DNA of 64,000 bases, from the NCBI GenBank assembly GCA_029243545.1, contig JAQWRV010000011.1, positions 248,001 to 312,000 of the forward strand, read 5' to 3'. Below, piece after piece: positions 1-64,000 of the stretch. This stretch comes from Rhodospirillaceae bacterium. Lineage in GTDB: Bacteria; Pseudomonadota; Alphaproteobacteria; Rhodospirillales; Rhodospirillaceae. The notes under the pieces are model-generated. The model was not told the DNA's origin. It ran no database searches and saw only the letters and a list, made by a program, of their open reading frames with translations. The translations under genes and the position numbers were made by a program. The first letter of the stretch is position 1. Each line of letters opens with the position of its first letter.

Positions 1-287
1 CCGATCAATCGAACGACGTAATACATGGTGATAGGAAATAGCAGCCACAGAATAGTGTATTCGAGCCCCTCAATCGCGGCCATGCGCAGCGCGTGAGGTG
101 GGTCTTCAAGTGTGATGTATACTGTGATTTGGTAAAGCGCCTGCAGTGGCACCAGAAGGAAGGCGGCTGTGAATGAGCGCCAGAATCCGCTCTCTGTCGC
201 ATTGAAAAACGTAAAAGCTTTCTGGTCGCACCGCGCGATCCGCCAAATGCCGTAAAGTGCGCCTGCGGCTTCGCGCGCCTCAATCAT
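1..287 (-). CDS. Membrane protein, 3' end cut off by the window edge
   Basis: This reading frame starts at the ATG complementary to 285-287 and is open to base 1, giving at least 95 residues. The start overlaps the dapE stop codon (ATGA), so it is probably the last translationally coupled gene of the dap operon as far as the window shows. The protein starts [20 protein letters not shown]. Two hydrophobic stretches follow, roughly residues 38-55 ([17 protein letters not shown]) and 76-94 ([20 protein letters not shown]), so an inner-membrane protein with at least two spanning segments is likely. I do not recognise a family and assign no function. The opposite reading of this stretch in other frames gives low-quality Arg/Ser-rich peptides, which I take as shadows. 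Confidence 0.7.
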
Positions 288-1465
288 GGGGTAAGGAAGC
301 CGTGGAGAACCCGCCGGTATATGTCCGTCAGACTATTGAGATCTGCAATAGAGGCGCGCTCGTCCGCCTTATGCATAGTTAAGCCGATCATGCCGAATTC
401 ACAGACCGGGCAGGCATCTTTGATGAAGCGGGCATCGGACGTGCCTCCGCTGGTGGATAATTGCGGTGTGTGGCCGGTGACTGCCTTAACCGCCGCAGAT
501 ACCAAATCACTCAATGGGCCGGGCGGTGTCACAAACGATTCACCACTAATGTGACTATCGAGTTCAAAGGCGGCCCCATCCGCGGCCTCTGTCAGCGTTT
601 CATTCAGCCACGTGGTCAGGCTTTCACCAGTATGGTGATCATTGAAACGAATATTGAAGGCGGCACTGGCCTCCGCAGGAATAACGTTGGTCGTATCATT
701 ACCCACGTCTACAGATGTCAACGTGAGGGTTGACGGCTGAAACGTATCTGAGCCGTTGTCGAGTGGCTCACGCGTAAGTGCGTCTAGTAAACGAAGAAGC
801 GTCGGGATCGGATTGTCCGCCAAATGGGGGTAGGCCGCATGACCTTGAGTTCCCAACACCGTCAGTCGCCCGTTGAGACTGCCGCGCCGGCCGATCTTGA
901 TCATGTCGCCAAGCTGAGTTGGGTTTGTCGGCTCACCGACCAAGCACACATCTAGGGTTTCGTTCCGGTCGGTCAACCAGTCCAAGACTTTTCGAGTGCC
1001 ATTGAGAGCCAGTCCTTCCTCATCGCCGGTGATCAACAGGCTGATGCTGCCGTTATGCAGGGTGTGTTCTTCAAGGTATCGCGCGACCGCCGCAACGAAA
1101 CAGGCAATCGCGCCTTTCATGTCTGCCGCGCCGCGGCCAAATAAGGCGCCGTCTTTTACCTCTGCCGCAAACGGATCGACGCTCCAGCCTGTGCCTACAG
1201 GCACGACGTCCGTATGGCCCGCAAAGCAAAAATTGGGCGCGCTTGCGCCTAATCGTGCATACAAGTTTTCAACCGGGGCTGTGCCCGGCTCTTCAAAGCG
1301 TAAGCGATGACACGTAAAACCAAGCTGGGTTAACGCTGCTTCGAGAACACCCAACGCACCTACGTCTTCAGGTGTCACGCTGGCGCAGCGGATCAGTTCC
1401 TGCGCCAGCGCAAGGGGGTCTTGGAGCGCAGCTGTCGCCGACTCATCTTTGCCGTTGGCGGTCAC
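284..1465 (-). CDS. dapE: Succinyl-diaminopimelate desuccinylase
   Basis: DapE hydrolyses N-succinyl-LL-2,6-diaminopimelate to LL-diaminopimelate and succinate in the cytoplasmic succinylase branch of lysine/DAP synthesis. The 393-residue product is a full-length M20-family metallopeptidase. Metal-site motifs are visible: GHTDVVP (His84), GRGAADMKG (Asp116), TGDEEG (Glu149/150), GGTSDARF and a C-terminal TMHKADE with the last His ligand. The start is GTG at 1465, overlapping the dapD stop in a GTGA arrangement. It is therefore co-translated with dapD, the preceding step of the same pathway, which supports the assignment. The family is typically about 375-385 residues; the extra residues are at the N terminus. 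Confidence 0.96.
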
Positions 1466-2304
1466 GCGCGGAGCAGCTCATTGATGGAAACTTTAGAGCG
1501 GGTTTTGGCATCCACACGCTTAACGATGACAGCGCAATAGAGATTTGGACCAGGAGAGCCGTCTGGCAGGGGTTTACCAGGCAGCGTGCCGGGTACCACA
1601 ACCGAATACGCCGGGACGCGGCCCATGAAAATGTCACCTGTCTCCCGGTCGATAATTTTCGTCGAAGATCCGATGTATACACCCATGGATAAAACGGACC
1701 CTTCTTCAACGACCACACCCTCAGCCACTTCAGACCGCGCGCCGATAAAGCAATTGTCTTCGATGATGACAGGGCTAGCTTGCAAGGGTTCCAACACCCC
1801 GCCAATGCCGGCGCCACCTGAAAGGTGAACATTTCTGCCGATTTGCGCACAACTGCCGACCGTCGCCCAGGTGTCGACCATAGCACCTTCGTCAACGTAG
1901 GCGCCTAAGTTGACGAAGCTCGGCATCAACACCACATCCGGCGCGATATAAGCCGAATGACGCACGACACTCGTGGGCACAGCCCTAAAGCCCGCTTTTC
2001 TAAATTCGGTTTCCGTCCATCCTTTAAACTTTGAGGGAACCTTGTCCCACCACACGGCATCATCCGGGCCGCCGCCTTGGATGGACGTGTCATTCAAGCG
2101 GAAGCTCAGCAAAACGGCTTTCTTGCACCATTCATTTACAGCCCACGCGCCATCGATTTTTTCCGCGACTCGAGCGGCTCCCGAATCAAGCAACGCCAGG
2201 GTTTCTTCCACGGCATCCCGCTCATCCCCTGCGGTTGACGTGTTAATGCTGTCGCGGTTGTCCCAAATGAGCTCTACACGATCTTGCAACGCCTTGATGG
2301 TCAT
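1462..2304 (-). CDS. dapD: 2,3,4,5-tetrahydropyridine-2,6-dicarboxylate N-succinyltransferase
   Basis: DapD transfers succinyl from succinyl-CoA to tetrahydrodipicolinate, committing carbon to the succinylase DAP route. The 280-residue product has the N-terminal helical domain and the left-handed beta-helix of hexapeptide acyltransferases from about residue 100 ([20 protein letters not shown] onward), with the [14 protein letters not shown] turn. I chose the ATG at 2304 ([18 protein letters not shown]) instead of an in-frame ATG 51 bases upstream. An AGGAG lies about 10 bases before it, and family members start with this helix. It is first in the dapD-dapE pair; about 250 bases of apparently non-coding DNA lie upstream and should carry its promoter. 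Confidence 0.95.
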
Positions 2305-2557
2305 ACCGTATGTGTCTCCTGACGGATGGGCCGGAAACGGCCAGTTACTCTGCAATGCTGGCTGAACATAACCGCCGGTCCGTCTAAGTCAACGCCGCCA
2401 GGGACCTCTATTTCTTCGCTGGCAAACCGCGTCCTAGAAACTGCTCGCGAGTGCAAACCGTTTCACAAGTCCGTCTGCCCAGATTATAAAAAGAGTATAA
2501 ATTTCAAGATGTTGCCCATACGGGGGTACGCAGGAAATTTTGGTTTGGGGATCATGA
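2305..2557. other. Intergenic region upstream of dapD
   Basis: I see no credible gene in this stretch. It is noticeably more AT-rich around 2483-2540 than its surroundings (TATAAAAAGAGTATAAAT), which would suit a promoter for dapD on the minus strand, but no convincing -35/-10 pair can be fixed by eye. Confidence 0.4.
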
Positions 2558-2731
2558 ATGGCCCAAGCCAACGGCATTGGGGATAGCGGTTCGGCCGCGG
2601 CTGACGGCGGCTCAAGCGCGGACCGCGTGTTGTCGGAGCGCGCCTGCGCTATCTATGGCGAACCTATACTTGATGTGGATGAGGCCGGTACGCTTACGGC
2701 CCTCAATCAAACCGCAGAGGGCTTCCTCTAG
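2558..2731 (+). pseudogene. Possible remnant of a PAS-domain (NtrB-like) sensor kinase
   Basis: A 57-codon frame starting at the ATG at 2558 encodes SADRVLSERACAIYGEPILD followed by VDEAGTLTALNQTAEGFL and a TAG. This resembles the first PAS segment of NtrB-type histidine kinases (a valine-aspartate, then G-x-(I/L)-T, then N-x-x-A-E). Reading on in the same frame after the TAG gives AIPEKLHKRIIG, which is reminiscent of the ATPase-lid IP-x-x-L-x-x-R-(I/L)-F motif, then a second stop. The two ends would be joined by loss of the kinase core. The match is weak and short; a chance frame is also possible. Confidence 0.3.
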
Positions 2732-2866
2732 GCCATTCCCGAGAAGTTGCACAAGAGGATTATCGGCATCTCTCAGCCCGCCCTCCCCCGACGGAAGCTA
2801 TGACGCAACTGAATCGGCAATGGAGTGGCAGGTTGAGCTTTTCATAGACGAAGCCAAGGCCAGCGC

Positions 2867-3562
2867 CTAACCGGGCTCAATCGACACCACAGCGCCGCGC
2901 AACCACCCCTTAAGATCGTCAGTAATGAAATGGCAGTGTGCCGTATCCGCCGCTACATCTATTGTACTTTCATGGGTGACAAGAACTGTCGTCATTCCCA
3001 TGTCCGCTGCGGGCTTCAAGTTTTTGACTGAATCTTCAAACATGATGGCTGCGTGCGGGTTGAACGCGTGGCTGTCTAAAAACTGAAGATACGAGTCCGG
3101 GTCGGGTTTGGGGATGTAATTCCCTGCGCGAATGTCAAAAATGGCTTCGAACCGATCAGAAATACCAAGAGCGAGCAGCACGCCGTCCGCATGTCCGGCG
3201 GAACCGTTGGTGTAGACCAATTTGCGCCCCGGCAAGGCATCGAGTGCGTCTGCGAGAGCCGGGTCAGGGGCCAAAACCGTATGGTCGATGTCGTGGACAT
3301 AGTCGAGAAAGGCATCCGGGTCGACGTCGTGATTAAGCATCAGTCCGCGCAAGGTTGTCCCGTGCTGGCGATAATAGGTTTTCTGCAGAAGGCACGCTTT
3401 GTCCCCCTCGAGCCCTAAGAGGTCAGAGATAAAAGCCTTCATGCGCACGTCAATTTGAGGAAAAAGACCTGCCGATGCCGGGTAAAGGGTGTTGTCGAGA
3501 TCAAAAACCCAGGTATCGATGTGAGCTACATCCGCTTTACTGCACCCTGCCGTCTCACCCAT
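2867..3562 (-). CDS. HAD-superfamily pyrimidine 5'-nucleotidase-like phosphatase
   Basis: A 231-residue haloacid-dehalogenase-fold hydrolase. Motif I is FDLDNTLYP (nucleophile Asp in D-x-D near residue 21), motif II is VYTNGS, motif III is a Lys near IPKPDP, and motif IV is FEDSVKNL. The cap is the small helical type used by YjjG/Sdt1-like pyrimidine 5'-nucleotidases, which dephosphorylate UMP/CMP and related compounds in the cytosol. The start at 3562 is six bases after the argB stop, so it is translated from the same message. This HAD gene next to argB is a recurring arrangement in alphaproteobacteria as far as I recall; its link to arginine synthesis is not evident. Confidence 0.85.
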   Translation of the reverse strand: MGETAGCSKADVAHIDTWVFDLDNTLYPASAGLFPQIDVRMKAFISDLLGLEGDKACLLQKTYYRQHGTTLRGLMLNHDVDPDAFLDYVHDIDHTVLAPDPALADALDALPGRKLVYTNGSAGHADGVLLALGISDRFEAIFDIRAGNYIPKPDPDSYLQFLDSHAFNPHAAIMFEDSVKNLKPAADMGMTTVLVTHESTIDVAADTAHCHFITDDLKGWLRGAVVSIEPG

Positions 3563-3568
3563 CAGAAT

Positions 3569-4465
3569 TTACCTAATCAGAGTTCCGGCGCCATGAGGGG
3601 TAAACAGCTCTAGAAGCACAGCGTGGGGTACCCGGCCATCGAGGATGACGGCGGCATCAACACTATGCTCGACGGCTTTAACGCAGGTTTCTACTTTCGG
3701 AATCATGCCGCCAGATATGGTGCCTGCCTGTATCAGCGTTCGGGCCCGTTCCACGGTCATCTCAGGCATAAGCTGTCTGGTGTCGCTTAGGACACCGGCC
3801 ACGTCCGTAAGCATGAGTAGGCGGGACGCGCCCATAGCGGCGGCGATTGCACCGGCTGAGGTGTCAGCGTTGATATTGAATGTTTCTCCGTTCGAGCCCA
3901 CACCAATGGGTGCAATGACGGGGATCGTGTCTGATTCCTCGAACGTGCTCAGTATATGCGGGTTAATCTCTGACGGTTCGCCGACAAATCCCAGATCAAG
4001 TATCTTCTCGATGTTCGAGCCCGGATCCTTTTTCGACCGGCGCAGCTTTCGCGCCTTAATCAGGTTTCCGTCTTTGCCCGACAGACCAACCGCAAATCCA
4101 CCTGCTTTGTTAATGGCAGTAACAATCTGCTTATTGATCGACCCGCATAAAACCATCTCAACAATATCGACGGTTTCGGCATCGGTAACCCGGAGGCCAT
4201 CGATGAACGAACTCTGAATTTTCAGCCGATCCAGCATTGCGCCTATTTGCGGGCCACCGCCGTGAACGACAACCGGGTTAATTCCAACTTGTTTCAATAG
4301 GACGATGTCGGACGCAAAACCTGTCGCTAAGGATTCGTCGCCCATGGCATGGCCACCGTACTTAACGACGACCGTTTGGCCGGCGAAAGCACGCATATAC
4401 GGAAGGGCGTCAGCCAGTATACCGGCTTTCTCAAGCCACTCTGTATGGTCGTTGGTGTTTGACAT
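3569..4465 (-). CDS. argB: Acetylglutamate kinase
   Basis: ArgB phosphorylates N-acetyl-L-glutamate with ATP, the second step of arginine synthesis. The 298-residue protein shows the amino-acid-kinase fold: [12 protein letters not shown] near the N terminus (phosphate-binding Lys and Gly loop), [16 protein letters not shown] (substrate-binding), the [16 protein letters not shown] nucleotide region and a C-terminal [14 protein letters not shown] place the start at [10 protein letters not shown] (4465), where AGGAA lies a few bases upstream; an in-frame ATG seven codons earlier would give 305 residues. It sits between engB and the HAD gene within one co-directional run. Confidence 0.95.
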
Positions 4466-4492
4466 GAAATTCCTAACCTTCCCCAACCGCTG

Positions 4493-5155
4493 TCAACGGT
4501 ACGCCGGTGCCGCCAATTGTGACAGGGACGCCCGAACTTCGGCAAGGCCTGTTCCTTTGATTGCGCTCGTGACCAAAGTATCTGGGTACGCTGCCGCATG
4601 TTTGACGGCTTCCACATTCACCGAATCAACCGTATTGGCAAGTGCCGTCTCTTTAACCTTATCTGCCTTAGTCATAATGATTTGATAACTGACGGCAGCC
4701 TCATCCAGGTCTTTCATGACTTCCAGATCGTTGGTCTTCAAGCCATGCCGGCTGTCGACCAGCATACACACCCGTCGCAATTGAGGGCGGCCCATCAGGT
4801 ACGCCTTGACCAGATCGGTCCACGCGTCAACGTCACGCTTGGGCGCGCGGGCATAGCCGTATCCTGGAAGGTCCGCCAGAATGAAGCGCTGTCCGATGTC
4901 AAAAAAGTTAAGTTGCTGTGTTCGGCCCGGTGTGTCGGATATTCTAGCCATACTCTTGCGGCCGGTTAACGCGTTCACCAGACTCGATTTTCCAACGTTG
5001 GATCGTCCGGCAAACGCAATTTCCGGGAGGCTACTCTCCGGCACTTGCGACAAGGCCGCAGCACCCAAAAGGAAGGTGCAGTCTCCCCCGAAGAGCTTGC
5101 GACCATCTTCTAATACGTGCTGCTCAAATTTAATGCCATTCGCCATGGTCGGCAT
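4493..5155 (-). CDS. engB: Ribosome biogenesis GTPase EngB (YihA/YsxC)
   Basis: EngB is an essential small GTPase that assists late assembly of the 50S ribosomal subunit. The 220-residue product carries G1 GRSNVGKSS (residues 50-58), G3 DLPGYG (95-100) and G4 TKAD (162-165), and has the normal length for the family. The start at 5155 lies seven bases after the yidC stop, and AAGG precedes it; a second ATG three codons in is an alternative. Gene order yidC-engB-argB is typical of this operon in alphaproteobacteria. Confidence 0.94.
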   Translation of the reverse strand: MPTMANGIKFEQHVLEDGRKLFGGDCTFLLGAAALSQVPESSLPEIAFAGRSNVGKSSLVNALTGRKSMARISDTPGRTQQLNFFDIGQRFILADLPGYGYARAPKRDVDAWTDLVKAYLMGRPQLRRVCMLVDSRHGLKTNDLEVMKDLDEAAVSYQIIMTKADKVKETALANTVDSVNVEAVKHAAAYPDTLVTSAIKGTGLAEVRASLSQLAAPAYR

Positions 5156-5162
5156 CCCAGCC

Positions 5163-6875
5163 TTAGGCTTTGACTCCGGCCTGACGCATGATCACCCATT
5201 GCTGAAGAATGCCCAATGCATTGCTCCAGGCCCAATAGATCACCAGACCGGCCGGGAAAGTTGCCAAGAGAAATGTAAAGATGATGGGTAAGAAACTCAT
5301 AATTTTCGCCTGCATAGGATCGGCCGGCGCCGGGTTAAGTTTTTGCTGAAGCCACATGGTGACGCCCATAATAATAGGCCACGCGCCAATCATCATAAAA
5401 GTCGGCACATCGTAAGGCAGTAATCCGAAGAGATTGAAAATGCTTGTCGGATCAGGCGCCGAAAGGTCACCGATCCAGCCATAAAACGGCTCCTGCCGCA
5501 TCTCAATCGTGACAAACAACACCTTATAGAGTGCAAAGAAGATGGGAATCTGAACCAGGATGGGTAGGCAGCCCGCCGCTGGATTAGCTTTTTCCCGCTT
5601 ATACAATTCCATCAGCTCTTGGTTCATGCGCGTGCGGTCGTCGGCATAGCGCTCCTGCAGTTTTTTCATTTCCGGCTGGAGTTTTTTCAGTTTCGTCATC
5701 GCCCGGAACTGTTTGTTGGCGAGAGGAAACAAAAGCAAACGCAATCCGATGGTAAGCCCGAGGATGGCCAGGCCAAAATTCCCAAGCACGCCGGCCAGCC
5801 AAATCAACGCATAGAAAAAGGGCTTGGTCAGGAAGTAGAACCAGCCAAAGTCAATGGACAGGTCAAATCGTGAGATGCCTAACGACTCTGTGTATCCGTC
5901 AAGCAATTCAACTTGTTTGGCGCCGGCAAAAAGATATGTCTTTGCCCCTGCTGTTTCCCTAGGCGCGACCGTTAGTGGTTTGTCTGTACGGAAATCGGTT
6001 TGGAACCGATCACGACCGCCTGAAACGCTGTGCCGGAACGCTGCTTCAACACCTTTATCCTGTTCGTGTGCTAGCGCCGCGAGCCAGTACTTATCTGTAA
6101 ACCCGATCCAGCCGCCTGATGACGTAACAGTTTCCAGTGAATTCTCTATTAAGTCGTCGTAATCCACTTCTTTGAGTGTTTCGTCGAACACACCAAGCGG
6201 GCCTTCATGTAAAATAAAGAAACCGAGCACTTCTGGCGTGCCGATGCGCGCGATCAAGCCATATGGAAACAAGGACACGGTTTCGTCGGTATTGTTTTCG
6301 ACTTCGTCGTATACGGTGAACATATAATCTTGGTCGATGGTCACGGTGCGCCGGAAGGTTAGCCCCGCGCTATTATCCCACGTGAGAACCAGTGGCCGAT
6401 CCGGTGTCAGTATGGCTTTACCTAATCCCGTTGACCATGTCGTCTCTGCATCCGGTAATGGGAGGGATGCGTCGGCGCTAAGCCATCCCAGTTCGGCATA
6501 ATAAGGAGACGGCGCGCCGGCCGGGGATAAGAGGACGATTTCAGCGCTATCTGTATCTTGTGTCTCGTGATACCCGGCCAATGTGAGGTCGTCGAAGCGC
6601 AAGCCAACTAAGGGTATAGTACCGTGCACGCTGGGTGTTTCAATAGTGGCCCGCGGCAGACCGGTGATCGCCGTACTCCGGTCCGCCGGTGTTGGTGTCG
6701 CCGGTGCGATGAGTCCTGGCGCGGACGGAAGGGGAGCGTCGGGTGTGGCTAATTCCTGTTGCACTTCATTAGAACCCGTCTGCGGCGGTGGGTCAGGCGC
6801 AAAGAAGAAGTCCCAGCCAAACAGAATGGCCATGGAGATGACGATGGCCAGAAACATATTGCGTTGGTCGGTCAT
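5163..6875 (-). CDS. yidC: Membrane protein insertase YidC
   Basis: YidC inserts and folds inner-membrane proteins, alone or with SecYEG. The 570-residue protein has the Gram-negative layout: an N-terminal membrane anchor (about residues 7-26, LAIVISMAILFGWDFFF), a Pro-rich linker, a large periplasmic beta-sandwich domain to about residue 340, and then the conserved five-segment core. The cytoplasmic loop between core segments is recognisable as PEMKKLQERYADDRTRMNQE. The ATG at 6875 overlaps the yidD stop by four bases. C-terminal basic residues are few (RQAGVKA). Confidence 0.96.
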   Translation of the reverse strand: MTDQRNMFLAIVISMAILFGWDFFFAPDPPPQTGSNEVQQELATPDAPLPSAPGLIAPATPTPADRSTAITGLPRATIETPSVHGTIPLVGLRFDDLTLAGYHETQDTDSAEIVLLSPAGAPSPYYAELGWLSADASLPLPDAETTWSTGLGKAILTPDRPLVLTWDNSAGLTFRRTVTIDQDYMFTVYDEVENNTDETVSLFPYGLIARIGTPEVLGFFILHEGPLGVFDETLKEVDYDDLIENSLETVTSSGGWIGFTDKYWLAALAHEQDKGVEAAFRHSVSGGRDRFQTDFRTDKPLTVAPRETAGAKTYLFAGAKQVELLDGYTESLGISRFDLSIDFGWFYFLTKPFFYALIWLAGVLGNFGLAILGLTIGLRLLLFPLANKQFRAMTKLKKLQPEMKKLQERYADDRTRMNQELMELYKREKANPAAGCLPILVQIPIFFALYKVLFVTIEMRQEPFYGWIGDLSAPDPTSIFNLFGLLPYDVPTFMMIGAWPIIMGVTMWLQQKLNPAPADPMQAKIMSFLPIIFTFLLATFPAGLVIYWAWSNALGILQQWVIMRQAGVKA

Positions 6876-7138
6876 CGCTCAAACTTTGCATCAAGAGGTG
6901 CTAAACGTTCAGGTATTTTATTGGGAACGGGATCATGACCACCTACTGCCCAAGGGTGACATCGGACCAGCCGTTTAAGCCCCATCCACGTGCCAAAAAG
7001 CACACCATTTTTGGTTACCGCTTCAGCGGTATAAGCTGAACAGGTCGGGTGATACCGGCAGCGTTGGCCCAGCAAAGGCGAGATAAGGGTACCGTAGGCG
7101 CTGATCACCCCAATCACGATGTGCTGGCGTATATTCAC
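6872..7138 (-). CDS. yidD: Membrane protein insertion efficiency factor YidD
   Basis: YidD is a small membrane-associated protein that helps YidC-dependent insertion. The 88-residue product contains the family hallmarks LISPLLGQRCRYHPTCSAY (with the C-R-Y-x-P-(S/T)-C-S-x-Y core), AVTKNGVLFGTWMGLKRLVR and CHPWAVGGHDPVP. An N-terminal amphipathic helix precedes them. It overlaps rnpA upstream and yidC downstream by four bases each, so all three are translationally coupled. Confidence 0.95.
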   Translation of the reverse strand: MNIRQHIVIGVISAYGTLISPLLGQRCRYHPTCSAYTAEAVTKNGVLFGTWMGLKRLVRCHPWAVGGHDPVPNKIPERLAPLDAKFER

Positions 7139-7503
7139 TGCGCGCTATCCTTCGTCGGTTGCCGTGATTTCAGCGTCGTTACGGCGCGGCGTAAATCTTG
7201 TTCCATTTCTGCAAACGGCAGGGTCAGTGTCTCTTTCCGGCCAATGAGAACGTAGTCCATGCCAGGCTTTCCCATGTCGGCAATCACCCGGTCGGCTAAA
7301 GCACGGAGACGCCGCTTCGCCCGGTTGCGCACCACAGCGCCACCCACCTTGCGGCTGGCCGTAAAACCAACCCGTGTCTCATTGTTCTGGTTGGACCTTG
7401 AAAACGCTTGCAGGACAAAACCTGGTGCCACCCATTTGGTCCGGGCTGCTGCCACGGCCAAAAAGCTTTCCCGGTGTTTTATACGGCCCAAGGGGCGTCC
7501 CAT
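7135..7503 (-). CDS. rnpA: Ribonuclease P protein component
   Basis: RnpA is the protein cofactor of RNase P, which trims the 5' leader of precursor tRNAs. The product has the RNR motif region (VVRNRAKRRLRAL) and the preceding TRVGFTASRKVGGAV strand. I start at the ATG at 7503 (MGRPLGRIKHRESFL, 122 residues), which has GAGGA about eight bases upstream; a GTG five codons earlier is possible. The gene lies 27 bases after rpmH and overlaps yidD by four bases. Confidence 0.93.
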   Translation of the reverse strand: MGRPLGRIKHRESFLAVAAARTKWVAPGFVLQAFSRSNQNNETRVGFTASRKVGGAVVRNRAKRRLRALADRVIADMGKPGMDYVLIGRKETLTLPFAEMEQDLRRAVTTLKSRQPTKDSAQ

Positions 7504-7530
7504 GGTCCGAATCCTCACCAGGGTTACGAA

Positions 7531-7665
7531 TTAGGCGGAAAGGCGCTTACGGCCCTTGGCGCGCCGGTTGGCAAGCACCTTGCGGCCGGCTTTCGTGGCC
7601 ATGCGGGCGCGGAACCCGTGGCGACGCTTACGTACCAATCTGCTCGGTTGAAACGTCTGTTTCAC
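7531..7665 (-). CDS. rpmH: 50S ribosomal protein L34
   Basis: A 44-codon gene encoding the smallest large-subunit ribosomal protein. The peptide begins [18 protein letters not shown] and ends [16 protein letters not shown], which is the standard L34 pattern of a short basic helix-turn-helix. The start is GTG at 7665 with GGAGAA six bases upstream. It opens the rpmH-rnpA-yidD-yidC-engB-argB block; the promoter should lie between 7666 and about 7850. No DnaA box or dnaA gene is visible upstream, so the replication origin is not next to it here. Confidence 0.96.
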
Positions 7666-7951
7666 GAGGAATTCTCCGCTGTAGCGCTAAAAATAATCCC
7701 GCCGAAATAAGGGCAGCGGGCTGTGGCATGAGCCGGAGGGGTGTATAGCGGCGGGCCCGAACAGTGTCAATGCGCCCTGGACACCCAGTCAGAGGAATTG
7801 GAGGCCAAACTTTCCCCTGATTTCAGGCGCTTCTGGCCCTATGCTCACGTAAACCTGAATGGCCAACAACCAGCAGAAGATGCTAATTCCCTATGGAGGG
7901 CCGTTCCTAGCCCGAGTCCTATTATTTAGCTACCGCAGAGAAGTGTTTGCC

Positions 7952-8713
7952 TTGGCCATAGTTCCGACCAATACCGGCCGCTCTACAACACCAGCTACCC
8001 CAGCCTCGGCCCGGCCGGCCTGGAGACGATTCGCCGTGCTCGGGCTCTTTGTGGCGCTGATCATTGGCCTGCTTTCGGCCGGAGCTCAGGGCTTTTTCTC
8101 TTCGGATGCTCTGCGAGATAATAGGGAAACGCTGTTGGCTGTCGTGGCCGGTAATTATATCGCCGCCGTGGCGGTATTCATGCTGGTCTATGTCGCCGCT
8201 GTGACGTTCTCGATACCAGGGGCCGTTTGGTTGTCTATTGCCGGTGGGTTTATCTTTTCTGTTGGACCGGCGACGCTCTTTATTGTGGTGGCGGCGACCA
8301 TCGGTGCGACACTGGTTTTTCTCCTGGCCCGCTATGTCCTTGGCGACATGCTCCGGCAAAAGGCCGGCGGTGCCATTGAACGCATGCGCTCTGGTTTTCA
8401 AGAAGACGCGCTCAGCTACATGCTGGTGCTGCGATTGGTACCGCTGCTCCCATTTTTTATCGTTAACCTTGTTCCCGCATTTTTAAACGTGCCCGTTCGC
8501 GTTTACGTGCTTGGCACCGCTCTTGGAATTATCCCCGGTTCATTCGTTTTTGCCTGGGTCGGAAGCGGTGTTGGTGCCGTATTCGACGTGGGCGGTGATG
8601 TTGATCCGGGGGCGATCATTTTTCAGCCCAGCGTCATCGGCCCGCTGCTCGGACTCGCGGCGCTGGCTCTGATCCCCGTTGTCTATAAGCGATTTAGGCC
8701 TACCCCCAAATGA
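7952..8713 (+). CDS. TVP38/TMEM64 (DedA-related) membrane protein
   Basis: An integral inner-membrane protein of the VTT/SNARE-associated family, with about six hydrophobic segments beginning with RFAVLGLFVALIIGLLSA. The conserved core is seen at SIPGAVWLSIAGGFIFSVG and the re-entrant-type LVPLLPFFIVNLVPAFLNVP. Members have been linked to lipid scrambling or envelope maintenance, but the substrate here is unknown. The start is uncertain: I use TTG at 7952 because GAGAAG lies eight bases upstream; GTG 7943 or an ATG as far back as 7859 are in frame but lack a site. The stop overlaps the next gene by four bases, a common TVP38-oxidoreductase pairing. Confidence 0.82.
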   Translation: MAIVPTNTGRSTTPATPASARPAWRRFAVLGLFVALIIGLLSAGAQGFFSSDALRDNRETLLAVVAGNYIAAVAVFMLVYVAAVTFSIPGAVWLSIAGGFIFSVGPATLFIVVAATIGATLVFLLARYVLGDMLRQKAGGAIERMRSGFQEDALSYMLVLRLVPLLPFFIVNLVPAFLNVPVRVYVLGTALGIIPGSFVFAWVGSGVGAVFDVGGDVDPGAIIFQPSVIGPLLGLAALALIPVVYKRFRPTPK

Positions 8714-10137
8714 GTAATGTGCTGACCCATGATCTCTGCATTATCGGCGCCGGGTCTGGCGGCCTGTCCGTTGCCGCGGGCGCGGTGCAAATGGGCGCTT
8801 CCGTCGTGCTGATTGAAAAAGGCGCCATGGGAGGTGACTGCCTGAACACAGGGTGCGTGCCCTCTAAAGCACTGTTGGCTGCCGGTCATGCAGCTTACGC
8901 CTTTACTGCGTCAGATGCTTTCGGTGTGAAAAGCCAAACGCCGGCGGTGGATTTTCAAGCCGTGCATGATCATGTCCATGATGTGATTTCTGGCATCGCG
9001 CCACATGACTCCGTTGAGCGTTTCGAAGAGCTCGGCGTGCATGTCATTCAGGGCGCGGCGGTATTTACATCGAAGCGGGAGCTAGAGGTCAATGGACAGA
9101 CCGTTCGCGCCCGCCGTTTTGTTGTGGCAACCGGGTCTAGCGCCTTGGTGCCGCCAATTGAAGGTTTGGCGGAGACGCCGCACCTGACCAATGAATCTAT
9201 TTTTGACCTGACGGCGGCGCCCCATCATCTCATCGTCATCGGTGGCGGCCCGATTGGCTGCGAGCTCGCCCAGGCGCATCGGAATTTGGGTTGTAGTGTT
9301 ACGGTCATTGAAGCGTTTTCTATCTTGCCCAAGGACGACCCTGATCTGGCAGATATCGTCCGCTCCACATTGACCGGGCAGGGCATCGCCCTGGCAGAAG
9401 GCACAAAGGTTGTCCGCACGGCCAAAACAGACAGTGGTGTGGCGGTGACCGTGGATCGGGACGGCATAGAAGAAACCATTGAAGGTTCACACCTGTTAGT
9501 CGCTGTGGGCCGTAAAGCCACAGTAGACGGGCTTGGTTTGGATCAGGCAGGAATAAAATTTTCACCGAAAGGCATCAACGTTAACGCCGGTCTACGGACC
9601 TCTAACCGCCGGGTTTATGCCATTGGAGATTGCGCCGGCGGCCCGCAGTTTACTCACGTGGCCGGCTATCACGCCGGCGTCATTATCCGCAGCGCTCTGT
9701 TCCGCTTACCGACCAAAGCCGATCATTCGGCGGTGCCATGGGTGACCTATACAGACCCAGAGCTGGCTCAAGTCGGTCTAACCGAAGCCCTAGCGCGTGA
9801 GAAATTTGGCGACAGTATCCGCGTTGTCACCTGGCCGTTTGAAAAGAACGATCGGGCCCGGGCCGAACGCAGCACCCACGGTCTGGTCAAAGCCGTTATG
9901 GCCAAGAACGGTCGTATTTTGGGCTGCGGCATTGCCGGACCAAAAGCGGGGGAGCTTATTCAAGTCTGGATTCTCGCATTGTCTCAGAAGCTCAAGATCC
10001 GCGCTTTGGCAGGCATGATTGCGCCCTATCCAACACTCGGTGAAGTTTCGAAGCGTGTGGCCGGGGCGTGCTATACGCCGTCACTCTTTAGTGAGCGTAC
10101 CCGCAAGGTGGTGCGTTTTCTGTCAAAGTTTGGGTGA
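8710..10137 (+). CDS. FAD/NAD(P)-dependent disulfide oxidoreductase (mercuric reductase/lipoamide dehydrogenase-like)
   Basis: A 475-residue class I pyridine-nucleotide disulfide reductase. Visible motifs are the FAD dinucleotide fold IIGAGSGGLSVAAGA (residues 11-25), the redox-active pair in GGDCLNTGCVPSKALL, the NAD(P) fold VIGGGPIGCELAQ near residue 178, and the AIGDCAGG FAD site. The dimerisation domain ends with APYPTLGEVSKR. Lipoamide dehydrogenases have a catalytic His-Pro-Thr there, but this protein has Tyr-Pro-Thr, so normal dihydrolipoamide oxidation is doubtful. There is no N-terminal heavy-metal domain, so mercuric reduction is not implied either. It is translationally coupled to the TVP38 gene. 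Confidence 0.85.
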   Translation: MSNVLTHDLCIIGAGSGGLSVAAGAVQMGASVVLIEKGAMGGDCLNTGCVPSKALLAAGHAAYAFTASDAFGVKSQTPAVDFQAVHDHVHDVISGIAPHDSVERFEELGVHVIQGAAVFTSKRELEVNGQTVRARRFVVATGSSALVPPIEGLAETPHLTNESIFDLTAAPHHLIVIGGGPIGCELAQAHRNLGCSVTVIEAFSILPKDDPDLADIVRSTLTGQGIALAEGTKVVRTAKTDSGVAVTVDRDGIEETIEGSHLLVAVGRKATVDGLGLDQAGIKFSPKGINVNAGLRTSNRRVYAIGDCAGGPQFTHVAGYHAGVIIRSALFRLPTKADHSAVPWVTYTDPELAQVGLTEALAREKFGDSIRVVTWPFEKNDRARAERSTHGLVKAVMAKNGRILGCGIAGPKAGELIQVWILALSQKLKIRALAGMIAPYPTLGEVSKRVAGACYTPSLFSERTRKVVRFLSKFG

Positions 10138-10145
10138 ACGTCAAG

Positions 10146-10649
10146 ATGATTGAACCGCCAGCGGATCACACAGCCGATGCTTTGACAGAACCTGGGCGCC
10201 GGTCTTGGTACGATGGGTTATCCGCGCGCTTGCTGGCGCTGACCGTTGCATTCATCATGCTGTGCGAAGCGCTGATTTTTGCACCGTCTATCGGCCGTTT
10301 CCGGGTGTAATATTTTGCAATGAAACTGGAGGCCGCTCACTTGACGCTGACCGCTCTTGAGGCGGCTGAAATGGTGGACTCAGACCTTCAGAAACGCCTG
10401 CTCAATCAAGCCGGCGTTTTCGGTATGACAGTCATCCGGCCAGGCATGCCGGCGCGCACACTGGGTCCTGACATGCCGGCCAAAGCGTTGGAGGGCCTGT
10501 TTGTGCCCTTCTCCGGTTCGGCCCGCTCAGGTGGTTCTGGGCTCGGTTTACCAATCTCCCGGGAGGCCATACGGGCCCCAGGCGGGGACCTGTTCCTCAA
10601 GGAGACAGCGGCATCCGGCACGGTTTTTGCCAGTCGCCTGATGACGTAG
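10146..10649 (+). pseudogene. Decayed sensor histidine kinase with internal deletion
   Basis: The first 54 codons contain a membrane anchor (LSARLLALTVAFIMLCEALI then FAPSIGRFRV) and end in TAA at 10308-10310. The same frame continues with YFAMKLEAAHLTLTALEAAE and LLNQAGVFGMTVIRPGMP, the start of a periplasmic sensor segment. It then jumps directly to the end of a HATPase domain: [51 protein letters not shown]. The HAMP, DHp/His and N box are missing. The nine-base word catgccggc occurs at both sides of the apparent junction (about 10445 and 10473), which fits deletion between short direct repeats. It lies between the oxidoreductase and panB. Confidence 0.75.
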
Positions 10650-10738
10650 CAATTGGTCGAGCCACTACCATCTTTCCGGCAAATGGTCTAAACCCCGCAT
10701 CCATCCACGTCTTCACGCCCAGTACAGGACGACCGGCT

Positions 10739-11569
10739 ATGAGCACGACATTGTCAGATAATCCCAAGCGGCTTGCGACAAGTGACATTCTCAGCCGTAA
10801 AGGAAAGACACCCATTGTCTGCATCACGGCATACGCGGCGCCTATGGCTGGCCTGATGGATGATCATGTGGACTTGCTTTTGGTCGGCGACTCATTGGGT
10901 ATGGTGATGTACGGTTTTGCCGATACGCTGTCTGTCACCGTCGACATGATGATCAATCACGGCGCTGCCGTGGTGCGAGGATCACAAAAAGCCTGTGTCG
11001 TCGTCGATCTACCCTTCGGCTCTTATCAAGGCTCAAAGGAAGCTGCGTTCGATACCGCTGCCCGGGTGATGGCGGCCACGGGATGCGCCGGCGTCAAGCT
11101 GGAAGGCGGGGCCGTCATGGCCGGTACCATCGCTTTTTTGGTGTCCCGTGGAATTCCGGTCATGGCGCATGTGGGCATGACGCCGCAGTCGGTCAATGTT
11201 TATGGTGGCTACCGGGCACGTGGACGAACCAAAAGCGGCGCAGACGAGATAACAACAGATGCCAAAGCCGTTGCTGATGCCGGAGCGTTTGCCGTTGTGA
11301 TTGAAAGCACTATAGAGCCAATCGCCCGTGCCATTACTGAGCAGATTACTATTCCCACAATTGGCATCGGTGCGTCCCCCGCCTGCGACGGACAGGTCTT
11401 GGTCGCGGAAGATATGCTCGGCATCTTCCAGGAATTCACCCCACGTTTTGTTGAGCGCTATGCCGACGTGGGCGAAGAAATTTCTGCAGCGGTGCGCCAG
11501 TATGCGGAAGATGTGCGTACCCGCGCGTTCCCGACACTCGAACACTGCTACGGCGTCGATAAAAAGTAA
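10739..11569 (+). CDS. panB: 3-methyl-2-oxobutanoate hydroxymethyltransferase
   Basis: PanB adds a hydroxymethyl group from methylenetetrahydrofolate to 2-oxoisovalerate, giving ketopantoate, the first committed step of pantothenate/CoA synthesis. The 276-residue TIM-barrel shows [33 protein letters not shown] (metal-binding Asp), [30 protein letters not shown] and a conserved [20 protein letters not shown]. An AGGA lies upstream of the ATG. panC follows after eight bases, so the two consecutive-pathway genes form an operon. Confidence 0.96.
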
Positions 11570-11577
11570 CGGCTGCG

Positions 11578-12456
11578 ATGTCTGAACCAGACTCTTCCCT
11601 GACAGTCGTCCGCGATGTTGCGAGCCTGCGGCGGCGGGTGAAGGTCTGGCACGGTGAGCAACGGACCGTCGCGCTCGTGCCGACCATGGGAGCGCTTCAC
11701 GCTGGGCATATGGCGCTGGTTAAACGGGCCAAAGCACTTGCCGACGCTGTTGTAGTGTCGATTTTTGTCAATCCAACACAGTTTGGCCCCAACGAAGATC
11801 TCGACGCCTACCCGCGCCGCGACGCCGAAGACTGGGCGCTGCTCAATGCTGCTGGTGTTGACCTTATCTTCATGCCTGATGCGTCGGTTATGTATCCGGA
11901 CGGTTTTCAAACCGCCGTGCAGGTACCAGCCGTCAGCCAAGGGCTGTGCGGTACCCATCGTCCCGGCCACTTTGAAGGCGTCGCTACGGTCGTAACCAAA
12001 CTCCTCTTGCAGGGCTTGCCTGATCTAGCGCTGTTCGGAGAAAAAGATTTCCAGCAGCTTGCGGTCATTAAGCGCTTGGTAATTGATCTGGATATCCCGG
12101 TGGATGTTTTGAGTGTTCCGACGGTACGGGAAAGAGATGGCCTGGCGCTGTCCTCGCGCAACGCCTATTTGAGCGAAGATGAGCGTGCCATTGCGCCTAA
12201 GTTTTACGCCACGCTATCCGCCGCTGCGGCTGCTATTGCGAACGGCGCGGACATCAAGGCGTGCTGTGCTCAAGCAGAAAGGGCCGTGCTAGCGGCAGGC
12301 TTTTCATCGGTGGATTATATTGAGGTCCGGGTTGCGGACTCCCTATTGCCGCTTAAGGTCCTTGGCAGTGAAGCCCGCATTCTAGGTGCGGCGACATTGG
12401 GGCAAACCCGTCTCATCGACAATGTGAAAATTCCGGCTCAACAGGCTGGTGGCTGA
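11578..12456 (+). CDS. panC: Pantothenate synthetase
   Basis: PanC condenses pantoate and beta-alanine using ATP to make pantothenate. The 292-residue product has the nucleotidyltransferase HIGH-like motif in VPTMGALHAGHMALVKRA, SIFVNPTQFGPNEDLDAYPR, the pantoate pocket and GEKDFQQLAVIKRLV, and the KMSKS-like site in DGLALSSRNAYLS. The length matches the family. Its start is eight bases after panB. The downstream neighbour is convergent, with a short hairpin in between. Confidence 0.96.
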   Translation: MSEPDSSLTVVRDVASLRRRVKVWHGEQRTVALVPTMGALHAGHMALVKRAKALADAVVVSIFVNPTQFGPNEDLDAYPRRDAEDWALLNAAGVDLIFMPDASVMYPDGFQTAVQVPAVSQGLCGTHRPGHFEGVATVVTKLLLQGLPDLALFGEKDFQQLAVIKRLVIDLDIPVDVLSVPTVRERDGLALSSRNAYLSEDERAIAPKFYATLSAAAAAIANGADIKACCAQAERAVLAAGFSSVDYIEVRVADSLLPLKVLGSEARILGAATLGQTRLIDNVKIPAQQAGG

Positions 12457-12467
12457 ACAAAGGTATT

Positions 12468-12485
12468 CCCGCGTTTAGACGTGGG
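12468..12485. terminator. Short hairpin between convergent panC and lipoprotein genes
   Basis: The sequence CCCGCGT-TTAG-ACGTGGG can form a seven-pair stem (one G-T pair) with a four-base loop. It lies between the panC stop and the lipoprotein gene stop. Neither side has a clear T run, so it is at best a weak or Rho-assisted terminator. Confidence 0.3.
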
Positions 12486-12490
12486 CAGGC

Positions 12491-13606
12491 CTAACGCACG
12501 TAGATATGCACTTCCGAAGATTGCGCTGTATCGCTCGACATCGCCGAGAGCATCACCCGGTCCGCGGGTAATCCCATGCCCGACAGGGACTGCAGCACCT
12601 GCTCGGCGTTGCGGCGTGCGGAACCAGACGACAGACCCTGGCCGCCAGTGCCTGGGCTGACCGCGACCAAATCGAAGATCGCATCGGGGCGTCTTTCGAG
12701 GGCGCGGCTCACCGCTTGATATACAGCTGGTTCGAATTCCACGTCCTGGCGGTCAAAACGGATCACCACCAAGGGCTGGCGCTGTGAGAAATCACCGGCG
12801 GTGGCGGAGGCCATTTGCGTGTCCGAGGATGCCGCCTGCTGTGAGCCATAGAGCTGGCCCGAGTTAATACCACCTGCCAGTTCCGTCAGGTTCTCGCGCT
12901 CATTAGCTACAAACTGCTGCTGCCGGCCGATGTCTATATTGAGTTCAACCAGTAGGCGTTCAATTGTTACCGTGGTTTGATTGACTTCGTCTTCCAGTCC
13001 ACGCAAGCGGCGATGGTCGTCATCGACGGCCCCTGTAAGCCCGTATGCGGCGCGCACGCTGTCCAGCAAGTATGAGGACATGGCGGAATCAGTAGCCACC
13101 TGTGCGGCCAGCTGGTTCATGCGCGAAATATCGCCTTCAACGCGGCTGAGCTGCTCTTGCGAAGACCGCCATTGACCCATCAATTGCGGATTCCCCGGTG
13201 TAGTGCCCACCTGGAGGCGGCTTTTAATGCCGCCGACCATGCCGTGGTACGTCGAGGCGTTAGAAACGGTTTGCGACCGGATGCCTTCAAGCTGGTTGCT
13301 GCGTGCACTTAATGTCGACCGCATCTGATTAAGTTCAGAGTTAAATTGGCTGACCTTCTGGTTGACGAAGGTGCCGGTGTTCATGGCCGTTATCCCTGAA
13401 GAGGACGCGACCGGTGCTGGGCGGAACTCGGAAACCGAGCTGCTTGGCGGAGGCGAAAGCACCACCGGCGCAGGTGCGGCCGCTATGGTTTCATCTTCAT
13501 CGAAAATTTCACCGAAAATCGGAAATAAGGCGTCTGTGGCGAACGAGCATCCGCTCAAGCCTAGCACCGCGCCTAGCGTCAAAATGTGACGTGCGGACAG
13601 CCCCAT
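12491..13606 (-). CDS. Coiled-coil outer-membrane-type lipoprotein with OmpA-like C-terminal fold
   Basis: The product (371 residues from the ATG at 13606, which has AAGGGG nine bases upstream; another ATG lies three codons earlier but immediately abuts that site) has a lipobox LGLSGC with Cys20. This predicts a lipid-anchored envelope protein. A Pro/Ser-rich spacer follows, then Gln/Ser/Asn-rich helices with heptad-like spacing (about residues 90-250: SQFNSELNQMRSTLSARSNQ and further). The C-terminal 90 residues (PLVVIRFDRQDVEFEPAVYQ, RRNAEQVLQSLSGMGLPADR, VHIYVR) resemble an OmpA/MotB-type fold, but the canonical peptidoglycan-binding NxxLSxxRA motif is degenerate. I do not know its specific role. 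Confidence 0.75.
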   Translation of the reverse strand: MGLSARHILTLGAVLGLSGCSFATDALFPIFGEIFDEDETIAAAPAPVVLSPPPSSSVSEFRPAPVASSSGITAMNTGTFVNQKVSQFNSELNQMRSTLSARSNQLEGIRSQTVSNASTYHGMVGGIKSRLQVGTTPGNPQLMGQWRSSQEQLSRVEGDISRMNQLAAQVATDSAMSSYLLDSVRAAYGLTGAVDDDHRRLRGLEDEVNQTTVTIERLLVELNIDIGRQQQFVANERENLTELAGGINSGQLYGSQQAASSDTQMASATAGDFSQRQPLVVIRFDRQDVEFEPAVYQAVSRALERRPDAIFDLVAVSPGTGGQGLSSGSARRNAEQVLQSLSGMGLPADRVMLSAMSSDTAQSSEVHIYVR

Positions 13607-13971
13607 TATATCCATCCCCTTACTGCCTTATATCTGCTTAGTGGTTGCTTTGCTGCGTATGGAGATAATCTTATCAAAATCACCATCTCCAGTCGTCCCG
13701 TCTGGTCTTCATCATCTTCGGGTGAAAGGTCGCCGTCTGCTCCCAACGGTTGCCCCAGCACATTAAGGCGGAACCATAATTTGGTTTCCTCCCAAGCCGA
13801 AGCAGAGTGTACGCAAAGAGCGATGGAGGGACAAGCCGCATTTGCTCGGGGTTTGGTCAGCACTAAACTGGGACATGCCTCAGCGCAGTGCTATCCCTAT
13901 CGCCGGTACCGCATTTTCCCTGGACAGGCGCTGGGCGGTTGAGTAGGACATCCGCTCCCGTCAGCGATGGG
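13607..13971. other. Region between lipoprotein gene and tRNA-Arg, no confident gene
   Basis: About 365 bases with no gene I can support. A minus-strand frame of 85 codons at 13606-13863 reads through here and would overlap the lipoprotein start. Part of it (KLWFRLNVLGQPLGADGDLS) looks protein-like, but there is no ribosome-binding site or recognisable family. The region must carry the lipoprotein promoter on the minus strand and the tRNA promoter on the plus strand. Confidence 0.4.
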
Positions 13972-14048
13972 GCGCCCGTAGCTCAACTGGATAGAGCACC
14001 TGACTACGGATCAGGAGGTTAGGAGTTCGAATCTTCTCGGGCGCGCCA
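13972..14048 (+). tRNA. tRNA-Arg (anticodon ACG)
   Basis: A 77-base tRNA with acceptor stem GCGCCCG/CGGGCGC, a D arm containing AGCTCAACTGGATAGAGC, and anticodon stem CCTGA/TCAGG around the loop CTACGGA with anticodon ACG. The T arm contains GTTCGAATC, the discriminator base is G, and CCA is encoded. The A at position 34 would be deaminated to inosine by TadA to read CGN arginine codons. No integrase gene or repeated 3' end is visible nearby, so I see no sign that it serves as an attachment site within this window. Confidence 0.97.
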
Positions 14049-14278
14049 ATCTTTCCGCCATTTGTGAGGCCTTAGAGCCTAAAGACCAGCCTGCGGGTTA
14101 GCGGGTGGGGTAGCAAAATACTCAATACTTGGTTTTGTTGCAGCAAATAGTGCGGCGGCTAGTAGCGGTGAAAATTTAGCCTGGATATAAAATATCTTTT
14201 GTTACTGGGACGGAACTGACTTTACGGTCTCCAGCATCCACTAGATCAACGATGAGGAAAGCGGAAGAGCGGCCTGTA

Positions 14279-15076
14279 CTAGCTACGGCGTAAAAGCTCT
14301 CTTTCTGAAAGACCGAACGACTTGGGGTTGTCTACGTCGATGGGCCCGAACGCATAAGGTAAATTGACCACCGAGGCGGTGATGCCCATGTTTTTGGCAA
14401 TGCGGCCGATTATCTCATCTAGTGTCGCCCATTTAAGCTTGTAGAGCAGGAACGGCATGACGCCGAATGCCTTGAGAATGCGCAGGTGGCGTTTCCCGAA
14501 CTGGCCGCCGCCTTCAAAAATGCGGGCTGTGGTCAGTGAGGCTTCCGTACGCAGGCCATACAGATTGCACGCGGACCAGCCGCCGTCCTTGATGCGGTGG
14601 TACGCGAGACCGGACCCCGGAAACTGCTTCTGGACAACCTCCTCAGACGTAAACCCGAGGGAAACATCTTCCGTGGCGGCGAGAAAACCGCTGACAAAAT
14701 CCCGCACCAATTCAGGGGTGTGCAGGGCGTTATCGCCGGTGGTCACTACCATGGGCAGAGGATCGCCCAACGCCTCTGCCGCTGCCAAAATACTATCAGC
14801 TAAATTGCCACGGCTTGGTGTGACCACAACAAGACCGTCATCCATCCACGCGTTGACTTGCGGCACAGCGCGGACCACTGATTCATCTTCGATGGAAATC
14901 GCTAACCGGTCAAAGCAGCCGCTTTTTATGAGTGTGCTGATGACGCGCACAAGCATCACTTGCCCGGCAATGTCGACCAAACACTTGTGTGTCTTATCCT
15001 GGAGCTGAGCTACCGAATCCCGCGGCCCGGCGCGGCTGGCGGCCATCACCAGGGCGGTGATTTTTTGCTCGGTCAT
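14279..15076 (-). CDS. MobA-like nucleotidyltransferase (GT-A fold)
   Basis: A 265-residue protein whose N terminus (ITALVMAASRAGPRDSVAQL then DKTHKCLVDIAGQVMLVRVI) matches the NTP-transferase nucleotide-binding start, with the Gly-rich loop modified (MAASRAG instead of LAGGxG) and the conserved Lys before P/V-x-G. A metal-site-like TTGDN follows near residue 112. Such enzymes activate sugars, molybdopterin or cobinamide; the acceptor here is unknown. Its start overlaps the stop of the MmgE/PrpD gene by four bases, so the two are coupled, a pairing I cannot explain biochemically. Confidence 0.7.
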   Translation of the reverse strand: MTEQKITALVMAASRAGPRDSVAQLQDKTHKCLVDIAGQVMLVRVISTLIKSGCFDRLAISIEDESVVRAVPQVNAWMDDGLVVVTPSRGNLADSILAAAEALGDPLPMVVTTGDNALHTPELVRDFVSGFLAATEDVSLGFTSEEVVQKQFPGSGLAYHRIKDGGWSACNLYGLRTEASLTTARIFEGGGQFGKRHLRILKAFGVMPFLLYKLKWATLDEIIGRIAKNMGITASVVNLPYAFGPIDVDNPKSFGLSERELLRRS

Positions 15077-16497
15077 GAAGCAGCCTCAGCGAAAGGTGTT
15101 CTCAATGGTTTCATCATATGGCCAATGTTTTCCATATCTCCGATGCGGTTAAGGGCATCCTTAAGGGGCGCGACTTGAGGTGACGTCATCAAACCACCTA
15201 CGCAGCTATCGAATTTGTCCCAATATTGTTCGTCGGTGAACGGCGCCGCTTTGCTGCCCAAGGGCATGTCTAATGATTCGTGGAGTACGGTGCCCGATGT
15301 CAGGTGAACATCTACGGTGGTAGTCACTTCACCTTCCAGCTTATCGATGGGGTCCGTTACGACGCGGTCAAAGAGCGCGCGCACCTCCGGCCGCTTTACG
15401 GCCTCAGGCGTGAAATCCGAAAGGGTGCACGCCCCGCTGTGTAAAATTACAGCCAAGGCGTATTGCAGGGAAAACTTCGCCTGCATGGGGTCCTGCGGTT
15501 CGTGGTGCATGAGATTATTGAGATGCACCTTAGGCAGATGAACAACGATCTTTTCAACAACGTCTGCGTTAAAGCCGTAGCCTTCCTTCAGCATCAACAG
15601 CGCATCCATCGACCGATGTGTGGCGCCGCAGGTGGGGAAGCGCTTAACGCGAAAGGCGTGTTCTAAAATGAGCAAGGGCTTGCCAACATACTCTGTTTCG
15701 AAGCGCAGGTTTTGTCCGTGGTCAAAATGGGTAAGGGCGTCACGCTGCTGTTCGTAGTCGGGGCCGGCCATCAAACCGTTCATGCCCGTGCGCCCGTCCA
15801 GGGTACCGAGGCCTGCAGTGATTCCCGCTTTGGCCATGGAGGCGGCGACGATTCCCGATTTAGCCGCTAGGCCTGCATGAACCGGTTTTGCCATGGTACC
15901 GAATTGAGACATAAACCCAGCCGCCATACTGGTGGACAGGGACACCGCGTAAGCCGCGCGCTCTGCATCCAGTTTTAATAACCGTGCGCACGCTGCTGCG
16001 GCTCCAATGGCGCCGACGGTGGCGGTGGCATGCCAGCCGCGATTGCGGTGTAACGGGTTCACGCCTTGTCCCACCCGGCCCATGATTTGCAGACCGCAGA
16101 TATAGGCATCGAGGCAGGCCCGGCCGCTGGCGTTTTCCTGCTCCCCGAGCGCGAGAATGGCTGGGGCGAGCACAGTGGTGGCGTGGGCTTTTGGCGGATC
16201 GAAATTGTCATCGAAGTCCAGGGCGTGTCCGGCCGTGCCGTTGACCAACGCCGCCCAGGGGGTGGCCAGGGTGGCGGACTGACCTACTACCGTGCAGGGG
16301 CCAGCGCCCCAGTCCTTGACTGTGGCTAACACGCCCAATGTGGCCTTATCCACGGCCCCTGGGATAGTGACGCCGATGACGTCGATAAACTCCCGTTTGG
16401 CTGAATGCAGGGCGTCTGCAGGCCAGTCATCCGGCGTGTTTGCAATCCAGGCGCCAAATGCTTCAGTTGGTGTTGGGCCAACGGCCTCGTCTGTCAT
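15073..16497 (-). CDS. MmgE/PrpD family dehydratase-like protein
   Basis: A 474-residue member of the MmgE/PrpD family, whose characterised members include 2-methylcitrate dehydratase (PrpD) and cis-aconitate decarboxylase. Family landmarks include the early AKREFIDVIGVTIPGA segment, LVNGTAGHALDFDDNF (the A-H-x-x-D-x-D-D site), CARLLKLDAERAAYAVSLS, and the later KRFPTCGATHRSMDAL with its HRxxDA motif. No prpB/prpC genes are adjacent, so a methylcitrate-cycle role is not supported by context. The substrate is probably another branched polycarboxylate. The next gene downstream, a nucleotidyltransferase, overlaps it. Confidence 0.85.
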   Translation of the reverse strand: MTDEAVGPTPTEAFGAWIANTPDDWPADALHSAKREFIDVIGVTIPGAVDKATLGVLATVKDWGAGPCTVVGQSATLATPWAALVNGTAGHALDFDDNFDPPKAHATTVLAPAILALGEQENASGRACLDAYICGLQIMGRVGQGVNPLHRNRGWHATATVGAIGAAAACARLLKLDAERAAYAVSLSTSMAAGFMSQFGTMAKPVHAGLAAKSGIVAASMAKAGITAGLGTLDGRTGMNGLMAGPDYEQQRDALTHFDHGQNLRFETEYVGKPLLILEHAFRVKRFPTCGATHRSMDALLMLKEGYGFNADVVEKIVVHLPKVHLNNLMHHEPQDPMQAKFSLQYALAVILHSGACTLSDFTPEAVKRPEVRALFDRVVTDPIDKLEGEVTTTVDVHLTSGTVLHESLDMPLGSKAAPFTDEQYWDKFDSCVGGLMTSPQVAPLKDALNRIGDMENIGHMMKPLRTPFAEAAS

Positions 16498-16654
16498 GCT
16501 GTGTGTTCTCCAGCCCCGTGTTTTCTCTTAGCCATATTCAATGGTAGAACGCTTGGTGCCTCAGGCGCCATGGGATTGCAAGGCCAGAGGCCTCGGGATT
16601 GCAAGACGGCAAGGCTATGGGGATGATAGAGGCGGGGGGCTTGGGGACGACATC

Positions 16655-17785
16655 ATGACATCACAGCCGCTTGCCAAAGACCGCATGCAGGCCATCTATG
16701 CATTGCCCGACCATGAGGTCGTCGGCGATCTGATCCCTGAGGCAACCAAAAAGCATCTTGGCATTGAAGACGCGCTGGCGCGTATCTCGGCTGTACCGGG
16801 CCTGGTGCCGGTTGCTATTGATCCAGGCACCGGCGGCCGGGTGCTCTGGGCTGACCTGGGAGACCACCCGTTTCGCGAATGGCAGTTTTTGTTCACGGTG
16901 AAGCACCTGGCCGAGGCGGGTGCCATCGGTGAAGCATTCAACACGGATATCGCCATTCTCAAAGATGACCGGGTAGTCAATGGTGGGCTCACGCCTAGTG
17001 GTTTTATTTTTCATATTTCCCGTTGCGGCTCGACCTTGGTTGCCAAAGCCTTGGCGCGTTCACTAGCACATGTGGTGATTACCCAAGGCGGCCCCCTGCA
17101 GCGCGGGTTTTGGGCTTACTTGACGAACGACTGGCGTAAACCACTTGAACCGACGGGCGACGCGCTGCACATGTTCCGCAATTTGGTCGAGGCCATGACT
17201 CGCCCGCGCCGCTTAGACCAAACCGTGGCCTTTGTGAAATTCATCAGCTGGAACATTCTTTATGCGGATTTTGTCGCTGCTGCGTATCCCCATGTGCCGT
17301 CTCTTTTTCTCTACCGTGAGCCGGTGGAGGTGATAGCTTCCGTGATGAATGAAACGACAGCGGTGTTGCATGCTAAGGGCACCCGCGAAGCTACGTTTCT
17401 AACGGGCGCGTCGATCGAAGAGACTGATGACATGACCGACACCGAGTATCTGGCAGAATGTTACGCACGCTATTTCGAGGAAGCTGGCGCAACCTCAACA
17501 ACGCAGTTGTCCTGGCTCAACTACACTGACCTTAAAGCAGAACGCTTTGCGGATATCGTCACTCGCGGTTTGGGATTCGAACCGCCACCGGACGTGCTTG
17601 CCGACATGCTGGAGCAGTTCCGTTTTCACTCCAAAGATGATTCCGATGGCGCAGCCTTCAAAGCCGACAGTGAAGTCAAACGTCAATCCATGTCGGCGGA
17701 CGATCAAGACATGATCCGGCAAGTCTGTGGTGAAAGCCTTCGAGATCTGGACCGCGCACCGCGCAACCTGTTTCCCAAGCCGTAA
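16655..17785 (+). CDS. Sulfotransferase-like P-loop protein
   Basis: A 376-residue protein starting at the ATG at 16655 (GGGGA eight bases upstream; a longer frame begins 38 codons earlier in low-complexity Gly/Arg sequence and is rejected). Residues 120-140 read FIFHISRCGSTLVAKALAR, the PAPS 5'-phosphosulfate-binding loop with the CGST variant. LFLYREPVEVIASVMNE later resembles the 3'-phosphate-binding strand with its Arg. These features suggest transfer of sulfuryl from PAPS to an unknown acceptor. It stands alone on the plus strand between the divergent PrpD gene and the convergent enolase-superfamily gene. Confidence 0.7.
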   Translation: MTSQPLAKDRMQAIYALPDHEVVGDLIPEATKKHLGIEDALARISAVPGLVPVAIDPGTGGRVLWADLGDHPFREWQFLFTVKHLAEAGAIGEAFNTDIAILKDDRVVNGGLTPSGFIFHISRCGSTLVAKALARSLAHVVITQGGPLQRGFWAYLTNDWRKPLEPTGDALHMFRNLVEAMTRPRRLDQTVAFVKFISWNILYADFVAAAYPHVPSLFLYREPVEVIASVMNETTAVLHAKGTREATFLTGASIEETDDMTDTEYLAECYARYFEEAGATSTTQLSWLNYTDLKAERFADIVTRGLGFEPPPDVLADMLEQFRFHSKDDSDGAAFKADSEVKRQSMSADDQDMIRQVCGESLRDLDRAPRNLFPKP

Positions 17786-17810
17786 CGGCATCTCGTCGCT
17801 TTTTACAAGT

Positions 17811-18926
17811 TCACTCGACGCGGTATTGCTTCACGGCCTCATCTGAGATTTCGAGGCCTAGACCGGCGCCCTTGGGCGGACGCATACGGCCGTCTTTAAT
17901 GTCCGGCGATTCGGTGAACGCTGCTTCCATCCAGGGCATGTGTTCAATGGGTGCTTTCGCCATCACGCCGCACGCGACCTGAATGGTGACTTCCATCATG
18001 TGATGAGGGGCGAGGGGCCGTCCCGCCACTTCGGCCATGCTTGCAACCCTCAGCATCTCCGTGATGCCGCCCATGCGGATGATGTCCGGCTGCAAAATAT
18101 CCACCGCATCGGCTTTCAAGTACGCGTCGAACTCAAAGCGGGAGCCGAGGGTTTCGCCGAGCGCGATAGGTATATCCAAGTCTGCGGCCAGTCGCGAATG
18201 TCCGGAGATGTCTTCGCAGTTGATCGGTTCTTCCAGCCAGCCGATGCCCAATTCCTCAAACGCCCGGCCCGCCTTTATGGACTTTGGATAGTCCCACATC
18301 TGGTTGGCGTCGACGGTCAGCCACACATCGTCACCGAGCGCTTTGCGCACCGCGGTCACCCGTTCGATGTCGATGTTTACGTCGTCGTGACCAACCTTCA
18401 TCTTAACGCCAATCATACCGTCATCGAGATAGGCGCAGAACGCGTCGAGCATCTCGTCGACGCTCATGTACAGCCAGCCACCGTCCGATCCATAAATCGG
18501 CGCATCGTCGCGTATGCCACCGAGAAGTTTGTGGAGCGGTAAACCAGCGGCTTTGCCTTTGATATCCCACAACGCCATATCGGTAGCCGCTTGGGCATGA
18601 ACCACCAACCCGCGCCGTCCAACCGCCTGCAGCTTCTTGCCAATTTGAGCCCAAATGCGTTCGTGATTGAGCGCGTCCTGGCCTATCAGCAGGGGGTTGA
18701 TGTCGCGTTCCAAGACCGTGCGTGTGGCCAGTGATCCGCCCATATGGCTCCAGGCGTACCCGAGCCCGCGCAAGCCACTGGCGGTTGTGATGAAAATCAC
18801 CGGCATGCTGATATGGGCCACTGGCTGGGCGCCGGCGCCACCGGCCGAGCCCGACAGCATGGGGCGCGGCAGCGGCAGGCGCAGCAGTTCAACGTGAACC
18901 TCAGTAATGGTGGTGTCGACAGTCAT
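17811..18926 (-). CDS. Enolase-superfamily dehydratase/racemase (mandelate racemase/muconate lactonising type)
   Basis: A 371-residue member of the MR/MLE group. The capping domain is followed by a barrel with the base motif VKMKVGH (KxK near residue 174), three metal ligands in VDANQMWDYP (Asp), WLEEP (Glu) and LGETL (Glu), LQPDIIRMGG, and a second catalytic His in APHHMME. A KxK plus His pair fits acid-sugar dehydratases and racemases of the mandelate racemase subgroup. The substrate cannot be read from the sequence. It lies 18 bases downstream of the next gene on the same strand, so they are likely co-transcribed. Confidence 0.85.
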   Translation of the reverse strand: MTVDTTITEVHVELLRLPLPRPMLSGSAGGAGAQPVAHISMPVIFITTASGLRGLGYAWSHMGGSLATRTVLERDINPLLIGQDALNHERIWAQIGKKLQAVGRRGLVVHAQAATDMALWDIKGKAAGLPLHKLLGGIRDDAPIYGSDGGWLYMSVDEMLDAFCAYLDDGMIGVKMKVGHDDVNIDIERVTAVRKALGDDVWLTVDANQMWDYPKSIKAGRAFEELGIGWLEEPINCEDISGHSRLAADLDIPIALGETLGSRFEFDAYLKADAVDILQPDIIRMGGITEMLRVASMAEVAGRPLAPHHMMEVTIQVACGVMAKAPIEHMPWMEAAFTESPDIKDGRMRPPKGAGLGLEISDEAVKQYRVE

Positions 18927-18944
18927 GGAAATTGTAGATCCAGC

Positions 18945-19691
18945 CTAGAAATAATTGGTGCGTTTTTCGTACTCTACGAGTTCGTAATGGGTCTGCATGT
19001 ATCCGGTGCAACCCGCCTTCAACATGACATAGTCGCCATCTGTCGTTGTCCAGGTGTGGTAGGGCGGATGAATATCAGTCCCCATATAATCGTCATCGGT
19101 GCTGGTGCCGTAACTGAAGTGATGGGCATCAAAGGTGCCCGCGGCAACGGTAACCTTTTCCTCACCTAAGTAGTTGATGACCAGGGTATTCCGTCTTTGC
19201 ATAAGCAGCGGTCCATCAGCACCACGGTGATGGAAAGAGCACATTAGATGCATGGGTGCGCGATATTGCCCGGGGCCGTTTTCAAGCGGGTAAATGTTAC
19301 AGTGCATGGCATCGGCTTGGATGGGGTGGGTGCCGAAAATTGCTGGCGGAACGTCTAGATCCATCTTTTGTGAAATTCGGCCTTCCTTGACCGTAAAACC
19401 TTCACATTCGGCAACCGTATCGGTGAAGCGAAACCAAGAGGAGCCGACGAACGCTTCGTCTACGGTGATTTGGACAAACCCGTAACGCGGCGTCCAATCT
19501 TTATCCAGCGTGGTTACGGAATCCCGTAGCACCCTCGGTTCGTTTTCGTCGATGGAGCAGTGCGCCCGAAAGACGCGTGAACCGTCTTGGTGTGTTGTAT
19601 AAATGTAGGTCTCGCCACCACGATCTTTGTCTAGCATTTCTTTCTTTCTCGACGTGTAGCGAATCTTTCCACGAATCGTAGTGTGTTCCAT
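18945..19691 (-). CDS. Protein of unknown function
   Basis: A 248-residue soluble protein with no signal peptide and no family I recognise. It is rich in His, Tyr, Asp and Thr, and ends with EYEKRTNYF. Segments such as GETYIYTTHQDGSRVFRAHC and VTVAAGTFDAHHFSYGTSTD suggest an all-beta barrel similar in flavour to DUF3108-type lipid-binding proteins; that is an impression only. A strong ribosome-binding site (GGGAGGGG) precedes the ATG at 19691. It is upstream of and close to the enolase-superfamily gene, so it may belong to the same pathway. Confidence 0.65.
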   Translation of the reverse strand: MEHTTIRGKIRYTSRKKEMLDKDRGGETYIYTTHQDGSRVFRAHCSIDENEPRVLRDSVTTLDKDWTPRYGFVQITVDEAFVGSSWFRFTDTVAECEGFTVKEGRISQKMDLDVPPAIFGTHPIQADAMHCNIYPLENGPGQYRAPMHLMCSFHHRGADGPLLMQRRNTLVINYLGEEKVTVAAGTFDAHHFSYGTSTDDDYMGTDIHPPYHTWTTTDGDYVMLKAGCTGYMQTHYELVEYEKRTNYF

Positions 19692-19758
19692 GCGCCCCTC
19701 CCAAGAACGTATTTGTCGCTAGCTTACACACTCCGTGTGGGGGAGCCAGCTTTTAGGT

Positions 19759-20448
19759 TTAAAGACCTTCGAGGGGCGGTAATCCGTGATCTACCCGGTA
19801 GGCCCGCAATCCGGCCTGCCCCTCCTCGAATACTGGAGCAAACGGCGCGCGTTCCTGCGCGTACGACCACCACTGTTTCAATTTCGGATGCCCGTCTGTG
19901 AGGTCAGCCATACCGAAGTGTGGCATCATCAGGCGTAAATAATCGATGGCCGGTGCCAAGGCGCAATCCGCATGTCCCAGAGTTGATCCAAGAGCAAAAG
20001 GCGCCGGTGACAACACAGCTTCCAAAACCCCTAGCCCATCTTTGAATGCAGCCATCTGTTTATCAATGGCCGCCTGATCGGGGCTTTCCTGCTGGCGGAA
20101 AGGGATCAGCGGGATGTATGCGCCCATCAAATACAGGTCGACGATGCGCGCCACCAATCGGCCGCGCGCAGCCACCGCTGGGTCATGACGCTCTGTATCA
20201 TGCTCTGGCACCAAGTCGCGCAGATAGCTACATATCACCTCGCCTTCCGCCAGCCATAAGTCGTCATGCACAAGGGCCGGCACCTGGCCAATGGGGTTGA
20301 TGGCACGAAACTCCGGTGACGATGTGTCTCCACCCGGCACGGCTTCCGGCTGTAGGTCGAGCCCGAGGCTTTGCGCGACCAATACAACCCGCGCCACAAA
20401 TGGCGACATCATCTGCCCGTAGAGATGCAAAGATTGACCACTGGCCAT
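19759..20448 (-). CDS. Glutathione S-transferase family protein
   Basis: A 229-residue two-domain GST. The thioredoxin-like N domain starts HLYGQMMSPFVARVVLVAQS, with a Ser in the usual activating region, then INPIGQVPALV (the cis-Pro in V-P) and WLAEGEVICSYLRDLVP (the Glu-Ser-type glutathione-binding turn appears as E-G-E). The C domain is helical with FALGSTLGHADCALAPAIDY. I start at the ATG at 20448, preceded by AAGGGA; an ATG five codons upstream has no site. The gene is divergent from an acyl-CoA ligase across an AT-rich region containing a direct repeat. Confidence 0.85.
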   Translation of the reverse strand: MASGQSLHLYGQMMSPFVARVVLVAQSLGLDLQPEAVPGGDTSSPEFRAINPIGQVPALVHDDLWLAEGEVICSYLRDLVPEHDTERHDPAVAARGRLVARIVDLYLMGAYIPLIPFRQQESPDQAAIDKQMAAFKDGLGVLEAVLSPAPFALGSTLGHADCALAPAIDYLRLMMPHFGMADLTDGHPKLKQWWSYAQERAPFAPVFEEGQAGLRAYRVDHGLPPLEGL

Positions 20449-20483
20449 GGATATTCCCTTCATTGCTTGAACTGGATGGCATA

Positions 20484-20544
20484 GTGATGGCTATTGACAG
20501 AACGAAACCAACAATGTGATGGCTATAGACAGAACGAGACCATC
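20484..20544. repeat. Imperfect tandem repeat in a divergent promoter region
   Basis: Two 29-base copies (20484-20512 and 20516-20544) with a 32-base period differ at about three positions. Each copy contains GTGATGGCTAT followed by GACAGAACGA. They lie just upstream of the GST start (minus strand) and about 150 bases from the acyl-CoA ligase start (plus strand). Three helical turns of spacing would suit cooperative protein binding, but that is inference. Confidence 0.7.
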
Positions 20545-20690
20545 AATAAATAAAAATGATCACACAAGTTCTGGCCTGTTGCGTGCCGACGGACAATAAT
20601 CCTCGATCAAACAGACGTGGCTGCCGGCGTGAGCGGGGCCGTATGGCCCACACTGAATATTGAAAAGCGTGTGAATCGAGAGATAGAGAA

Positions 20691-22319
20691 ATGACGGCAT
20701 CAGGAATTTACGATACCGACCTTGAAAAAACACCGGCTAATCATGAGCCGCTGAGTCCAATCTCTTTTTTGAAGCGGGCGGCTGAGGTTTACCCAAACCG
20801 CACCGCTGTCATTCACGGCCTTATGCGCCTGACCTATCTAGAGGTGTTTACGCGCTGTCGCCGTTTGGCGTCGGCCCTGGTGAGCAAGGGCGTTACTCCT
20901 GGCGATACTGTTGCGGTTTTAGCACCCAACATACCGGCGCATTTCGAAGCCCACTATGGCGTGCCAATGACAGGCGCCGTACTCAATGCCATTAACACCC
21001 GGCTTGATGCCGCGACCATCGCCTTCATCCTTGATCACGGTGAAGCCAAGGTGTTGCTGGTCGACCCAGAGTTTGCCGCCGTCGCCAAAGCCGCGATAGC
21101 TGAAAGCGGGCGCGATCTTTTCATTGTCGATATAGACGACCCTCTAGCGCCCGAGGCCGAACCCCTTGGTGAAATTTCTTACGAGGCGTTTCTTGAAACC
21201 GGCGACCCTGAATTCTCGGGTATTCCCATCGATGACGAGTGGCGTGCCATCGCGCTCAGTTACACCTCGGGTACCACCGGCAATCCTAAAGGTGTCGTGA
21301 CCCATCACCGGGGCGCCTATCTGAACGCCATTGGCAACATGATGGCTTGGGGTATGACCCCCCATCCGGTTTATCTGTGGACCTTGCCGATGTTCCATTG
21401 CAATGGCTGGTGTTTTCCCTGGACCATCACGGCGCTCAACGGCACCCATGTGTGCCTGCGCAAGGTCGACCCAGCTGCCATTTACGCGCTAATGAAGTCT
21501 GAAGGGGTGACGCATTTTTGCGGCGCGCCAACTGTGCTCAACATGCTGGTCAATGCCCCTGAAGAATTACGCGACGGTTTGCCCTCAGGCATCAAGGCCA
21601 TGACCGCTGGAGCGGCGCCCCCGGCTGCTGTCATCGCCACTATGGAAGGTATGGGGATCGCTATTACCCATACCTATGGCCTGACCGAAGTCTATGGCCC
21701 CTGTGTTGTTTGCTCCTGGCACGGCGAGTGGGATGATTTGCCCATGGACGAACGCGCCGCGCTCAAGGCCCGCCAAGGGGTGCGCTATCACGTCGTCGAA
21801 GGCCTCGAAGTCATGGACCCGGACACCATGACCCCCGTCGCAACGGACGGCGAGACCATCGGTGAGATAATGTTCCGCGGCAACGTTGTGATGAAGGGCT
21901 ACTTGAAGAATCCAACAGCGACCAAAGATTCACTCAGCGGCGGATGGTTTCATTCGGGTGATCTGGCGGTTAAACATCCCGACGGCTATGTGGAAATCAG
22001 AGACCGGTCAAAGGACATCATTATTTCCGGCGGCGAGAACATTTCCACTATTGAAGTTGAAAGTGTTCTCTATAAGCACCCAGCCGTTTTGGAAGCGGCG
22101 GTCGTGGCCAAGCCTGACGATTATTGGGGCGAAACGCCTTGTGCATTCTTAACGCTTAAAGACGGTCAATCTGCAACGGAAAACGACATCATAGCCTTCT
22201 GCCGCGACAACATGGCGAAATTCAAGGTGCCCAAGACGGTAGTGTTCGACGACTTACCGAAAACATCCACGGGCAAAATTCAGAAATTTATACTGCGGGA
22301 ACGAGCCCGTAATCCCTAG
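20691..22319 (+). CDS. AMP-forming acyl-CoA ligase (medium/long-chain or DmdB-like)
   Basis: A 542-residue adenylate-forming enzyme that would activate a carboxylic acid to its CoA thioester with ATP. Motifs are the P-loop YTSGTTGNPKGVV (near residue 192), THTYGLTEVYGP, the hinge YVEIRDRSKDIIISGGENIS, and the C-terminal catalytic Lys in PKTSTGKIQKFILRE. The overall pattern (MFHCNGWCFPW, WHSGDLA) is that of the fatty-acyl/3-methylmercaptopropionate-CoA ligase group. DmdB, which acts on DMSP-derived methylmercaptopropionate in marine bacteria, belongs there, but no other dmd gene is seen. GAGAGATAGAGA precedes the ATG. Confidence 0.88.
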   Translation: MTASGIYDTDLEKTPANHEPLSPISFLKRAAEVYPNRTAVIHGLMRLTYLEVFTRCRRLASALVSKGVTPGDTVAVLAPNIPAHFEAHYGVPMTGAVLNAINTRLDAATIAFILDHGEAKVLLVDPEFAAVAKAAIAESGRDLFIVDIDDPLAPEAEPLGEISYEAFLETGDPEFSGIPIDDEWRAIALSYTSGTTGNPKGVVTHHRGAYLNAIGNMMAWGMTPHPVYLWTLPMFHCNGWCFPWTITALNGTHVCLRKVDPAAIYALMKSEGVTHFCGAPTVLNMLVNAPEELRDGLPSGIKAMTAGAAPPAAVIATMEGMGIAITHTYGLTEVYGPCVVCSWHGEWDDLPMDERAALKARQGVRYHVVEGLEVMDPDTMTPVATDGETIGEIMFRGNVVMKGYLKNPTATKDSLSGGWFHSGDLAVKHPDGYVEIRDRSKDIIISGGENISTIEVESVLYKHPAVLEAAVVAKPDDYWGETPCAFLTLKDGQSATENDIIAFCRDNMAKFKVPKTVVFDDLPKTSTGKIQKFILRERARNP

Positions 22320-22326
22320 CGGTTAA

Positions 22327-23049
22327 TCAATCCCAACCACCAGCGTCCCACTCAGGACGGACCCGGCCGGCAATCTCTGCGGTTTGGTCGAGTAAATTGC
22401 GGGTGGGATTGCGGGCGCAGCTTCTCTTGAGTGCTTGCACGATTTTGCGTTTGTCGGAAATGGATACCACGAGCCGTGGATCGTAGCGCACCGTCATGTT
22501 GCCTTGAACAAAAGCGAAGGCCCAAAATTCAGCAGCTTTGGCACGGCTCTTCTTGTTCCCCTTGCTTTCTAACCCGGCCGAGTATGCGGCGCAGGAATAA
22601 AGACGCGGGTCTAGACCCAGATTGGTGACCCCAGGAATTGGCTGGGGTGTTTCACCTGCGTAGACGGCGGCGGCATGAAATGAAACTTCATCACGTTCCG
22701 AACAAAATTCTCGGACCCGGGCGAAAACACCGCCTTCAGCAGCATCGCGCTCATCCGAAAACTCCAGAACTTCGTTTGCGTCAAAGGCGCCGGTGAGAAA
22801 ACCAGTCACCCAGAATCGGGCAATCTGAGAGCGGACGAAATCTTTCTTACGGCTTTTCTTGCCTTCATCTTTCATGAAGGTCATGCAGGCATAGCGGGCG
22901 TCTTCTATTTTGCGATCACTGACAGCCTGAACCGGAGCAGAGATCGCAAAAGCGAAAGCACTTATCGTAACGCCGAAGGTCAAAGTTCTAATCATGCTGG
23001 CCATACTAGTAGTACTATTATTGCGTGCTCTGTGCACTATAGACCTCAT
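22327..23049 (-). CDS. Exported protein with two tandem HdeA/Rap1a-like modules, function unknown
   Basis: A 240-residue protein. A hydrophobic leader (MIRTLTFGVTISAFAFAISA then PVQA) lies after 18 extra residues if the start is the ATG at 23049. That start has GAGGT six bases upstream; starting at Met19 would give a cleaner signal peptide. The mature part contains two similar units of about 85 residues. Each has an early Tyr-x-Cys/Tyr-Ser-Cys, a Lys-Lys-Ser-Arg run, an F-W-x-x-(G/A)-F-x-x-G motif (FWVTGFLTGAFDAN and FWAFAFVQGNMTVR), a basic helix with a second Cys, and a final AG. One disulfide per unit is expected in the periplasm. Confidence 0.6.
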   Translation of the reverse strand: MRSIVHRARNNSTTSMASMIRTLTFGVTISAFAFAISAPVQAVSDRKIEDARYACMTFMKDEGKKSRKKDFVRSQIARFWVTGFLTGAFDANEVLEFSDERDAAEGGVFARVREFCSERDEVSFHAAAVYAGETPQPIPGVTNLGLDPRLYSCAAYSAGLESKGNKKSRAKAAEFWAFAFVQGNMTVRYDPRLVVSISDKRKIVQALKRSCARNPTRNLLDQTAEIAGRVRPEWDAGGWD

Positions 23050-23139
23050 TGCTTACCTCGTCTGTCATGGCCGTTCACACAAGCGCGTGAGCATCTGTCA
23101 GGGGGGCCAAGGATAAGTCTTAGAAGGAAAGGATGGCTC

Positions 23140-23871
23140 ATGGCTATTACCTTATTCAAGTTTGGCCCTGTCATGGGCCTGCCCGACCCCAGCCCTTTTT
23201 GTTTCAGGCTCGAGACTTATTTGCGTATGGCGAAGGTCGACTACACGGTTTCTACCGACCGCCGTAAGAAAGCCCCGACCGGCAAGCGCCCCTTTATCGT
23301 TGATGAAGATGGCAAGTTGGTGGCAGACAGCGGTTTGATTATTGCCCAGTTGGAGGCTAAGTCTGGGCATCCCGTCGATGGCAAGCTGACCCTCGTAGAA
23401 CGGGCGGAAAGCCTGGCATTTCAGCGCCTTATGGACGAACATCTCTACTGGGTGATGGCCTATGGCCGCTGGCTCGATCCTGACGGCGTGCGGCATTTCA
23501 CGCCCTACCTGAAGCAGATCCTGGGTGTTCCTGGTCCGGCCTTTGCTCTGCTTAAGCCCATTGCGCAACGCACTGTGCGCAAACAGCTGAGTGGTCACGG
23601 CATAGGCAGGCACAACGCGGCGGTCATGTGGGAGTTGGCCATCGCCGACGTTCGCGCCTTGTCCCACTGGCTTGGTCAGCGGGACTGGGGGTTTGGTGAT
23701 CAGCCGACCGTGTTCGATGCTAGCTTGGCTGCCTACGTGGGCGAGCTGGTGGCGCAACCGTGGGGCAATCCGCTGGTGACCGAGACCCGCAAACATCGCA
23801 ATCTGGTCAACCATTTCGAACGGATTATGACGCGCTATTATCCGGAATTGGATACAATAAAAACGGCCTAA
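23140..23871 (+). CDS. Metaxin/FAXC-type glutathione S-transferase-like protein
   Basis: A 243-residue GST-fold protein. The start at 23140 (MAITLFKFGPVMGLPDPSPF) has AAGGAAAGGA upstream; a longer in-frame start overlaps the divergent gene and is rejected. The thioredoxin-like domain has PDPSPFCFRLETYLRMAKVD, PTGKRPFIVDEDGKLVADSG and LIIAQLE. The helical domain has WGFGDQPTVFDASLAAYVGE. This is the pattern of the Tom37/metaxin-FAXC group, whose members often lack classical GST activity. Downstream are a rhodanese and a Rieske oxygenase on the same strand, 24 and about 38 bases apart, suggesting an operon. Confidence 0.82.
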   Translation: MAITLFKFGPVMGLPDPSPFCFRLETYLRMAKVDYTVSTDRRKKAPTGKRPFIVDEDGKLVADSGLIIAQLEAKSGHPVDGKLTLVERAESLAFQRLMDEHLYWVMAYGRWLDPDGVRHFTPYLKQILGVPGPAFALLKPIAQRTVRKQLSGHGIGRHNAAVMWELAIADVRALSHWLGQRDWGFGDQPTVFDASLAAYVGELVAQPWGNPLVTETRKHRNLVNHFERIMTRYYPELDTIKTA

Positions 23872-23895
23872 CAAAAGACAGGGAAGGGACGTGTT

Positions 23896-24780
23896 ATGAC
23901 TGATAAGGGCTATCGCAATCCGGGATTAATGATCGAAACCGCAGACCTTGAGGCTGAACTCGGAACCGACAATCTGCGCATCATCGACTGTAACGTGGTG
24001 ATGAAAGTCAAACCCGATGGTGGCTATGAAATTCGCCCTGGCCGGGATGATTACAATGAGGCCCACATTCCAGACGCCTGTTTTCTCGATCTTCTCACCG
24101 AACTCTCCGATGATCATCCGACCTTGCGGTTCATGATGCCCTCAGCGGAGCAGTTTGCCCGTATTATAGGTGGGGCAGGAATTGGGGATCAGCACCGCAT
24201 CGTGCTGTATTCACGGGGCGCTAATTTTTGGGCAACGCGGCTATTCCTTATGTTTCGTGCGCTGGGCTTCGACAACTGCCGTGTTCTCAACGGAGGGTGG
24301 GATAAATGGTCAGCTGAAGGGCGCCCAACAACGACGGATGTTCCCGACTGGCCCGCCGCCACGTTCACGCCACACCCCCGGCCGGGACAGATTATCGGTA
24401 AAGACGAAGTGCTTGCAGCTGTGCGGCGCAAGGACACCTGCTTAATTAATGCGTTAACGCCCCAGATGTTTTCCGGTGAGACATTAAACGCGGCGTATGG
24501 CCGGCCCGGTCACATTGAAGGCAGCGTCAATCTTTATGCCTACGAGTTGATCGATAAAGCCGATAACACGTTTGTCGACGCAGCCACCATGACTGAAAAA
24601 TTCAACGCTATTGGCGCGCTCGATAAAGGCAACATCATTACTTACTGCGGCGGCGGAATTTCTGCGACGACAGATTCCTTCGCCCTGCTGCTTTTAGGTC
24701 GCGATGATGTTGCACTTTACGATGGCTCTATGACTGAGTGGGGGCCGGACGAAAGTTTGCCTATGGGCAAAACAGCCTAA
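23896..24780 (+). CDS. Two-domain rhodanese sulfurtransferase (thiosulfate/3-mercaptopyruvate type)
   Basis: A 294-residue protein with tandem rhodanese domains: an inactive N-terminal one (IIDCNVVMKVKPDGGYEIRP, EAHIPDACFLD) and an active C-terminal one with the catalytic Cys in TYCGGGISATT (near residue 252). The loop C-G-G-G-I-S-A is closer to mercaptopyruvate sulfurtransferases (CGSGVTA) than to thiosulfate rhodaneses (C-R-K-G-V-T-A). It would move sulfane sulfur to thiol acceptors or cyanide in the cytoplasm. Position between a GST-like protein and a Rieske oxygenase suggests part of a detoxification or catabolic operon. Confidence 0.87.
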   Translation: MTDKGYRNPGLMIETADLEAELGTDNLRIIDCNVVMKVKPDGGYEIRPGRDDYNEAHIPDACFLDLLTELSDDHPTLRFMMPSAEQFARIIGGAGIGDQHRIVLYSRGANFWATRLFLMFRALGFDNCRVLNGGWDKWSAEGRPTTTDVPDWPAATFTPHPRPGQIIGKDEVLAAVRRKDTCLINALTPQMFSGETLNAAYGRPGHIEGSVNLYAYELIDKADNTFVDAATMTEKFNAIGALDKGNIITYCGGGISATTDSFALLLLGRDDVALYDGSMTEWGPDESLPMGKTA

Positions 24781-24818
24781 ACCTATACAGTCGCAAAAAT
24801 TATAGGGAGTTGAGCGGC

Positions 24819-25958
24819 ATGTTTACCAACGTCTGGTATACGGCGGCATTTTCCAAAAATGTCGCCAGTGAGCCTAAGCATGTAAAAATGCTGGGGCGTG
24901 ATTTCGTTCTATTCCGCGACGATAAGGGCGTAGCGCACTGTCTTTCCAACGTGTGTTGCCATCGTGGGGCGCCCTTGGATCAGGGGACCTGTCAAAGTGA
25001 CGGGACACTGGCGTGCTGCCAGCACGGCTGGCGGTTTGGCGGCGATGGCCACTGCACCCAAATGCCGGCAGCGCCCGACGGCGCGCAGATTCCAAAAGCA
25101 GCGCGGGTCGATTCCTATCCCGTTGAAGAACGCTACGGCATGGTTTGGGTCTTACTTGGCGATGAGCCGGAAAAAGCGCCGCCCATTCCTGACATTCCAG
25201 AGTTCGATGCAGAGGGATGGCGCTGGTTAGAGTACGAAGAAGATTGGGATGCTAATTATCATTGGGCCAAGTTTTCTAACTTGGATTACGTTCATCTGCC
25301 CGTGGTGCATCAACAGCTTTGGAACGGCGGTATCCGTCCGCCGGAACACGAGGTTGAATATTTAGATGAAACCAGCCTCTCCACCGGCATTCGTGTGAAG
25401 ACAAAACGCGGCCGGGGACTTTGGGGTAAATTGCGGAAACTAGAATCGGAAGTTTGTTCACGGCTTAAGTTTTATCTTTCGGGATTCACGTTAAAGGTCG
25501 ATGTGGAAATCGGTGGCGCAGGGTCAGGTATTAGGTTCATCGCCCTTGATATGTCTACTCCCATCGACGAACGAAGAACCACGATGCGTTTTCTTTTTGG
25601 CCGTAATTTCTTGACATCCTCATGGGCTGACAAAAACACCATCAAACGCAATTTGAAGAATATCCATGAAGATCAGGTTATCGCTGAAGCACAATTGCCC
25701 AAAGTGCTGCCGGCGGTTCCAGATTCGCGGGCCTTGATGGCGGACCCGGAAGACAAAATCGTCAAAGAGTATTGGAATATTCTCGCGGCTCATCGGGCCA
25801 AAGGCTGGCAGATAGACCGGGAAGCCTTGGACGAAGCCGAGCGCAACGGCGGTTACCACGTCATACCCTCACCGGCACGGCGTACCGACCCCGACGGTTG
25901 GGTCTATAACGAAGTGCCGCGAATTGATCCCGCTTCACTTGCACAAGCCGCTGAATAG
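24819..25958 (+). CDS. Rieske non-haem iron oxygenase, alpha subunit
   Basis: A 379-residue mononuclear iron oxygenase of the VanA-like single-component type. The start at 24819 (MFTNVWYTAAF) has AGGGAG nine bases upstream. The Rieske [2Fe-2S] ligands are Cys46-x-His48 and Cys66-x-x-His69 (VCCHRGAP and ACCQHGW). The catalytic iron site is NLDYVHLPVVHQQ, giving His159 and His164 with bridging Asp156. Such enzymes use O2 for O-demethylation or hydroxylation and need an electron-transfer partner. None is adjacent, but a ferredoxin reductase-like flavoprotein is encoded at 28580-29791. The substrate is unknown. A NmrA-like dehydrogenase gene follows after eight bases. Confidence 0.88.
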   Translation: MFTNVWYTAAFSKNVASEPKHVKMLGRDFVLFRDDKGVAHCLSNVCCHRGAPLDQGTCQSDGTLACCQHGWRFGGDGHCTQMPAAPDGAQIPKAARVDSYPVEERYGMVWVLLGDEPEKAPPIPDIPEFDAEGWRWLEYEEDWDANYHWAKFSNLDYVHLPVVHQQLWNGGIRPPEHEVEYLDETSLSTGIRVKTKRGRGLWGKLRKLESEVCSRLKFYLSGFTLKVDVEIGGAGSGIRFIALDMSTPIDERRTTMRFLFGRNFLTSSWADKNTIKRNLKNIHEDQVIAEAQLPKVLPAVPDSRALMADPEDKIVKEYWNILAAHRAKGWQIDREALDEAERNGGYHVIPSPARRTDPDGWVYNEVPRIDPASLAQAAE

Positions 25959-25966
25959 ATAGCGTT

Positions 25967-26644
25967 ATGAAAGTTGCCATTCTCGGAGCCTCCGGCCAGA
26001 CCGGACCCTGCCTCATCAAGGAAGCGCTGGAGCGCGGACATGACGTCATAGCCATATGTCGCTCGCCAGAAAGAATGCCGCTGTCCGACCCTAAAGTTGA
26101 AGTCCGCAAGGCTGACGCTTTTAATGCAGGCGAGATTTTGCAAGCGACTGCAGGGGCAGATGTTGTGGTTACAACAGTAGGGGCGACCAATTTCAAGGAT
26201 AAAAGGCCGCTTAATACTGCGGCTCACCGCAATGTCATTGATGCCATGAAGGCCCATGGCCAAAACCGCCTCATTGCAATTTCGTCTTTTGGTGCTGCGC
26301 GTGGCATCAAGCGTAAAGGGATTCGTCGTAACATCTATCTATGGCTAAGACGCCAGTACTATCAAGATATGGCGGATATGGAGGCGATGGTTGCCGCTGA
26401 ATCGCCCGGCGCTACGATTCTGCGTGCGCCTAGCTTGCATAATCGGGAACCGAAACGTTCTTATATCACGACGGATGACGGCTCGTTGCCCAATGGGCTT
26501 GCGCTTTGCCGCGAAGACCTCGCTCATTATGTACTGGAAGCTATCGAAAAAGATTTAGACCGGGATAAGGTTATCGCGATCGTCGATGAAGGGTCTGAAC
26601 TTCCGCCGTTTCGCGAGCAGTTGCCGCCTAAACGATATCATTGA
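25967..26644 (+). CDS. NAD(P)-binding atypical short-chain dehydrogenase (NmrA/SDR_a5-like)
   Basis: A 225-residue Rossmann-fold protein starting KVAILGASGQTGPCLIKEAL, with the GxxGxxG dinucleotide motif at residues 7-13. It also has RGHDVIAICRSPERM (an Arg suitable for NADP 2'-phosphate), ADVVVTTVGATN and NRLIAISSFGAARG. There is no canonical Tyr-x-x-x-Lys pair, as expected for this atypical group, which includes flavin reductases and NmrA-like sensors. It closes the plus-strand run that includes the Rieske oxygenase. The stop lies one base from the stop of the convergent ligase gene. Confidence 0.8.
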   Translation: MKVAILGASGQTGPCLIKEALERGHDVIAICRSPERMPLSDPKVEVRKADAFNAGEILQATAGADVVVTTVGATNFKDKRPLNTAAHRNVIDAMKAHGQNRLIAISSFGAARGIKRKGIRRNIYLWLRRQYYQDMADMEAMVAAESPGATILRAPSLHNREPKRSYITTDDGSLPNGLALCREDLAHYVLEAIEKDLDRDKVIAIVDEGSELPPFREQLPPKRYH

Positions 26645-26645
26645 T

Positions 26646-28184
26646 CTACTGATCTAAGGATTCTTTCCACACGGATCTATATTGCTCGCGCAGAACATTT
26701 TTCTGCACTTTGCCCATGGCGTTGCGGGGGAGCGTGTCGGCGCGCACCACTAGCTTCGGCACTTTGTAGTTGGCGAGCACCCCTTTCAATTCGGTGCGAA
26801 TAGAGTCCAGATCCATACTCGATTTCTCAACAACGACAATCGCTAACCCGGCTTCGCCAAAATCCGGATGGGGTAGGCCGACAACGGCTGATTCTTCCAC
26901 ACCGGCCATGGTGTCTATGGCGTGCTCAATCTCTTTGGGGAAAACATTGAAGCCGCCTGAGATGAACATGTCCTTGGCCCGTCCAACCAAGGCAAGCTGA
27001 CCGTCCGGGTCGACCTGGCCTATATCTCCAGTGCTAAAATAGCTGTCTGTGTTGAATTCTTCCGCGGTCTTTTCAGGTTTGTTCCAATACCCGGTAAAAA
27101 GGCTCGAGCCTTTAATCTGCACATCGCCCGTCGCCCCGTCGGGGACTGGCGCATTTGTTTTATCAACGACGCGAAGATCGACCCCGTCCAACGGCCAGCC
27201 GACGGCGCCGGCGCGGCGTGGTTTGTCGATTTGCGCGCTGGTGATGATCCCCGCTTCGGTCATGCCATAACGCTCGACGATGGTGTGGCCCGTGCGTGTT
27301 TTGAACGTTTCAAATGTTTCATCCAGAAGCGGCGCAGAGCCAGAGACAAACAGCCGGATCGATTGGCATGCCTCTTTATTGAGTCCATCGTGCGAGAGCA
27401 GACGGGTGTAATAGGTCGGAACGCCCATAAACACGGTGGCCCTGCTCAGGTCTGAAATGACTGCGGCTGCGTCGAAACGATTATGAAAAATCATGCTCGT
27501 GCCATTCATCAACACCGTGTTGGTGGCGACGAACAGCCCGTGAGTGTGGAAAATGGGAAGCGCATGCAGCAACACGTCGCCTGAGCCGAATTTCCAAACC
27601 TTATGGAGGGCGAGCGCATTGGCCGCCAGCGCACCATGACTCAGCATGGCTCCTTTCGGCCGCCCCGTCGTGCCAGAGGAATAGAGAATGGCTGCGAGAT
27701 CATCTTTAGAGCGGGGTGCAGACCCGGGAGCAGACGGTGCGGCGGCATTCCTACTGCCCGCGCCTTGAGTAAGACTCCCCTGTCCGTCTGAGTCCAACGT
27801 TAGCACATGGGATACGCCGAACTTCTTAGCGCGCGCGTTCATGTCTTGATGCGCCGATGGATCACACACCATGAGCACCGGTGCAGCGTCGCCAAGAAAA
27901 TAATCGAGTTCTTCTCCGGTGTAGGCGGTATTGAGTGGCAGATAGACGGCACCGGCCCGTAGGCAGCCGAGATAAAACTGCAGCGCCGCCGCAGACTTCT
28001 CGACCTGCACGGCCACACGGTCACCCGGTTTCACACCGAGGGCTGTTACTAAATTTGCAAAACGCATGGCGGTGCTGTCGACATCGCCATACGTGAAGGC
28101 GTGACCGTTTTGCAGGCTCAGAAACGGCTGAGACAGGTCATCTGGGAAACGATCTTGAAAGAGGGTGTACAGGTTGGCGGACAT
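26646..28184 (-). CDS. matB: Malonyl-CoA synthetase-like acid-CoA ligase
   Basis: A 512-residue AMP-forming ligase whose pattern matches MatB, which makes malonyl- or methylmalonyl-CoA from the free acid. Evidence includes LGCLRAGAVYLPLNTAYTGE and ELDYFLGDAAPVLMVCDPS, the P-loop YSSGTTGRPKGAMLSH, HTHGLFVATNTVLMNGTSMI, ERYGMTEAGI, FSTGDIGQVDPDGQLALVGR, and the final Lys in PRNAMGKVQKNVLREQY. Malonyl-CoA decarboxylase and a dicarboxylate carrier, its usual partners, are not visible here. An enoyl-CoA hydratase lies 3 kb away. The MatB call rests on overall similarity to that subgroup, not on a diagnostic residue. Confidence 0.8.
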   Translation of the reverse strand: MSANLYTLFQDRFPDDLSQPFLSLQNGHAFTYGDVDSTAMRFANLVTALGVKPGDRVAVQVEKSAAALQFYLGCLRAGAVYLPLNTAYTGEELDYFLGDAAPVLMVCDPSAHQDMNARAKKFGVSHVLTLDSDGQGSLTQGAGSRNAAAPSAPGSAPRSKDDLAAILYSSGTTGRPKGAMLSHGALAANALALHKVWKFGSGDVLLHALPIFHTHGLFVATNTVLMNGTSMIFHNRFDAAAVISDLSRATVFMGVPTYYTRLLSHDGLNKEACQSIRLFVSGSAPLLDETFETFKTRTGHTIVERYGMTEAGIITSAQIDKPRRAGAVGWPLDGVDLRVVDKTNAPVPDGATGDVQIKGSSLFTGYWNKPEKTAEEFNTDSYFSTGDIGQVDPDGQLALVGRAKDMFISGGFNVFPKEIEHAIDTMAGVEESAVVGLPHPDFGEAGLAIVVVEKSSMDLDSIRTELKGVLANYKVPKLVVRADTLPRNAMGKVQKNVLREQYRSVWKESLDQ

Positions 28185-28254
28185 GGCTGTCCGTTCTCCC
28201 TAAAATCGCCGGGGAGTTCAAGTCTTTAGCGGCAATGAAATTTAAAGCTGGCTG

Positions 28255-28470
28255 TTAAACACTGATGTTAAGCTCTTGACCGCGGTCTTCACGCTTAGCG
28301 GCTTCATCAACAATATGCTGCCTGACCGCCTCGTCCTTCAAATCCTTGGTGCGGTTGCTACGGTTGGGATCTTCCGCGGCGTTGCTCTCCGTTGCCGCGG
28401 GCTAGATGACCCGTTGGGACTGCTGGAGCGCGGGGAGATGTGTATTGGGTTCGCCAATACCAGCCACCAT
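28255..28470 (-). pseudogene. Small ORF split by an in-frame TAG
   Basis: From an ATG at 28470 with GAGGAA six bases upstream, a frame encodes 22 residues (MVAGIGEPNTHLPALQQSQR then VI) and hits TAG at 28402-28404. The same frame continues for 48 more codons to TAA at 28255. The second part is strongly charged and protein-like (RTKDLKDEAVRQHIVDEAAK then REDRGQELNISV). It may be a small cytoplasmic protein gene disabled by one nonsense mutation, or a chance frame. It is the only coding signal I see in the 395 bases between matB and the ferredoxin reductase gene. Confidence 0.35.
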
Positions 28471-28579
28471 TTTATGTTCCTCGTCAGCTTTCTACAGTGG
28501 CGGTGGGGCTCATCGCACGACCGGCCAGGGTCCTGAATACACGTCTCTGTGAGGGTTAATATCTCTTATTATCCATGCC

Positions 28580-29791
28580 TTAAAAGAACTCTTTCAGGGG
28601 CACCTCAGGGTCGGTGAGGCGCAACTTGGCAGGGCGAATCTTCGCAGCGATCGCCTTTTTGGCCTGTAAAAAGTCCTTAGCCCGGTTCATGGCGTTAACG
28701 GCAACAAGCACACCATCGCGCAAGTAACAGACAGAAAACGAACGGGTGGAGGAGTCGCCGCGCACCACAACTTGATCGTCCGGATCATTGATCCCTGTCA
28801 TCTGAAGCTTCACATCGTACTGGTCAGACCAGAACCATGGCACTTCCGCGTATGGCGTTTCGGTTCCGAGAATAGTTTTTGCGGCGGTCTTGCCTTGGCT
28901 GATAGCGTTTTGCACCGACTCAAGACGCAGCCGTCTGCCCAGCAGATCATTGGGGTGATTAGAGCAATCACCCACCGCATACACGCCGTCAACCGATGTC
29001 CGCGTGAAGGCATCTACGGTAATTCCGTTGTCTACATTCAAGCCGGCCGCCTCGGCCAATTCTATGTTTGGAATGATGCCTATGCCGATGATCACGCAGT
29101 CTGTTTTAATTTCTGTGCCGTCCGCGCAACCGACGGCCGCAACTTGGCCGTCTCCCTTGAACCCGGATACGCGCACGTTGGTTTTGATGTCCACGCCCTC
29201 CTCGGTATGGAGACGGGTATAAAATTCAGAGACCTCCGGTGCTACCACTCGGTTGAGAACCCGGCCTTCCATTTCCAGCACAGTGACTTTGCAGCCGTAT
29301 TTGGCCGCAACTGCGGCGACCTCAAGGCCAATGTACCCACCGCCGACAATGGCCAGCTTTGTTCCGGGTTTGATGCTGTCGCGAAACCCGAGCACGTCAT
29401 CAATGGTGCGCAGATAATGCACACCCGTCAGATCAGCCCCGTCGATGGGCAGTTGTCTAACCCGGCCGCCGGTGGCCAGAATAATGGCATCGCCCTCAAT
29501 TACCGATCCATCTGACAACGTGACACCCTGGCCGGGCTGAATCGCTGTCACCTTTTCCTGCAGTCGAAGCCTGATGTCCTTCTCGCCATAGAAATTGGCA
29601 GCCCGCAGGTACATGCGCTCCATTTCAAGCTCGCCCGCGAGAAATTGCTTGGACAAAGCGGGGCGCTCATAGGGTACATAGGGCTCATCACCGATCACCG
29701 TGACAGGACCGTCGAATCCACCTTGCCGCAATGAAATGGCCGTCTGTCCGCCGGCTTCTCCTGCTCCCACGATAACAACAGCGTTAGCCAT
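28580..29791 (-). CDS. Ferredoxin reductase-type FAD/NAD(P)-dependent oxidoreductase
   Basis: A 403-residue flavoprotein of the putidaredoxin/rhodocoxin reductase group that passes electrons from NAD(P)H to a small iron-sulfur protein or directly to an oxygenase. Motifs are VIVGAGEAGGQTAISLRQGG (FAD fold), PYERPALSKQFLAGE, ILATGGRVRQLPI, VGGGYIGLEVAAVAAKYG (NAD fold) and VYAVGDCSNHP. The C-terminal domain has VPWFWSDQYDVKLQMTGIN. It has no fused Rieske or ferredoxin domain. The start has AGGAG six bases upstream. The Rieske oxygenase at 24819 is a possible client, though no ferredoxin gene was found. Confidence 0.9.
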   Translation of the reverse strand: MANAVVIVGAGEAGGQTAISLRQGGFDGPVTVIGDEPYVPYERPALSKQFLAGELEMERMYLRAANFYGEKDIRLRLQEKVTAIQPGQGVTLSDGSVIEGDAIILATGGRVRQLPIDGADLTGVHYLRTIDDVLGFRDSIKPGTKLAIVGGGYIGLEVAAVAAKYGCKVTVLEMEGRVLNRVVAPEVSEFYTRLHTEEGVDIKTNVRVSGFKGDGQVAAVGCADGTEIKTDCVIIGIGIIPNIELAEAAGLNVDNGITVDAFTRTSVDGVYAVGDCSNHPNDLLGRRLRLESVQNAISQGKTAAKTILGTETPYAEVPWFWSDQYDVKLQMTGINDPDDQVVVRGDSSTRSFSVCYLRDGVLVAVNAMNRAKDFLQAKKAIAAKIRPAKLRLTDPEVPLKEFF

Positions 29792-29856
29792 GAGTACTCC
29801 TGCCTCTAAAGGTCCACTTTGTATTGAGAATGGACTTGGTGCCAGACCGCTGGTGA

Positions 29857-30030
29857 CTAATTGTCTGAGATCTCACCGCCAGAAACGAGACGGTCAATCT
29901 CCGCTTGTGTCAGGCCATCGCCGCTATCGGCTATGGCGTCTGGTATGGGCGTCCCTTTGCCGCGGCGATCTTTTTCACCGTCATCGATATTGATCGCGCG
30001 GCGTCCGCGTTCCGTGTTGCTTGAGCCCAC
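29857..30030 (-). CDS. Small acidic-polar protein, unknown function
   Basis: A 57-codon frame from GTG at 30030, with AAGGAA nine bases upstream, to TAG. The product (MGSSNTERGRRAINIDDGEK, then DRRGKGTPIPDAIADSGDGL, then TQAEIDRLVSGGEISDN) is hydrophilic, with a short predicted helix near the end. It sits 65 bases upstream of the ferredoxin reductase gene on the same strand and could be co-transcribed. No family is recognised. A stop lies just upstream of the ribosome-binding site in the same frame, and the good initiation signal is the main support. Confidence 0.45.
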   Translation of the reverse strand: MGSSNTERGRRAINIDDGEKDRRGKGTPIPDAIADSGDGLTQAEIDRLVSGGEISDN

Positions 30031-30229
30031 GCGCTCGCGTTCCTTATAAGGTATTAGTAAACTGCGAAAAAATCAAAATCTCCTAGGGATCCAAAATTTG
30101 GGCCTGTTCACCGGATGGTCTCTCGAAGGTGCCAAAACCGCTGAAAACCGCATCCCGCTGTCATCTCACCCCCTATCCATCCACAAGACGGCTGGTTACC
30201 TTGATCAGCGCTAAATAAGGAGACGTCAC

Positions 30230-30871
30230 GTGGAGTCCGCAACTCAAGCCACTGCAAAGCGCCTTGCCGAGCATGCACCAAGGACGTGGCAGCGGATGCT
30301 GTCTGGCCGGCGTCTCAATTTGCTTGAGCCGTCGCCGCTGGACATAGAGATCGAAGACATTGCCCTGGGCCTGTCGCGTAACACCAGGTGGAACGGGCAG
30401 ACAAACGGCGAGCATGGCTGGAGCGTTGCCCAACATTCGGATCTGGTGGTCGACATTGTGCGCTATCTTGAACCCCGGTCCGGTGCCGACGTACTGATGG
30501 CGGCTAAGCTGCATGACGCGTCCGAATACGTGACCCATGATTTGATTACGCCGCTCAAGGCTGTCGTCGGTGATGTGTTCAAGGAAGTAGAGGCGCGTCT
30601 GTTGCAGGCGATCCGAATCCGCTTCGGCCTTTCCGCGCAACCAGCGCCTGAGGTCGGGAAACTGATTAAGCGAGCCGACAAAATTGCAGCCGCAACAGAG
30701 GCTGTGCAATTGGCGGGTTTCAGCGCGGAAGAAGCCCGCACGGTTCTTGGTTTTAGGGAAAAACCGCTGAAAGATGTTAAGCTCACTCCATTGCCTGTGG
30801 CTGAGGCCGAGCGGCGGTTTCTTGGCGGGTTCCGAGCGCTCGAGAACGCCATGATATTGCAGAAGAGATGA
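30230..30871 (+). CDS. YfbR-like HD-domain phosphohydrolase
   Basis: A 213-residue HD-superfamily protein starting at GTG with AAGGAG seven bases upstream. It shows TRWNGQTNGEHGWSVAQHSD (first His ligands), KLHDASEYVTHDLITPLK (the HD pair and a Glu), and KRADKIAAATEAVQL with a later Asp. The arrangement E-H-x-x-x-V-A-x-H-S matches YfbR-type deoxyribonucleoside 5'-monophosphatases, which are longer than 190 residues and act in the cytosol. It is divergent from the small ORF at 29857-30030 and has no obvious operon partner. Confidence 0.82.
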   Translation: MESATQATAKRLAEHAPRTWQRMLSGRRLNLLEPSPLDIEIEDIALGLSRNTRWNGQTNGEHGWSVAQHSDLVVDIVRYLEPRSGADVLMAAKLHDASEYVTHDLITPLKAVVGDVFKEVEARLLQAIRIRFGLSAQPAPEVGKLIKRADKIAAATEAVQLAGFSAEEARTVLGFREKPLKDVKLTPLPVAEAERRFLGGFRALENAMILQKR

Positions 30872-30953
30872 ACGTTCCGGATGAGGCCTTGAGGCAGGGC
30901 TCACCTCCTATGGGTGTGTCGGTCTAATTAATGTTGCCCACACACGGGTGCGG

Positions 30954-31736
30954 TTAGGTTGTCCACGCGGGCGCGCGTTTCTCAACGAAAGCAGCAATCC
31001 CTTCTGTGCAATCGTCTTCCAGCATGTTCTGCGCCATTACGGCCGCAGCATAGGTGTAGCTGTCGGCCATAGGTTTCTCGATCTGCTCATAAAAGGCCTG
31101 CTTGCCGATGGATAATATCCGCGCTGACTTCGACTTAATTAGCCGGGCGAGAGCGTCTACTGATGCGTCCAGTTCATGATCGGGAACTGATGCGTTAATG
31201 AGGCCCGAGGCCTCAGCCTCTGCTGCTGACATGGGTTTTCCGGTCAGGAGCATCGCCATGGCCTTCTTGCGGTGCACAGTTCGGCTGATGGCAACAGAGG
31301 GCGTCGTGCAAAACAAACCGATGTTGACTCCTGGCGTGGCGAATGTTGCCGACTTGCCAGCAATAGCAAGGTCGGCTGTGGCTACAAGCTGGCATCCTGC
31401 TGCGGTCGCGACTCCGTGCACTTTAGCAATCACGGGTTGCGGCATGCGTATGAGCCGCATCATCAAGTCGGAACAACGGTCGAATAAAGTCTGCGTAGTG
31501 GAAACGTCTGAATTGTCCTTGAGTTCCTTCAAGTCATGACCGGCGCAGAATGCGGCCCCGGCGCCAGCCAGGACAATTACCCGCGCCGTATCATCGGCCG
31601 CGATAGACTCCAGCTCAGCCAGGATTGCGTCGATCATCGCCAAAGACAAAGCGTTGCGTGCCTTAGGGCGATTGAGTGTCAGGGTGCATATACCGTTGTC
31701 ATCCTGGCGTAGAACTAATAGGTCAGTTTTTGTCAT
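30954..31736 (-). CDS. Enoyl-CoA hydratase/isomerase family protein
   Basis: A 260-residue crotonase-fold protein. NRPKARNALSLAMIDAILAE and LAGAGAAFCAGHDLKEL provide the oxyanion-hole region. MPQPVIAKVHGVATAAGCQL provides the Gly pair of the second oxyanion strand, and ATPGVNIGLFCTTPSVAISR is the segment that in hydratases carries a catalytic Glu. Here that stretch lacks an obvious Glu, so hydration is not certain. I start at the ATG at 31736; a TTG 33 bases upstream overlaps the stop of the VOC gene before it. It is the last gene of the VOC array transcript. Confidence 0.85.
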   Translation of the reverse strand: MTKTDLLVLRQDDNGICTLTLNRPKARNALSLAMIDAILAELESIAADDTARVIVLAGAGAAFCAGHDLKELKDNSDVSTTQTLFDRCSDLMMRLIRMPQPVIAKVHGVATAAGCQLVATADLAIAGKSATFATPGVNIGLFCTTPSVAISRTVHRKKAMAMLLTGKPMSAAEAEASGLINASVPDHELDASVDALARLIKSKSARILSIGKQAFYEQIEKPMADSYTYAAAVMAQNMLEDDCTEGIAAFVEKRAPAWTT

Positions 31737-31749
31737 ATCCTGTGCCGCG

Positions 31750-32643
31750 TCACACGCGCGGGTCCTCAATGAGTTCCGTTAGCTCGCCAGCTGGCCCAAC
31801 AAACGTGGCCGCTCTTTTACCACAGTATAGGGCAATAGGTTCAGCGATGAAATTAACATCAAGGGAATCAAGATTATCCACACTAAACGATGCCATACTC
31901 ACGCCCGGTGGCAGTTGACCTTCCGCACACGGTCGCGCGTTGGTCCCCGTTGGGTATTGGTCTAGCTCGATGTTGTTGCCCTTTTCTTTCAGGCGCAAAA
32001 GACCCAGACGGTACGACGTGTCGATTGGGCGGCCTTGGGCCTCAGACACGAGATCTAAAACATAATCAATGTGCGGCATGCTGGCTAAGGAGAATGTATC
32101 GCCATAGAATTTTTCCAGTTCCGCAATGTTTGGTCCGGCCAGCACCATAACGAACGGCCGGTCTACTACACCTCGTGGCTTCGGCAGGGTCGACGTATCT
32201 CTGTCACCTGTTTCACAAGTGAGATAGATCACCTCTTCGCCAGGCCCTTTGTATTGTACTGCGCGGATTGACGATGTGCCGCCCATCAGGTTTTCGGGTC
32301 CTGAGACGTGAATGAAATCAGAGTCTTTCAAATATTCGAACAGACCGTCAACGTCATCGGCGATGATCTCTATGGCATTCCAGCCCCAAGTGGTCATGGC
32401 TTTGTAATTAGGTACCGGATCAATCTCGACGGCACGCAGGTACACATCATCTTTGGCGGCGGATTGAAGTGTGATGACGGGCCGGCCCGCTGTATTTAGC
32501 GTTCCCCAAGATTGGGCCAGCGACTCACCTATACTGGCTCGGTCTAATACCGAGTAGCCCAGCCATTTCGTGTACCAGCGCTCTACAGCATTGAGGTCCG
32601 GCACACCGATGGTTGCCATCTTAATGCGGCTGAGGAGGGGCAT
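31750..32643 (-). CDS. Two-module VOC (glyoxalase-fold) protein, array member 1, no leader
   Basis: A 297-residue cytoplasmic member of a family repeated six times in this region. Module one starts IKMATIGVPDLNAVERWYTK, followed by LAQSWGTLNTAGRP, VEIDPVPNYKAMTTWGWNAI and VIYLTCETGDRDTSTLPKPR. Module two starts PFVMVLAGPNIAELEKFYGD and ends QLPPGVSMASF, FVGPAGELTELIED. The position of the first metal-binding His of glyoxalases (two before the V-P-D strand end) is Met here. It ends just before the enoyl-CoA hydratase and begins ten bases after the next array member. The ligand and reaction are unknown. Confidence 0.8.
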   Translation of the reverse strand: MPLLSRIKMATIGVPDLNAVERWYTKWLGYSVLDRASIGESLAQSWGTLNTAGRPVITLQSAAKDDVYLRAVEIDPVPNYKAMTTWGWNAIEIIADDVDGLFEYLKDSDFIHVSGPENLMGGTSSIRAVQYKGPGEEVIYLTCETGDRDTSTLPKPRGVVDRPFVMVLAGPNIAELEKFYGDTFSLASMPHIDYVLDLVSEAQGRPIDTSYRLGLLRLKEKGNNIELDQYPTGTNARPCAEGQLPPGVSMASFSVDNLDSLDVNFIAEPIALYCGKRAATFVGPAGELTELIEDPRV

Positions 32644-32653
32644 CGGGTTGAAA

Positions 32654-33640
32654 CTACCGCGGCTCTTCGATGAGTTCAGTCAGCTCGCTGGCCGGACCGA
32701 TAAACGTCGCCGTCCGCCGCCCGCCGTATTCGATGATCGGGTCTGATATGAAGTCGATATCCACCACATCCAAGTCATCAATATTGAACGACGTCATCGC
32801 CACACCGGGCGGTAACTGCCCGTCTGCGCGCGGCCGCGGCCCAATGTCGGATGGGTATTCATCAAGCTCGATATTGTTGCCCCGTTCACGCAGGCGAATG
32901 AGGCCTAAGTTATACTCGTAATCCGCCGAGCGTCCTTGCATTTGAGAAATCAATCCGCCTTTAGAAATAAAGCGAAAGCCACCCTGTTTCATGTTGAAGG
33001 TTTCGGCGTAGAAGGATTCCATCGCATCAATGTCGCCGCCGGAGAGAATCATAATGAAAGGCCGGTCCACCGCGCCACGAGGGATGGGTAAGGTGGAAGC
33101 CTCCCGGTCGCCAGTCTCACAGGTGAGATAAATCACGTCCTCTGCAGGGCCAATGTATTGAGCCGCCCGAATGGACCCCATGCCGGCCGAGAGATTGTGA
33201 GGCCCACCAATATGCCGGAACGGCGACTTCTTCATGGTCTCATGCAATGCATCGATATCATCGACGATGATTTCGATGGCATTCCAGCCCCAGGTGGTAA
33301 TGGCTTTATAGCCTGGCACAGGGTCAATTTCGACGCCGCGGATGTACACATCGTCCTTGGCGTCGGACTGCATGGTGATAAACCGCCGCCCCGCCGTCTT
33401 GGGTGTGCCCCAAGATCGCGCCACGTCTTCACTGATGGTCGAGCGCTCAACTACTTCATACTTAAGCCAGGTGGTGTACCACTCTTCCAGAGTGTCGAGA
33501 TCGGGCGCGCCAATGGTCGCCATTTTGATGCGGCTTAAAATGGGCCTGGACTCCTGGCTAAATGCGAAACGCGGGAATGAAGACGCGGTGGCGGCTGTGC
33601 CACCGAGCACGAGAAACTGTTTGCGCGATAATTTCGACAT
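32654..33640 (-). CDS. Exported two-module VOC protein, array member 2
   Basis: A 328-residue paralogue with an N-terminal leader of the Tat type: SRKQFLVLGG (a twin-basic Arg-Lys variant) followed by an Ala-rich stretch and a cleavage region near FAFSQ. Module one reads IKMATIGAPDLDTLEEWYTT, then ARSWGTPKTAGRRFITMQSD and VEIDPVPGYKAITTWGWNAI. Module two reads PFIMILSGGDIDAMESFYAE and ends TATFIGPASELTELIEEPR. As in the other members, the usual first metal His is replaced by Met. The gene is separated by two bases from member 3, so the array is transcribed as one unit. Confidence 0.8.
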   Translation of the reverse strand: MSKLSRKQFLVLGGTAATASSFPRFAFSQESRPILSRIKMATIGAPDLDTLEEWYTTWLKYEVVERSTISEDVARSWGTPKTAGRRFITMQSDAKDDVYIRGVEIDPVPGYKAITTWGWNAIEIIVDDIDALHETMKKSPFRHIGGPHNLSAGMGSIRAAQYIGPAEDVIYLTCETGDREASTLPIPRGAVDRPFIMILSGGDIDAMESFYAETFNMKQGGFRFISKGGLISQMQGRSADYEYNLGLIRLRERGNNIELDEYPSDIGPRPRADGQLPPGVAMTSFNIDDLDVVDIDFISDPIIEYGGRRTATFIGPASELTELIEEPR

Positions 33641-33642
33641 GA

Positions 33643-34617
33643 CTAACGGGCCTCTTCAATCAACTCCACTATTTCTCCAGCGGGGCCGGTGAAAACTGCC
33701 GAACGCTTGCCGCCGTATTCGGTTATTGGCGCAGAGACAAAGTTTACATTCACGGCGTCCAGACTGTCCACGTTGAAGGTGACCATGGCGTTGCCTTGTG
33801 GCAGATGGCCGTTAGCACGAGGACGTGGTCCTGTGCCTTCAGGGTAGCCGTCGAACTCGATGGCATTGCCGCGCTCGCGCAGCCGGCCGATGCCCATGGT
33901 GAAGGAATGATCGTCCGGCAGACCCTGCGCTTTGGCGATGATGGGCACCGGGGTAGGGAAGGAGAAGCCTTTCGACATACCAAAGGCTGCACTGTAAAAC
34001 GCCATGGTGCCGTCGACGCTACCGCTGGCCAAAATCACAATGTTGGTGCGGCCCACGTCTTCGCCCGGGTCGGGCAGGGCAGACTCGGAACGGTCGCCGG
34101 TTTCACTATTGAAGTAGAGCACTTCTTCCGCTGGGCCGACGTACTGCACGGCGCGGATGGATGATGTTCCACCACCCAGGTTGGCCGGGCCACCAACGTG
34201 CCGGAATGGAGAAGTTTTCATACGTTCATGCAGGTCGTCCGGGTCGTTGACGATGATTTCGAAAGAGTTCCAGCCCCATGTGGTCATGGCCTTGTAACCA
34301 TTGACTGGCTCGACCTCGACAGCGCGGATGAGCACGTCTTCTCCGGTGGCCGGCTGCAACAAAACAAACGGCCGGCCGGCAGCGGCGGGCGTGCCCCATG
34401 AGCTTGCCATTTCCTTACTGACAGTGGACTTCTCCACCACCCGATGTCCCAGCCATGTGGTGTACCAGCGCTCTACAGCATCCACACTGGGCGCGCCAAT
34501 GGTGACGAATTTAATCCGGCTAATCACCATGTTAGTGTCTTGGGCAAGGGGCAGTGATGGTTTCGTCAGCGCAGCGGCGCCCGCTAAGGTGAGAAATTGT
34601 TTTCGGGAGAGCTTCAT
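33643..34617 (-). CDS. Exported two-module VOC protein, array member 3
   Basis: A 324-residue paralogue. The leader begins MKLSRKQFLTLAGAAAL, nearly the same twin-basic motif as member 2, so these two probably arose from the most recent duplication. The modules start IKFVTIGAPSVDAVERWYTT and TNIVILASGSVDGTMAFYSA; MASSWGTPAAAGRPFVLLQP, MTTWGWNSFEIIVND and VFTGPAGEIVELIEEAR are conserved. The Asp of the VPDL/APDL strand turn is Ser here (APSVDA). Export through Tat would mean the protein folds, possibly with a bound ligand, before secretion. Function unknown. Confidence 0.8.
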   Translation of the reverse strand: MKLSRKQFLTLAGAAALTKPSLPLAQDTNMVISRIKFVTIGAPSVDAVERWYTTWLGHRVVEKSTVSKEMASSWGTPAAAGRPFVLLQPATGEDVLIRAVEVEPVNGYKAMTTWGWNSFEIIVNDPDDLHERMKTSPFRHVGGPANLGGGTSSIRAVQYVGPAEEVLYFNSETGDRSESALPDPGEDVGRTNIVILASGSVDGTMAFYSAAFGMSKGFSFPTPVPIIAKAQGLPDDHSFTMGIGRLRERGNAIEFDGYPEGTGPRPRANGHLPQGNAMVTFNVDSLDAVNVNFVSAPITEYGGKRSAVFTGPAGEIVELIEEAR

Positions 34618-34648
34618 CTTGTGCGTCCTTCTTTCAAAGCGCGTTCAA

Positions 34649-35113
34649 TTAATTGGCAACGATCGCGCGGACATTGATTTCCAGTTTGAGTTCAGGGATG
34701 GCGAGGGCGCTGACACCGATCACCATGGACACCGGCTTATGACCCGTGGGGAAGAAGTTGCGCACATCTTGATAAGCAGGCTGAGGGTCAATGTTGGCCA
34801 AGTCGACAATGAAAATCTGAATCTCAACCACGTCTTCGCGGGTCGCACCGGCGGCCTTCAGAGCAAGATCAATGTTTTCCCAGGTGAGTTTTGACTGCTC
34901 CGCCAAGGTTTCAGGAATAAACCCATCGGGTTTCAAACCAGCTTTACCGCCCAGCAGTATCATTTTGCCGCTGCCTTCAATGGTGACCACCTGAGAATAG
35001 CCGACCGATTGATCCAGCCCTTCCGGGTTCCAGCGCTTGATTTTAATTTCAGCCATGGCGTTAAATGGGATCCATATGGCCAAAGCGGCCAATGCAGTGA
35101 ATAGACGTTTCAT
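34649..35113 (-). CDS. Exported RidA/YjgF-family protein
   Basis: A 154-residue protein with a Sec-type signal peptide (MKRLFTALAALAIWIPFNAM, cleavage after AMA) followed by a RidA-like barrel: VVTIEGSGKMILLGGKAG, QSKLTWENIDLALKAAGATR, EDVVEIQIFIVDLANIDPQP and LKLEINVRAIV. The Arg that binds the carboxylate of imine substrates in RidA is not visible at the expected place (KPVSMVIGV rather than A-R-x-x-V), so enamine/imine deaminase activity is doubtful. It interrupts the VOC array between members 3 and 4. Its export is unusual for a family that normally works in the cytosol. Confidence 0.82.
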   Translation of the reverse strand: MKRLFTALAALAIWIPFNAMAEIKIKRWNPEGLDQSVGYSQVVTIEGSGKMILLGGKAGLKPDGFIPETLAEQSKLTWENIDLALKAAGATREDVVEIQIFIVDLANIDPQPAYQDVRNFFPTGHKPVSMVIGVSALAIPELKLEINVRAIVAN

Positions 35114-35132
35114 AATTTTGCCCTTCCCTCAT

Positions 35133-36134
35133 TTAAGTTAGTTCCTGTTCAATCAACTCGACCCACTCTCCGGCCGGACCAACAAAACTGGCAGCGCGCC
35201 CGCCACCGTACAGCACTTTCGGTGGCGCCATGAATGAAACATCAATGGCGTCAAAGTCGTTCGTCGCGAGACTCATCATCGATACGCCTGGTGGCAGCTG
35301 GCCTTTGGCACGGGGCCTGGGCCCTGAGAATTCAACCGGATAGGCATCAAATTCGATGCCGCTACCGTGCCTGGTGCCGCGGGCGCTGCCCATGGCGATG
35401 GCCCGGTCGCGGGAGTAGTCCAACGCATCAGCAACCACACGGACTTTGAATTCCATAAGGTCACCCAAACTCATACCAAGGACATTGTTATAAAACGCCC
35501 GGCTGGCTTTTATGTTAGGCGTGCCGACCACGGCATTGAAGATGCGGTCGACCAAGGAGTTGGCGGTTATCAATCCGAATTCGTTTTGACCAGTCATGTC
35601 ACTGGCAAAATAGAATACTTCCTCTCCCGGCCCCTTCATCTGCATGGCATGAACACTGGCGTAGGCTTCACTCAGTGGGCGCGGCTCACCAATCACCTCG
35701 AACCCTGCCGACAAAACCCGTTCGTTGACCTCATAGATATCCTTGGAAATCATTTCGATGGCGTTAAGGCCCCAGGTGCCCATGGCCTTGTACCCGGGCA
35801 CAGGGTCCACTTCGACAATGCGAATGCGGAACGTTCTGTCGCCACTTTCACAGCGCATCATGGCCCAAGGACGGCCCTGCATGGCGGGGGCGCCCCAGGA
35901 TGCAGCAACCTGCTCGCTCACTGTGCCTTTGTTGACTTCGGAAAGACCGATGGCTTTTTCATACATGGCCTGGGCAACGGCCACGTCCGGCACGCCGATG
36001 GTGGCGATCGCATGACCGATAATGGGATTACGCCGACCCGTTTCTTGAGCCTCGGTATTTGTGGTTGCGATCGCAGCCGCTGCAGCTGTGCCGGCCAAGA
36101 CACCACGTCTGGAAACGCTCGGTGTGGTGTCCAT
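35133..36134 (-). CDS. Exported two-module VOC protein, array member 4
   Basis: A 333-residue paralogue with a classical Tat leader, SRRGVLAGTAAAAAIATT. The modules start AIATIGVPDVAVAQAMYEKA and IFNAVVGTPNIKASRAFYNN. The family core is kept (AASWGAPAMQGRPWAMMRCE, VEVDPVPGYKAMGTWGLNAI, SFVGPAGEWVELIEQ), but it is more diverged than its neighbours, for example GLNAIEMISKD in place of GWNAIEII. It starts five bases after the stop of member 5. Unlike members 2 and 3, the leader has a full twin Arg, so the exported members fall into two leader types. Confidence 0.78.
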   Translation of the reverse strand: MDTTPSVSRRGVLAGTAAAAAIATTNTEAQETGRRNPIIGHAIATIGVPDVAVAQAMYEKAIGLSEVNKGTVSEQVAASWGAPAMQGRPWAMMRCESGDRTFRIRIVEVDPVPGYKAMGTWGLNAIEMISKDIYEVNERVLSAGFEVIGEPRPLSEAYASVHAMQMKGPGEEVFYFASDMTGQNEFGLITANSLVDRIFNAVVGTPNIKASRAFYNNVLGMSLGDLMEFKVRVVADALDYSRDRAIAMGSARGTRHGSGIEFDAYPVEFSGPRPRAKGQLPPGVSMMSLATNDFDAIDVSFMAPPKVLYGGGRAASFVGPAGEWVELIEQELT

Positions 36135-36139
36135 CGTTA

Positions 36140-37054
36140 CTACGGTCCTTCGACGAGTTCGATCAGCTCACCCACTGGGCCCCGGGCGGTCCGGCACCGC
36201 CCACCGCTGTAAGCAGCGCTTGGGTCGGTCACGGCGTCGCCGACAAAATCGAGATCAAACAAATCGATGTTGTCGACGGAAAACGATACCGTCGAACAGC
36301 CCGGCGGCAGTTGGCCGTCGGTCTGCGGGCGGGCGCCGTACTGGTCGCCATAACCATCGTACTCAATAAAATTGCCGGCTTGGCCGAGGAACATGAAGCC
36401 CATATCGAATACGTGATCTTTCGGTAGACTTTGCGCGTCGGCGATAACGCCGATGGGGCTGGTCATGTCTTCTTCCCGTTTCATCAGGAATTTATCGCAG
36501 TAATACGACTGCGTCTTATTAACGCCATTACCGGCAAGAATGACAATAAAGGGCCGGTCGATGAAAGATCCCGGTAAGGGCAACATTGAATCCTCTGCAC
36601 GTACCGTGTCACATGTGAGGTAAAGCACGTCACCTGCTGGGCCCAACACTTGCATGGCGTGAATGAAATTGAGGTCGCCGTCCAGCGGCGATGGCTCACC
36701 GATGATTTTGAACGGGCTGCTCAATAGTTTCTCATTCAGTTTGTAGACATCGTCGATGATAAGTTCGAACGCGTTCCAGCCGAGAGAGGTCATCGGCTTG
36801 TAGCCGGCAACCTCATCAATTTCAACGACGCGTAGGAATACGTCGGCGCCGCTTTCCGGTTGCATCACAATATAAGGACGCCCGGTCATGCTCGGTGTTC
36901 CCCATGACCCTGCCAGGCCGGCACTGATCTCGCCGCGTTCGCACACACTGTAGCTCAGCCACTCTGTGTACCAGCTTTCCACCAGCCCGATGTCGGGTGC
37001 GGCAACGGTGTTGATCTTCAGGCGTTTAAGCAGCGGCGTGGGGTCATCGGTCAT
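36140..37054 (-). CDS. Two-module VOC protein, array member 5, no leader
   Basis: A 304-residue paralogue without signal peptide, starting MTDDPTPLLKRLKINTVAAP, with AAGGAC about seven bases before the ATG. Core motifs are LAGSWGTPSMTGRPYIVMQP, VEIDEVAGYKPMTSLGWNAF, VLYLTCDTVRAEDSMLPLPG, PFIVILAGNGVNKTQSYYCD and QLPPGCSTVSFSVDNIDLFD. It lies between exported members 4 and 6, so cytoplasmic and exported copies alternate along the transcript. The first-strand residue equivalent to the metal His is Asn/Thr. Function unknown. Confidence 0.78.
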   Translation of the reverse strand: MTDDPTPLLKRLKINTVAAPDIGLVESWYTEWLSYSVCERGEISAGLAGSWGTPSMTGRPYIVMQPESGADVFLRVVEIDEVAGYKPMTSLGWNAFELIIDDVYKLNEKLLSSPFKIIGEPSPLDGDLNFIHAMQVLGPAGDVLYLTCDTVRAEDSMLPLPGSFIDRPFIVILAGNGVNKTQSYYCDKFLMKREEDMTSPIGVIADAQSLPKDHVFDMGFMFLGQAGNFIEYDGYGDQYGARPQTDGQLPPGCSTVSFSVDNIDLFDLDFVGDAVTDPSAAYSGGRCRTARGPVGELIELVEGP

Positions 37055-37084
37055 AACGAGTCCTTTTAAATCAGATGTGATCTC

Positions 37085-38074
37085 TCAGTTTTTTTCTTCA
37101 ATCAGTTCCAATAGCTCGCCCGCTGGGCCGACCACTGTCGCGGCACGGCTGTGGTAGGCGGCAATAGGCTCAGTAATAAAATCGAGCTTTATGTCACCCA
37201 GGTTTTTAACGGTCACGCTGGTTATGGCGACTCCCGGCGGCAGTTGTCCTTCATTGCTCGGCCGCGGGCCGGTGTGGTCGCCGTAGCCGTCCAGTTCGAA
37301 CAGGTTGCCGTGCTGTGCCAAACGCAACGTGGTGAGGGGACGCTCACTGCCAAGGGGCAGTCCTTGCGCAACGTTAATTAGGTCGACCGGCGAATTGCGG
37401 ATCGGGCCGCGCTCCATATCAAATGCATCGGCATAAAAATCCTGCAACGCCTGAATGTCAGGCCCGGCCACTACCATAATAAAAATACGGCCGATAAACG
37501 CGCCGGCGCGTGGCAGCAGCGAGTTGGTCCGGTCCCCGGTTTCCGCTGTCAGATACAACACATCTTCTGCAATACCTTTGAACTGGGTCGCGCGGATGGA
37601 CGGGTAGTTGGTTAAACCCGCGGGCCCACCCAAGTGCGTAAAAGGTGAGTCGACCAGCTTTTTGTAAACCGCATCAGGGTCGTCGCAGATGATCTCAATG
37701 GCGTTCCAGCCCCAGGTGGTCATGGCTTTGTAGTCGGGAACGGGATCTATCTCGACGGCACGGATATACACGTCGGCACCGCTTTCCGGCTGCATAACCA
37801 CATAGGGCCGCCCCGCCGAATTGGGGGCACCCCAAGACGCTGCGATGTCTGTGTCCACGTTGCCCCGCCCGACCACTTCATAACCGAGCCACTCATTATA
37901 GAGGGTTGGAATGGCGTCCAGGTCGGGCACACCGATGGTTGCCATCTTGAAGCGGTTTACTTTGGGCACGGTTGCCTCCTGCGCCGAAGTTTGAGACGAG
38001 GGAATGGTCGATGCGGCCGCTACAGCACCAGCTGCCCCCAAAGCGCCGCGCCGCGATACACCGTTTGTGCTCAT
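37085..38074 (-). CDS. Exported two-module VOC protein, array member 6
   Basis: A 329-residue paralogue beginning MSTNGVSRRGALGAAGAVAA, a Tat leader with full twin Arg. A longer frame begins 25 codons upstream inside the deacetylase gene and is rejected, because the ATG at 38074 gives a normal leader. The modules start FKMATIGVPDLDAIPTLYNE and IFIMVVAGPDIQALQDFYAD, with IAASWGAPNSAGRPYVVMQP, VEIDPVPDYKAMTTWGWNAI and TVVGPAGELLELIEE. It starts one base after the stop of the upstream deacetylase gene, which ties the VOC array to the ring-opening genes. Confidence 0.8.
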   Translation of the reverse strand: MSTNGVSRRGALGAAGAVAAASTIPSSQTSAQEATVPKVNRFKMATIGVPDLDAIPTLYNEWLGYEVVGRGNVDTDIAASWGAPNSAGRPYVVMQPESGADVYIRAVEIDPVPDYKAMTTWGWNAIEIICDDPDAVYKKLVDSPFTHLGGPAGLTNYPSIRATQFKGIAEDVLYLTAETGDRTNSLLPRAGAFIGRIFIMVVAGPDIQALQDFYADAFDMERGPIRNSPVDLINVAQGLPLGSERPLTTLRLAQHGNLFELDGYGDHTGPRPSNEGQLPPGVAITSVTVKNLGDIKLDFITEPIAAYHSRAATVVGPAGELLELIEEKN

Positions 38075-38075
38075 A

Positions 38076-39002
38076 TCATTTGGCCTGGTTCTTGAACGCG
38101 TCGAGAATTTCCGACCCGGTGGCCGACCACACCCCGTCGTGTCCAGCAATCCAGCCCAGGAGTTTGTCGAGGTATTTGACCCGGTAATGCAGGCCCATGA
38201 CGTATGGCGTCAGCACAATGGAGAGGACGCGCCCGCCATATCTGTCAGTCTCGCCATAAAGCACATTGAAGGCGTCTTCCATTTCTTCGACGAATTCGTC
38301 TTCGTTGTGCTTCTTGTCGAGAATGATGGTCCGATCCCACAACTCACTGCCGTGGGGCATAGCCCACAAATTGCCACCGGCTTCTTTCATTTGATAGGGC
38401 ATGTCGTCATTGCCCCAGTCGCAGACATAGTCGATGCCGTTGGCAGCGAGGTGTTGCATGGTGTTCCAGCTTTGCGACTTGGCTGGCGACCACCAGCCCG
38501 TCACCGGCTGGCCACAGGCTTCGCGTAACACGCCGAGGCTTTCTTTGATCAGCGCCTGTTCTTCGCTGTCGTCCATGCCGCCGTAATGCAGTTTGCCCAT
38601 GTCGACGCCGTGGCCGATGACTTCATCGCCGCGTTCGTTAAGCTTTTTGATCAGATACGGATAGCGCTCCGCGACTTTGGAATTCACCGCTGCCGTGGCT
38701 TTCAGGCCATGCTTGTCGAGTACCCGCCAAAGGCGCTGCACACCCACTCGGTTGCCGTAATCCCGCGTCGTAAAGTGGCGCAAGTCGGGATAGGGCGTAA
38801 CCATGCCGCCCGGCGCTTTGAAGGGCTTAGCTGGTTGATCGTGGGGGAAAAACTCCAGTGAGTAGCTAATCCACAGCGCCAGTTTGGCTCCATTGGGCCA
38901 CGTGATGTTGGGGCGTTTTTGCAGGATCGACCAATCATAGAGGTCGTGGTCCATGCCATAACGGCGATTGGGGTACTCTAAATATTCTTTATCGAGTGTC
39001 AT
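38076..39002 (-). CDS. Polysaccharide-deacetylase-fold amidohydrolase (PuuE/cyclic imidase-like), copy 1
   Basis: A 308-residue NodB-fold protein of the subgroup with PuuE-type allantoinase and bacterial cyclic imidases rather than chitin or peptidoglycan deacetylases. Evidence is the start LYDWSILQKRPNITWPNGAK, LALWISYSLEFFP in place of the TFDD motif, RDYGNRVGVQRLWRVLDKHG, EVIGHGVDMGKLHYGGMD (the metal His motif region) and GWWSPAKSQSWNTMQHLAAN. Members hydrolyse cyclic amides and imides in the cytosol. It is adjacent to a paralogue (copy 2), an amidase and a hydratase-lyase set, which is why I favour a ring-opening role. No signal peptide. Confidence 0.8.
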   Translation of the reverse strand: MTLDKEYLEYPNRRYGMDHDLYDWSILQKRPNITWPNGAKLALWISYSLEFFPHDQPAKPFKAPGGMVTPYPDLRHFTTRDYGNRVGVQRLWRVLDKHGLKATAAVNSKVAERYPYLIKKLNERGDEVIGHGVDMGKLHYGGMDDSEEQALIKESLGVLREACGQPVTGWWSPAKSQSWNTMQHLAANGIDYVCDWGNDDMPYQMKEAGGNLWAMPHGSELWDRTIILDKKHNEDEFVEEMEDAFNVLYGETDRYGGRVLSIVLTPYVMGLHYRVKYLDKLLGWIAGHDGVWSATGSEILDAFKNQAK

Positions 39003-39005
39003 AGC

Positions 39006-39923
39006 TTAGCCCCCCTTCCGTGAGTTGATATCGGCGAGGCATTCGTCGTAACAGTTTTCGTAATAGTACTCGGCAATTTCACGCCCAGTGGCAATCCATA
39101 CATCTTCTTTGCTGTGTCCTGTGATGTACTCGAGCGCATCCTCAAAGCCTCCGATGCGATGCGGATGACCCACAGCGTAAGCATGCAGTGGAATGCACAT
39201 TACCGTGCCGCAGTCTTCGCCCTCTATCAGCAGTTGGTCGAATTGATCCTTGATCATCTGGCCGTAGCGGCGCGGTGTACCGAAGTAGGAGTTGTAGACA
39301 ATGATGTCGTTGATTTCCAAAGAGTACGGCATGGAGATCAACCGCCCGCTATTGACGTTCACCGGTTGCGGCGTGTCGTCCTGGAATAGATCACAGGTAT
39401 ATAGGAAGCCGTATTCGGCCAGCAGGTCCATGGTCCGTTCGGTATGGGTGAGAGCAGGGGCTAGGTAACCAGCCAATTTTTGCCCCGTCGCTTTCATCAC
39501 GGATTCCAAACTATCCTCCATGATGGCGCGTTCTTGTGCTTCATCCATCTCGTAGGAATAGCGGGTGTTATAAATCCCGTGGGAGAAGAACTCCCAATTG
39601 CGGGCCCTGGTCTCTTCAATCAGTTCCGGGTGATGTTCAATCAAGCCGATGCTGAGAGAGATAGAGCCCCGGACATTATATTTGTCCATGACGTCCATCA
39701 TGCGCCAATGGCCTGCGCGGTTGCCGTAATCACGGCTAGAGGCCAGCAACACATCCGGGTGCGGGCGGGGCCAGGCTACACGCTTCGGATTGATAGGCGG
39801 GTCGAGTTCGTAAAACTCGATGTTGGGGGCGACCCAGAACGCGATTTTTGCGCCGTTGGGCCAGCGGATTTTAGGGCGGCCTTCGTAAGGCCAATAGTCA
39901 TAGAGTCCGAGATCGGGTTTCAC
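39006..39923 (-). CDS. Polysaccharide-deacetylase-fold amidohydrolase (PuuE/cyclic imidase-like), copy 2
   Basis: A 305-residue paralogue of the preceding gene product. It has LYDYWPYEGRPKIRWPNGAK, IAFWVAPNIEFYELDPPINP, SRDYGNRAGHWRMMDVMDKY, WEFFSHGIYNTRYSYEMDEA (S-H-G with later Tyr in place of the second motif His) and GYLAPALTHTERTMDLLAEY. The start is GTG at 39923 with GGGAGAGG upstream. Three bases separate it from copy 1. The two copies may form a heteromer or act on different ring substrates; this is inference. Absence of a leader places it in the cytoplasm. Confidence 0.8.
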   Translation of the reverse strand: MKPDLGLYDYWPYEGRPKIRWPNGAKIAFWVAPNIEFYELDPPINPKRVAWPRPHPDVLLASSRDYGNRAGHWRMMDVMDKYNVRGSISLSIGLIEHHPELIEETRARNWEFFSHGIYNTRYSYEMDEAQERAIMEDSLESVMKATGQKLAGYLAPALTHTERTMDLLAEYGFLYTCDLFQDDTPQPVNVNSGRLISMPYSLEINDIIVYNSYFGTPRRYGQMIKDQFDQLLIEGEDCGTVMCIPLHAYAVGHPHRIGGFEDALEYITGHSKEDVWIATGREIAEYYYENCYDECLADINSRKGG

Positions 39924-39971
39924 GCACCTCTCCCTTTAAAGCGTAATGAACAAAAAGCGTGTGCTGCGGTG

Positions 39972-40634
39972 TTAGTTCTTGCCGCGCAACCAGTCCTTCA
40001 CCGTGCCCACAGACTCAACGTCGCAATACTTGAGCGCGAGGTCGGTGAGGTTGGCGAAGTGGTAACTCTCGTGTTTGTCGGCGACGCATTCCTCAACAAT
40101 TGTTGTGCGGTAGCCGCGCGACAAGCTATCGACGCCCATGGCGCGTACGCAGCCCGATGTGGAGCCGCCGGTGATCAGCAGGGTGTCGACTTGATGGAAT
40201 ATCAACAGCGATTGCAGGTTGGTTTCAAAAAACGGAGACGGCATTTTCTTGTCCATGACAATGTCGCCGGGCTGGCGGTCTATCCGGTCGTCAAATTCAG
40301 AACGTTCTGATTTGTATTTGATGTTCTGCAAGCTGTCTGGGGTGTCGGTGCGCGTGCCCCATACACCGCAATCCTCGCCGGACTCTACATAGGCGACGTA
40401 AGTCCATATCACGGGCCAGTCCTTTTCCCGCATCAACGCGGCCAGCTCATTAATGTACTGAATCTGGTTCGGGTCATTCTCGTAGGCCGTCTTGAACAGG
40501 TCGGTCCGGGTGTAGGCCTTTTGAACGTCGATGTTGATCAAAGCCGCTTTGTTGCCGAAGCCGAATTTGGCCCGGGCCGGATTGGCTTTAACAGCTTCGT
40601 ATAGTTCGCGGGCTGTCTTATCGGACAGTTCCAT
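39972..40634 (-). CDS. Isochorismatase-family amidohydrolase (N-carbamoylsarcosine/maleamate amidase type)
   Basis: A 220-residue cysteine hydrolase. The catalytic triad is readable as Asp36 (LINIDVQKAY), Lys129/130 (MDKKMPSPF) and Cys162 (GGSTSGCVRAMGVDSLSRGY), with the usual cis-peptide before the Cys segment. Relatives include N-carbamoylsarcosine amidase, maleamate amidase (NicF), RutB and nicotinamidase; all release ammonia from an open-chain amide. Its position between the two ring-opening-type genes and the lyase/hydratase genes supports a role on a half-amide intermediate. AAGGGA lies about ten bases before the ATG. Confidence 0.85.
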   Translation of the reverse strand: MELSDKTARELYEAVKANPARAKFGFGNKAALINIDVQKAYTRTDLFKTAYENDPNQIQYINELAALMREKDWPVIWTYVAYVESGEDCGVWGTRTDTPDSLQNIKYKSERSEFDDRIDRQPGDIVMDKKMPSPFFETNLQSLLIFHQVDTLLITGGSTSGCVRAMGVDSLSRGYRTTIVEECVADKHESYHFANLTDLALKYCDVESVGTVKDWLRGKN

Positions 40635-40810
40635 GGCAGTGGGTCCCTTCTAACTTATATGTGTGCGTTCTTTTTCACCGCAGGCGCGGTCTTGCTTCTT
40701 GCCGCTGTCGCAGCGTTATTAGGCCTGAGAATAGCGTTGAGTCGCCGAGAATCAAACCGTCCAGGCGAAAGGCTTTTTCCGGCGTGATTTACCCGGTTGA
40801 GGGGTGACGC

Positions 40811-41701
40811 CTACTCAGCGGCCTTCATGGCCTGAGGATCATACTGCTTACCACTTTCCAGCAATTCTGCGGTTCCCAGCAGGTTGTTAAGGCCGTTGAA
40901 ATCAAACATCCGGTCCCGTACCTGGGCGGTGGAGCCATCTTCCTGGAGGGCTTTGAGGTAGTCCTGACCGGCCTTGGCGATGATCCGAACCATGGCGCCT
41001 GGGAAAATCACGAATTTGAAACCCAGAGCGCCCAGATCCGCAGCCGATGACAACGGCGTTTTGCCGCCTTCGACCATGTTGGCGAGCAATGGGACCCTCC
41101 CGGCGAATCGATCACCAGCCGCTTTCAATTCTTCCATGGATCTTGGTGCCTCGATGAACAGCATGTCGGCGCCTGCCTCCACATAGGCTTCAGCCCGGTC
41201 CAATGCTGGGTTGAAGCCTTCGACGGCAATGGCATCGGTGCGCCCGACGATCACTGTGTTCTCATCGAGGCGCGCGTCCTGAGCCGCCTTGATTTTGCCG
41301 ACCATCTCTTCGGTCGAAACCAAGGTTTTGCCATCCAGATGGCCGCAGCGCTTTGGTGTTGTCTGATCTTCAAGCTGAATGCCCGACGCGCCGGCCCGCT
41401 CAAACATGCGCATGGTGCGTTGAACGTTGAGCGCATTGCCGAAGCCGGTGTCTGCATCCACAACGAACGGGATCTCAATGCGATCGCGAATTTTCGATAC
41501 TGTATCCGCTACTTCCGAGCAGGTGGTAAGGCCGATGTCGGACCGTCCCAAGCGGGAATAAGCGATACTGGCGCCGCCAATGTAGGCCGCATCGAAACCG
41601 GCTTGCTCCACCAACAGCCCAGTGAGGCCGTCATACATACCTGGTGCAACAATCGTGTCCGGACTGGTCAGAAGTTCTCGTAAGCGTTTTGTATGACTCA
41701 T
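40811..41701 (-). CDS. Isocitrate lyase/PEP mutase-family C-C lyase (methylisocitrate or dimethylmalate lyase-like)
   Basis: A 296-residue TIM-barrel. PFVVDADTGFGNALNVQRTM gives the Mg-binding Asp pair, IQLEDQTTPKRCGHLDGK gives the active-site motif K-R-C-G-H with Cys119, and VGRTDAIAVEGFNPALDRAE completes the core. The intact KRCGH Cys favours a lyase (methylisocitrate, dimethylmalate) over oxaloacetate decarboxylase or PEP mutase. The start overlaps the LeuD-like gene stop by four bases. In Eubacterium barkeri, dimethylmalate lyase works directly after an aconitase-type dimethylmaleate hydratase, the same pairing as here. Confidence 0.87.
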   Translation of the reverse strand: MSHTKRLRELLTSPDTIVAPGMYDGLTGLLVEQAGFDAAYIGGASIAYSRLGRSDIGLTTCSEVADTVSKIRDRIEIPFVVDADTGFGNALNVQRTMRMFERAGASGIQLEDQTTPKRCGHLDGKTLVSTEEMVGKIKAAQDARLDENTVIVGRTDAIAVEGFNPALDRAEAYVEAGADMLFIEAPRSMEELKAAGDRFAGRVPLLANMVEGGKTPLSSAADLGALGFKFVIFPGAMVRIIAKAGQDYLKALQEDGSTAQVRDRMFDFNGLNNLLGTAELLESGKQYDPQAMKAAE

Positions 41702-42219
41702 TTTGGTGCCGCTCCTGTTTTCAATTCACCGGCATCAATTTTCTTTTTGAGATGCGGCATTAAGCCGCCATCGCCGATCATTTCCATAAGATGTTCGGGA
41801 ATGGGCGAGACTTTATAAGAATTCCCAGTCGTGACGTTTTCTACCACTCCGGCGATGGGGTCGACGGTCACCTGGTCACCGGCGTTAATTTCGTCTGCTT
41901 TCGGGAAAATCAACGCCGGCACACCGAAGTTCAACGTATTGCGGTAATAGATGCGGGCATAGGATTTGGCGAGTATCGCGCCCACTTTCAGGTGCAAGAA
42001 AGACAGGGCTGCCTGTTCTCGGGCAGAGCCGACACCGAAGTTGCGTCCGGCCACCACAATATCGCCGGGCTGCACATTGGGCGCGAACTCGGGGTTCACC
42101 GCTTCCAGGCAATGGCTGGCCATCACGTCCATGGACTCTTTGAAGTAGATACCCGGCGCCATTACATCCGAATTGATCTCGTCTCCAAAGGTCCAGGCCT
42201 TTCCAGATGGGACACTCAT
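41698..42219 (-). CDS. Aconitase-superfamily hydratase, small subunit (LeuD-like)
   Basis: A 173-residue swivel domain. WTFGDEINSDVMAPGIYF matches the G-D-x-I-x-T/S-D start, VVAGRNFGVGSAREQAALSF is the substrate-binding loop (G-x-N-F-G-x-G-S-(S/A)-R-E), and SYARIYYRNTLNFGVPALIF is the C-terminal helix-strand. It pairs with the large subunit encoded directly upstream, overlapping it by four bases. The pair should interconvert a substituted maleate and the corresponding malate. Because leuB/leuA are absent and a lyase follows, leucine synthesis is unlikely. Confidence 0.9.
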   Translation of the reverse strand: MSVPSGKAWTFGDEINSDVMAPGIYFKESMDVMASHCLEAVNPEFAPNVQPGDIVVAGRNFGVGSAREQAALSFLHLKVGAILAKSYARIYYRNTLNFGVPALIFPKADEINAGDQVTVDPIAGVVENVTTGNSYKVSPIPEHLMEMIGDGGLMPHLKKKIDAGELKTGAAPK

Positions 42220-43487
42220 GACAACATATTCCGGGGATCAACGATCTCCCCCGCCACGGCCGCCGCCGCCACTGTGTAAGGCGAGCCGAGATAAACGAAG
42301 GCCTTGTTAGATCCCATACGGCCTTGGAAGTTGCGATTGGTGGAAGAGATGCACACCTCACCTTCAGCGATGATGCCAGCACCCAAACCAGCGCAAGCGC
42401 CACATCCAGATGGCAAAATCAGGCCGCCCGCTTCCGTAATGGTTGCCAGGGTGCCGTCGGCAGCGGCTTCTCGCATGATTTTTTTCGACGACGGCGCCAC
42501 CATGAGCCGGGTGCCTGATTTGACTTGGCGGCCCCTCAGCACAGACGCGACCATGTGAAGGTCCGTCAGCTTGGCGCCGACACAGGCGCCGATGTACGCC
42601 TGATCAACTTTAATATGATCTTTCTCGAAGTCTTGTGCGGCGCCTGAGTTGGATGGTCTGTGTGGCGCGGCAACTTGGGGGGCTAGGGTGCTAGAATTAA
42701 ACGCATGGTCCGCGCAAAATGTTGCGTCGTCATCGCTACGCCACTCAAGCGCATCAGCGGCGGGCTCGGTGCCGCCATCGCGTATGGCTTGTAATGTAAT
42801 TTCATCGGGGGCAACAAGCCCCGTCTCAGCGCCCAGCTCTGCCGCCATGTTGGTCAGCACCATCCGTTCCATCATCGACATATTGCGAATGCTCTTACCG
42901 CCAAACTCAATGGCTTTGAAGGCGTTTTCCATGCCCAGTTCACGGGCGAGAAACAGCATAATGTCTTTGGCCGTAACGCCCGGCCCGAAAGCGCCTGACC
43001 AATCCACCTTGATCGTCTCCGGCACGACGGACCAGATCTCTCCCGTGATCACTACGCCAGTCATTTCAATGGCACCGAAGCCGGCCATGTAGCATCCGAA
43101 GGCGCCGCCCATGGTCGAGTGGCTATCACCGCCGGTACAGAACATGCCTGGCTGTAAATGACCATTTTCAGCCATCAGCACATGGCAAATGCCTTCCATG
43201 TCATAAAAATGTTTGATGTCGAATTTCTTTACGAAGTCGCGCGTCAGCTTGAGGATCGCGGCGCTTTGTGGGTCGGCGGCGGGCACGAAATGATCGGCCA
43301 CCACCACCACTTTATCTTTGTCGTAGACACCGACGCCGAGTTGATCTAGCCGCGGCCAGATTTTACGGGGTCCGCCAGAATCCAAGATCATCGCCAGGTC
43401 GACGGCGCAGGTGACGATCTCGCCCGGTGCGACGCTGTCACGCCCTGACGCCCGCGCCATGATCTTCTGTATAAGGGTATTGCCCAT
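42216..43487 (-). CDS. Aconitase-superfamily hydratase, large subunit (LeuC-like)
   Basis: A 423-residue protein binding a [4Fe-4S] cluster through Cys302 (AYIGACVGAKLTDL), Cys362 and Cys365 (PSGCGACAGLG). FCTGGDSHSTMGGAFGCYMA and IKVDWSGAFGPGVTAKDIML are typical. The first cluster motif is IGACVGAK instead of the LeuC I-G-S-C-T-N-x-R, so substrate contacts differ from isopropylmalate isomerase. The group includes homoaconitase-like and 2,3-dimethylmaleate hydratase large subunits. It is the first gene of the minus-strand run; about 205 bases separate it from a divergent methyltransferase gene and should carry both promoters. Confidence 0.9.
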   Translation of the reverse strand: MGNTLIQKIMARASGRDSVAPGEIVTCAVDLAMILDSGGPRKIWPRLDQLGVGVYDKDKVVVVADHFVPAADPQSAAILKLTRDFVKKFDIKHFYDMEGICHVLMAENGHLQPGMFCTGGDSHSTMGGAFGCYMAGFGAIEMTGVVITGEIWSVVPETIKVDWSGAFGPGVTAKDIMLFLARELGMENAFKAIEFGGKSIRNMSMMERMVLTNMAAELGAETGLVAPDEITLQAIRDGGTEPAADALEWRSDDDATFCADHAFNSSTLAPQVAAPHRPSNSGAAQDFEKDHIKVDQAYIGACVGAKLTDLHMVASVLRGRQVKSGTRLMVAPSSKKIMREAAADGTLATITEAGGLILPSGCGACAGLGAGIIAEGEVCISSTNRNFQGRMGSNKAFVYLGSPYTVAAAAVAGEIVDPRNMLS

Positions 43488-43692
43488 AGGTTTTGTTCTC
43501 CGGCGCCGACTTTAGTCTGTTATATCTCTATCGCTAAGTCTTTAGAGGCGTTGGTTTCCTTGATGATCGTGCGGTGGCGGAAACGACCCCTCGTCACCTC
43601 AGATTGATGCGTGTCATGCCTTTTCTGTAAGGCGAACGGCGCATCTCTTCAAGCGGTAGCAATTTTAAGTCTATGGCTATAAAAAGTTAATT
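43488..43692. promoter_or_regulatory. Divergent promoter region between hydratase operon and methyltransferase gene
   Basis: About 205 bases with no gene, between oppositely oriented operons. The last 40 bases before the methyltransferase start are AT-rich (GGCTATAAAAAGTTAATT), and CTAAGTCTTTAGAG forms an imperfect inverted repeat near 43532-43545. No clear sigma-70 pair or known operator can be named. Confidence 0.4.
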
Positions 43693-44931
43693 ATGTCTAT
43701 TGCCTTGCCCCCGCCCTATGACCGGCTCAATCGGCACTCTATGCTGCCTGAAGCAAGCCACGACGAGTCGGCGCGGATGAATTTCCTGGCCAACATGAAC
43801 GCGCACATCGGCACGGCACTGTTTCCCGGCGTTTCTACGGCATACGAGAATTGCGCTAAACCGGCATTTGAAAAGGAGCACGGTCGTGCACCCGCCACGT
43901 CTATTGAAGTGCGCGAGGCCATCAAACCCGAGCCGGCTTTTCAATTCTGGTCGGCTTTTCGCCTTAATACTCAGGAGACCCGCCAACAGGTTGGACGGGA
44001 ATTTGTGTTCCGGCGGATTGATGGCCTGATTGCAAAAGCCAAAGAGATGAATGAGGGCAGTAAACGGCTGCGGCTCGATTCCTCGGTGGAAATTCCCCGC
44101 TATATTTCAGAGGTCGATAACCATGTAATGCCCGGTAGTTATTACACCGAAGTCCTACCGGACGATATCTCAGCACCGGCCAATTATGAATCGGGTCACT
44201 ACACCACGGTCGCGGGTGGCACCGGACCGAAGAGCGATCTCGTCGGGCGCACCATGGCGAAATGGCTGAAAGACACGCGACCAGACTTCGCTCCAAAACG
44301 CATTATCGATATGGGCGGCGGTGCGGGTTTTAACACTTTACCCATTGCGGAAGCCTATCCCGATGCAGAAGTCTGGGTGGTCGATGTTGCTGCGCCCATG
44401 CTGCGCTATGGTCACGCCCGCGCTAAAGAGATGGGCGTTGACAACGTTATCTTTCAGCAGGCCGACGCCGAAACGGTGGATATAGAGCCCGACAGTGCTG
44501 ACCTCGTGCTCTCGGCCATGTTCTTCCACGAAACGTCGACCAAAGCAGTGAAGGGGCTGCTGCAAAAGTGTAACGACCTGCTCGTACCCGGCGGCATGAT
44601 GCTGCATATGGAACAGCCCAACTTCGACCCTGACACCACGCCGTTCGAGAAATTCGTCCGCGACTGGGACTCATGGTATAACGCTGAACCGTTCTGGGCA
44701 AAGCTGCACACCATGGATGTTATCGACGAAATGGTGGCTGCCGGCTTTGAGGCAGGCTCGACCTTCGAAGCCTCGGCGCCGGTGGACCGCACCAGCGATA
44801 CCTATCCCGCTTGGGCCAAATCAGTCAGCCGCCACTCTCACGAGGCGAAGATGCGGGAAACGGCGGAAAAGCCGAATCCTAAGAAAGCTGGGGGCATGTA
44901 CATGTTTGGAGCCTATAAACAGGCCTCCTGA
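43693..44931 (+). CDS. Class I SAM-dependent methyltransferase with long N-terminal domain, copy 1
   Basis: A 412-residue protein. The last 220 residues form a Rossmann methyltransferase: motif I RIIDMGGGAGFNTLPIAE (about 203-220), acidic loop VWVVDVAAPMLRYGHARAKE, VDIEPDSADLVLSAMFFHE and LLVPGGMMLHMEQPNF. The first 200 residues are helical (ESARMNFLANMNAHIGTALF, EVREAIKPEPAFQFW) and shared only with the copy at 60857-62035 in this window. The ribosome-binding site is weak. The substrate is unknown. It opens the plus-strand arm with glutaryl-CoA dehydrogenase and FAD oxidase genes. Confidence 0.85.
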   Translation: MSIALPPPYDRLNRHSMLPEASHDESARMNFLANMNAHIGTALFPGVSTAYENCAKPAFEKEHGRAPATSIEVREAIKPEPAFQFWSAFRLNTQETRQQVGREFVFRRIDGLIAKAKEMNEGSKRLRLDSSVEIPRYISEVDNHVMPGSYYTEVLPDDISAPANYESGHYTTVAGGTGPKSDLVGRTMAKWLKDTRPDFAPKRIIDMGGGAGFNTLPIAEAYPDAEVWVVDVAAPMLRYGHARAKEMGVDNVIFQQADAETVDIEPDSADLVLSAMFFHETSTKAVKGLLQKCNDLLVPGGMMLHMEQPNFDPDTTPFEKFVRDWDSWYNAEPFWAKLHTMDVIDEMVAAGFEAGSTFEASAPVDRTSDTYPAWAKSVSRHSHEAKMRETAEKPNPKKAGGMYMFGAYKQAS

Positions 44932-45040
44932 GCACAGTCGCGCTTGTCGGCCCGGCCCCATCCCCGGTACATTCAACTCCACCGTATTCATTAGCATATC
45001 CCGCCTCTTCAAAACGCCAGGCGGGTGAGGGATAACATAA

Positions 45041-46288
45041 ATGGCCGCAGAACATTCGGCGGAAACGCCATCCGCTACGCCTGCCAAATCAGGGGCAAAA
45101 TCACTGGCCACAAAATGGGGTAAGTTTGTTTGGGAGGACCCGTTCCTAATCGCAGACCTGCTGACCGAAGAAGAGCGTATGGTGAGGGATTCCGCCCGCG
45201 CCTTTGCCCAAGACAAACTTCAGCCCCGCATCATCGAAGCCTTCCGATCTGAAACCTATGATCCTGATCTCTACCCTGAGATGGGTGCCCTCGGCTTGCT
45301 CGGCGCGACAGCGCCCGAGACCTACGGCGGCTCTGCCTTAGGGCATGTGGCCTATGGACTTATCGGCCGGGAAATTGAGAAAGTGGATTCCGGTTACCGC
45401 TCCATGATCAGCGTGCAATCCTCATTGGTGATCTATCCCATCACCGCCTATGGCTCTGAGAAACAGCACCAGAAATATCTGCCAGGCCTTATCAAAGGTG
45501 AGTTGGTGGGTTGTTTCGGTCTCACCGAACCAGACTCCGGTTCCGATCCGGGCGGCATGGCCACGCGCGCGACAAAAACCGACGGCGGCTATGTGCTCAA
45601 CGGCACGAAGATGTGGATTTCCAATTCTCCCGTCGCCGATGTTTTCGTCATCTGGGCCAAAACCGAAGACGATGTTATCCGTGGCTTTGTTTTGGAGAAG
45701 GGGGCGGAGGGCCTCTCAGCGCCGAAGATCGAAGGCAAGTTGTCTCTGCGCGCTTCTATCACCGGCGAAATTGTTATGGACAATGTCGAAGTGGGTGAAG
45801 ATGCGTTGCTGCCCAATGTCCAAGGTCTCAAAGGTCCGTTTGGCTGTCTCAACAAAGCACGCTACGGCATTGCCTGGGGCACCATGGGTGCGGCGGAATT
45901 TTGCTGGCATTCAGCGCGGCAATACACACTGGACCGCATTCAGTTCGGCAGGCCGTTGGCGCAGAACCAGCTCATTCAAAAGAAGCTCGCCGACATGCAA
46001 ACCGAAATCACACTAGGGTTGCTCGCGGCGCTGCGTGTGGGGCGCATGATCGACGCCGGGCAGTGTGCACCGGAAGACATCTCCATCATCAAACGCAACA
46101 ACGCCGGTAAGGCGCTTGATATTGCGCGCATGTCGCGGGACATGCACGGCGGCAACGGCGTAAGCGATGAGTTTCACATCATGCGGCATGCCATGAACCT
46201 TGAAGCCGTCAACACCTATGAAGGCACACACGATGTGCACGCGCTTATTCTGGGCCGCGCGCAAACCGGCTTACAAGCGTTTTTCTAG
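45041..46288 (+). CDS. gcdH: Glutaryl-CoA dehydrogenase
   Basis: GcdH oxidises and decarboxylates glutaryl-CoA to crotonyl-CoA, passing electrons to ETF. The 415-residue protein has the acyl-CoA dehydrogenase signatures [20 protein letters not shown] and [15 protein letters not shown]. The GcdH-like block is [20 protein letters not shown] and [20 protein letters not shown]. The catalytic Glu394 lies in [17 protein letters not shown]. About 25 Ala/Ser/Lys-rich residues extend the N terminus. Glutaryl-CoA arises from lysine, tryptophan or aromatic degradation; no other gene of those routes is visible next to it, so a related acyl-CoA could be the real substrate. Confidence 0.88.
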
Positions 46289-46294
46289 AGTTGG

Positions 46295-46402
46295 ATGGTG
46301 CGCATGATGTCGTTTAACCCTGTTGCCGGTCAGATGGTCGGCGGCAAAACCTGGGTCATCGAAGACGATAAAGTAAGATCCACCGAAGACTATGGTTTAT
46401 AG
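46295..46402 (+). CDS. Possible 35-residue peptide after gcdH
   Basis: A short frame (MVRMMSFNPVAGQMVGGKTW then VIEDDKVRSTEDYGL) begins six bases after the gcdH stop and ends 38 bases before the FAD oxidase gene. AGAG lies just upstream of the ATG. The ending looks protein-like, but the frame is short and no family is recognised. It could be a leader peptide, a tiny coupled gene or a gene remnant. Confidence 0.2.
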   Translation: MVRMMSFNPVAGQMVGGKTWVIEDDKVRSTEDYGL

Positions 46403-46440
46403 GCGTAGTTATACAAAACAAAACACTCGGGAGCACAACC

Positions 46441-48033
46441 ATGAACGTCGATCCTACCGCTAAGAATGACCGCTTGGTACAAACCCTGACCGACATCCTC
46501 GGTGCTGATCAGGTCATTACCGATGAAGCGGAGCGCGCGTTTTATGCCGCTGATGTCTACTCCGTCGGTGCAACGCCCTCTGTGGCCATTAAGCCAACTG
46601 ATAAAGATACATGCGCCCAAGCTATCGCAGCGGCCACCAAAGAAGGTTACGCGGTGGTGCCCCGCGGTGGCGGCATGTCTTACACCGGCGGTTACCGGCC
46701 GGTGCGCGAAGACACCGTGACCGTTGATTTCAGCGCCATGAACAAGATCATCGAGATCAACGAAGAGGATCTCTACATCACGGTCGAAGCCGGTGTGACG
46801 TGGAGCCAGATTTATAAAGAACTGAAACCCCGTGGTCTGCGTCTGCCCATGTTCGGTACATTCTCGGGCGTGCGTGCGACTGTCGGCGGTGGTTTGTCCA
46901 ACGGCGCCTTGTTCATGGGCACAGGCCGGTATGGCACAGCGGCCGAGATGGTTCAATGCATTGAAGTGATACTGGCCGACGGCGCGTTGTTAAAAACCGG
47001 TCAGCCCGGGTTCAAGAACGTCGATAAACCCTTCTACCGCACCTATGGACCCGATCTTACGGGGCTCTTTGTTCACGATGCCGGATCGCTCGGCTTCAAA
47101 GTGCAGGCAACTTTTAAGATGATAAGCATTCCGGCGGTGACGGACTTCGCCTCGTTCTGTTTTCCCGATTTTAACTCCACCGCTAAAGCGCTGTCTGACA
47201 TCGCGCGCACCGGTGCGGCAGAAGAAGCCTATGTGTTCGATCCAGGCTCGACCAAAAAGAACATGGCTGCTGAAAACATCATTGAAGACATCAAAACTCT
47301 TGGTGCTGTGGTCAAGGGCCAGTCGGGTTGGCTAAAGGGATTAGTCGAAGGGGCTAAGCTGGTGGTCGCAGGGCGTGATTTCTTAGAAGAGGGAGCGTTT
47401 TCGCTTCACACGGTAGCCTCGGGAAATTGCCGGGAAGCGGTCGATGTTGATATTCAACGCATTCGGGATGCTGCCCTTAAAAACGGCGGAGAAGAAATTC
47501 CCAACTCCATTCCTAAAGCTGTGCGGGCTGATCCCTTCAAGCCACTAAATGGCATCTTAGGGCCTGACGGTGACCGTTGGGCCGCGCTCAATGCCAAGGT
47601 CGGGCATTCCCTTGCTCTCCCGATGATGCATGAGAACGAGGCTATGCTTGATACTTACAAAGAAAAAATGGAAGTGCATGGCATCTACGTGACCCGGTTG
47701 ATGATCGCTATTGGCCAGCATCATTTTTCCTATGAGCCGGTGATGCATTGGTTCGATGAGTGGCACCCCGTTCACAAACGTACACCGGAGCCGAGTCATC
47801 TCAAAACACTAACGGAACCGGAGCCTAACCCGGAGGCTTCCGCCTTGGTCACCGAGATCCGCGAAAAGACCATCGCAATTTTCACCCAGTATGGGGCTGC
47901 GTCTAATCAGATAGGCAAGACCTACCCGTACTTCGATTCTCTCAGGCCGGAAACGGCGAAGGTTATGGGCGGCATCAAAAAATTGCTCGACCCCGATGGC
48001 GTCGTGAACCCCGAAACGCTAGGGTTTAAGTAA
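46441..48033 (+). CDS. FAD-linked (VAO/PCMH-type) oxidase or dehydrogenase, copy 1
   Basis: A 530-residue flavoprotein of the FAD_binding_4 group (glycolate oxidase GlcD, 4-cresol dehydrogenase and vanillyl-alcohol oxidase relatives). The pyrophosphate-binding segment is VVPRGGGMSYTGGYRPVRED (about residues 73-92). TVGGGLSNGALFMGTGRYGT and YGPDLTGLFVHDAGSLGFKV follow, and the C terminus KLLDPDGVVNPETLGF is typical. No Fe-S motif or signal peptide is present. It presumably oxidises an alcohol or hydroxy acid. A paralogue is at 55350-56927 on the opposite strand. It is co-directional with gcdH upstream and two VOC genes downstream. Confidence 0.87.
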   Translation: MNVDPTAKNDRLVQTLTDILGADQVITDEAERAFYAADVYSVGATPSVAIKPTDKDTCAQAIAAATKEGYAVVPRGGGMSYTGGYRPVREDTVTVDFSAMNKIIEINEEDLYITVEAGVTWSQIYKELKPRGLRLPMFGTFSGVRATVGGGLSNGALFMGTGRYGTAAEMVQCIEVILADGALLKTGQPGFKNVDKPFYRTYGPDLTGLFVHDAGSLGFKVQATFKMISIPAVTDFASFCFPDFNSTAKALSDIARTGAAEEAYVFDPGSTKKNMAAENIIEDIKTLGAVVKGQSGWLKGLVEGAKLVVAGRDFLEEGAFSLHTVASGNCREAVDVDIQRIRDAALKNGGEEIPNSIPKAVRADPFKPLNGILGPDGDRWAALNAKVGHSLALPMMHENEAMLDTYKEKMEVHGIYVTRLMIAIGQHHFSYEPVMHWFDEWHPVHKRTPEPSHLKTLTEPEPNPEASALVTEIREKTIAIFTQYGAASNQIGKTYPYFDSLRPETAKVMGGIKKLLDPDGVVNPETLGFK

Positions 48034-48153
48034 GGAAATATATTCCCATGGACCCGCGCATTATCCGACCTATTTTGGCCGGTAGCTCATACTGAATACG
48101 CGTTACATGCCGTAGAGTGAGACCCAGCAAGACCGGACCATAGCGGAAATTTC

Positions 48154-49140
48154 ATGCCAGACACACGGCCAACGGATACCCACCTCAAACGCACGACCGT
48201 CCTGGTAAACGACTGCAGCAGCTCCATTGCCTTTTATCGCGATGTCCTTGGCATGAAGGAGTACTACAACCAGACCATGTTAGTTGGCGGCAAGATCATC
48301 CCCGCCGGTGAGCCGGGGGCTGAAGTGCATCTTGGCATCATGGAAGGCAACCGGTCCGATATCGCCAAGCTGGGTATTCTTGAATGGACGGGGCCGCGCC
48401 TGCCGGAAAACCCCGGCTTCGCAGACCGTAGCCGCCTCGCTATTGGCGATGTGGTCTTTGTCTGTGAAACACCCGACATGGACCCGCTGATCGAACGCCT
48501 CAGTGCCTCAAGCGATTGCCGCATGCATTGTCCGCCCCACGACTGGGCGGTGCCGTCGCCGGACGGCAAGGGCGAAATTCAAATGACGACGCTGTCATTC
48601 TTCGATCCTGACGGCTTGTTCTTCGAGGTTAATTCCAAACGCAACATGCCGAATATTGATGCCTTCGGTATCAAACGAACGACCCTCATTGTTCGTGATA
48701 TTCAAAAGTCGGTGGACTTCTACGCCACCATCATGGGCATGAAGGTCTGGTACGATCAGGAAATGCCGGTAGGCGGCGAAGTGCTGCCTGCCGGAGAGCC
48801 CGGCGCTCAGGTGCGTGTAGTCATCCTGCAAGGCAACGATTCGGAAGTGGGTATGCTCGGCCTAATGCAATATCTTGATCCGCCGGTGGGACACCCGGGC
48901 CCCTATGCTAAAACCATCGGCATAGGCACCGCTATGTTCGTCGCCAGCGCGGAAGATGTCACCGTCATTGCCGCGCGCATGGCAGCGTCAGAAGCGGAGT
49001 ATGGCCACACCATTCATTGCCCGCCTGATCACGATGAAGTGCCGGGCGCCGACGGCAAGACCATACAGCTCACCACCATGTCGTTCTTCGATCCCGACGG
49101 GTACTTTTATGAACTCAACACCCGCAAAGAAGTTGGTTAA
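48154..49140 (+). CDS. Two-module VOC-family protein
   Basis: A 328-residue protein with two closely similar VOC modules: LKRTTVLVNDCSSSIAFYRD (residues 9-28) and IKRTTLIVRDIQKSVDFYAT (about 173-192). Each continues with GGKIIPAGEPGAEVHLGIME or GGEVLPAGEPGAQVRVVILQ, ends in an HCPP-(H/D)-D segment, then FFDPDGLFFEVNS or FFDPDGYFYELNT. The internal symmetry indicates duplication of one module. The final Glu of each FFDPDG-x-x-(F/Y)-E is a normal metal ligand, whereas the first-strand His is Thr. It differs from the six-member array family. No leader. Confidence 0.83.
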   Translation: MPDTRPTDTHLKRTTVLVNDCSSSIAFYRDVLGMKEYYNQTMLVGGKIIPAGEPGAEVHLGIMEGNRSDIAKLGILEWTGPRLPENPGFADRSRLAIGDVVFVCETPDMDPLIERLSASSDCRMHCPPHDWAVPSPDGKGEIQMTTLSFFDPDGLFFEVNSKRNMPNIDAFGIKRTTLIVRDIQKSVDFYATIMGMKVWYDQEMPVGGEVLPAGEPGAQVRVVILQGNDSEVGMLGLMQYLDPPVGHPGPYAKTIGIGTAMFVASAEDVTVIAARMAASEAEYGHTIHCPPDHDEVPGADGKTIQLTTMSFFDPDGYFYELNTRKEVG

Positions 49141-49166
49141 CTGAAGCACAAATTAGGTATGCACTC

Positions 49167-50120
49167 ATGTCCGACACCATTCTTAAACGCACCACCCTAA
49201 TCGTCCGCGACGCCGAACAGCAGAAAAACTTTTATGAACAAGTTTTTGGCTGGGCCGTGTCCTATGACGCAGAGATGGAGCTGTCCGGCGGCATTCTGCC
49301 CTGCGGCAAACCCGGGGACCGGGTGAAGCTCTACATGATGGAAGGCGCCGACAAAGAAATCGGTAAAATCGGCATTGTCGAATGGCTCGATCCAAAATTG
49401 CCTGATCCCGGTCCAGCGCCGCACCGTCTCGGCATCGGCGATGTGGTGCTGGTGGCCGACGTGCCCGACATGAAAACTCTTGTGGCCAAGGTGGAGGCCT
49501 TTCCCGGTGCGCGCGTTTACTCCGCGCCAGCCGACGGCACCTTCCCCGATCCACGCGGTGAGGGCGACATAGAATACTGCTCTGCCACTTTGTTTGATCC
49601 GGAAGGTTTCTTCTACGAGCTTTACTACCGCTACAACCGGCCTAACCCGGAGCAGTTTCTCCTGCGCCGCACCACCTGTATCGGCCGCGATGTGGACCGT
49701 ACCATCGATTTCTTCACCAACACCCTAGGCCTGACCAAGTACCAGGACTCCACCATGGACATCGAAGGCCAGCTGGCCGCCGGTAAGCCCGGCGACACTG
49801 TGCGCTTCGCCGTTTGCAAAGCCGAGCACGATTATTACGGCATGGCTGCCAGCCTGCAGTTCGTCAAAGATCCATTGGATGACCCCGGCGAGCACTCATG
49901 GAACCTGGGCATCGGCAAGGCGGTGTTTGTCGCCGGCACAAAAGATGCCGCCACGCTGTATGAGCGCGTCAAGGAATCAGGAGTGAAGGTGACCAAAGAA
50001 TTGTTCTCCCGCGCTGTGCCGAGAACCGGCGGGCAGGGCGAAACCCAGATGCGCTCCATGGGCTTCCACGACCCGGATGGTTTTGTCTGGGAGGTTAACC
50101 AGCGCGAGGACGGGAAGTAG
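49167..50120 (+). CDS. Two-module VOC-family protein
   Basis: A 317-residue relative of the preceding product, with modules starting LKRTTLIVRDAEQQKNFYEQ and LRRTTCIGRDVDRTIDFFTN. The first module ends YCSATLFDPEGFFYELYYRY and the second MRSMGFHDPDGFVWEVNQRE. The gene begins 26 bases after the preceding VOC gene, so they are probably co-expressed and could act as a pair. The first-strand metal His is again replaced by Thr. Reaction unknown. Confidence 0.83.
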   Translation: MSDTILKRTTLIVRDAEQQKNFYEQVFGWAVSYDAEMELSGGILPCGKPGDRVKLYMMEGADKEIGKIGIVEWLDPKLPDPGPAPHRLGIGDVVLVADVPDMKTLVAKVEAFPGARVYSAPADGTFPDPRGEGDIEYCSATLFDPEGFFYELYYRYNRPNPEQFLLRRTTCIGRDVDRTIDFFTNTLGLTKYQDSTMDIEGQLAAGKPGDTVRFAVCKAEHDYYGMAASLQFVKDPLDDPGEHSWNLGIGKAVFVAGTKDAATLYERVKESGVKVTKELFSRAVPRTGGQGETQMRSMGFHDPDGFVWEVNQREDGK

Positions 50121-50129
50121 CATGCGACA

Positions 50130-50294
50130 ATGACGTTTCTTGAGACACTGTCACTCGATCTTTCCGTGATTGCTTTTGTATTAGCGGTTTATATTGCTGC
50201 AGTCGCCACGCTTGGCCCGACGTTCCTCCGACGACAACGGTATCGTCATTTGGGACAGTCAGGCCATACGGGGGCATCTGGCGCGCACCTATGA
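50130..50294 (+). pseudogene. 5' fragment of a membrane protein gene
   Basis: A 54-codon frame starting MTFLETLSLDLSVIAFVLAV with one membrane segment (about residues 10-28), which then runs into out-of-frame glutathione transferase sequence at about 50222. The start resembles the first helix of DUF599-type membrane proteins, a tentative comparison. The fragment is fused to the GST remnant, so both look like leftovers of a deletion. Confidence 0.35.
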
Positions 50295-50668
50295 CGAGTC
50301 GGGGCGCTGGTTTCCAAACTATCCACTTACACTCGCGTGCGTGATGCAGTGGTTGCAGATGGCCAATGAAGAAGTGGCGGCTTTGGCGTGGGCCCGGGTC
50401 ACGGTGTTGATGAAACAACCGCGCGACCGTCTGGGTGAGCTGCAGTCAAAGGGCCGAGCTGGACTGTGCGTGATTAACGAACAGCTGGCCGATCACAGCC
50501 TACTTGCCGGAACTGATCACCTCACCATTGGCGACGTCTCCTGTCTTCCTTATGCAGGTGTGGCCGAGCAAGGGGGGCGCATTCTCCGATTACCCGCATG
50601 TCCAGCGCGGGCGCAGGGCAGTTATCGCCTTGCCGGGATACATCCCGATGCCAGGTTTAGAGGGCTGA
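50194..50668 (+). pseudogene. Truncated and frameshifted glutathione S-transferase gene
   Basis: From about 50225 the frame encodes GIVIWDSQAIRGHLARTYDE, then RWFPNYPLTLACVMQWLQMA and HLTIGDVSCLPYAGVAEQGG, matching a GST from the D-S-x-A-I glutathione turn to the C-terminal domain. The thioredoxin strand upstream is missing. After GGR (about 50582) the family sequence continues in another frame as SDYPHVQRGRRAVIALPGYI and ends at a TGA at 50666-50668. Both a 5' deletion and a frameshift are needed, so the gene is dead. It lies between the VOC pair and the nitrilase gene. Confidence 0.65.
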
Positions 50669-50783
50669 CAACTTTTCGCCGGGCGTCACCAGCCGAACGA
50701 TCCACCGGTGCCATTTGTCGTCGCGCCCCGTCCGTACCAGGATAGGATCATAAACCGATCCAAAATCTTCAGGAGACCCACCT

Positions 50784-52553
50784 ATGCGCTACACTGCCGC
50801 CTGCCTGACCGACGGACCAAAACCCACTGGTGCTGATTGGCACAGCCGCATCGCTGGTCTCGACGCCGACTATGACGACCTTAAACTCGTCATCGTGCCG
50901 GCCTTGCCCGCTGGGGAAGACGCAAACGAGATTCGTGCGGGGTTCGCTGATACGGCCAAGCACTTCGGCGTACACATTGCCGGGGCCGTTGGCCCTCAGG
51001 GTTATCTCATGGGCCCCGACGGCATAGATGCCCTGGCCGACTCCAATGAACTGTATCCCGTTGTCCACACTGACATCGGTGATGTTGCCGTCGTGGTTGG
51101 TGATGACCTGCGTTCCCATGAAGTCGTCCGCGGCCATACCCTCGCCGGCGCCGAGATCATTCTCAATCCCGTGCGTGAGCGCCCCGATGCGCTTTCTCAT
51201 GCCCGGACCGTCGCTCGCTCGGCCCGCGCCTATGAAAACCTGGCAGCGGTTCTGGTGGCTTCCGCCGGCGGCACATCCGGCGTTTGGGATGGCCGTGGTT
51301 ACGAACAAGTGTCCGGTGGTGCGGAAACCGATGCAGTCGCCGATAAAATTGATCTCGACTCCCTGCGCACCTACCGCACGCTTCCCATGCTCAACTTCCC
51401 GGCCCAGCTGCGGACCAAACTCTATGCCGTGGAATACGACCGCGCCTCGGCCCGCGCCAAGGACTGGGCGCAACCCGAAAAAGGAGCGACGAAGCCCTCT
51501 ATCGCGCCTTACCAAGTGCTAATCGCGCAGGCCCACATCACCACGGCGTCCACGGTCGAGAACGCCGATGAAATCATCTCCATGAACCTCGACCGCAGCC
51601 TCGGCATGGCGTCAAAGTTCGCGGGCCGTCCCGACGTCAAGCTAGTGGTCTTTCCCGAGTATTGGATGACCGGCGCCAGTTTCGGAAAATCGGTGGACGA
51701 CTTCTGGCCCAAGGTCGGTATCAACATGAGCGGCCCACACTTTGAGCGGCTGCAGCAGTTCGCCTCCAAGGTTGGGTCTTACGTCGGTGGCGCCATCTTC
51801 GAATACGACCCGGACTGGCCCCGGCGCTGGTTTAACACCGCGTTCATCATAAATCCGTCGGGCGATGTGATTCACAAATACCGCAAAATCCAATGCGGCG
51901 ACATTAACGGACTGCTCAACAACACCACGCCAGGTAATGTCTATTCGGAATATGTCAAGCGCTATGGTGAGGATGGCCTTTTCCCTATCGCCGATACGGA
52001 TATAGGGACCCTGGCCACATGTATTTGCTACGACACAAACTTCCCCGAACTTTGGCGTTCACTGGCGTTGCGCGGTGCGGAAGTGATGATCTATCCAACC
52101 GGCGAACCCCACAACAGTCACCGCACGCCGTGGGACCTCGCCAAGTGCGCCCACGCCGCCGAAAACCAAACCTATATTGTCAGCGCCAATGCCGGCTGTG
52201 AGTCTTCGGTGCCTGGGGGTCCGACGACGTTCTTCCATCGCGGCTATTCCAAGCTGATCGGCCCCGATGGCCGCACCATTGCTGTGGCCGATACTGGTGG
52301 CGAGGTGCCGCTGGTGGCCCGTATGGATATTGATGCTCTACGCCGGGCGCGGCTCGACAAAGGTATATCGATCATGGACAAGATCGATTTCGAAAAGGCC
52401 GCCGATATGTATCGCAGCCACGAAGGGTTCCCGCTGGACTGGGCTCTGGAGAAACCCACTGAAACCGCTGATGAAGGCATTGCCGTGGTGATGAAAACCA
52501 TGGCCCGCTATCGCGAACAAGGTGTCTACCGCGCGCCGCAAAAGGCGGCTTAA
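50784..52553 (+). CDS. Double-domain nitrilase-superfamily amidohydrolase with degenerate first domain
   Basis: A 589-residue protein. Residues about 240-520 form a complete carbon-nitrogen hydrolase domain with Glu292 (VVFPEYWMTG), Lys368 (HKYRKIQCGD) and Cys415 (ATCICYDTNFPELWR). Residues 1-210 have the same fold pattern (LKLVIVPALPAG, IGDVAVVVGDDLRSHEVVRG, GAEIILNPVRERPDALSHAR) but lack all three catalytic residues; Gly106 takes the Cys place. Such enzymes hydrolyse amides, nitriles or N-carbamoyl compounds. AGGAG lies nine bases before the ATG. The stop overlaps the convergent MFS gene by four bases. Confidence 0.87.
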   Translation: MRYTAACLTDGPKPTGADWHSRIAGLDADYDDLKLVIVPALPAGEDANEIRAGFADTAKHFGVHIAGAVGPQGYLMGPDGIDALADSNELYPVVHTDIGDVAVVVGDDLRSHEVVRGHTLAGAEIILNPVRERPDALSHARTVARSARAYENLAAVLVASAGGTSGVWDGRGYEQVSGGAETDAVADKIDLDSLRTYRTLPMLNFPAQLRTKLYAVEYDRASARAKDWAQPEKGATKPSIAPYQVLIAQAHITTASTVENADEIISMNLDRSLGMASKFAGRPDVKLVVFPEYWMTGASFGKSVDDFWPKVGINMSGPHFERLQQFASKVGSYVGGAIFEYDPDWPRRWFNTAFIINPSGDVIHKYRKIQCGDINGLLNNTTPGNVYSEYVKRYGEDGLFPIADTDIGTLATCICYDTNFPELWRSLALRGAEVMIYPTGEPHNSHRTPWDLAKCAHAAENQTYIVSANAGCESSVPGGPTTFFHRGYSKLIGPDGRTIAVADTGGEVPLVARMDIDALRRARLDKGISIMDKIDFEKAADMYRSHEGFPLDWALEKPTETADEGIAVVMKTMARYREQGVYRAPQKAA

Positions 52554-53791
52554 TGCTTCTCCAACAGGGCGGCGAAGCGTTGGCGTTTGGGCAATAACAC
52601 AAGGGCCCAAAACACCGTTATGAATCCGCCAACAATCAGCGGTGGACCAAAGCCGAATCGTTCGGCTGCCGCCCCGAGGACAAGCGCGCCCAGCGCCTGG
52701 CCGCCGGTGATGGCCGTATACCATACGCTCAGGGCGCGCCCCCGGTAGGCGTCGTTGACCGACGTCTGCACCAAGGTTTGCGAGGTCGTGCCAATGGCCG
52801 CACCGAAGAATCCGAGCACACCGATGAGGATATACGCCAGCGACTGCATGTGGTTTGCGGCAAACGCCGCGGTCGCCGCACCAGTGGCCAAGGTGGCGAT
52901 CAGGGTGATGACGGTCAGTCCGCGGTTTCCCGACCGTTGAACCATCCATAGCCCGGCGAGCACCGCCGCTGCCCCCATGGTCGCGGTGAACGCCGCCAGC
53001 AGTTTAGGTCCGCCGCCGTAGAAGGTGTCGATAATGCCCGGCAGCAAATGCTGCAGCGGCAGAGAAAGCGTGCAAACGATGGCCCAGAGACCCATCAAAG
53101 GGCCGAGGGCGGGATGGCTGAGCGTGTACTGCCAGCCGTCGACAATGTCTGCCATCATACCCGGACGGTTGGCCGGATGTGGCGGCTGCTTTTCAATGTT
53201 TAAGGCAAGCAACGCGAAGATCACGAACAGGTAAGACACGGCGTTGACGCCGAAGGCTGTCGCTACGTCGAATCCCGCGATGACGAAACCTGCAACAGCA
53301 GGGCCGACAATCCGCGACACATTAAACACGATGGCTGTCACCGCTACGGCCGCCGTCATGTCCTTCTTATCGATGAGCGACGGCACCAAAGCTAGCCGCG
53401 CTGTCTGTACCAGGGGGTAGACGATGCCGCCGAAGGCAGCGAGCATGAAGATGATTTGCGGTGTTGCAAGGCCGAGCGCGGTCACGGTGCAAAGTACAAT
53501 GGCTTGAAGACAGGCGAGGGACTGGCCGATGACGGAGAGGGTGCGCCGGTCAAACCGGTCGGACAGCGTGCCCGTAATCGGTGTGATGATGATGGTCGGT
53601 AGGAACTCAGCCATTACAATCGCGCCAAGCCAGGTCCCTGATCCCGTCATCTCCCATACCAGCCAGCCTTGGGCCAGCCGCTGCACCCAGGTGCCGATCA
53701 GTGAGACAGTGTTTCCTGCCGTGAACAAGGCGAAGTTTCGATTGGAAAAAATGCTGTGGGTGGCTGTGAAATCAAACAGGCGGGACGGCAT
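52550..53791 (-). CDS. MFS transporter (EntS/MFS_3-like exporter)
   Basis: A 413-residue major-facilitator protein with twelve predicted membrane segments. FALFTAGNTVSLIGTWVQRL and AQGWLVWEMTGSGTWLGAIV are the first helices of the MFS_3 group that includes the enterobactin exporter EntS. GTLSDRFDRRTLSVIGQ is the loop 2-3 motif. The C terminus is short (PKRQRFAALLEKH). Direction is probably export, but the cargo is unknown. It sits where the two catabolic arms meet, and so may remove a product or toxic intermediate. Confidence 0.87.
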   Translation of the reverse strand: MPSRLFDFTATHSIFSNRNFALFTAGNTVSLIGTWVQRLAQGWLVWEMTGSGTWLGAIVMAEFLPTIIITPITGTLSDRFDRRTLSVIGQSLACLQAIVLCTVTALGLATPQIIFMLAAFGGIVYPLVQTARLALVPSLIDKKDMTAAVAVTAIVFNVSRIVGPAVAGFVIAGFDVATAFGVNAVSYLFVIFALLALNIEKQPPHPANRPGMMADIVDGWQYTLSHPALGPLMGLWAIVCTLSLPLQHLLPGIIDTFYGGGPKLLAAFTATMGAAAVLAGLWMVQRSGNRGLTVITLIATLATGAATAAFAANHMQSLAYILIGVLGFFGAAIGTTSQTLVQTSVNDAYRGRALSVWYTAITGGQALGALVLGAAAERFGFGPPLIVGGFITVFWALVLLPKRQRFAALLEKH

Positions 53792-53851
53792 GACCGTTTA
53801 TCGCATGCCCATAAACGCCCGTCGCTCTAAAATAGTGTTTAAAATTCTCTG

Positions 53852-54322
53852 TCAGTTCTGGAGAGACCGTTTGAAGCCTTGGTGGCTGGCTTCAAACCCC
53901 AAGCGTTCATAAAAGTGGTGCGCATCGGTGCGGTGTTTGTCGGTGGTGAGTTGAACCAGCGTAGCGCCGCGTTGTTTACCCAGTTCCATCGCGTGCTTCA
54001 TCAACGCTGAGCCGATACCACGGTTCTGATGATCTGCCGCGACCAGCACCGTTCGGATCTGCAGTCTTAACGCGCCTTTGCGGCCCAGAACCGGAATGAA
54101 TGTCACCTACAAGAAACCGGCCAGCACCCCCTTCTGTTCGGCGACGATAAGGTCGTTGTTGAGGTCCTCTGTAATGGCTTGGAACGCATCGGTGTAGGCA
54201 CTGCATTAGTCACCGGCTTTGGTTTACCGGTTCGCGGCAATGACATCGTCTTTAAGTAGCGCAATTAAATGCGGCAGGGCAGTCTCCTTGGCAGACCCGA
54301 ATTTTAAAAAGCCGTCTTTCAT
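53852..54322 (-). pseudogene. GNAT acetyltransferase gene with three in-frame stop codons
   Basis: The frame starts at an ATG that overlaps the TRAP gene stop (ATGA) and runs 156 codons without any frameshift, but codons 33 (TAA), 39 (TAA) and 72 (TAG) are stops. Between and after them the GNAT sequence is well preserved: ETALPHLIALLKDDVIAANR, CSAYTDAFQAITEDLNNDLI, VTFIPVLGRKGALRLQIRTV and the acetyl-CoA loop DHQNRGIGSALMKHAMELGK. TDKHRTDAHHFYERLGFEAS follows. The TAG falls where relatives have Gln (CAG). Only the last 84 codons could still be translated, from the GTG at 54106. Confidence 0.75.
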
Positions 54323-55353
54323 TCCACGTGGAGACTTCTTTGGTAGGCCCGCTTGGCGTCCATCACCACATCGTAGAGCTCTTGTGCCTGCCCGCCACCG
54401 GCGTCGATCAAGGCGCGGTGAGTTGAGCGTCCAACCGCGCGCCAAGCGGCAAGCTCATCTTCGGCCGGCTCAATCAACGTCGCATGATCGTCCGCGACTT
54501 CGGCAAGCATGCGTTCGGCATCGGCTCGGAGGGCTGCCCCGGCAACGCGCATGGGAGGATGCGCGGTTTCAACAGCCCCCTGTTGGTCCGCAGTCAGCCC
54601 ATCCCACCATTTTTTGTTGGCAATTATGGTAATGATAGTCGGTGTGTGCCGCGTCAGGGTGAAGAAGGGGGCTTCCGTCGACGTGCCCGTCATGGTGTAG
54701 ACGTGGGCATTGGTGTCACCACCTTCGATGAGCCCCGTCTGCAACGAGGTCACCACGTCCGTCATGGCCACTTGAAACATATCGGCATCAAGGGCGCGGA
54801 CAAAAACTTGAGACGACGGATCTATGAGGGCGCGGATTCGTTTTCCGGCCACATCCGTCGGTAAACGGATTGGCTCTTGTGAATACAAGCCATGCCAGGA
54901 CGACGCGTAATGCAGAATTCCTTTGATGCCGTGATCATCCAGCAACGCGTTGACGTGGGGAACAACAGCGGTTTCATAAATGAAATCTATTTCATCCCAG
55001 CTATCGAATAGATACGCACCGTTCAGCACGGTCAGCGCGGGCACGGCTGTGGAAACCGATTGAAATCCCACACCGGCAATCTGAATGCGTCCGCGCCGCA
55101 GTGCATAAAAATGGGCTTCGTCGGAACCCAACTCACCGCGCACCAGCATCTTCACGTCGAACGGCTCGCCCGGCGCAGCGGCGATGCGCTTGCCCATGTC
55201 CATGTAAAACGCATCGGCGGCGAGGGCCGGGGTCGAAAACGCAGCGATGGTCAGCGGTGATTTATCGGCCGCGAGACCCCCTGTGGTTCCTAAAACACTT
55301 ACTCCCATAGCAACAATGGAGAAGAGCCGCAGAAGGGGTTTAATACGTCTCAC
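54319..55353 (-). CDS. TRAP-transporter solute-binding protein (DctP-type)
   Basis: A 344-residue periplasmic binding protein with a signal peptide (hydrophobic core LLRLFSIVAMGVSVLGTTGG, mature start near ADKS). The DctP pattern is visible in LTIAAFSTPALAADAFYMDM, GELGSDEAHFYALRRGRIQI and AGVGFQSVSTAVPALTVL. The selectivity segment DVAGKRIRALIDPSSQVFVR contains the Arg that usually binds a substrate carboxylate, and DVVTSLQTGLIEGGDTN follows. TRAP systems need membrane subunits DctQ and DctM, and none is seen here, so the partner permease must be elsewhere. Its start overlaps the FAD oxidase gene stop by four bases, suggesting that the bound acid is that oxidase's substrate. Confidence 0.83.
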   Translation of the reverse strand: MRRIKPLLRLFSIVAMGVSVLGTTGGLAADKSPLTIAAFSTPALAADAFYMDMGKRIAAAPGEPFDVKMLVRGELGSDEAHFYALRRGRIQIAGVGFQSVSTAVPALTVLNGAYLFDSWDEIDFIYETAVVPHVNALLDDHGIKGILHYASSWHGLYSQEPIRLPTDVAGKRIRALIDPSSQVFVRALDADMFQVAMTDVVTSLQTGLIEGGDTNAHVYTMTGTSTEAPFFTLTRHTPTIITIIANKKWWDGLTADQQGAVETAHPPMRVAGAALRADAERMLAEVADDHATLIEPAEDELAAWRAVGRSTHRALIDAGGGQAQELYDVVMDAKRAYQRSLHVE

Positions 55354-56927
55354 AATCCTAGCGACCCAGGGTTCATAAGGTTCTTCGGATCAAGCTGCGC
55401 CTTAAGCGCTTTTAGGAGCGCCTGAACTTCAGGGCTGCGGCTTTCCAGATAGGGATACACCCGGCCGATCTGCATATGCACGGCGCCTTGGGCACGGAAC
55501 ACATCAATCATGCCCTTGCGAATTTCTTTGACGGCCGCGCGGGCATCCAAGTCCTCAGGGTGAGACGGTTTGTCTTTGATGTAACTATGGGACAAATACT
55601 GTTCCAACATGGGCACGCGCGCGTCCCGCCAATAAAGGTTGGGCTCGATCAGCATTCCTGACTGGCCCACCGGGAGTGTGGTGAAACACGAGACAATACC
55701 GTGCTGCTTCATAACCGGAATCTGGCACTCCATGTAGGTGTTTAGGGTCTTATGCAAGGCCAGAACACGCGAATGGGGCACGATGCCGTGCATGGGAATC
55801 CAGCGCTCGCCGTTGTGTCCGATGGCGATGGTCGGATCTGGGAAGGGGTTGCCGCGCATGACTTTCGGCACACTGGCTTCGATCTCGGTTGCGTTATCTC
55901 GCAAGGCGGCGCACGCCATATCCAGCCGTGATTTTGCGTCAGCTTCATCGCGTCCATCCACAGCAAGGTGAACTGAATACCTGATATCTTTTAAGTACCG
56001 GTCTCCCGCGGCTGCGACTTTGATCGCCTCTTTGACGCCGCCCAATACAGTTTTTTGTGATTTAGTAACGCCAGCCAGAATCTTGAGGCCGTCCTTTATC
56101 CCTGCGTATGTGGTGCGCATTGCGGTGAATCCAGGATCAAAGCCGAAGCATTCAGATACAACCTGGCACCGGGAGACGGCGCTGAGAGCGCCGAAAAACG
56201 CCTCAGGTGTTTCATATTCATAGGCGGCATAGAGGGTCACCGGTGGCCTGCGGATCAGCTGCAACGTGACCCTGGATTTGATCCCAAACGCTCCGCAATC
56301 ACCGATAAACAACCCCGTCAGGTCAGGGCCGTAGTGGCGGAAAAACGGTGAAGGGTTTTGGTCGTTGCCTGCCGACCCGGTCGCCATGATAGATCCGTCT
56401 GCTGTGACGACCTCTAGGCTGTTGACCGACTGGGCGGCGAGGCCGTATTGCCCCGACCCGTAGTTGACCCCGTGCTGTGATAGCGTCGCGCCGACCGTGG
56501 CAAACTTACCTGATCCCGTGCCCCAGAACGGTGTGCGCAGGTTGTGTTTGGCAAGGGCGTCATTGAGCGCTGCCCAGGTGACACCGCACTCTACCACCAC
56601 ATACATGTCATCAGCGTTGATTTCGACAACGCGGTTCAGCCGCTTGGTATCAACTACGACGGTGTCACTGCGGTCGGCGATATACCCGGCGGAATAGGAC
56701 AACCCCCCGCCGCGCGGCAACACCGCGTAGCCAGCGGTCGTGATTGTCTTAACAGCAGTGGTAAGTTCTTCCGGTGTAGCCGGGCTGACCACACAGACAG
56801 GGGCGGCACCCTCATACAGTAAGTCAGAGGCAAACAAGGCGAGCGCGTCGTCATCGGTCAGGACATGCGCAGCACCGACCGCGGTGGATACGTTTACGAT
56901 GAGAGCGTCGTGCGATGAATCTGCCAT
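55350..56927 (-). CDS. FAD-linked (VAO/PCMH-type) oxidase or dehydrogenase, copy 2
   Basis: A 525-residue paralogue of the protein encoded at 46441-48033. It has VLPRGGGLSYSAGYIADRSD, GKFATVGATLSQHGVNYGSG, HYGPDLTGLFIGDCGAFGIK and the C-terminal AQLDPKNLMNPGSLG. I start at MADSSHDALIV (56927), which has GAGG upstream; a frame 20 codons longer has no site. The shared N-terminal third (about residues 50-110) is most similar to copy 1, while the substrate domain differs. It is followed by the TRAP binding-protein gene in an overlapping arrangement. Cytoplasmic, no Fe-S cluster. Confidence 0.87.
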   Translation of the reverse strand: MADSSHDALIVNVSTAVGAAHVLTDDDALALFASDLLYEGAAPVCVVSPATPEELTTAVKTITTAGYAVLPRGGGLSYSAGYIADRSDTVVVDTKRLNRVVEINADDMYVVVECGVTWAALNDALAKHNLRTPFWGTGSGKFATVGATLSQHGVNYGSGQYGLAAQSVNSLEVVTADGSIMATGSAGNDQNPSPFFRHYGPDLTGLFIGDCGAFGIKSRVTLQLIRRPPVTLYAAYEYETPEAFFGALSAVSRCQVVSECFGFDPGFTAMRTTYAGIKDGLKILAGVTKSQKTVLGGVKEAIKVAAAGDRYLKDIRYSVHLAVDGRDEADAKSRLDMACAALRDNATEIEASVPKVMRGNPFPDPTIAIGHNGERWIPMHGIVPHSRVLALHKTLNTYMECQIPVMKQHGIVSCFTTLPVGQSGMLIEPNLYWRDARVPMLEQYLSHSYIKDKPSHPEDLDARAAVKEIRKGMIDVFRAQGAVHMQIGRVYPYLESRSPEVQALLKALKAQLDPKNLMNPGSLGL

Positions 56928-57079
56928 ATGCGCCTCAAACACCCGTGCGACCCAGAAAACCGCAGGAGTAAACCTGTGGCTTCTCAAAGACCATGTATGA
57001 TTCTCGCTGGGTGATGCCCAGTCGTACGGAAAGTATTGTCTTAAAAGATATATCAGGATCGCTGCAGGAAATCTCCTCA

Positions 57080-57330
57080 GTCACCGATCGGGGGCGGCCG
57101 GCTGATCAAAGGTGTGCCTGACCCCAACGACCGCTGTGGCGTGCTCGTTAAGCTGACCAATCGTGGACAAGTTATAGCTGATGAAGCGGCCGTCATGGAA
57201 GCCGAGGCGGAAGAGGCTTTCATCGTTGATATATCGGACGCGGAACCGGGCTCAATGAGCTACACTCTCCGCGCCGGGTGCCCATCCAAATGGATGGCGC
57301 GGCTACTGATGAAGAGGAAGAAGACGAAGC
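57080..57330 (+). pseudogene. C-terminal fragment of a MarR-family regulator gene
   Basis: In one plus-strand frame the sequence reads LIKGVPDPNDRCGVLVKLTN then RGQVIADEAAVMEAEAEEAF. This is the wing and following helix of MarR regulators (L-I-x-R-x-x-D-P-x-D-R-R-x-x-x-V-x-L-T-x-x-G). No recognition helix or N-terminal half precedes it, and there is no start codon with a ribosome-binding site. After about 57240 the family similarity is lost, though the frame stays open to 57395 inside the VOC gene. It is divergent from the FAD oxidase gene, a position expected for its former regulator. Confidence 0.65.
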
Positions 57331-57816
57331 TCAATCGGCTTGAGCAGTCTCTTCAAATACTTCTAGGAAATAACCGTCGGGGTCTCGCGCCATAAATAAT
57401 TTGGCCGGCACGAACCCGCCGTCTTTATTACCCAAATTGCGCGCGGTGGTTACCGGCATGAGAATGCTGCCGCGGAGATTTTCAGCCGCTACCGCTGCTG
57501 CGTCTGCATCAGATACAGAAAGAACAAGCGCTGTGCTACCGATGCCAAGGCGGCGCACGTCGTGGACGGGCTCCGGCAGCGGTGGGTCGGTGATCTCCAT
57601 CAAGCCAATCATACCAATGAGCGGATCATCCCCTTTGAGAATGACAAACCGGCTCGCGCCGCTGCGTGGTTCAGGCCCCACTGGAAAAAAAGGCACCCGC
57701 TCCAAATCGACATTGAGTTCCGCATAAGGGGTTAGTCCGAAGACGCCATGATAAAACGCCATCGAACGGTCCAAGTCGCGTACCAGTATGGTGGCGCGGC
57801 GGAGAACACTGCGCAT
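57331..57816 (-). CDS. Single-module VOC-family protein
   Basis: A 161-residue protein starting MRSVLRRATILVRDLDRSMA, with AAGGG seven bases upstream; an earlier in-frame start lies inside the preceding gene. The strand pattern is ILVRDLDRSMAFYHGVFGL, SRFVILKGDDPLIGMIGLME, RLGIGSTALVLSVSDADAAA and a final ARDPDGYFLEVFEET with a metal-ligand Glu. The first-strand His is Ala/Thr. It resembles one half of the proteins at 48154-50120. It overlaps no gene but follows the double alpha/beta hydrolase gene by four bases. Confidence 0.82.
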   Translation of the reverse strand: MRSVLRRATILVRDLDRSMAFYHGVFGLTPYAELNVDLERVPFFPVGPEPRSGASRFVILKGDDPLIGMIGLMEITDPPLPEPVHDVRRLGIGSTALVLSVSDADAAAVAAENLRGSILMPVTTARNLGNKDGGFVPAKLFMARDPDGYFLEVFEETAQAD

Positions 57817-57820
57817 GCTG

Positions 57821-59524
57821 TTACCCTTCAAGGAACGACAGAATAACCCCGGCGCGCTCAACCGTATCGAACGGACGTGCGGCTGTGGTGCCGGTGCTCA
57901 AGGCTTTCGCTGCATCACCGGCCTGCCGGTAACGCACATCGTCTTCTGTTTCCAACACCAGCGTTGGCGCGTTTATCTTGCCCAACACCGATGAGACGTC
58001 GATTTCTAAAGCCGCACCGATGGCGTCGCCAGCGTGATCCCACTGCTTCAGCGTATCGACTAGCCGCATGTACAGGGCGTTGGGGTCCAGGTCCGGTGTG
58101 ATGGTGCGCACAGCGTCCGCGCCGCCGTCATACCACGGCCATTGAACGGACTGATCGCGCAGCATGTGCCAGCAGCGGTGCATATAAGAACCATCCGTCA
58201 GCGGGCGTAAATCAGGTACGTAGTTGATCTTCATTTCCGCACGCAAATCCGGATCGGCGAGCGGCACGGCATCAAGTGCCAGCTTACGGATGCGGTTGCC
58301 GTTGCCGTGGTTTGCCGCCACATGGGCCGCTAGTGGTGTACTCATGCCGTTTGCCACCAAATCAACGGTCTCCAGGCCAAGTTCATCCAGTACGGCGATG
58401 ATTTGCGCTGCATAGGAGTCTGCGCTGGTATCGGACAACGGGCTTGAATCACAGCAGCCTGGCAGGTCTATGCCAAAAGCCGCCCGGCCTCGGCCCAGCG
58501 CTTTAATAAACGTTTCGTCGGCACGGGCGCTGCCCGGCAGATCGTGCAAGAACACCACCGGCGTCCCGGTGCCATGTCCGGCGCGGCGTACCAGCACCTG
58601 TCCCATGGCTGTGCTGACGTAACCCTTGGTCACGTCGTTGCCGCCCGGTGGGTTCTTGAGGGGGTCAGGCGGAGAAAAGTTTCCAGCGCCTTCAAAATCC
58701 GCATGCTCCGTAAAAAGCTCACCGAGCCGGTTTAGCCACGCTTTGCGGTCCGGCTTCATGCGTTCCATGGTGCTGCCTTCGGGCAGCGGGTCGGGCAGGC
58801 TGTCGAGATACATGTAGAGCACGTCGTCTTCGCGGGCCATAAAGACGCAGTTTGCTGAGAGAGTTGGCAGAACTGCTATTGCCTTGTAGCGCATGGCGGC
58901 GGAGTAGGCGTCCGAGAAGTTGGGCCCGGCCATGAACAGATCCATGGCGTATTCATGGGTGTAGTCCATGCCGCGCTGTCCTGTCGGCAGGCGTGTCGCT
59001 TTGCTTTTGGCGAACCAGGGGAACCAGCGCGAGAAGTCGCGCACGCGGGTCCATTCCTCGGCGAGATAACTGCCGGTATCCGTCACTTTGAACGGGCGCA
59101 TGTAACTGTTGATGAAGGCGTGGTCGGTATCGCCCGGCGGTAGGGATAAACCGTCGATGATGGCGACGGCGACCCGTTCCGGATGATTGGCGGAGAACTC
59201 GAGCAAGATTTTCGAACTGGTGTGAAAGCCGTAAATGGGGCAACGCTCGACACCGAACCCGAGAACGGTCTCGGCCAGAGCACCAGCAAAATCGATAATC
59301 TCCGGGCGTGGTTCCAGCGGCAGCGCCGTGGAGTTGCCGTAGCCCGGCGTGTCTATAGCGATGGCGGTGAATTTATCTGAGAAGTATTCCAGCAGCGGCA
59401 CATGCAGCACTGATGAGCGCGGCGAATCGTGCAGAAGAATGATCGGCGGGCCGGACCCAGCCGCCCGGTAGTGCACCTGACCGGCGCCAACGTTGATGAA
59501 ACCCTTGCGGACGGTTGCTGCCAT
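57821..59524 (-). CDS. Fusion of two alpha/beta-hydrolase domains lacking the nucleophile Ser
   Basis: A 567-residue protein. Domain one (residues 8-270) has HYRAAGSGPPIILLHDSPRS, AIDTPGYGNS and an elbow CPIYGFHTSSKILLEFS, where His101 takes the place of the Ser in G-x-S-x-G. Domain two (about 300-560) has GTPVVFLHDLPGSARADETF, GIDLPGCCDSSP and an elbow DLVANGMSTPLAA, where Gly393 is at the nucleophile position. Neither is a conventional serine hydrolase. Similar G-x-H-T-G elbows occur in some uncharacterised proteobacterial members. It lies in an apparent operon with the VOC gene downstream and the bicupin upstream. Confidence 0.82.
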   Translation of the reverse strand: MAATVRKGFINVGAGQVHYRAAGSGPPIILLHDSPRSSVLHVPLLEYFSDKFTAIAIDTPGYGNSTALPLEPRPEIIDFAGALAETVLGFGVERCPIYGFHTSSKILLEFSANHPERVAVAIIDGLSLPPGDTDHAFINSYMRPFKVTDTGSYLAEEWTRVRDFSRWFPWFAKSKATRLPTGQRGMDYTHEYAMDLFMAGPNFSDAYSAAMRYKAIAVLPTLSANCVFMAREDDVLYMYLDSLPDPLPEGSTMERMKPDRKAWLNRLGELFTEHADFEGAGNFSPPDPLKNPPGGNDVTKGYVSTAMGQVLVRRAGHGTGTPVVFLHDLPGSARADETFIKALGRGRAAFGIDLPGCCDSSPLSDTSADSYAAQIIAVLDELGLETVDLVANGMSTPLAAHVAANHGNGNRIRKLALDAVPLADPDLRAEMKINYVPDLRPLTDGSYMHRCWHMLRDQSVQWPWYDGGADAVRTITPDLDPNALYMRLVDTLKQWDHAGDAIGAALEIDVSSVLGKINAPTLVLETEDDVRYRQAGDAAKALSTGTTAARPFDTVERAGVILSFLEG

Positions 59525-59632
59525 AGTGCTGATCCCAGAATCTTAATTTAGCTGCGTAATTTGTTCGCGAGATTAGCTGTCTCTTGCGCTGAGGGCGAGC
59601 CTTGAAACAGCAATAAAATGTAACGGAAAGTC

Positions 59633-60481
59633 TTAGTAGGGCAGGCTTTCGTCGTAGGAGCCGGCGAGGGCTTCCCGCACGTCTTCGGGTAGTTCGGGAT
59701 TATAAGGCGCATTCCATTGCACCGGGTAGGTTTCCTCTGACCAATCCGTCGTCAGCGGCCCGCCTTTGCAGCGGAAAATGCCGAGCGAGCCGGTTTTGGT
59801 GCCGACAGGTCCATGGGGAATATCAGGCGGACGCCAGAAGTACGCGCCCTGTTTGAGCACGCCCTGAGGCATGTGCATTTCGCCGGAAAGAATAAACACC
59901 TCTTCGACTACCGGGTGAGTCTCCAGGCGGTTGACCTCATCACCCATGCCGGTTTCGTCGATATCCAGCAGCCAGGTGGTGTCGCCTGTTTTTGGATTAT
60001 TGCGCAGTGCCAAGCGGCGCACACCGGCCGACGCTACATTAGGGTCTGTTGCCCCCCCCCACGCGACCTGTTCAGTCGAGATGCGTTCTACCAATGTGGA
60101 CGCGTCAAAGCCCCCCTCCGGGGCTTTTCCTGCAATCCGCTTGTGCTCGCCTTCGAGATAGGTGAGTACGTCGGCGCCGTCGGGGGCCGACATATGAGGG
60201 CGCGGATAGCCAGCCGGCAGATAAGCATAATCGCCCTTGCTGTAGGTCACGTCGCCGATGGTCAACGCGCCCGACAGAACAAATATTTCTTCATCATCAT
60301 CTAGGTAATGTTCCTCATCAAATGACCACCCTTTCGGATGGCGCAAAAGGACGGTGCAGGCTCTGCTGTCCGGGTCCACGCTCAAGCGTTTCACCTGGGC
60401 GCCCGGACGGGTGGATTTTTCCCCGATTGCGCGCCAGTTCAAAGCTTGGGTTTGAATAAATTCTGTGTGTGGCCGGCCCAT
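59633..60481 (-). CDS. Bicupin protein (DUF4437-like), function unknown
   Basis: A 282-residue protein with two cupin modules. The first has WSFDEEHYLDDDEEIFVLSG and SKGDYAYLPAGYPRPHMSAP; the second has LETHPVVEEVFILSGEMHMP and KQGAYFWRPPDIPHGPVGTK. Each gives a H-x-x-x-x-E-x-(F/I)-x-L-x-G type metal site with a later His. Such proteins act as oxygenases, isomerases or binding proteins on small acids; nothing here fixes which. The codons for W-G-G-A near residue 142 contain nine consecutive G (positions 60052-60060 on the plus strand read as C), a slippage-prone tract inside the gene. Confidence 0.78.
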   Translation of the reverse strand: MGRPHTEFIQTQALNWRAIGEKSTRPGAQVKRLSVDPDSRACTVLLRHPKGWSFDEEHYLDDDEEIFVLSGALTIGDVTYSKGDYAYLPAGYPRPHMSAPDGADVLTYLEGEHKRIAGKAPEGGFDASTLVERISTEQVAWGGATDPNVASAGVRRLALRNNPKTGDTTWLLDIDETGMGDEVNRLETHPVVEEVFILSGEMHMPQGVLKQGAYFWRPPDIPHGPVGTKTGSLGIFRCKGGPLTTDWSEETYPVQWNAPYNPELPEDVREALAGSYDESLPY

Positions 60482-60525
60482 GTCCTGGAGCGCTCCTGCT
60501 TGCTGTCTCGTTTTATGCGAATGTT

Positions 60526-60834
60526 TTATTCGTGTCCTTCGAGGACGGTACGGGATTCTCTCACGGTGCGGAACAACCGTTTGATCAATTGATCGCGCTT
60601 GGCGTGACGCTCGTCTGACGCAGGGGCGTCAGCCTCCCATGCTTCGATCTCCGCCCGCGTGACGCTGCCTTTGTCTTCTAGTACACGCTCAATGGTGTCG
60701 AACCGGTCGGTCAGCACAGAGACCTCCGTCGCCAGGGCGATGATCATGGCATGCATCTGATCCATGTTGGGGTCATCAAAATACTGCGGCCGGTTTCCTT
60801 TGGACGGCCGTGGTGTTGAGACTTGGTCAGTCAT
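60526..60834 (-). CDS. Small hypothetical protein
   Basis: A 102-residue soluble protein starting MTDQVSTPRPSKGNRPQYFD. The middle (MDQMHAMIIALATEVSVLTD then RFDTIERVLEDKGSVTRAEI) looks like an amphipathic helix with heptad spacing, suggesting a coiled-coil dimer. The end is basic (KRLFRTVRESRTVLEGHE). No clear ribosome-binding site is present. The gene lies 22 bases after the methyltransferase stop and 44 bases before the bicupin start, so it is likely co-transcribed with both. I do not recognise a family. Confidence 0.6.
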   Translation of the reverse strand: MTDQVSTPRPSKGNRPQYFDDPNMDQMHAMIIALATEVSVLTDRFDTIERVLEDKGSVTRAEIEAWEADAPASDERHAKRDQLIKRLFRTVRESRTVLEGHE

Positions 60835-60856
60835 ATGTTCGAAACGTGACGCTGTC

Positions 60857-62035
60857 TTACTTGACCATATGGGCGTACCAGGCGTTGCCGCCGCCCCGGG
60901 TCGAGCCCATGAATTTTTTGTTCTGTACTTCCACGGCATTGGTCAGGGCGTTGGCCTCGGCGATGCCCGGGCCAAATCCTTGCCAATATTTACTGGGGTC
61001 GAAACCCGCCGCTTCCGCCACTTCTGCGAAATCCATTTCGTGCATAGTGCCCCAGAACGGCTCGTTGTTGTTGTAGGTGTCCCAGTCTTTGACGAACTGC
61101 ATCCACGGGTCCATGCCGTCATACGGTGGCAGCTCGGACATGAGGAAGACGCCGCCCGGCTTGAGCACCCGGTAGGTTTCCTTAAACACATTGTAGACGG
61201 CGGGCCGTGACATCTCATGGAAAGTTGCACCACAATTGACCAGATCAAAACTCTCATCGTCGAATTTCAAGTCTTCGCCACTCATTTGATGGAAATGAAT
61301 GGGAATACCGAAGCTCTCCGCCCGGGCATGGCCGTAACGCAACACCGCAGGCCCCACGTCGATAGCGTGGATTTCCGCGTCCGGATAAAACCCTTTGATG
61401 CCGGTGCTGGCGGCTCCAGCCGTGCAGCCGATTTCCAAAATCTTTTCTGGATTGAAGTCGGGAAACTCCCGTCCCAACATCAGCGCCGTTGCCTTGCCGA
61501 TGCCGTCCATGCGCGTTCCAAATAGACCTTGGGTATAAATATACGCACCCTTGTCGTAGAGCGCACCGGCTGTGATGTCATCTTCGACCAAATCGCCAGA
61601 ATACCCCCCCGGCATGCAGTGGTGGTCATTCTCAGCGACATAGGCCGGAATCTCAAAGTCCTGATCGAGCGTTAGCGATCCCACCGTCTCGCCTTCGCGA
61701 ATGTCTTTGGCTGTTTTGATCAACTCAGGCAACTGGCGCTGGATGGTGTCGTCCACCGAGTTCCACATCATTTCCTGCACGGTGCGCTGGAACGAGCTGG
61801 TCATTTGATAGTATGGGTCATGCACCATGGCTTTGCGGATTTCATGGCGCGTTTCCGGTTCACGACCTTCCTTAGCCTTGAACTTGGGCAGCACCCGCTT
61901 TTCATACGCCGCTTTGTTGCCGGGTGTGATTTCATTGAGGACATGTTTGCCCAGCTGGTTGAGAAAATTCTGACGGGCCGCTTCGTTAACCGAAGATTGC
62001 GGTAATACGGCATGTGGGTCTTGGTGCAACATCAT
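60857..62035 (-). CDS. Class I SAM-dependent methyltransferase with long N-terminal domain, copy 2
   Basis: A 392-residue paralogue of the protein at 43693-44931. Motif I is KILEIGCTAGAASTGIKGFY, followed by IHAIDVGPAVLRYGHARAES; the LRYGHARA stretch is identical in both copies. ESFDLVNCGATFHEMSRPAV and YRVLKPGGVFLMSELPPYDG complete the fold. The helical N-terminal region (NEAARQNFLNQLGKHVLNEI) also aligns with copy 1. It differs in the post-motif region, so substrate specificity may differ. It heads the minus-strand arm. Confidence 0.85.
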   Translation of the reverse strand: MMLHQDPHAVLPQSSVNEAARQNFLNQLGKHVLNEITPGNKAAYEKRVLPKFKAKEGREPETRHEIRKAMVHDPYYQMTSSFQRTVQEMMWNSVDDTIQRQLPELIKTAKDIREGETVGSLTLDQDFEIPAYVAENDHHCMPGGYSGDLVEDDITAGALYDKGAYIYTQGLFGTRMDGIGKATALMLGREFPDFNPEKILEIGCTAGAASTGIKGFYPDAEIHAIDVGPAVLRYGHARAESFGIPIHFHQMSGEDLKFDDESFDLVNCGATFHEMSRPAVYNVFKETYRVLKPGGVFLMSELPPYDGMDPWMQFVKDWDTYNNNEPFWGTMHEMDFAEVAEAAGFDPSKYWQGFGPGIAEANALTNAVEVQNKKFMGSTRGGGNAWYAHMVK

Positions 62036-62215
62036 AATCTCCTCGTCTATACCTTGCCCTAAATCCGGGAACCGATTACCCGTAGAATAGGCCCTGAACG
62101 GGCTATTAGCAAAGATTCCAGCTGGTTTTATACCGGCTGCTTTTTACAACCGTATGGACGTTGCCCACCCGGGGGGTGCCGTCACCCAATAAACCTCGGA
62201 TAAAACGAGGCGATC

Positions 62216-62651
62216 GTGAGGAGCGCACCCTTGGTTTTTGATCTATGTGGTTTTGTCAGAGATTGCAAAAATGCTGTCGGGGATCTGAACTGCGAGGATT
62301 ATATCACCGCGCGGCTGCGCCATGAGGATGAAGAAGTGCTGTTGTACGCTGATCGCAACATCACCATCTTCTTGGTGCAGTTCAGTGCCAACGTTCAGTA
62401 TCCACCCCACAATCATAATATGGCGGCGAACATCGCCTTGTGCCACGGCACCGAAATCGCGACCTAATTATCGTTTGCGCGGAAGTAAAATAGAGCGGTC
62501 TGTCAACAGCACCCATTCTGCGGGCTATATTATTTTTCTTCCCGATGATGCGGTTTACGCCGTCGGCAATCCCGGAACCACCCGGTCTGTGGCTTTGCAT
62601 ATTTATTACGGCAGCTTGACCACAGTGCGCCGCACGTTGTGTAACCCTTAG
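62216..62651 (+). pseudogene. Frameshifted cupin (cysteine dioxygenase-like) gene
   Basis: The first frame (62216-62467) encodes DYITARLRHEDEEVLLYADR, TIFLVQFSANVQYPPHNHNM and stops after LCHGTEIAT. The second half continues in another frame to TAG at 62649-62651: NYRLRGSKIERSVNSTHSAG, YIIFLPDDAVYAVGNPGTTR, SVALHIYYGSL. Together they give a cupin with P-P-H-x-H and the late D-x-x-x-A-V-x-N strand seen in cysteine dioxygenase-like proteins. One frameshift near 62460 separates the parts. It is divergent from the methyltransferase gene. Confidence 0.65.
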
Positions 62652-62784
62652 ACAGGCGACGCTCTGCCCTTTACCGAGGAAAACTATTTAAGTTTGCTGC
62701 GCCGGTGGATCCAGGCCACGTTTTCGCGCCGCCCGCGCAGGAGACTTGGGCCCTTGCCTAAGTTGATGGGCCGAACTGATGGCG

Positions 62785-63984
62785 TTAGCTGACGGCGTTG
62801 GCCCGCTCAAGCGAGTCCACCATCGATGTGGCCCTGACAAAGGTATAGAGCTTGGCCCGGTTATCGGCGATGTCTTGCATCTCTTTGAGGGCCTCGCGGC
62901 GTTTGCCTTCGTTTTTCTCTCGATGGCGTTCGTAATTCTCATGGGACGTCTTCTGAATGTCGGCCTGCGCAGCGAAGCGACGCTGACGGGAATAGAGGTC
63001 GAGGAGCGATTCATCTTCACCGCCCCAAACGCGCACCAGCTTCTCCGTCAAATTAAACGCATCGTGCACGCCACCGTTCATACCGAAGCCGCCCGATGGG
63101 CTATTAAGATGGGCAGAATCTCCGGCCAGCAGCATGCGTCCGACCCGAAAACGTTTCACCAGCCGGCGGTGAATGCGGTAAATCCGGGCCGTGACAATGT
63201 CAAAAGGTTCGCTGCCCGTCACAAGGCGGGACAAGCGCTCTTGAACCAGATCGTTTGCAACCGCAGCCTCGTCATCAAGATCGGCCGGTGGCGAATAGCC
63301 CACCCGCCACATCTGCTGGGTTTGGAACATGCTGAAGGCCCAGCCATCGGCCCAGAAATAATTCACACCGCAGAGGTTTTCCATGTGGTCATGGAAGGGA
63401 AACGGCGTGCCAATGGATATGGAAGCCATCGGGTAGGTCTCGCCATCAAAGGAGAGGTCTAGGTGTTTGCGCACAATGCTGCTGGAGCCGTCAGCGCCGA
63501 TCAACCACGATCCTTCAAGTGTCGTAGTCTCGCCGTTAATTTCGGCCGTGACGGTGACGCCACCCGCATCCTGCGATACGGCTGTGGCGCGGGCGTTGAA
63601 TAGCAGGGAGCCAGGCGATTCCGCGTTGAGTAATTTACTGGCTTCAACCACCAGATTGAGTTGTTCACATTGCAGCCGGTAGGGGTGGTTGGTTTCGTCC
63701 TTGAGAACGCCGATGTCGAACACCGCCCGCTCACCGGTTTCAAACATGCAATATTGCCAAGTCCGGGCGGGCCGGCCCAGGTCGACCAGGCGTTTTCCCA
63801 AGCCCAGAGTATCGAGCATGTCCAAAGTCGGCGGATGAAAGGTCGAGGCGCGCGGTTCGGCTACTGGCTCGGCTGCGGCTTCGAGCACAACAACCGGTAT
63901 ACCGGCGCGCACCAGCCTGACCGCTGCCACTAAGCCTACCGGTCCGCCGCCGATAACGATTACGCGATCCGTCATTGTCATCAC
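62785..63984 (-). CDS. FAD-dependent aromatic monooxygenase (PheA/MhpA-like)
   Basis: A 399-residue flavoprotein hydroxylase. VIVIGGGPVGLVAAVRLVRA is the FAD-binding Rossmann start, EAAAEPVAEPRASTFHPPTL follows, GADGSSSIVRKHLDLSF is the DG motif, and RMLLAGDSAHLNSPSGGFGM then NGGVHDAFNL is the GD motif with the flavin pyrophosphate. These enzymes insert one oxygen atom into an aromatic ring using NAD(P)H. The C-terminal thioredoxin-like domain of the larger family members is absent, so it is the short form. Two closely spaced alternative ATG codons exist at the start near the window edge. Upstream partners lie outside the window. Confidence 0.85.
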   Translation of the reverse strand: MMTMTDRVIVIGGGPVGLVAAVRLVRAGIPVVVLEAAAEPVAEPRASTFHPPTLDMLDTLGLGKRLVDLGRPARTWQYCMFETGERAVFDIGVLKDETNHPYRLQCEQLNLVVEASKLLNAESPGSLLFNARATAVSQDAGGVTVTAEINGETTTLEGSWLIGADGSSSIVRKHLDLSFDGETYPMASISIGTPFPFHDHMENLCGVNYFWADGWAFSMFQTQQMWRVGYSPPADLDDEAAVANDLVQERLSRLVTGSEPFDIVTARIYRIHRRLVKRFRVGRMLLAGDSAHLNSPSGGFGMNGGVHDAFNLTEKLVRVWGGEDESLLDLYSRQRRFAAQADIQKTSHENYERHREKNEGKRREALKEMQDIADNRAKLYTFVRATSMVDSLERANAVS

Positions 63985-64000
63985 TAGTTCTTACACCAAC

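Follow-up and report, generated by a model that had tools for sequence, protein, structure and literature searches.

The window, a stretch of 64,000 nucleotides from a Rhodospirillaceae bacterium, carries on its minus strand six co-directional genes between positions 38076 and 43487. An earlier note on this DNA had described such a set at this place, and ORF calls combined with Pfam and NCBIfam searches confirmed it at the exact coordinates, with strand and Pfam families in agreement. The six genes lie precisely within these limits, but the set goes further than had been proposed, as they form the first part of a 14-gene run and face a divergent gene for a glutaryl-CoA dehydrogenase (GCDH). 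The features considered here are the following:

42216-43487, minus strand: LeuC-like protein, hydratase large subunit (homoaconitase/IPMI family), 423 aa; Pfam Aconitase
41698-42219, minus strand: LeuD-like protein, hydratase small subunit, 173 aa; Pfam Aconitase_C
40811-41701, minus strand: PrpB/ICL-family lyase, 296 aa; Pfam PEP_mutase
39972-40634, minus strand: isochorismatase-family amidase, proposed half-amide (maleamate-type) hydrolase, 220 aa; Pfam Isochorismatase
39006-39923, minus strand: NodB1, PuuE-type NodB-fold protein, proposed maleimide-opening cyclic imidase, 305 aa, GTG start; Pfam Polysacc_deac_1
38076-39002, minus strand: NodB2, another PuuE-type protein, proposed to be a partner subunit or an accessory, 308 aa; Pfam Polysacc_deac_1
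31750-38074, minus strand: six VOC/glyoxalase-like genes and one exported RidA-like gene (34649-35113), same run
30954-31769, minus strand: enoyl-CoA hydratase, last gene of the run (PRK08139, 377 bits, cutoff 313)
43693-44931, plus strand: SAM methyltransferase, between the hydratase and GCDH genes
45041-46288, plus strand: GCDH, divergent from the six genes and outside 38076-43487

The LeuC-like and LeuD-like frames overlap by 4 bp, as do the LeuD-like and lyase frames, and the gaps further along the six genes are 176, 48 and 3 bp. Beyond 38076 the co-directional run continues as far as 30954, neighboring genes being -20 to 31 bp apart. Its VOC/RidA-like stretch is kept in loci of the clade to which the window belongs (L079, L080 and L082-L084), and the enoyl-CoA hydratase with which it closes could act on crotonyl-CoA.

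We then focused on the two NodB-fold proteins, which had been read as two ring-opening hydrolases. PuuE allantoinase is the nearest solved relative of both, and it is also the best NCBIfam family of NodB1 (128 bits) and NodB2 (104 bits); as these scores lie below the cutoff of 424.6, neither protein is filed as PuuE. Profile searches with NodB1 gave five matches in total, including 1z7a (5e-41), 3cl6 (1.5e-39) and 3qbu (4e-19). Structure prediction, which the earlier note had called for, was carried out on single chains only and placed both proteins nearest to PuuE; for NodB1 the TM score was 0.78 with 3cl6, against about 0.38-0.51 with the listed chitin and peptidoglycan deacetylases. Chitooligosaccharide deacetylase, which had been named as the assignment that would speak against an imidase, was therefore rejected for both proteins, as they are nearer PuuE by profile and by predicted fold. 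Carbohydrate esterases bind their metal through a His-x3-His motif. This motif is absent from NodB1, where the motif-1 acid reads NIEF and the second His position is Asn119 in 101/101 rows of an alignment pooled from several locus sets, in which at least three contigs, recognized by their equal length, were counted twice (L039/L089, L040/L133, L045/L147). In the same rows, the candidate catalytic residues E36, H115, N119 and H247 are retained in 100-101 of 101, whereas in the 94 NodB2 rows the two His are kept in only 64 and 35. Both proteins are thus PuuE-like as proposed, but the pair probably represents one hydrolase and a partner, NodB2 probably not being the catalyst.

Regarding the amidase, its catalytic residues D36, K129 and C162, aligned with 26st, 4l07 and 1nba, are invariant in 14/14 relatives. 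The protein matches N-carbamoylsarcosine amidohydrolases as well as 4l07, 4l08 and 3ot4, which we take to be maleamate amidases; among solved structures it comes closest to an N-carbamoylsarcosine amidohydrolase rather than to a maleamate amidase.

The LeuC-like subunit exceeds the cutoff of the NCBIfam hacA_fam model (433 bits, cutoff 385.7) and misses that of the HacA_Meth equivalog (379.6 of 550 bits); its Fe-S residues Cys302, Cys362 and Cys365 are invariant in 8/8 sequences. A role in leucine biosynthesis was rejected, as the LEU2 cutoff was missed and the genome holds other LeuC-like places with open frames of 470-488 aa, in addition to an aconitase-size frame of 921 aa. The LeuD-like subunit belongs to the LeuD/DmdB family (166 bits, cutoff 109). 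Its loop residue Lys27 aligns with an Arg of homoaconitase 2pkp; isopropylmalate isomerase 3vba has Val. A role of this Arg in homoaconitase is presumed, and the homoaconitase loop has reportedly been tied to specificity. The loop Lys occurs in 30/31 LeuD relatives (at least 44% identity), also at loci lacking a linked GCDH gene, and Val replaces it in two small subunits (L053, 54% identity; L094, 38%). A passage of PMC7308503 cites Jeyakanthan 2010 on the homoaconitase loop.

The lyase matches 2-methylisocitrate lyases and retains C119 and F182, with 301.4 bits in the prpB model, below its cutoff of 354.4. It is much closer to PrpB 1mum (E 1.6e-56) than to the PA4872 decarboxylase (E 6e-30), and it also matches fungal 3fa3, by its title a 2,3-dimethylmalate lyase (E 5.3e-50). 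The catalytic Cys of KRCGH is present in 35/36 lyase rows (at least 45% identity), the remaining row being unread; we know of no oxaloacetate decarboxylase with this Cys. An oxaloacetate decarboxylase, which had been named as another assignment that would speak against the proposed route, was accordingly rejected. Moreover, the Leu of the PrpB motif YPLSAFR is Gly in 35/36 lyase relatives; our literature search found no published work on PrpB specificity residues.

To describe the neighborhood of these genes elsewhere, we surveyed the best 80 named loci of a longer match list, anchored on NodB1, a sample that therefore leans to close relatives. Among these 80 loci, the amidase (at least 55% identity) is found in 75, NodB2 (at least 34%) in 73 and LeuC (at least 45%) in 25, with no such LeuC within 10 kb in the other 55. 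All six genes occur together in 21 of the 80, so that the set is conserved outside the window, and by these counts the association is beyond chance. The literature search found no published work on the six-gene set. Its parts also occur separately: LeuCD(-lyase) relatives without NodB genes were found in two other genomes (L176, L177), and three Bacteroidota loci (L091, L100, L138) have amidase and NodB1 without NodB2, no next pathway step being found among the scanned neighbors of L138 and L091. In other lineages, an unrelated module, with a LeuC/LeuD hydratase first, an HMGL-like lyase and a CoA-transferase, lies beside the same NodB/amidase core; the core product thus seems to need an aconitase-type hydratase. 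The family of the SAM methyltransferase was also seen repeatedly near core genes.

The GCDH gene of the window is genuine, as its product matches the human enzyme 1sir (E 4.2e-170) and 3gnc (3.4e-179) far above other acyl-CoA dehydrogenases; the NCBIfam model of the Desulfococcus-type enzyme was missed (214 of 470 bits). GCDH serves lysine breakdown in general, and the copy beside the six genes is the only one in this genome. In the best 80 loci, a GCDH gene is divergent from LeuC in 12/25 LeuC loci (12/22 of those with at least 3 kb upstream, the other 10/22 having none) versus 1/55 loci without LeuC (Fisher p 9e-7, with kinship ignored). As a genome usually holds no more than one GCDH gene (64 of 115 genomes have it, with 67 copies in total), chance proximity should be rare, and in one genome (G014) the LeuC-linked GCDH is a second copy. 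In the GCDH tree the linked copies fall in separate parts, with three label changes, and a single change was seen in 0% of 200 bootstrap trees; however, branches with good support require no more than one change, and the bootstrap was still unsettled. A Burkholderia plantarii plasmid carries, in one run with the hydratase-lyase genes, those for ETF, GCDH (66%) and a CoA-transferase. The latter scores highest in the succinate--glutarate CoA-transferase family (542 bits, against 318 for the runner-up), as does a comparable CoA-transferase at a Caulobacter locus (499.5 against 290 bits). Both miss the NF052585 cutoff of 750 bits and are therefore like this family rather than members of it. Among the scanned window genes no glutarate-activating CoA-transferase was found: 16541-17785 was rejected, having no Pfam match, and 26646-28184, taken as an acyl-CoA synthetase, is a malonyl-CoA synthase by model.

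Hematinic acid, a maleimide bearing a methyl and a carboxyethyl group, is an oxidation product of chlorophyll and heme. Based on these results, we tentatively propose, at somewhat short of even confidence, that the operon catabolizes a carboxyethyl-bearing maleimide, most likely hematinic acid, with each reaction, the compound used and the direction in which hydration runs all inferred. NodB1, with NodB2, would open the imide ring to a half-amide, from which the amidase would release ammonia to give methyl, carboxyethyl maleate (2-methyl-cis-homoaconitate). The LeuC/LeuD-type [4Fe-4S] hydratase may then add water to yield a 2-methylhomoisocitrate, and the PrpB-like lyase, acting as a 2-methylhomoisocitrate-type enzyme, would cleave it to pyruvate and glutarate. 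Glutarate would be converted to glutaryl-CoA by a CoA-transferase, for which no gene turned up near those of the window, and GCDH would deliver crotonyl-CoA to beta-oxidation. The earlier note had put the steps in this chemical order, which agrees with the conservation of the set and with each protein's nearest relatives, the activities themselves being predicted from sequence. Its substituted maleimide is retained, but in place of an alkyl maleimide the linked GCDH and CoA-transferase genes and the hydratase loop Lys favor the carboxyethyl type. Excerpts of PMC7318184 describe hematinic acid in plants and lake sediments, and the oxidation of chlorophyll and heme to hematinic acid and maleimides found in leaves and lake sediments. 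Our literature searches found no bacterial catabolic pathway for hematinic acid or maleimides. If the proposal is right, the set would supply marker genes and a testable path for recovering carbon and nitrogen from pigment waste in organisms such as Caulobacter, Brevundimonas, sphingomonads and marine Rhodospirillaceae. In many genomes it would further explain what is done by genes that now carry the label 'polysaccharide deacetylase', 'isochorismatase' or '3-isopropylmalate dehydratase'.

The same route could instead serve a maleimide with dialkyl or alkyl-vinyl substitution, methylethylmaleimide or dimethylmaleimide among them, ending for example in pyruvate and butyrate or propionate. The same enzyme chemistry fits, and the loop Val of L053 and L094 would be expected with an uncharged side chain; nevertheless, a dialkyl acid gives no role to the linked GCDH, the glutarate-type CoA-transferase or the prevailing loop Lys, and in the leaves covered by an excerpt of PMC7318184 hematinic acid was present with maleimides undetected, which makes this substrate unlikely. 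It is quite improbable that the NodB proteins and the amidase open a hydantoin or ureide ring by an N-carbamoyl amino acid route, with hydratase and lyase acting on a separate substrate. The nearest solved relatives of these proteins are what this would predict, and most of the best 80 loci have the three-gene core without LeuCD, but a second, unrelated LeuC/LeuD-led module adjoins that core in other lineages.

We give equally little credence to broad scavenging of cyclic imides (succinimide, maleimide, saturated dihydro-imides) lacking a single natural substrate. Parts of PMC9304392 describe imidases of this fold, cyclic imide hydrolase and HxnM, as accepting several imides, and a FAD dehydrogenase (fumarate reductase/TcuA-like), which could desaturate a substituted succinate, repeatedly adjoins the core; yet succinimide and maleimide need no dedicated hydratase, lyase or GCDH. 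Finally, the NodB proteins might be deacylases of another small amide in an unrelated hydroxy-acid or tricarboxylate pathway, as could be suggested by one genome (G447) in which LeuCD-lyase genes have no NodB genes with them and adjoin genes for a TctC-type tricarboxylate receptor and a GntR regulator. This is very unlikely, given the adjacency of NodB1 and amidase in 75 of the best 80 loci and the PuuE-like fold and residues of NodB1.

Extending the hematinic acid proposal, the whole 30-64 kb stretch may be a tetrapyrrole-mineralization island, although we regard this as rather doubtful. Tat-exported VOC-family proteins, the exported RidA-like protein, FAD oxidases, a flavin monooxygenase, methyltransferases and hydrolases would break down bilins or chlorophyll remnants outside the cytoplasm to monopyrrolic imides, and the six genes would finish hematinic acid to pyruvate and glutarate. 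If true, bacteria would have here an entire route by which heme and chlorophyll pigments give up their carbon and nitrogen.

Nicotinate fermentation in Eubacterium barkeri uses dimethylmaleate hydratase (DmdAB) and 2,3-dimethylmalate lyase, producing propionate and pyruvate. As proposed here, an ICL-family lyase takes over after a LeuC/LeuD-type hydratase, the compounds being a substituted maleate/malate; the likeness is by description, not sequence, that pair involves no imidase/amidase step, and at the present locus the linked GCDH and the loop Lys point to a triacid. The lyase shares its family, C119 and F182 with PrpB of the 2-methylcitrate cycle, but differs in its score under the prpB cutoff, in the Leu to Gly change and in having a partner hydratase of the homoaconitase family. 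That hydratase has the family, Fe-S Cys and loop layout of homoaconitase and isopropylmalate isomerase, differing in its degradative gene context and in missing the HacA and LEU2 equivalog cutoffs. Similarly, the amidase has the isochorismatase family and the Asp-Lys-Cys triad in common with maleamate amidase (NicF/Ami) and N-carbamoylsarcosine amidohydrolase, and represents a subfamily of its own, with the carbamoylsarcosine enzyme as nearest solved relative. The NodB proteins share their fold and, as proposed, the use of a small-ring substrate with PuuE allantoinase and with the cyclic imide hydrolases P. putida CIH and HxnM, as described in parts of PMC3084791, PMC10967932 and PMC9304392. 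In contrast to PuuE, they score below the model cutoff and come as a pair, one with lost His, whereas CIH and HxnM, according to a portion of PMC9304392, are closer to the metal-binding 3qbu type, the weaker match for the proteins described here.

All six genes that the earlier note had placed at 38076-43487 are present there, on the minus strand, and belong to the families it named: LeuC and LeuD (the large and small subunits of a hydratase), a PrpB/ICL-family lyase, an isochorismatase-family amidase, and two PuuE-type NodB-fold proteins, NodB1 and NodB2. They open a co-directional run of 14 genes, the last being an enoyl-CoA hydratase at 30954. Other genes of the window are:

26646-28184, minus strand: malonyl-CoA synthase (NCBIfam, 737 bits; cutoff 558)
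31750-38074, minus strand: six tandem VOC/glyoxalase-like proteins and an exported RidA-like protein
43693 and 60857, within 43693-64000: methyltransferases
46441 and 55350, within 43693-64000: FAD_binding_4 oxidases
50784-52553, plus strand: carbon-nitrogen hydrolase
57821, within 43693-64000: alpha/beta hydrolase
59633, within 43693-64000: cupin
62785, within 43693-64000: flavin monooxygenase

Four of the six VOC/glyoxalase-like proteins have twin-arginine-like N-termini, and most proteins of the 31750-38074 region gave no family match. Several families of 43693-64000 reappear in other genomes near the core, i.e., amidase, NodB1 and NodB2, namely in Brevundimonas (L127, L141), Niveispirillum (L113), and plasmids pJE1 (L185) and pSA1 (L191). 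Relatives of the malonyl-CoA synthase are retained downstream in two loci (L082, L083), and those of the carbon-nitrogen hydrolase lie directly 3' of NodB2 in Henriciella-/Parvularcula-type loci (L112, L118, L149, L150).

The gene set is shared with other genomes. Of 240 genomes sampled from the same class, 51, the window's own included, contain NodB1 matches (E <= 1e-30). Fourteen other genomes have matches at 54-71% identity, and six of these also encode a LeuC-like ortholog, which adjoins the NodB genes in those inspected. A profile search of named genomes was then evaluated on the best 80 loci among the matches listed, anchored on NodB1: the amidase occurs in 75, NodB2 in 73, the lyase (>=45%) in 30, LeuC in 25, and all six genes in 21. 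The order LeuC-LeuD-lyase-amidase-NodB1-NodB2 is identical in four loci (L039, L044, L045, L047), while the amidase is inverted in L046, and L053 stops within NodB1 and shows no amidase. Four of the seven loci of this best 80 lacking NodB2 stop at or shortly past NodB1; the remaining three (L091, L100, L138), all Bacteroidota by record title, lack it despite having room. Record titles among the matches listed name Rhodospirillaceae MAGs, Caulobacter, Brevundimonas, Niveispirillum, Nitrospirillum, Henriciella, Gammaproteobacteria and Bacteroidota MAGs as hosts, and 26 plasmid records carry NodB1 relatives (E <= 1e-60). Overall, the six genes probably form a conserved catabolic set with the class of chemistry proposed.

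NodB1 and NodB2 both have PuuE and its relatives as best matches in sequence/profile searches. Their AlphaFold models (pLDDT 82.2 and 81.5) superpose on 3cl6/1z7a with TM 0.74-0.79, whereas the listed carbohydrate-esterase deacetylases give about 0.38-0.56; the pair is thus of PuuE type, as claimed previously, and not of chitooligosaccharide-deacetylase type. Based on alignment with PuuE, which works metal-free according to an excerpt of PMC10967932, E36, H115, N119 and H247 of NodB1 are proposed as candidate catalytic residues. The latter three are kept in 101/101 rows, and E36 in 100, with one row unread (at least three contigs occur twice in this set). The NodB2 counterparts of the two histidines are kept in 64/94 and 35/94 rows, the window's NodB2 having Thr at the second. 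In the amidase, Asp-Lys-Cys is kept in 14/14 relatives, and its closest match is carbamoylsarcosine amidohydrolase (8e-29), followed by 4l07 (2e-25). A paralogous amidase-NodB pair (33% and 40% identity) lies elsewhere in the window's genome (L069, G000:C23:192750-193607), perhaps acting on a different ring.

In other lineages, the core stands beside a different LeuC/LeuD pair, a CoA-transferase and HMG-CoA-lyase-like genes. This second module is complete in 6/14 loci listed (L042, L098, L120, L134, L144, L148), and also occurs on Acidiphilium and sphingomonad plasmids (plasmid-side loci including L184, L185, L190). As two non-orthologous hydratase/lyase sets accompany the same core, its product is suggested to be an unsaturated diacid whose further use requires hydration and cleavage. 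The LeuCD-lyase genes are found without NodB beside a TctC-type receptor in one genome (G447), and LeuCD without NodB in another (G316). A fumarate-reductase/TcuA-like FAD dehydrogenase, which could desaturate a substituted succinate derived from dihydro-imides, adjoins the core in five loci (L183, L184, L187, L189, L090), and 2-oxoacid:ferredoxin oxidoreductase genes lie near it in nine (L040, L097, L103, L105, L111, L119, L131, L133, L151).

A true glutaryl-CoA dehydrogenase (GCDH) is encoded at 45041-46288, and it is the genome's sole copy, the next best match having 30% identity. Among the best 80 loci listed, GCDH is divergent from LeuC in 12/25 LeuC loci versus 1/55 loci without LeuC (L086), the distance between GCDH and LeuC being 93-214 bp in eight loci and 1.4-2.0 kb in four. 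Since less than 0.4 kb of upstream sequence is available in 3 of the 13 LeuC loci that lack GCDH, the evaluable rate is 12/22. As a base rate, GCDH occurs in 64/115 genomes (67 copies); in G014, the LeuC-adjacent GCDH is a second copy. In a 37-row GCDH tree, linked copies require 3 label changes (3-4 in bootstrap trees, 12.6 in shuffles), with starred branches alone forcing just one and the bootstrap not yet settled. Moreover, B. plantarii plasmid p1 carries amidase-NodB1-NodB2-MFS in one direction and, divergently, GntR-LeuC-LeuD-FAD dehydrogenase-lyase-porin-ETF-GCDH-CoA-transferase. Its transferase scores 542 bits with the succinate--glutarate CoA-transferase model, below the cutoff of 750 (next family, 318). 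Among the ten plasmid regions covered (L182-L187, L189-L192), only this p1 region shows GCDH-grade similarity.

If glutarate is a product of the route, the maleimide must bear a carboxyethyl group; a methyl on the other carbon, with pyruvate as partner as in PrpB, would make it hematinic acid, which we tentatively regard as the main substrate, at slightly under even chances. The lyase keeps F182 in 36/36 rows, the Phe of PrpB presumably making space for the methyl group, and has G235 in 35/36, where PrpB has Leu. Three Cys are kept in LeuC. Most relatives show Y-[FML]-K or M-M-K in the LeuD loop, and Lys27 is kept in 30/31 relatives (>=44% identity), the exception being Val in L053. More distant relatives have Val (L094) or Tyr (L052) there, LeuD of L164 has Arg in place of the loop Lys, and solved structures have Val in isopropylmalate isomerase 3vba and Arg in homoaconitase 2pkp, the latter presumably reading the extra carboxylate. 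This small-subunit loop sets substrate preference, according to an excerpt of PMC7308503.

As for sources, excerpts of PMC7318184 state that chlorophyll and heme give rise to hematinic acid, that leaves contain it at amounts similar to other pyrrolic products, with maleimides not detected, and that it has been reported in lake sediments and in leaves undergoing senescence. In addition, a reference title in PMC8669743 names a bacterial heme enzyme releasing it. The listings of a literature search returned no described pathway for this combination or predicted substrate. The enzyme families themselves are known, with NodB-fold cyclic imidases represented by HxnM and the P. putida cyclic imide hydrolase (excerpt of PMC9304392).
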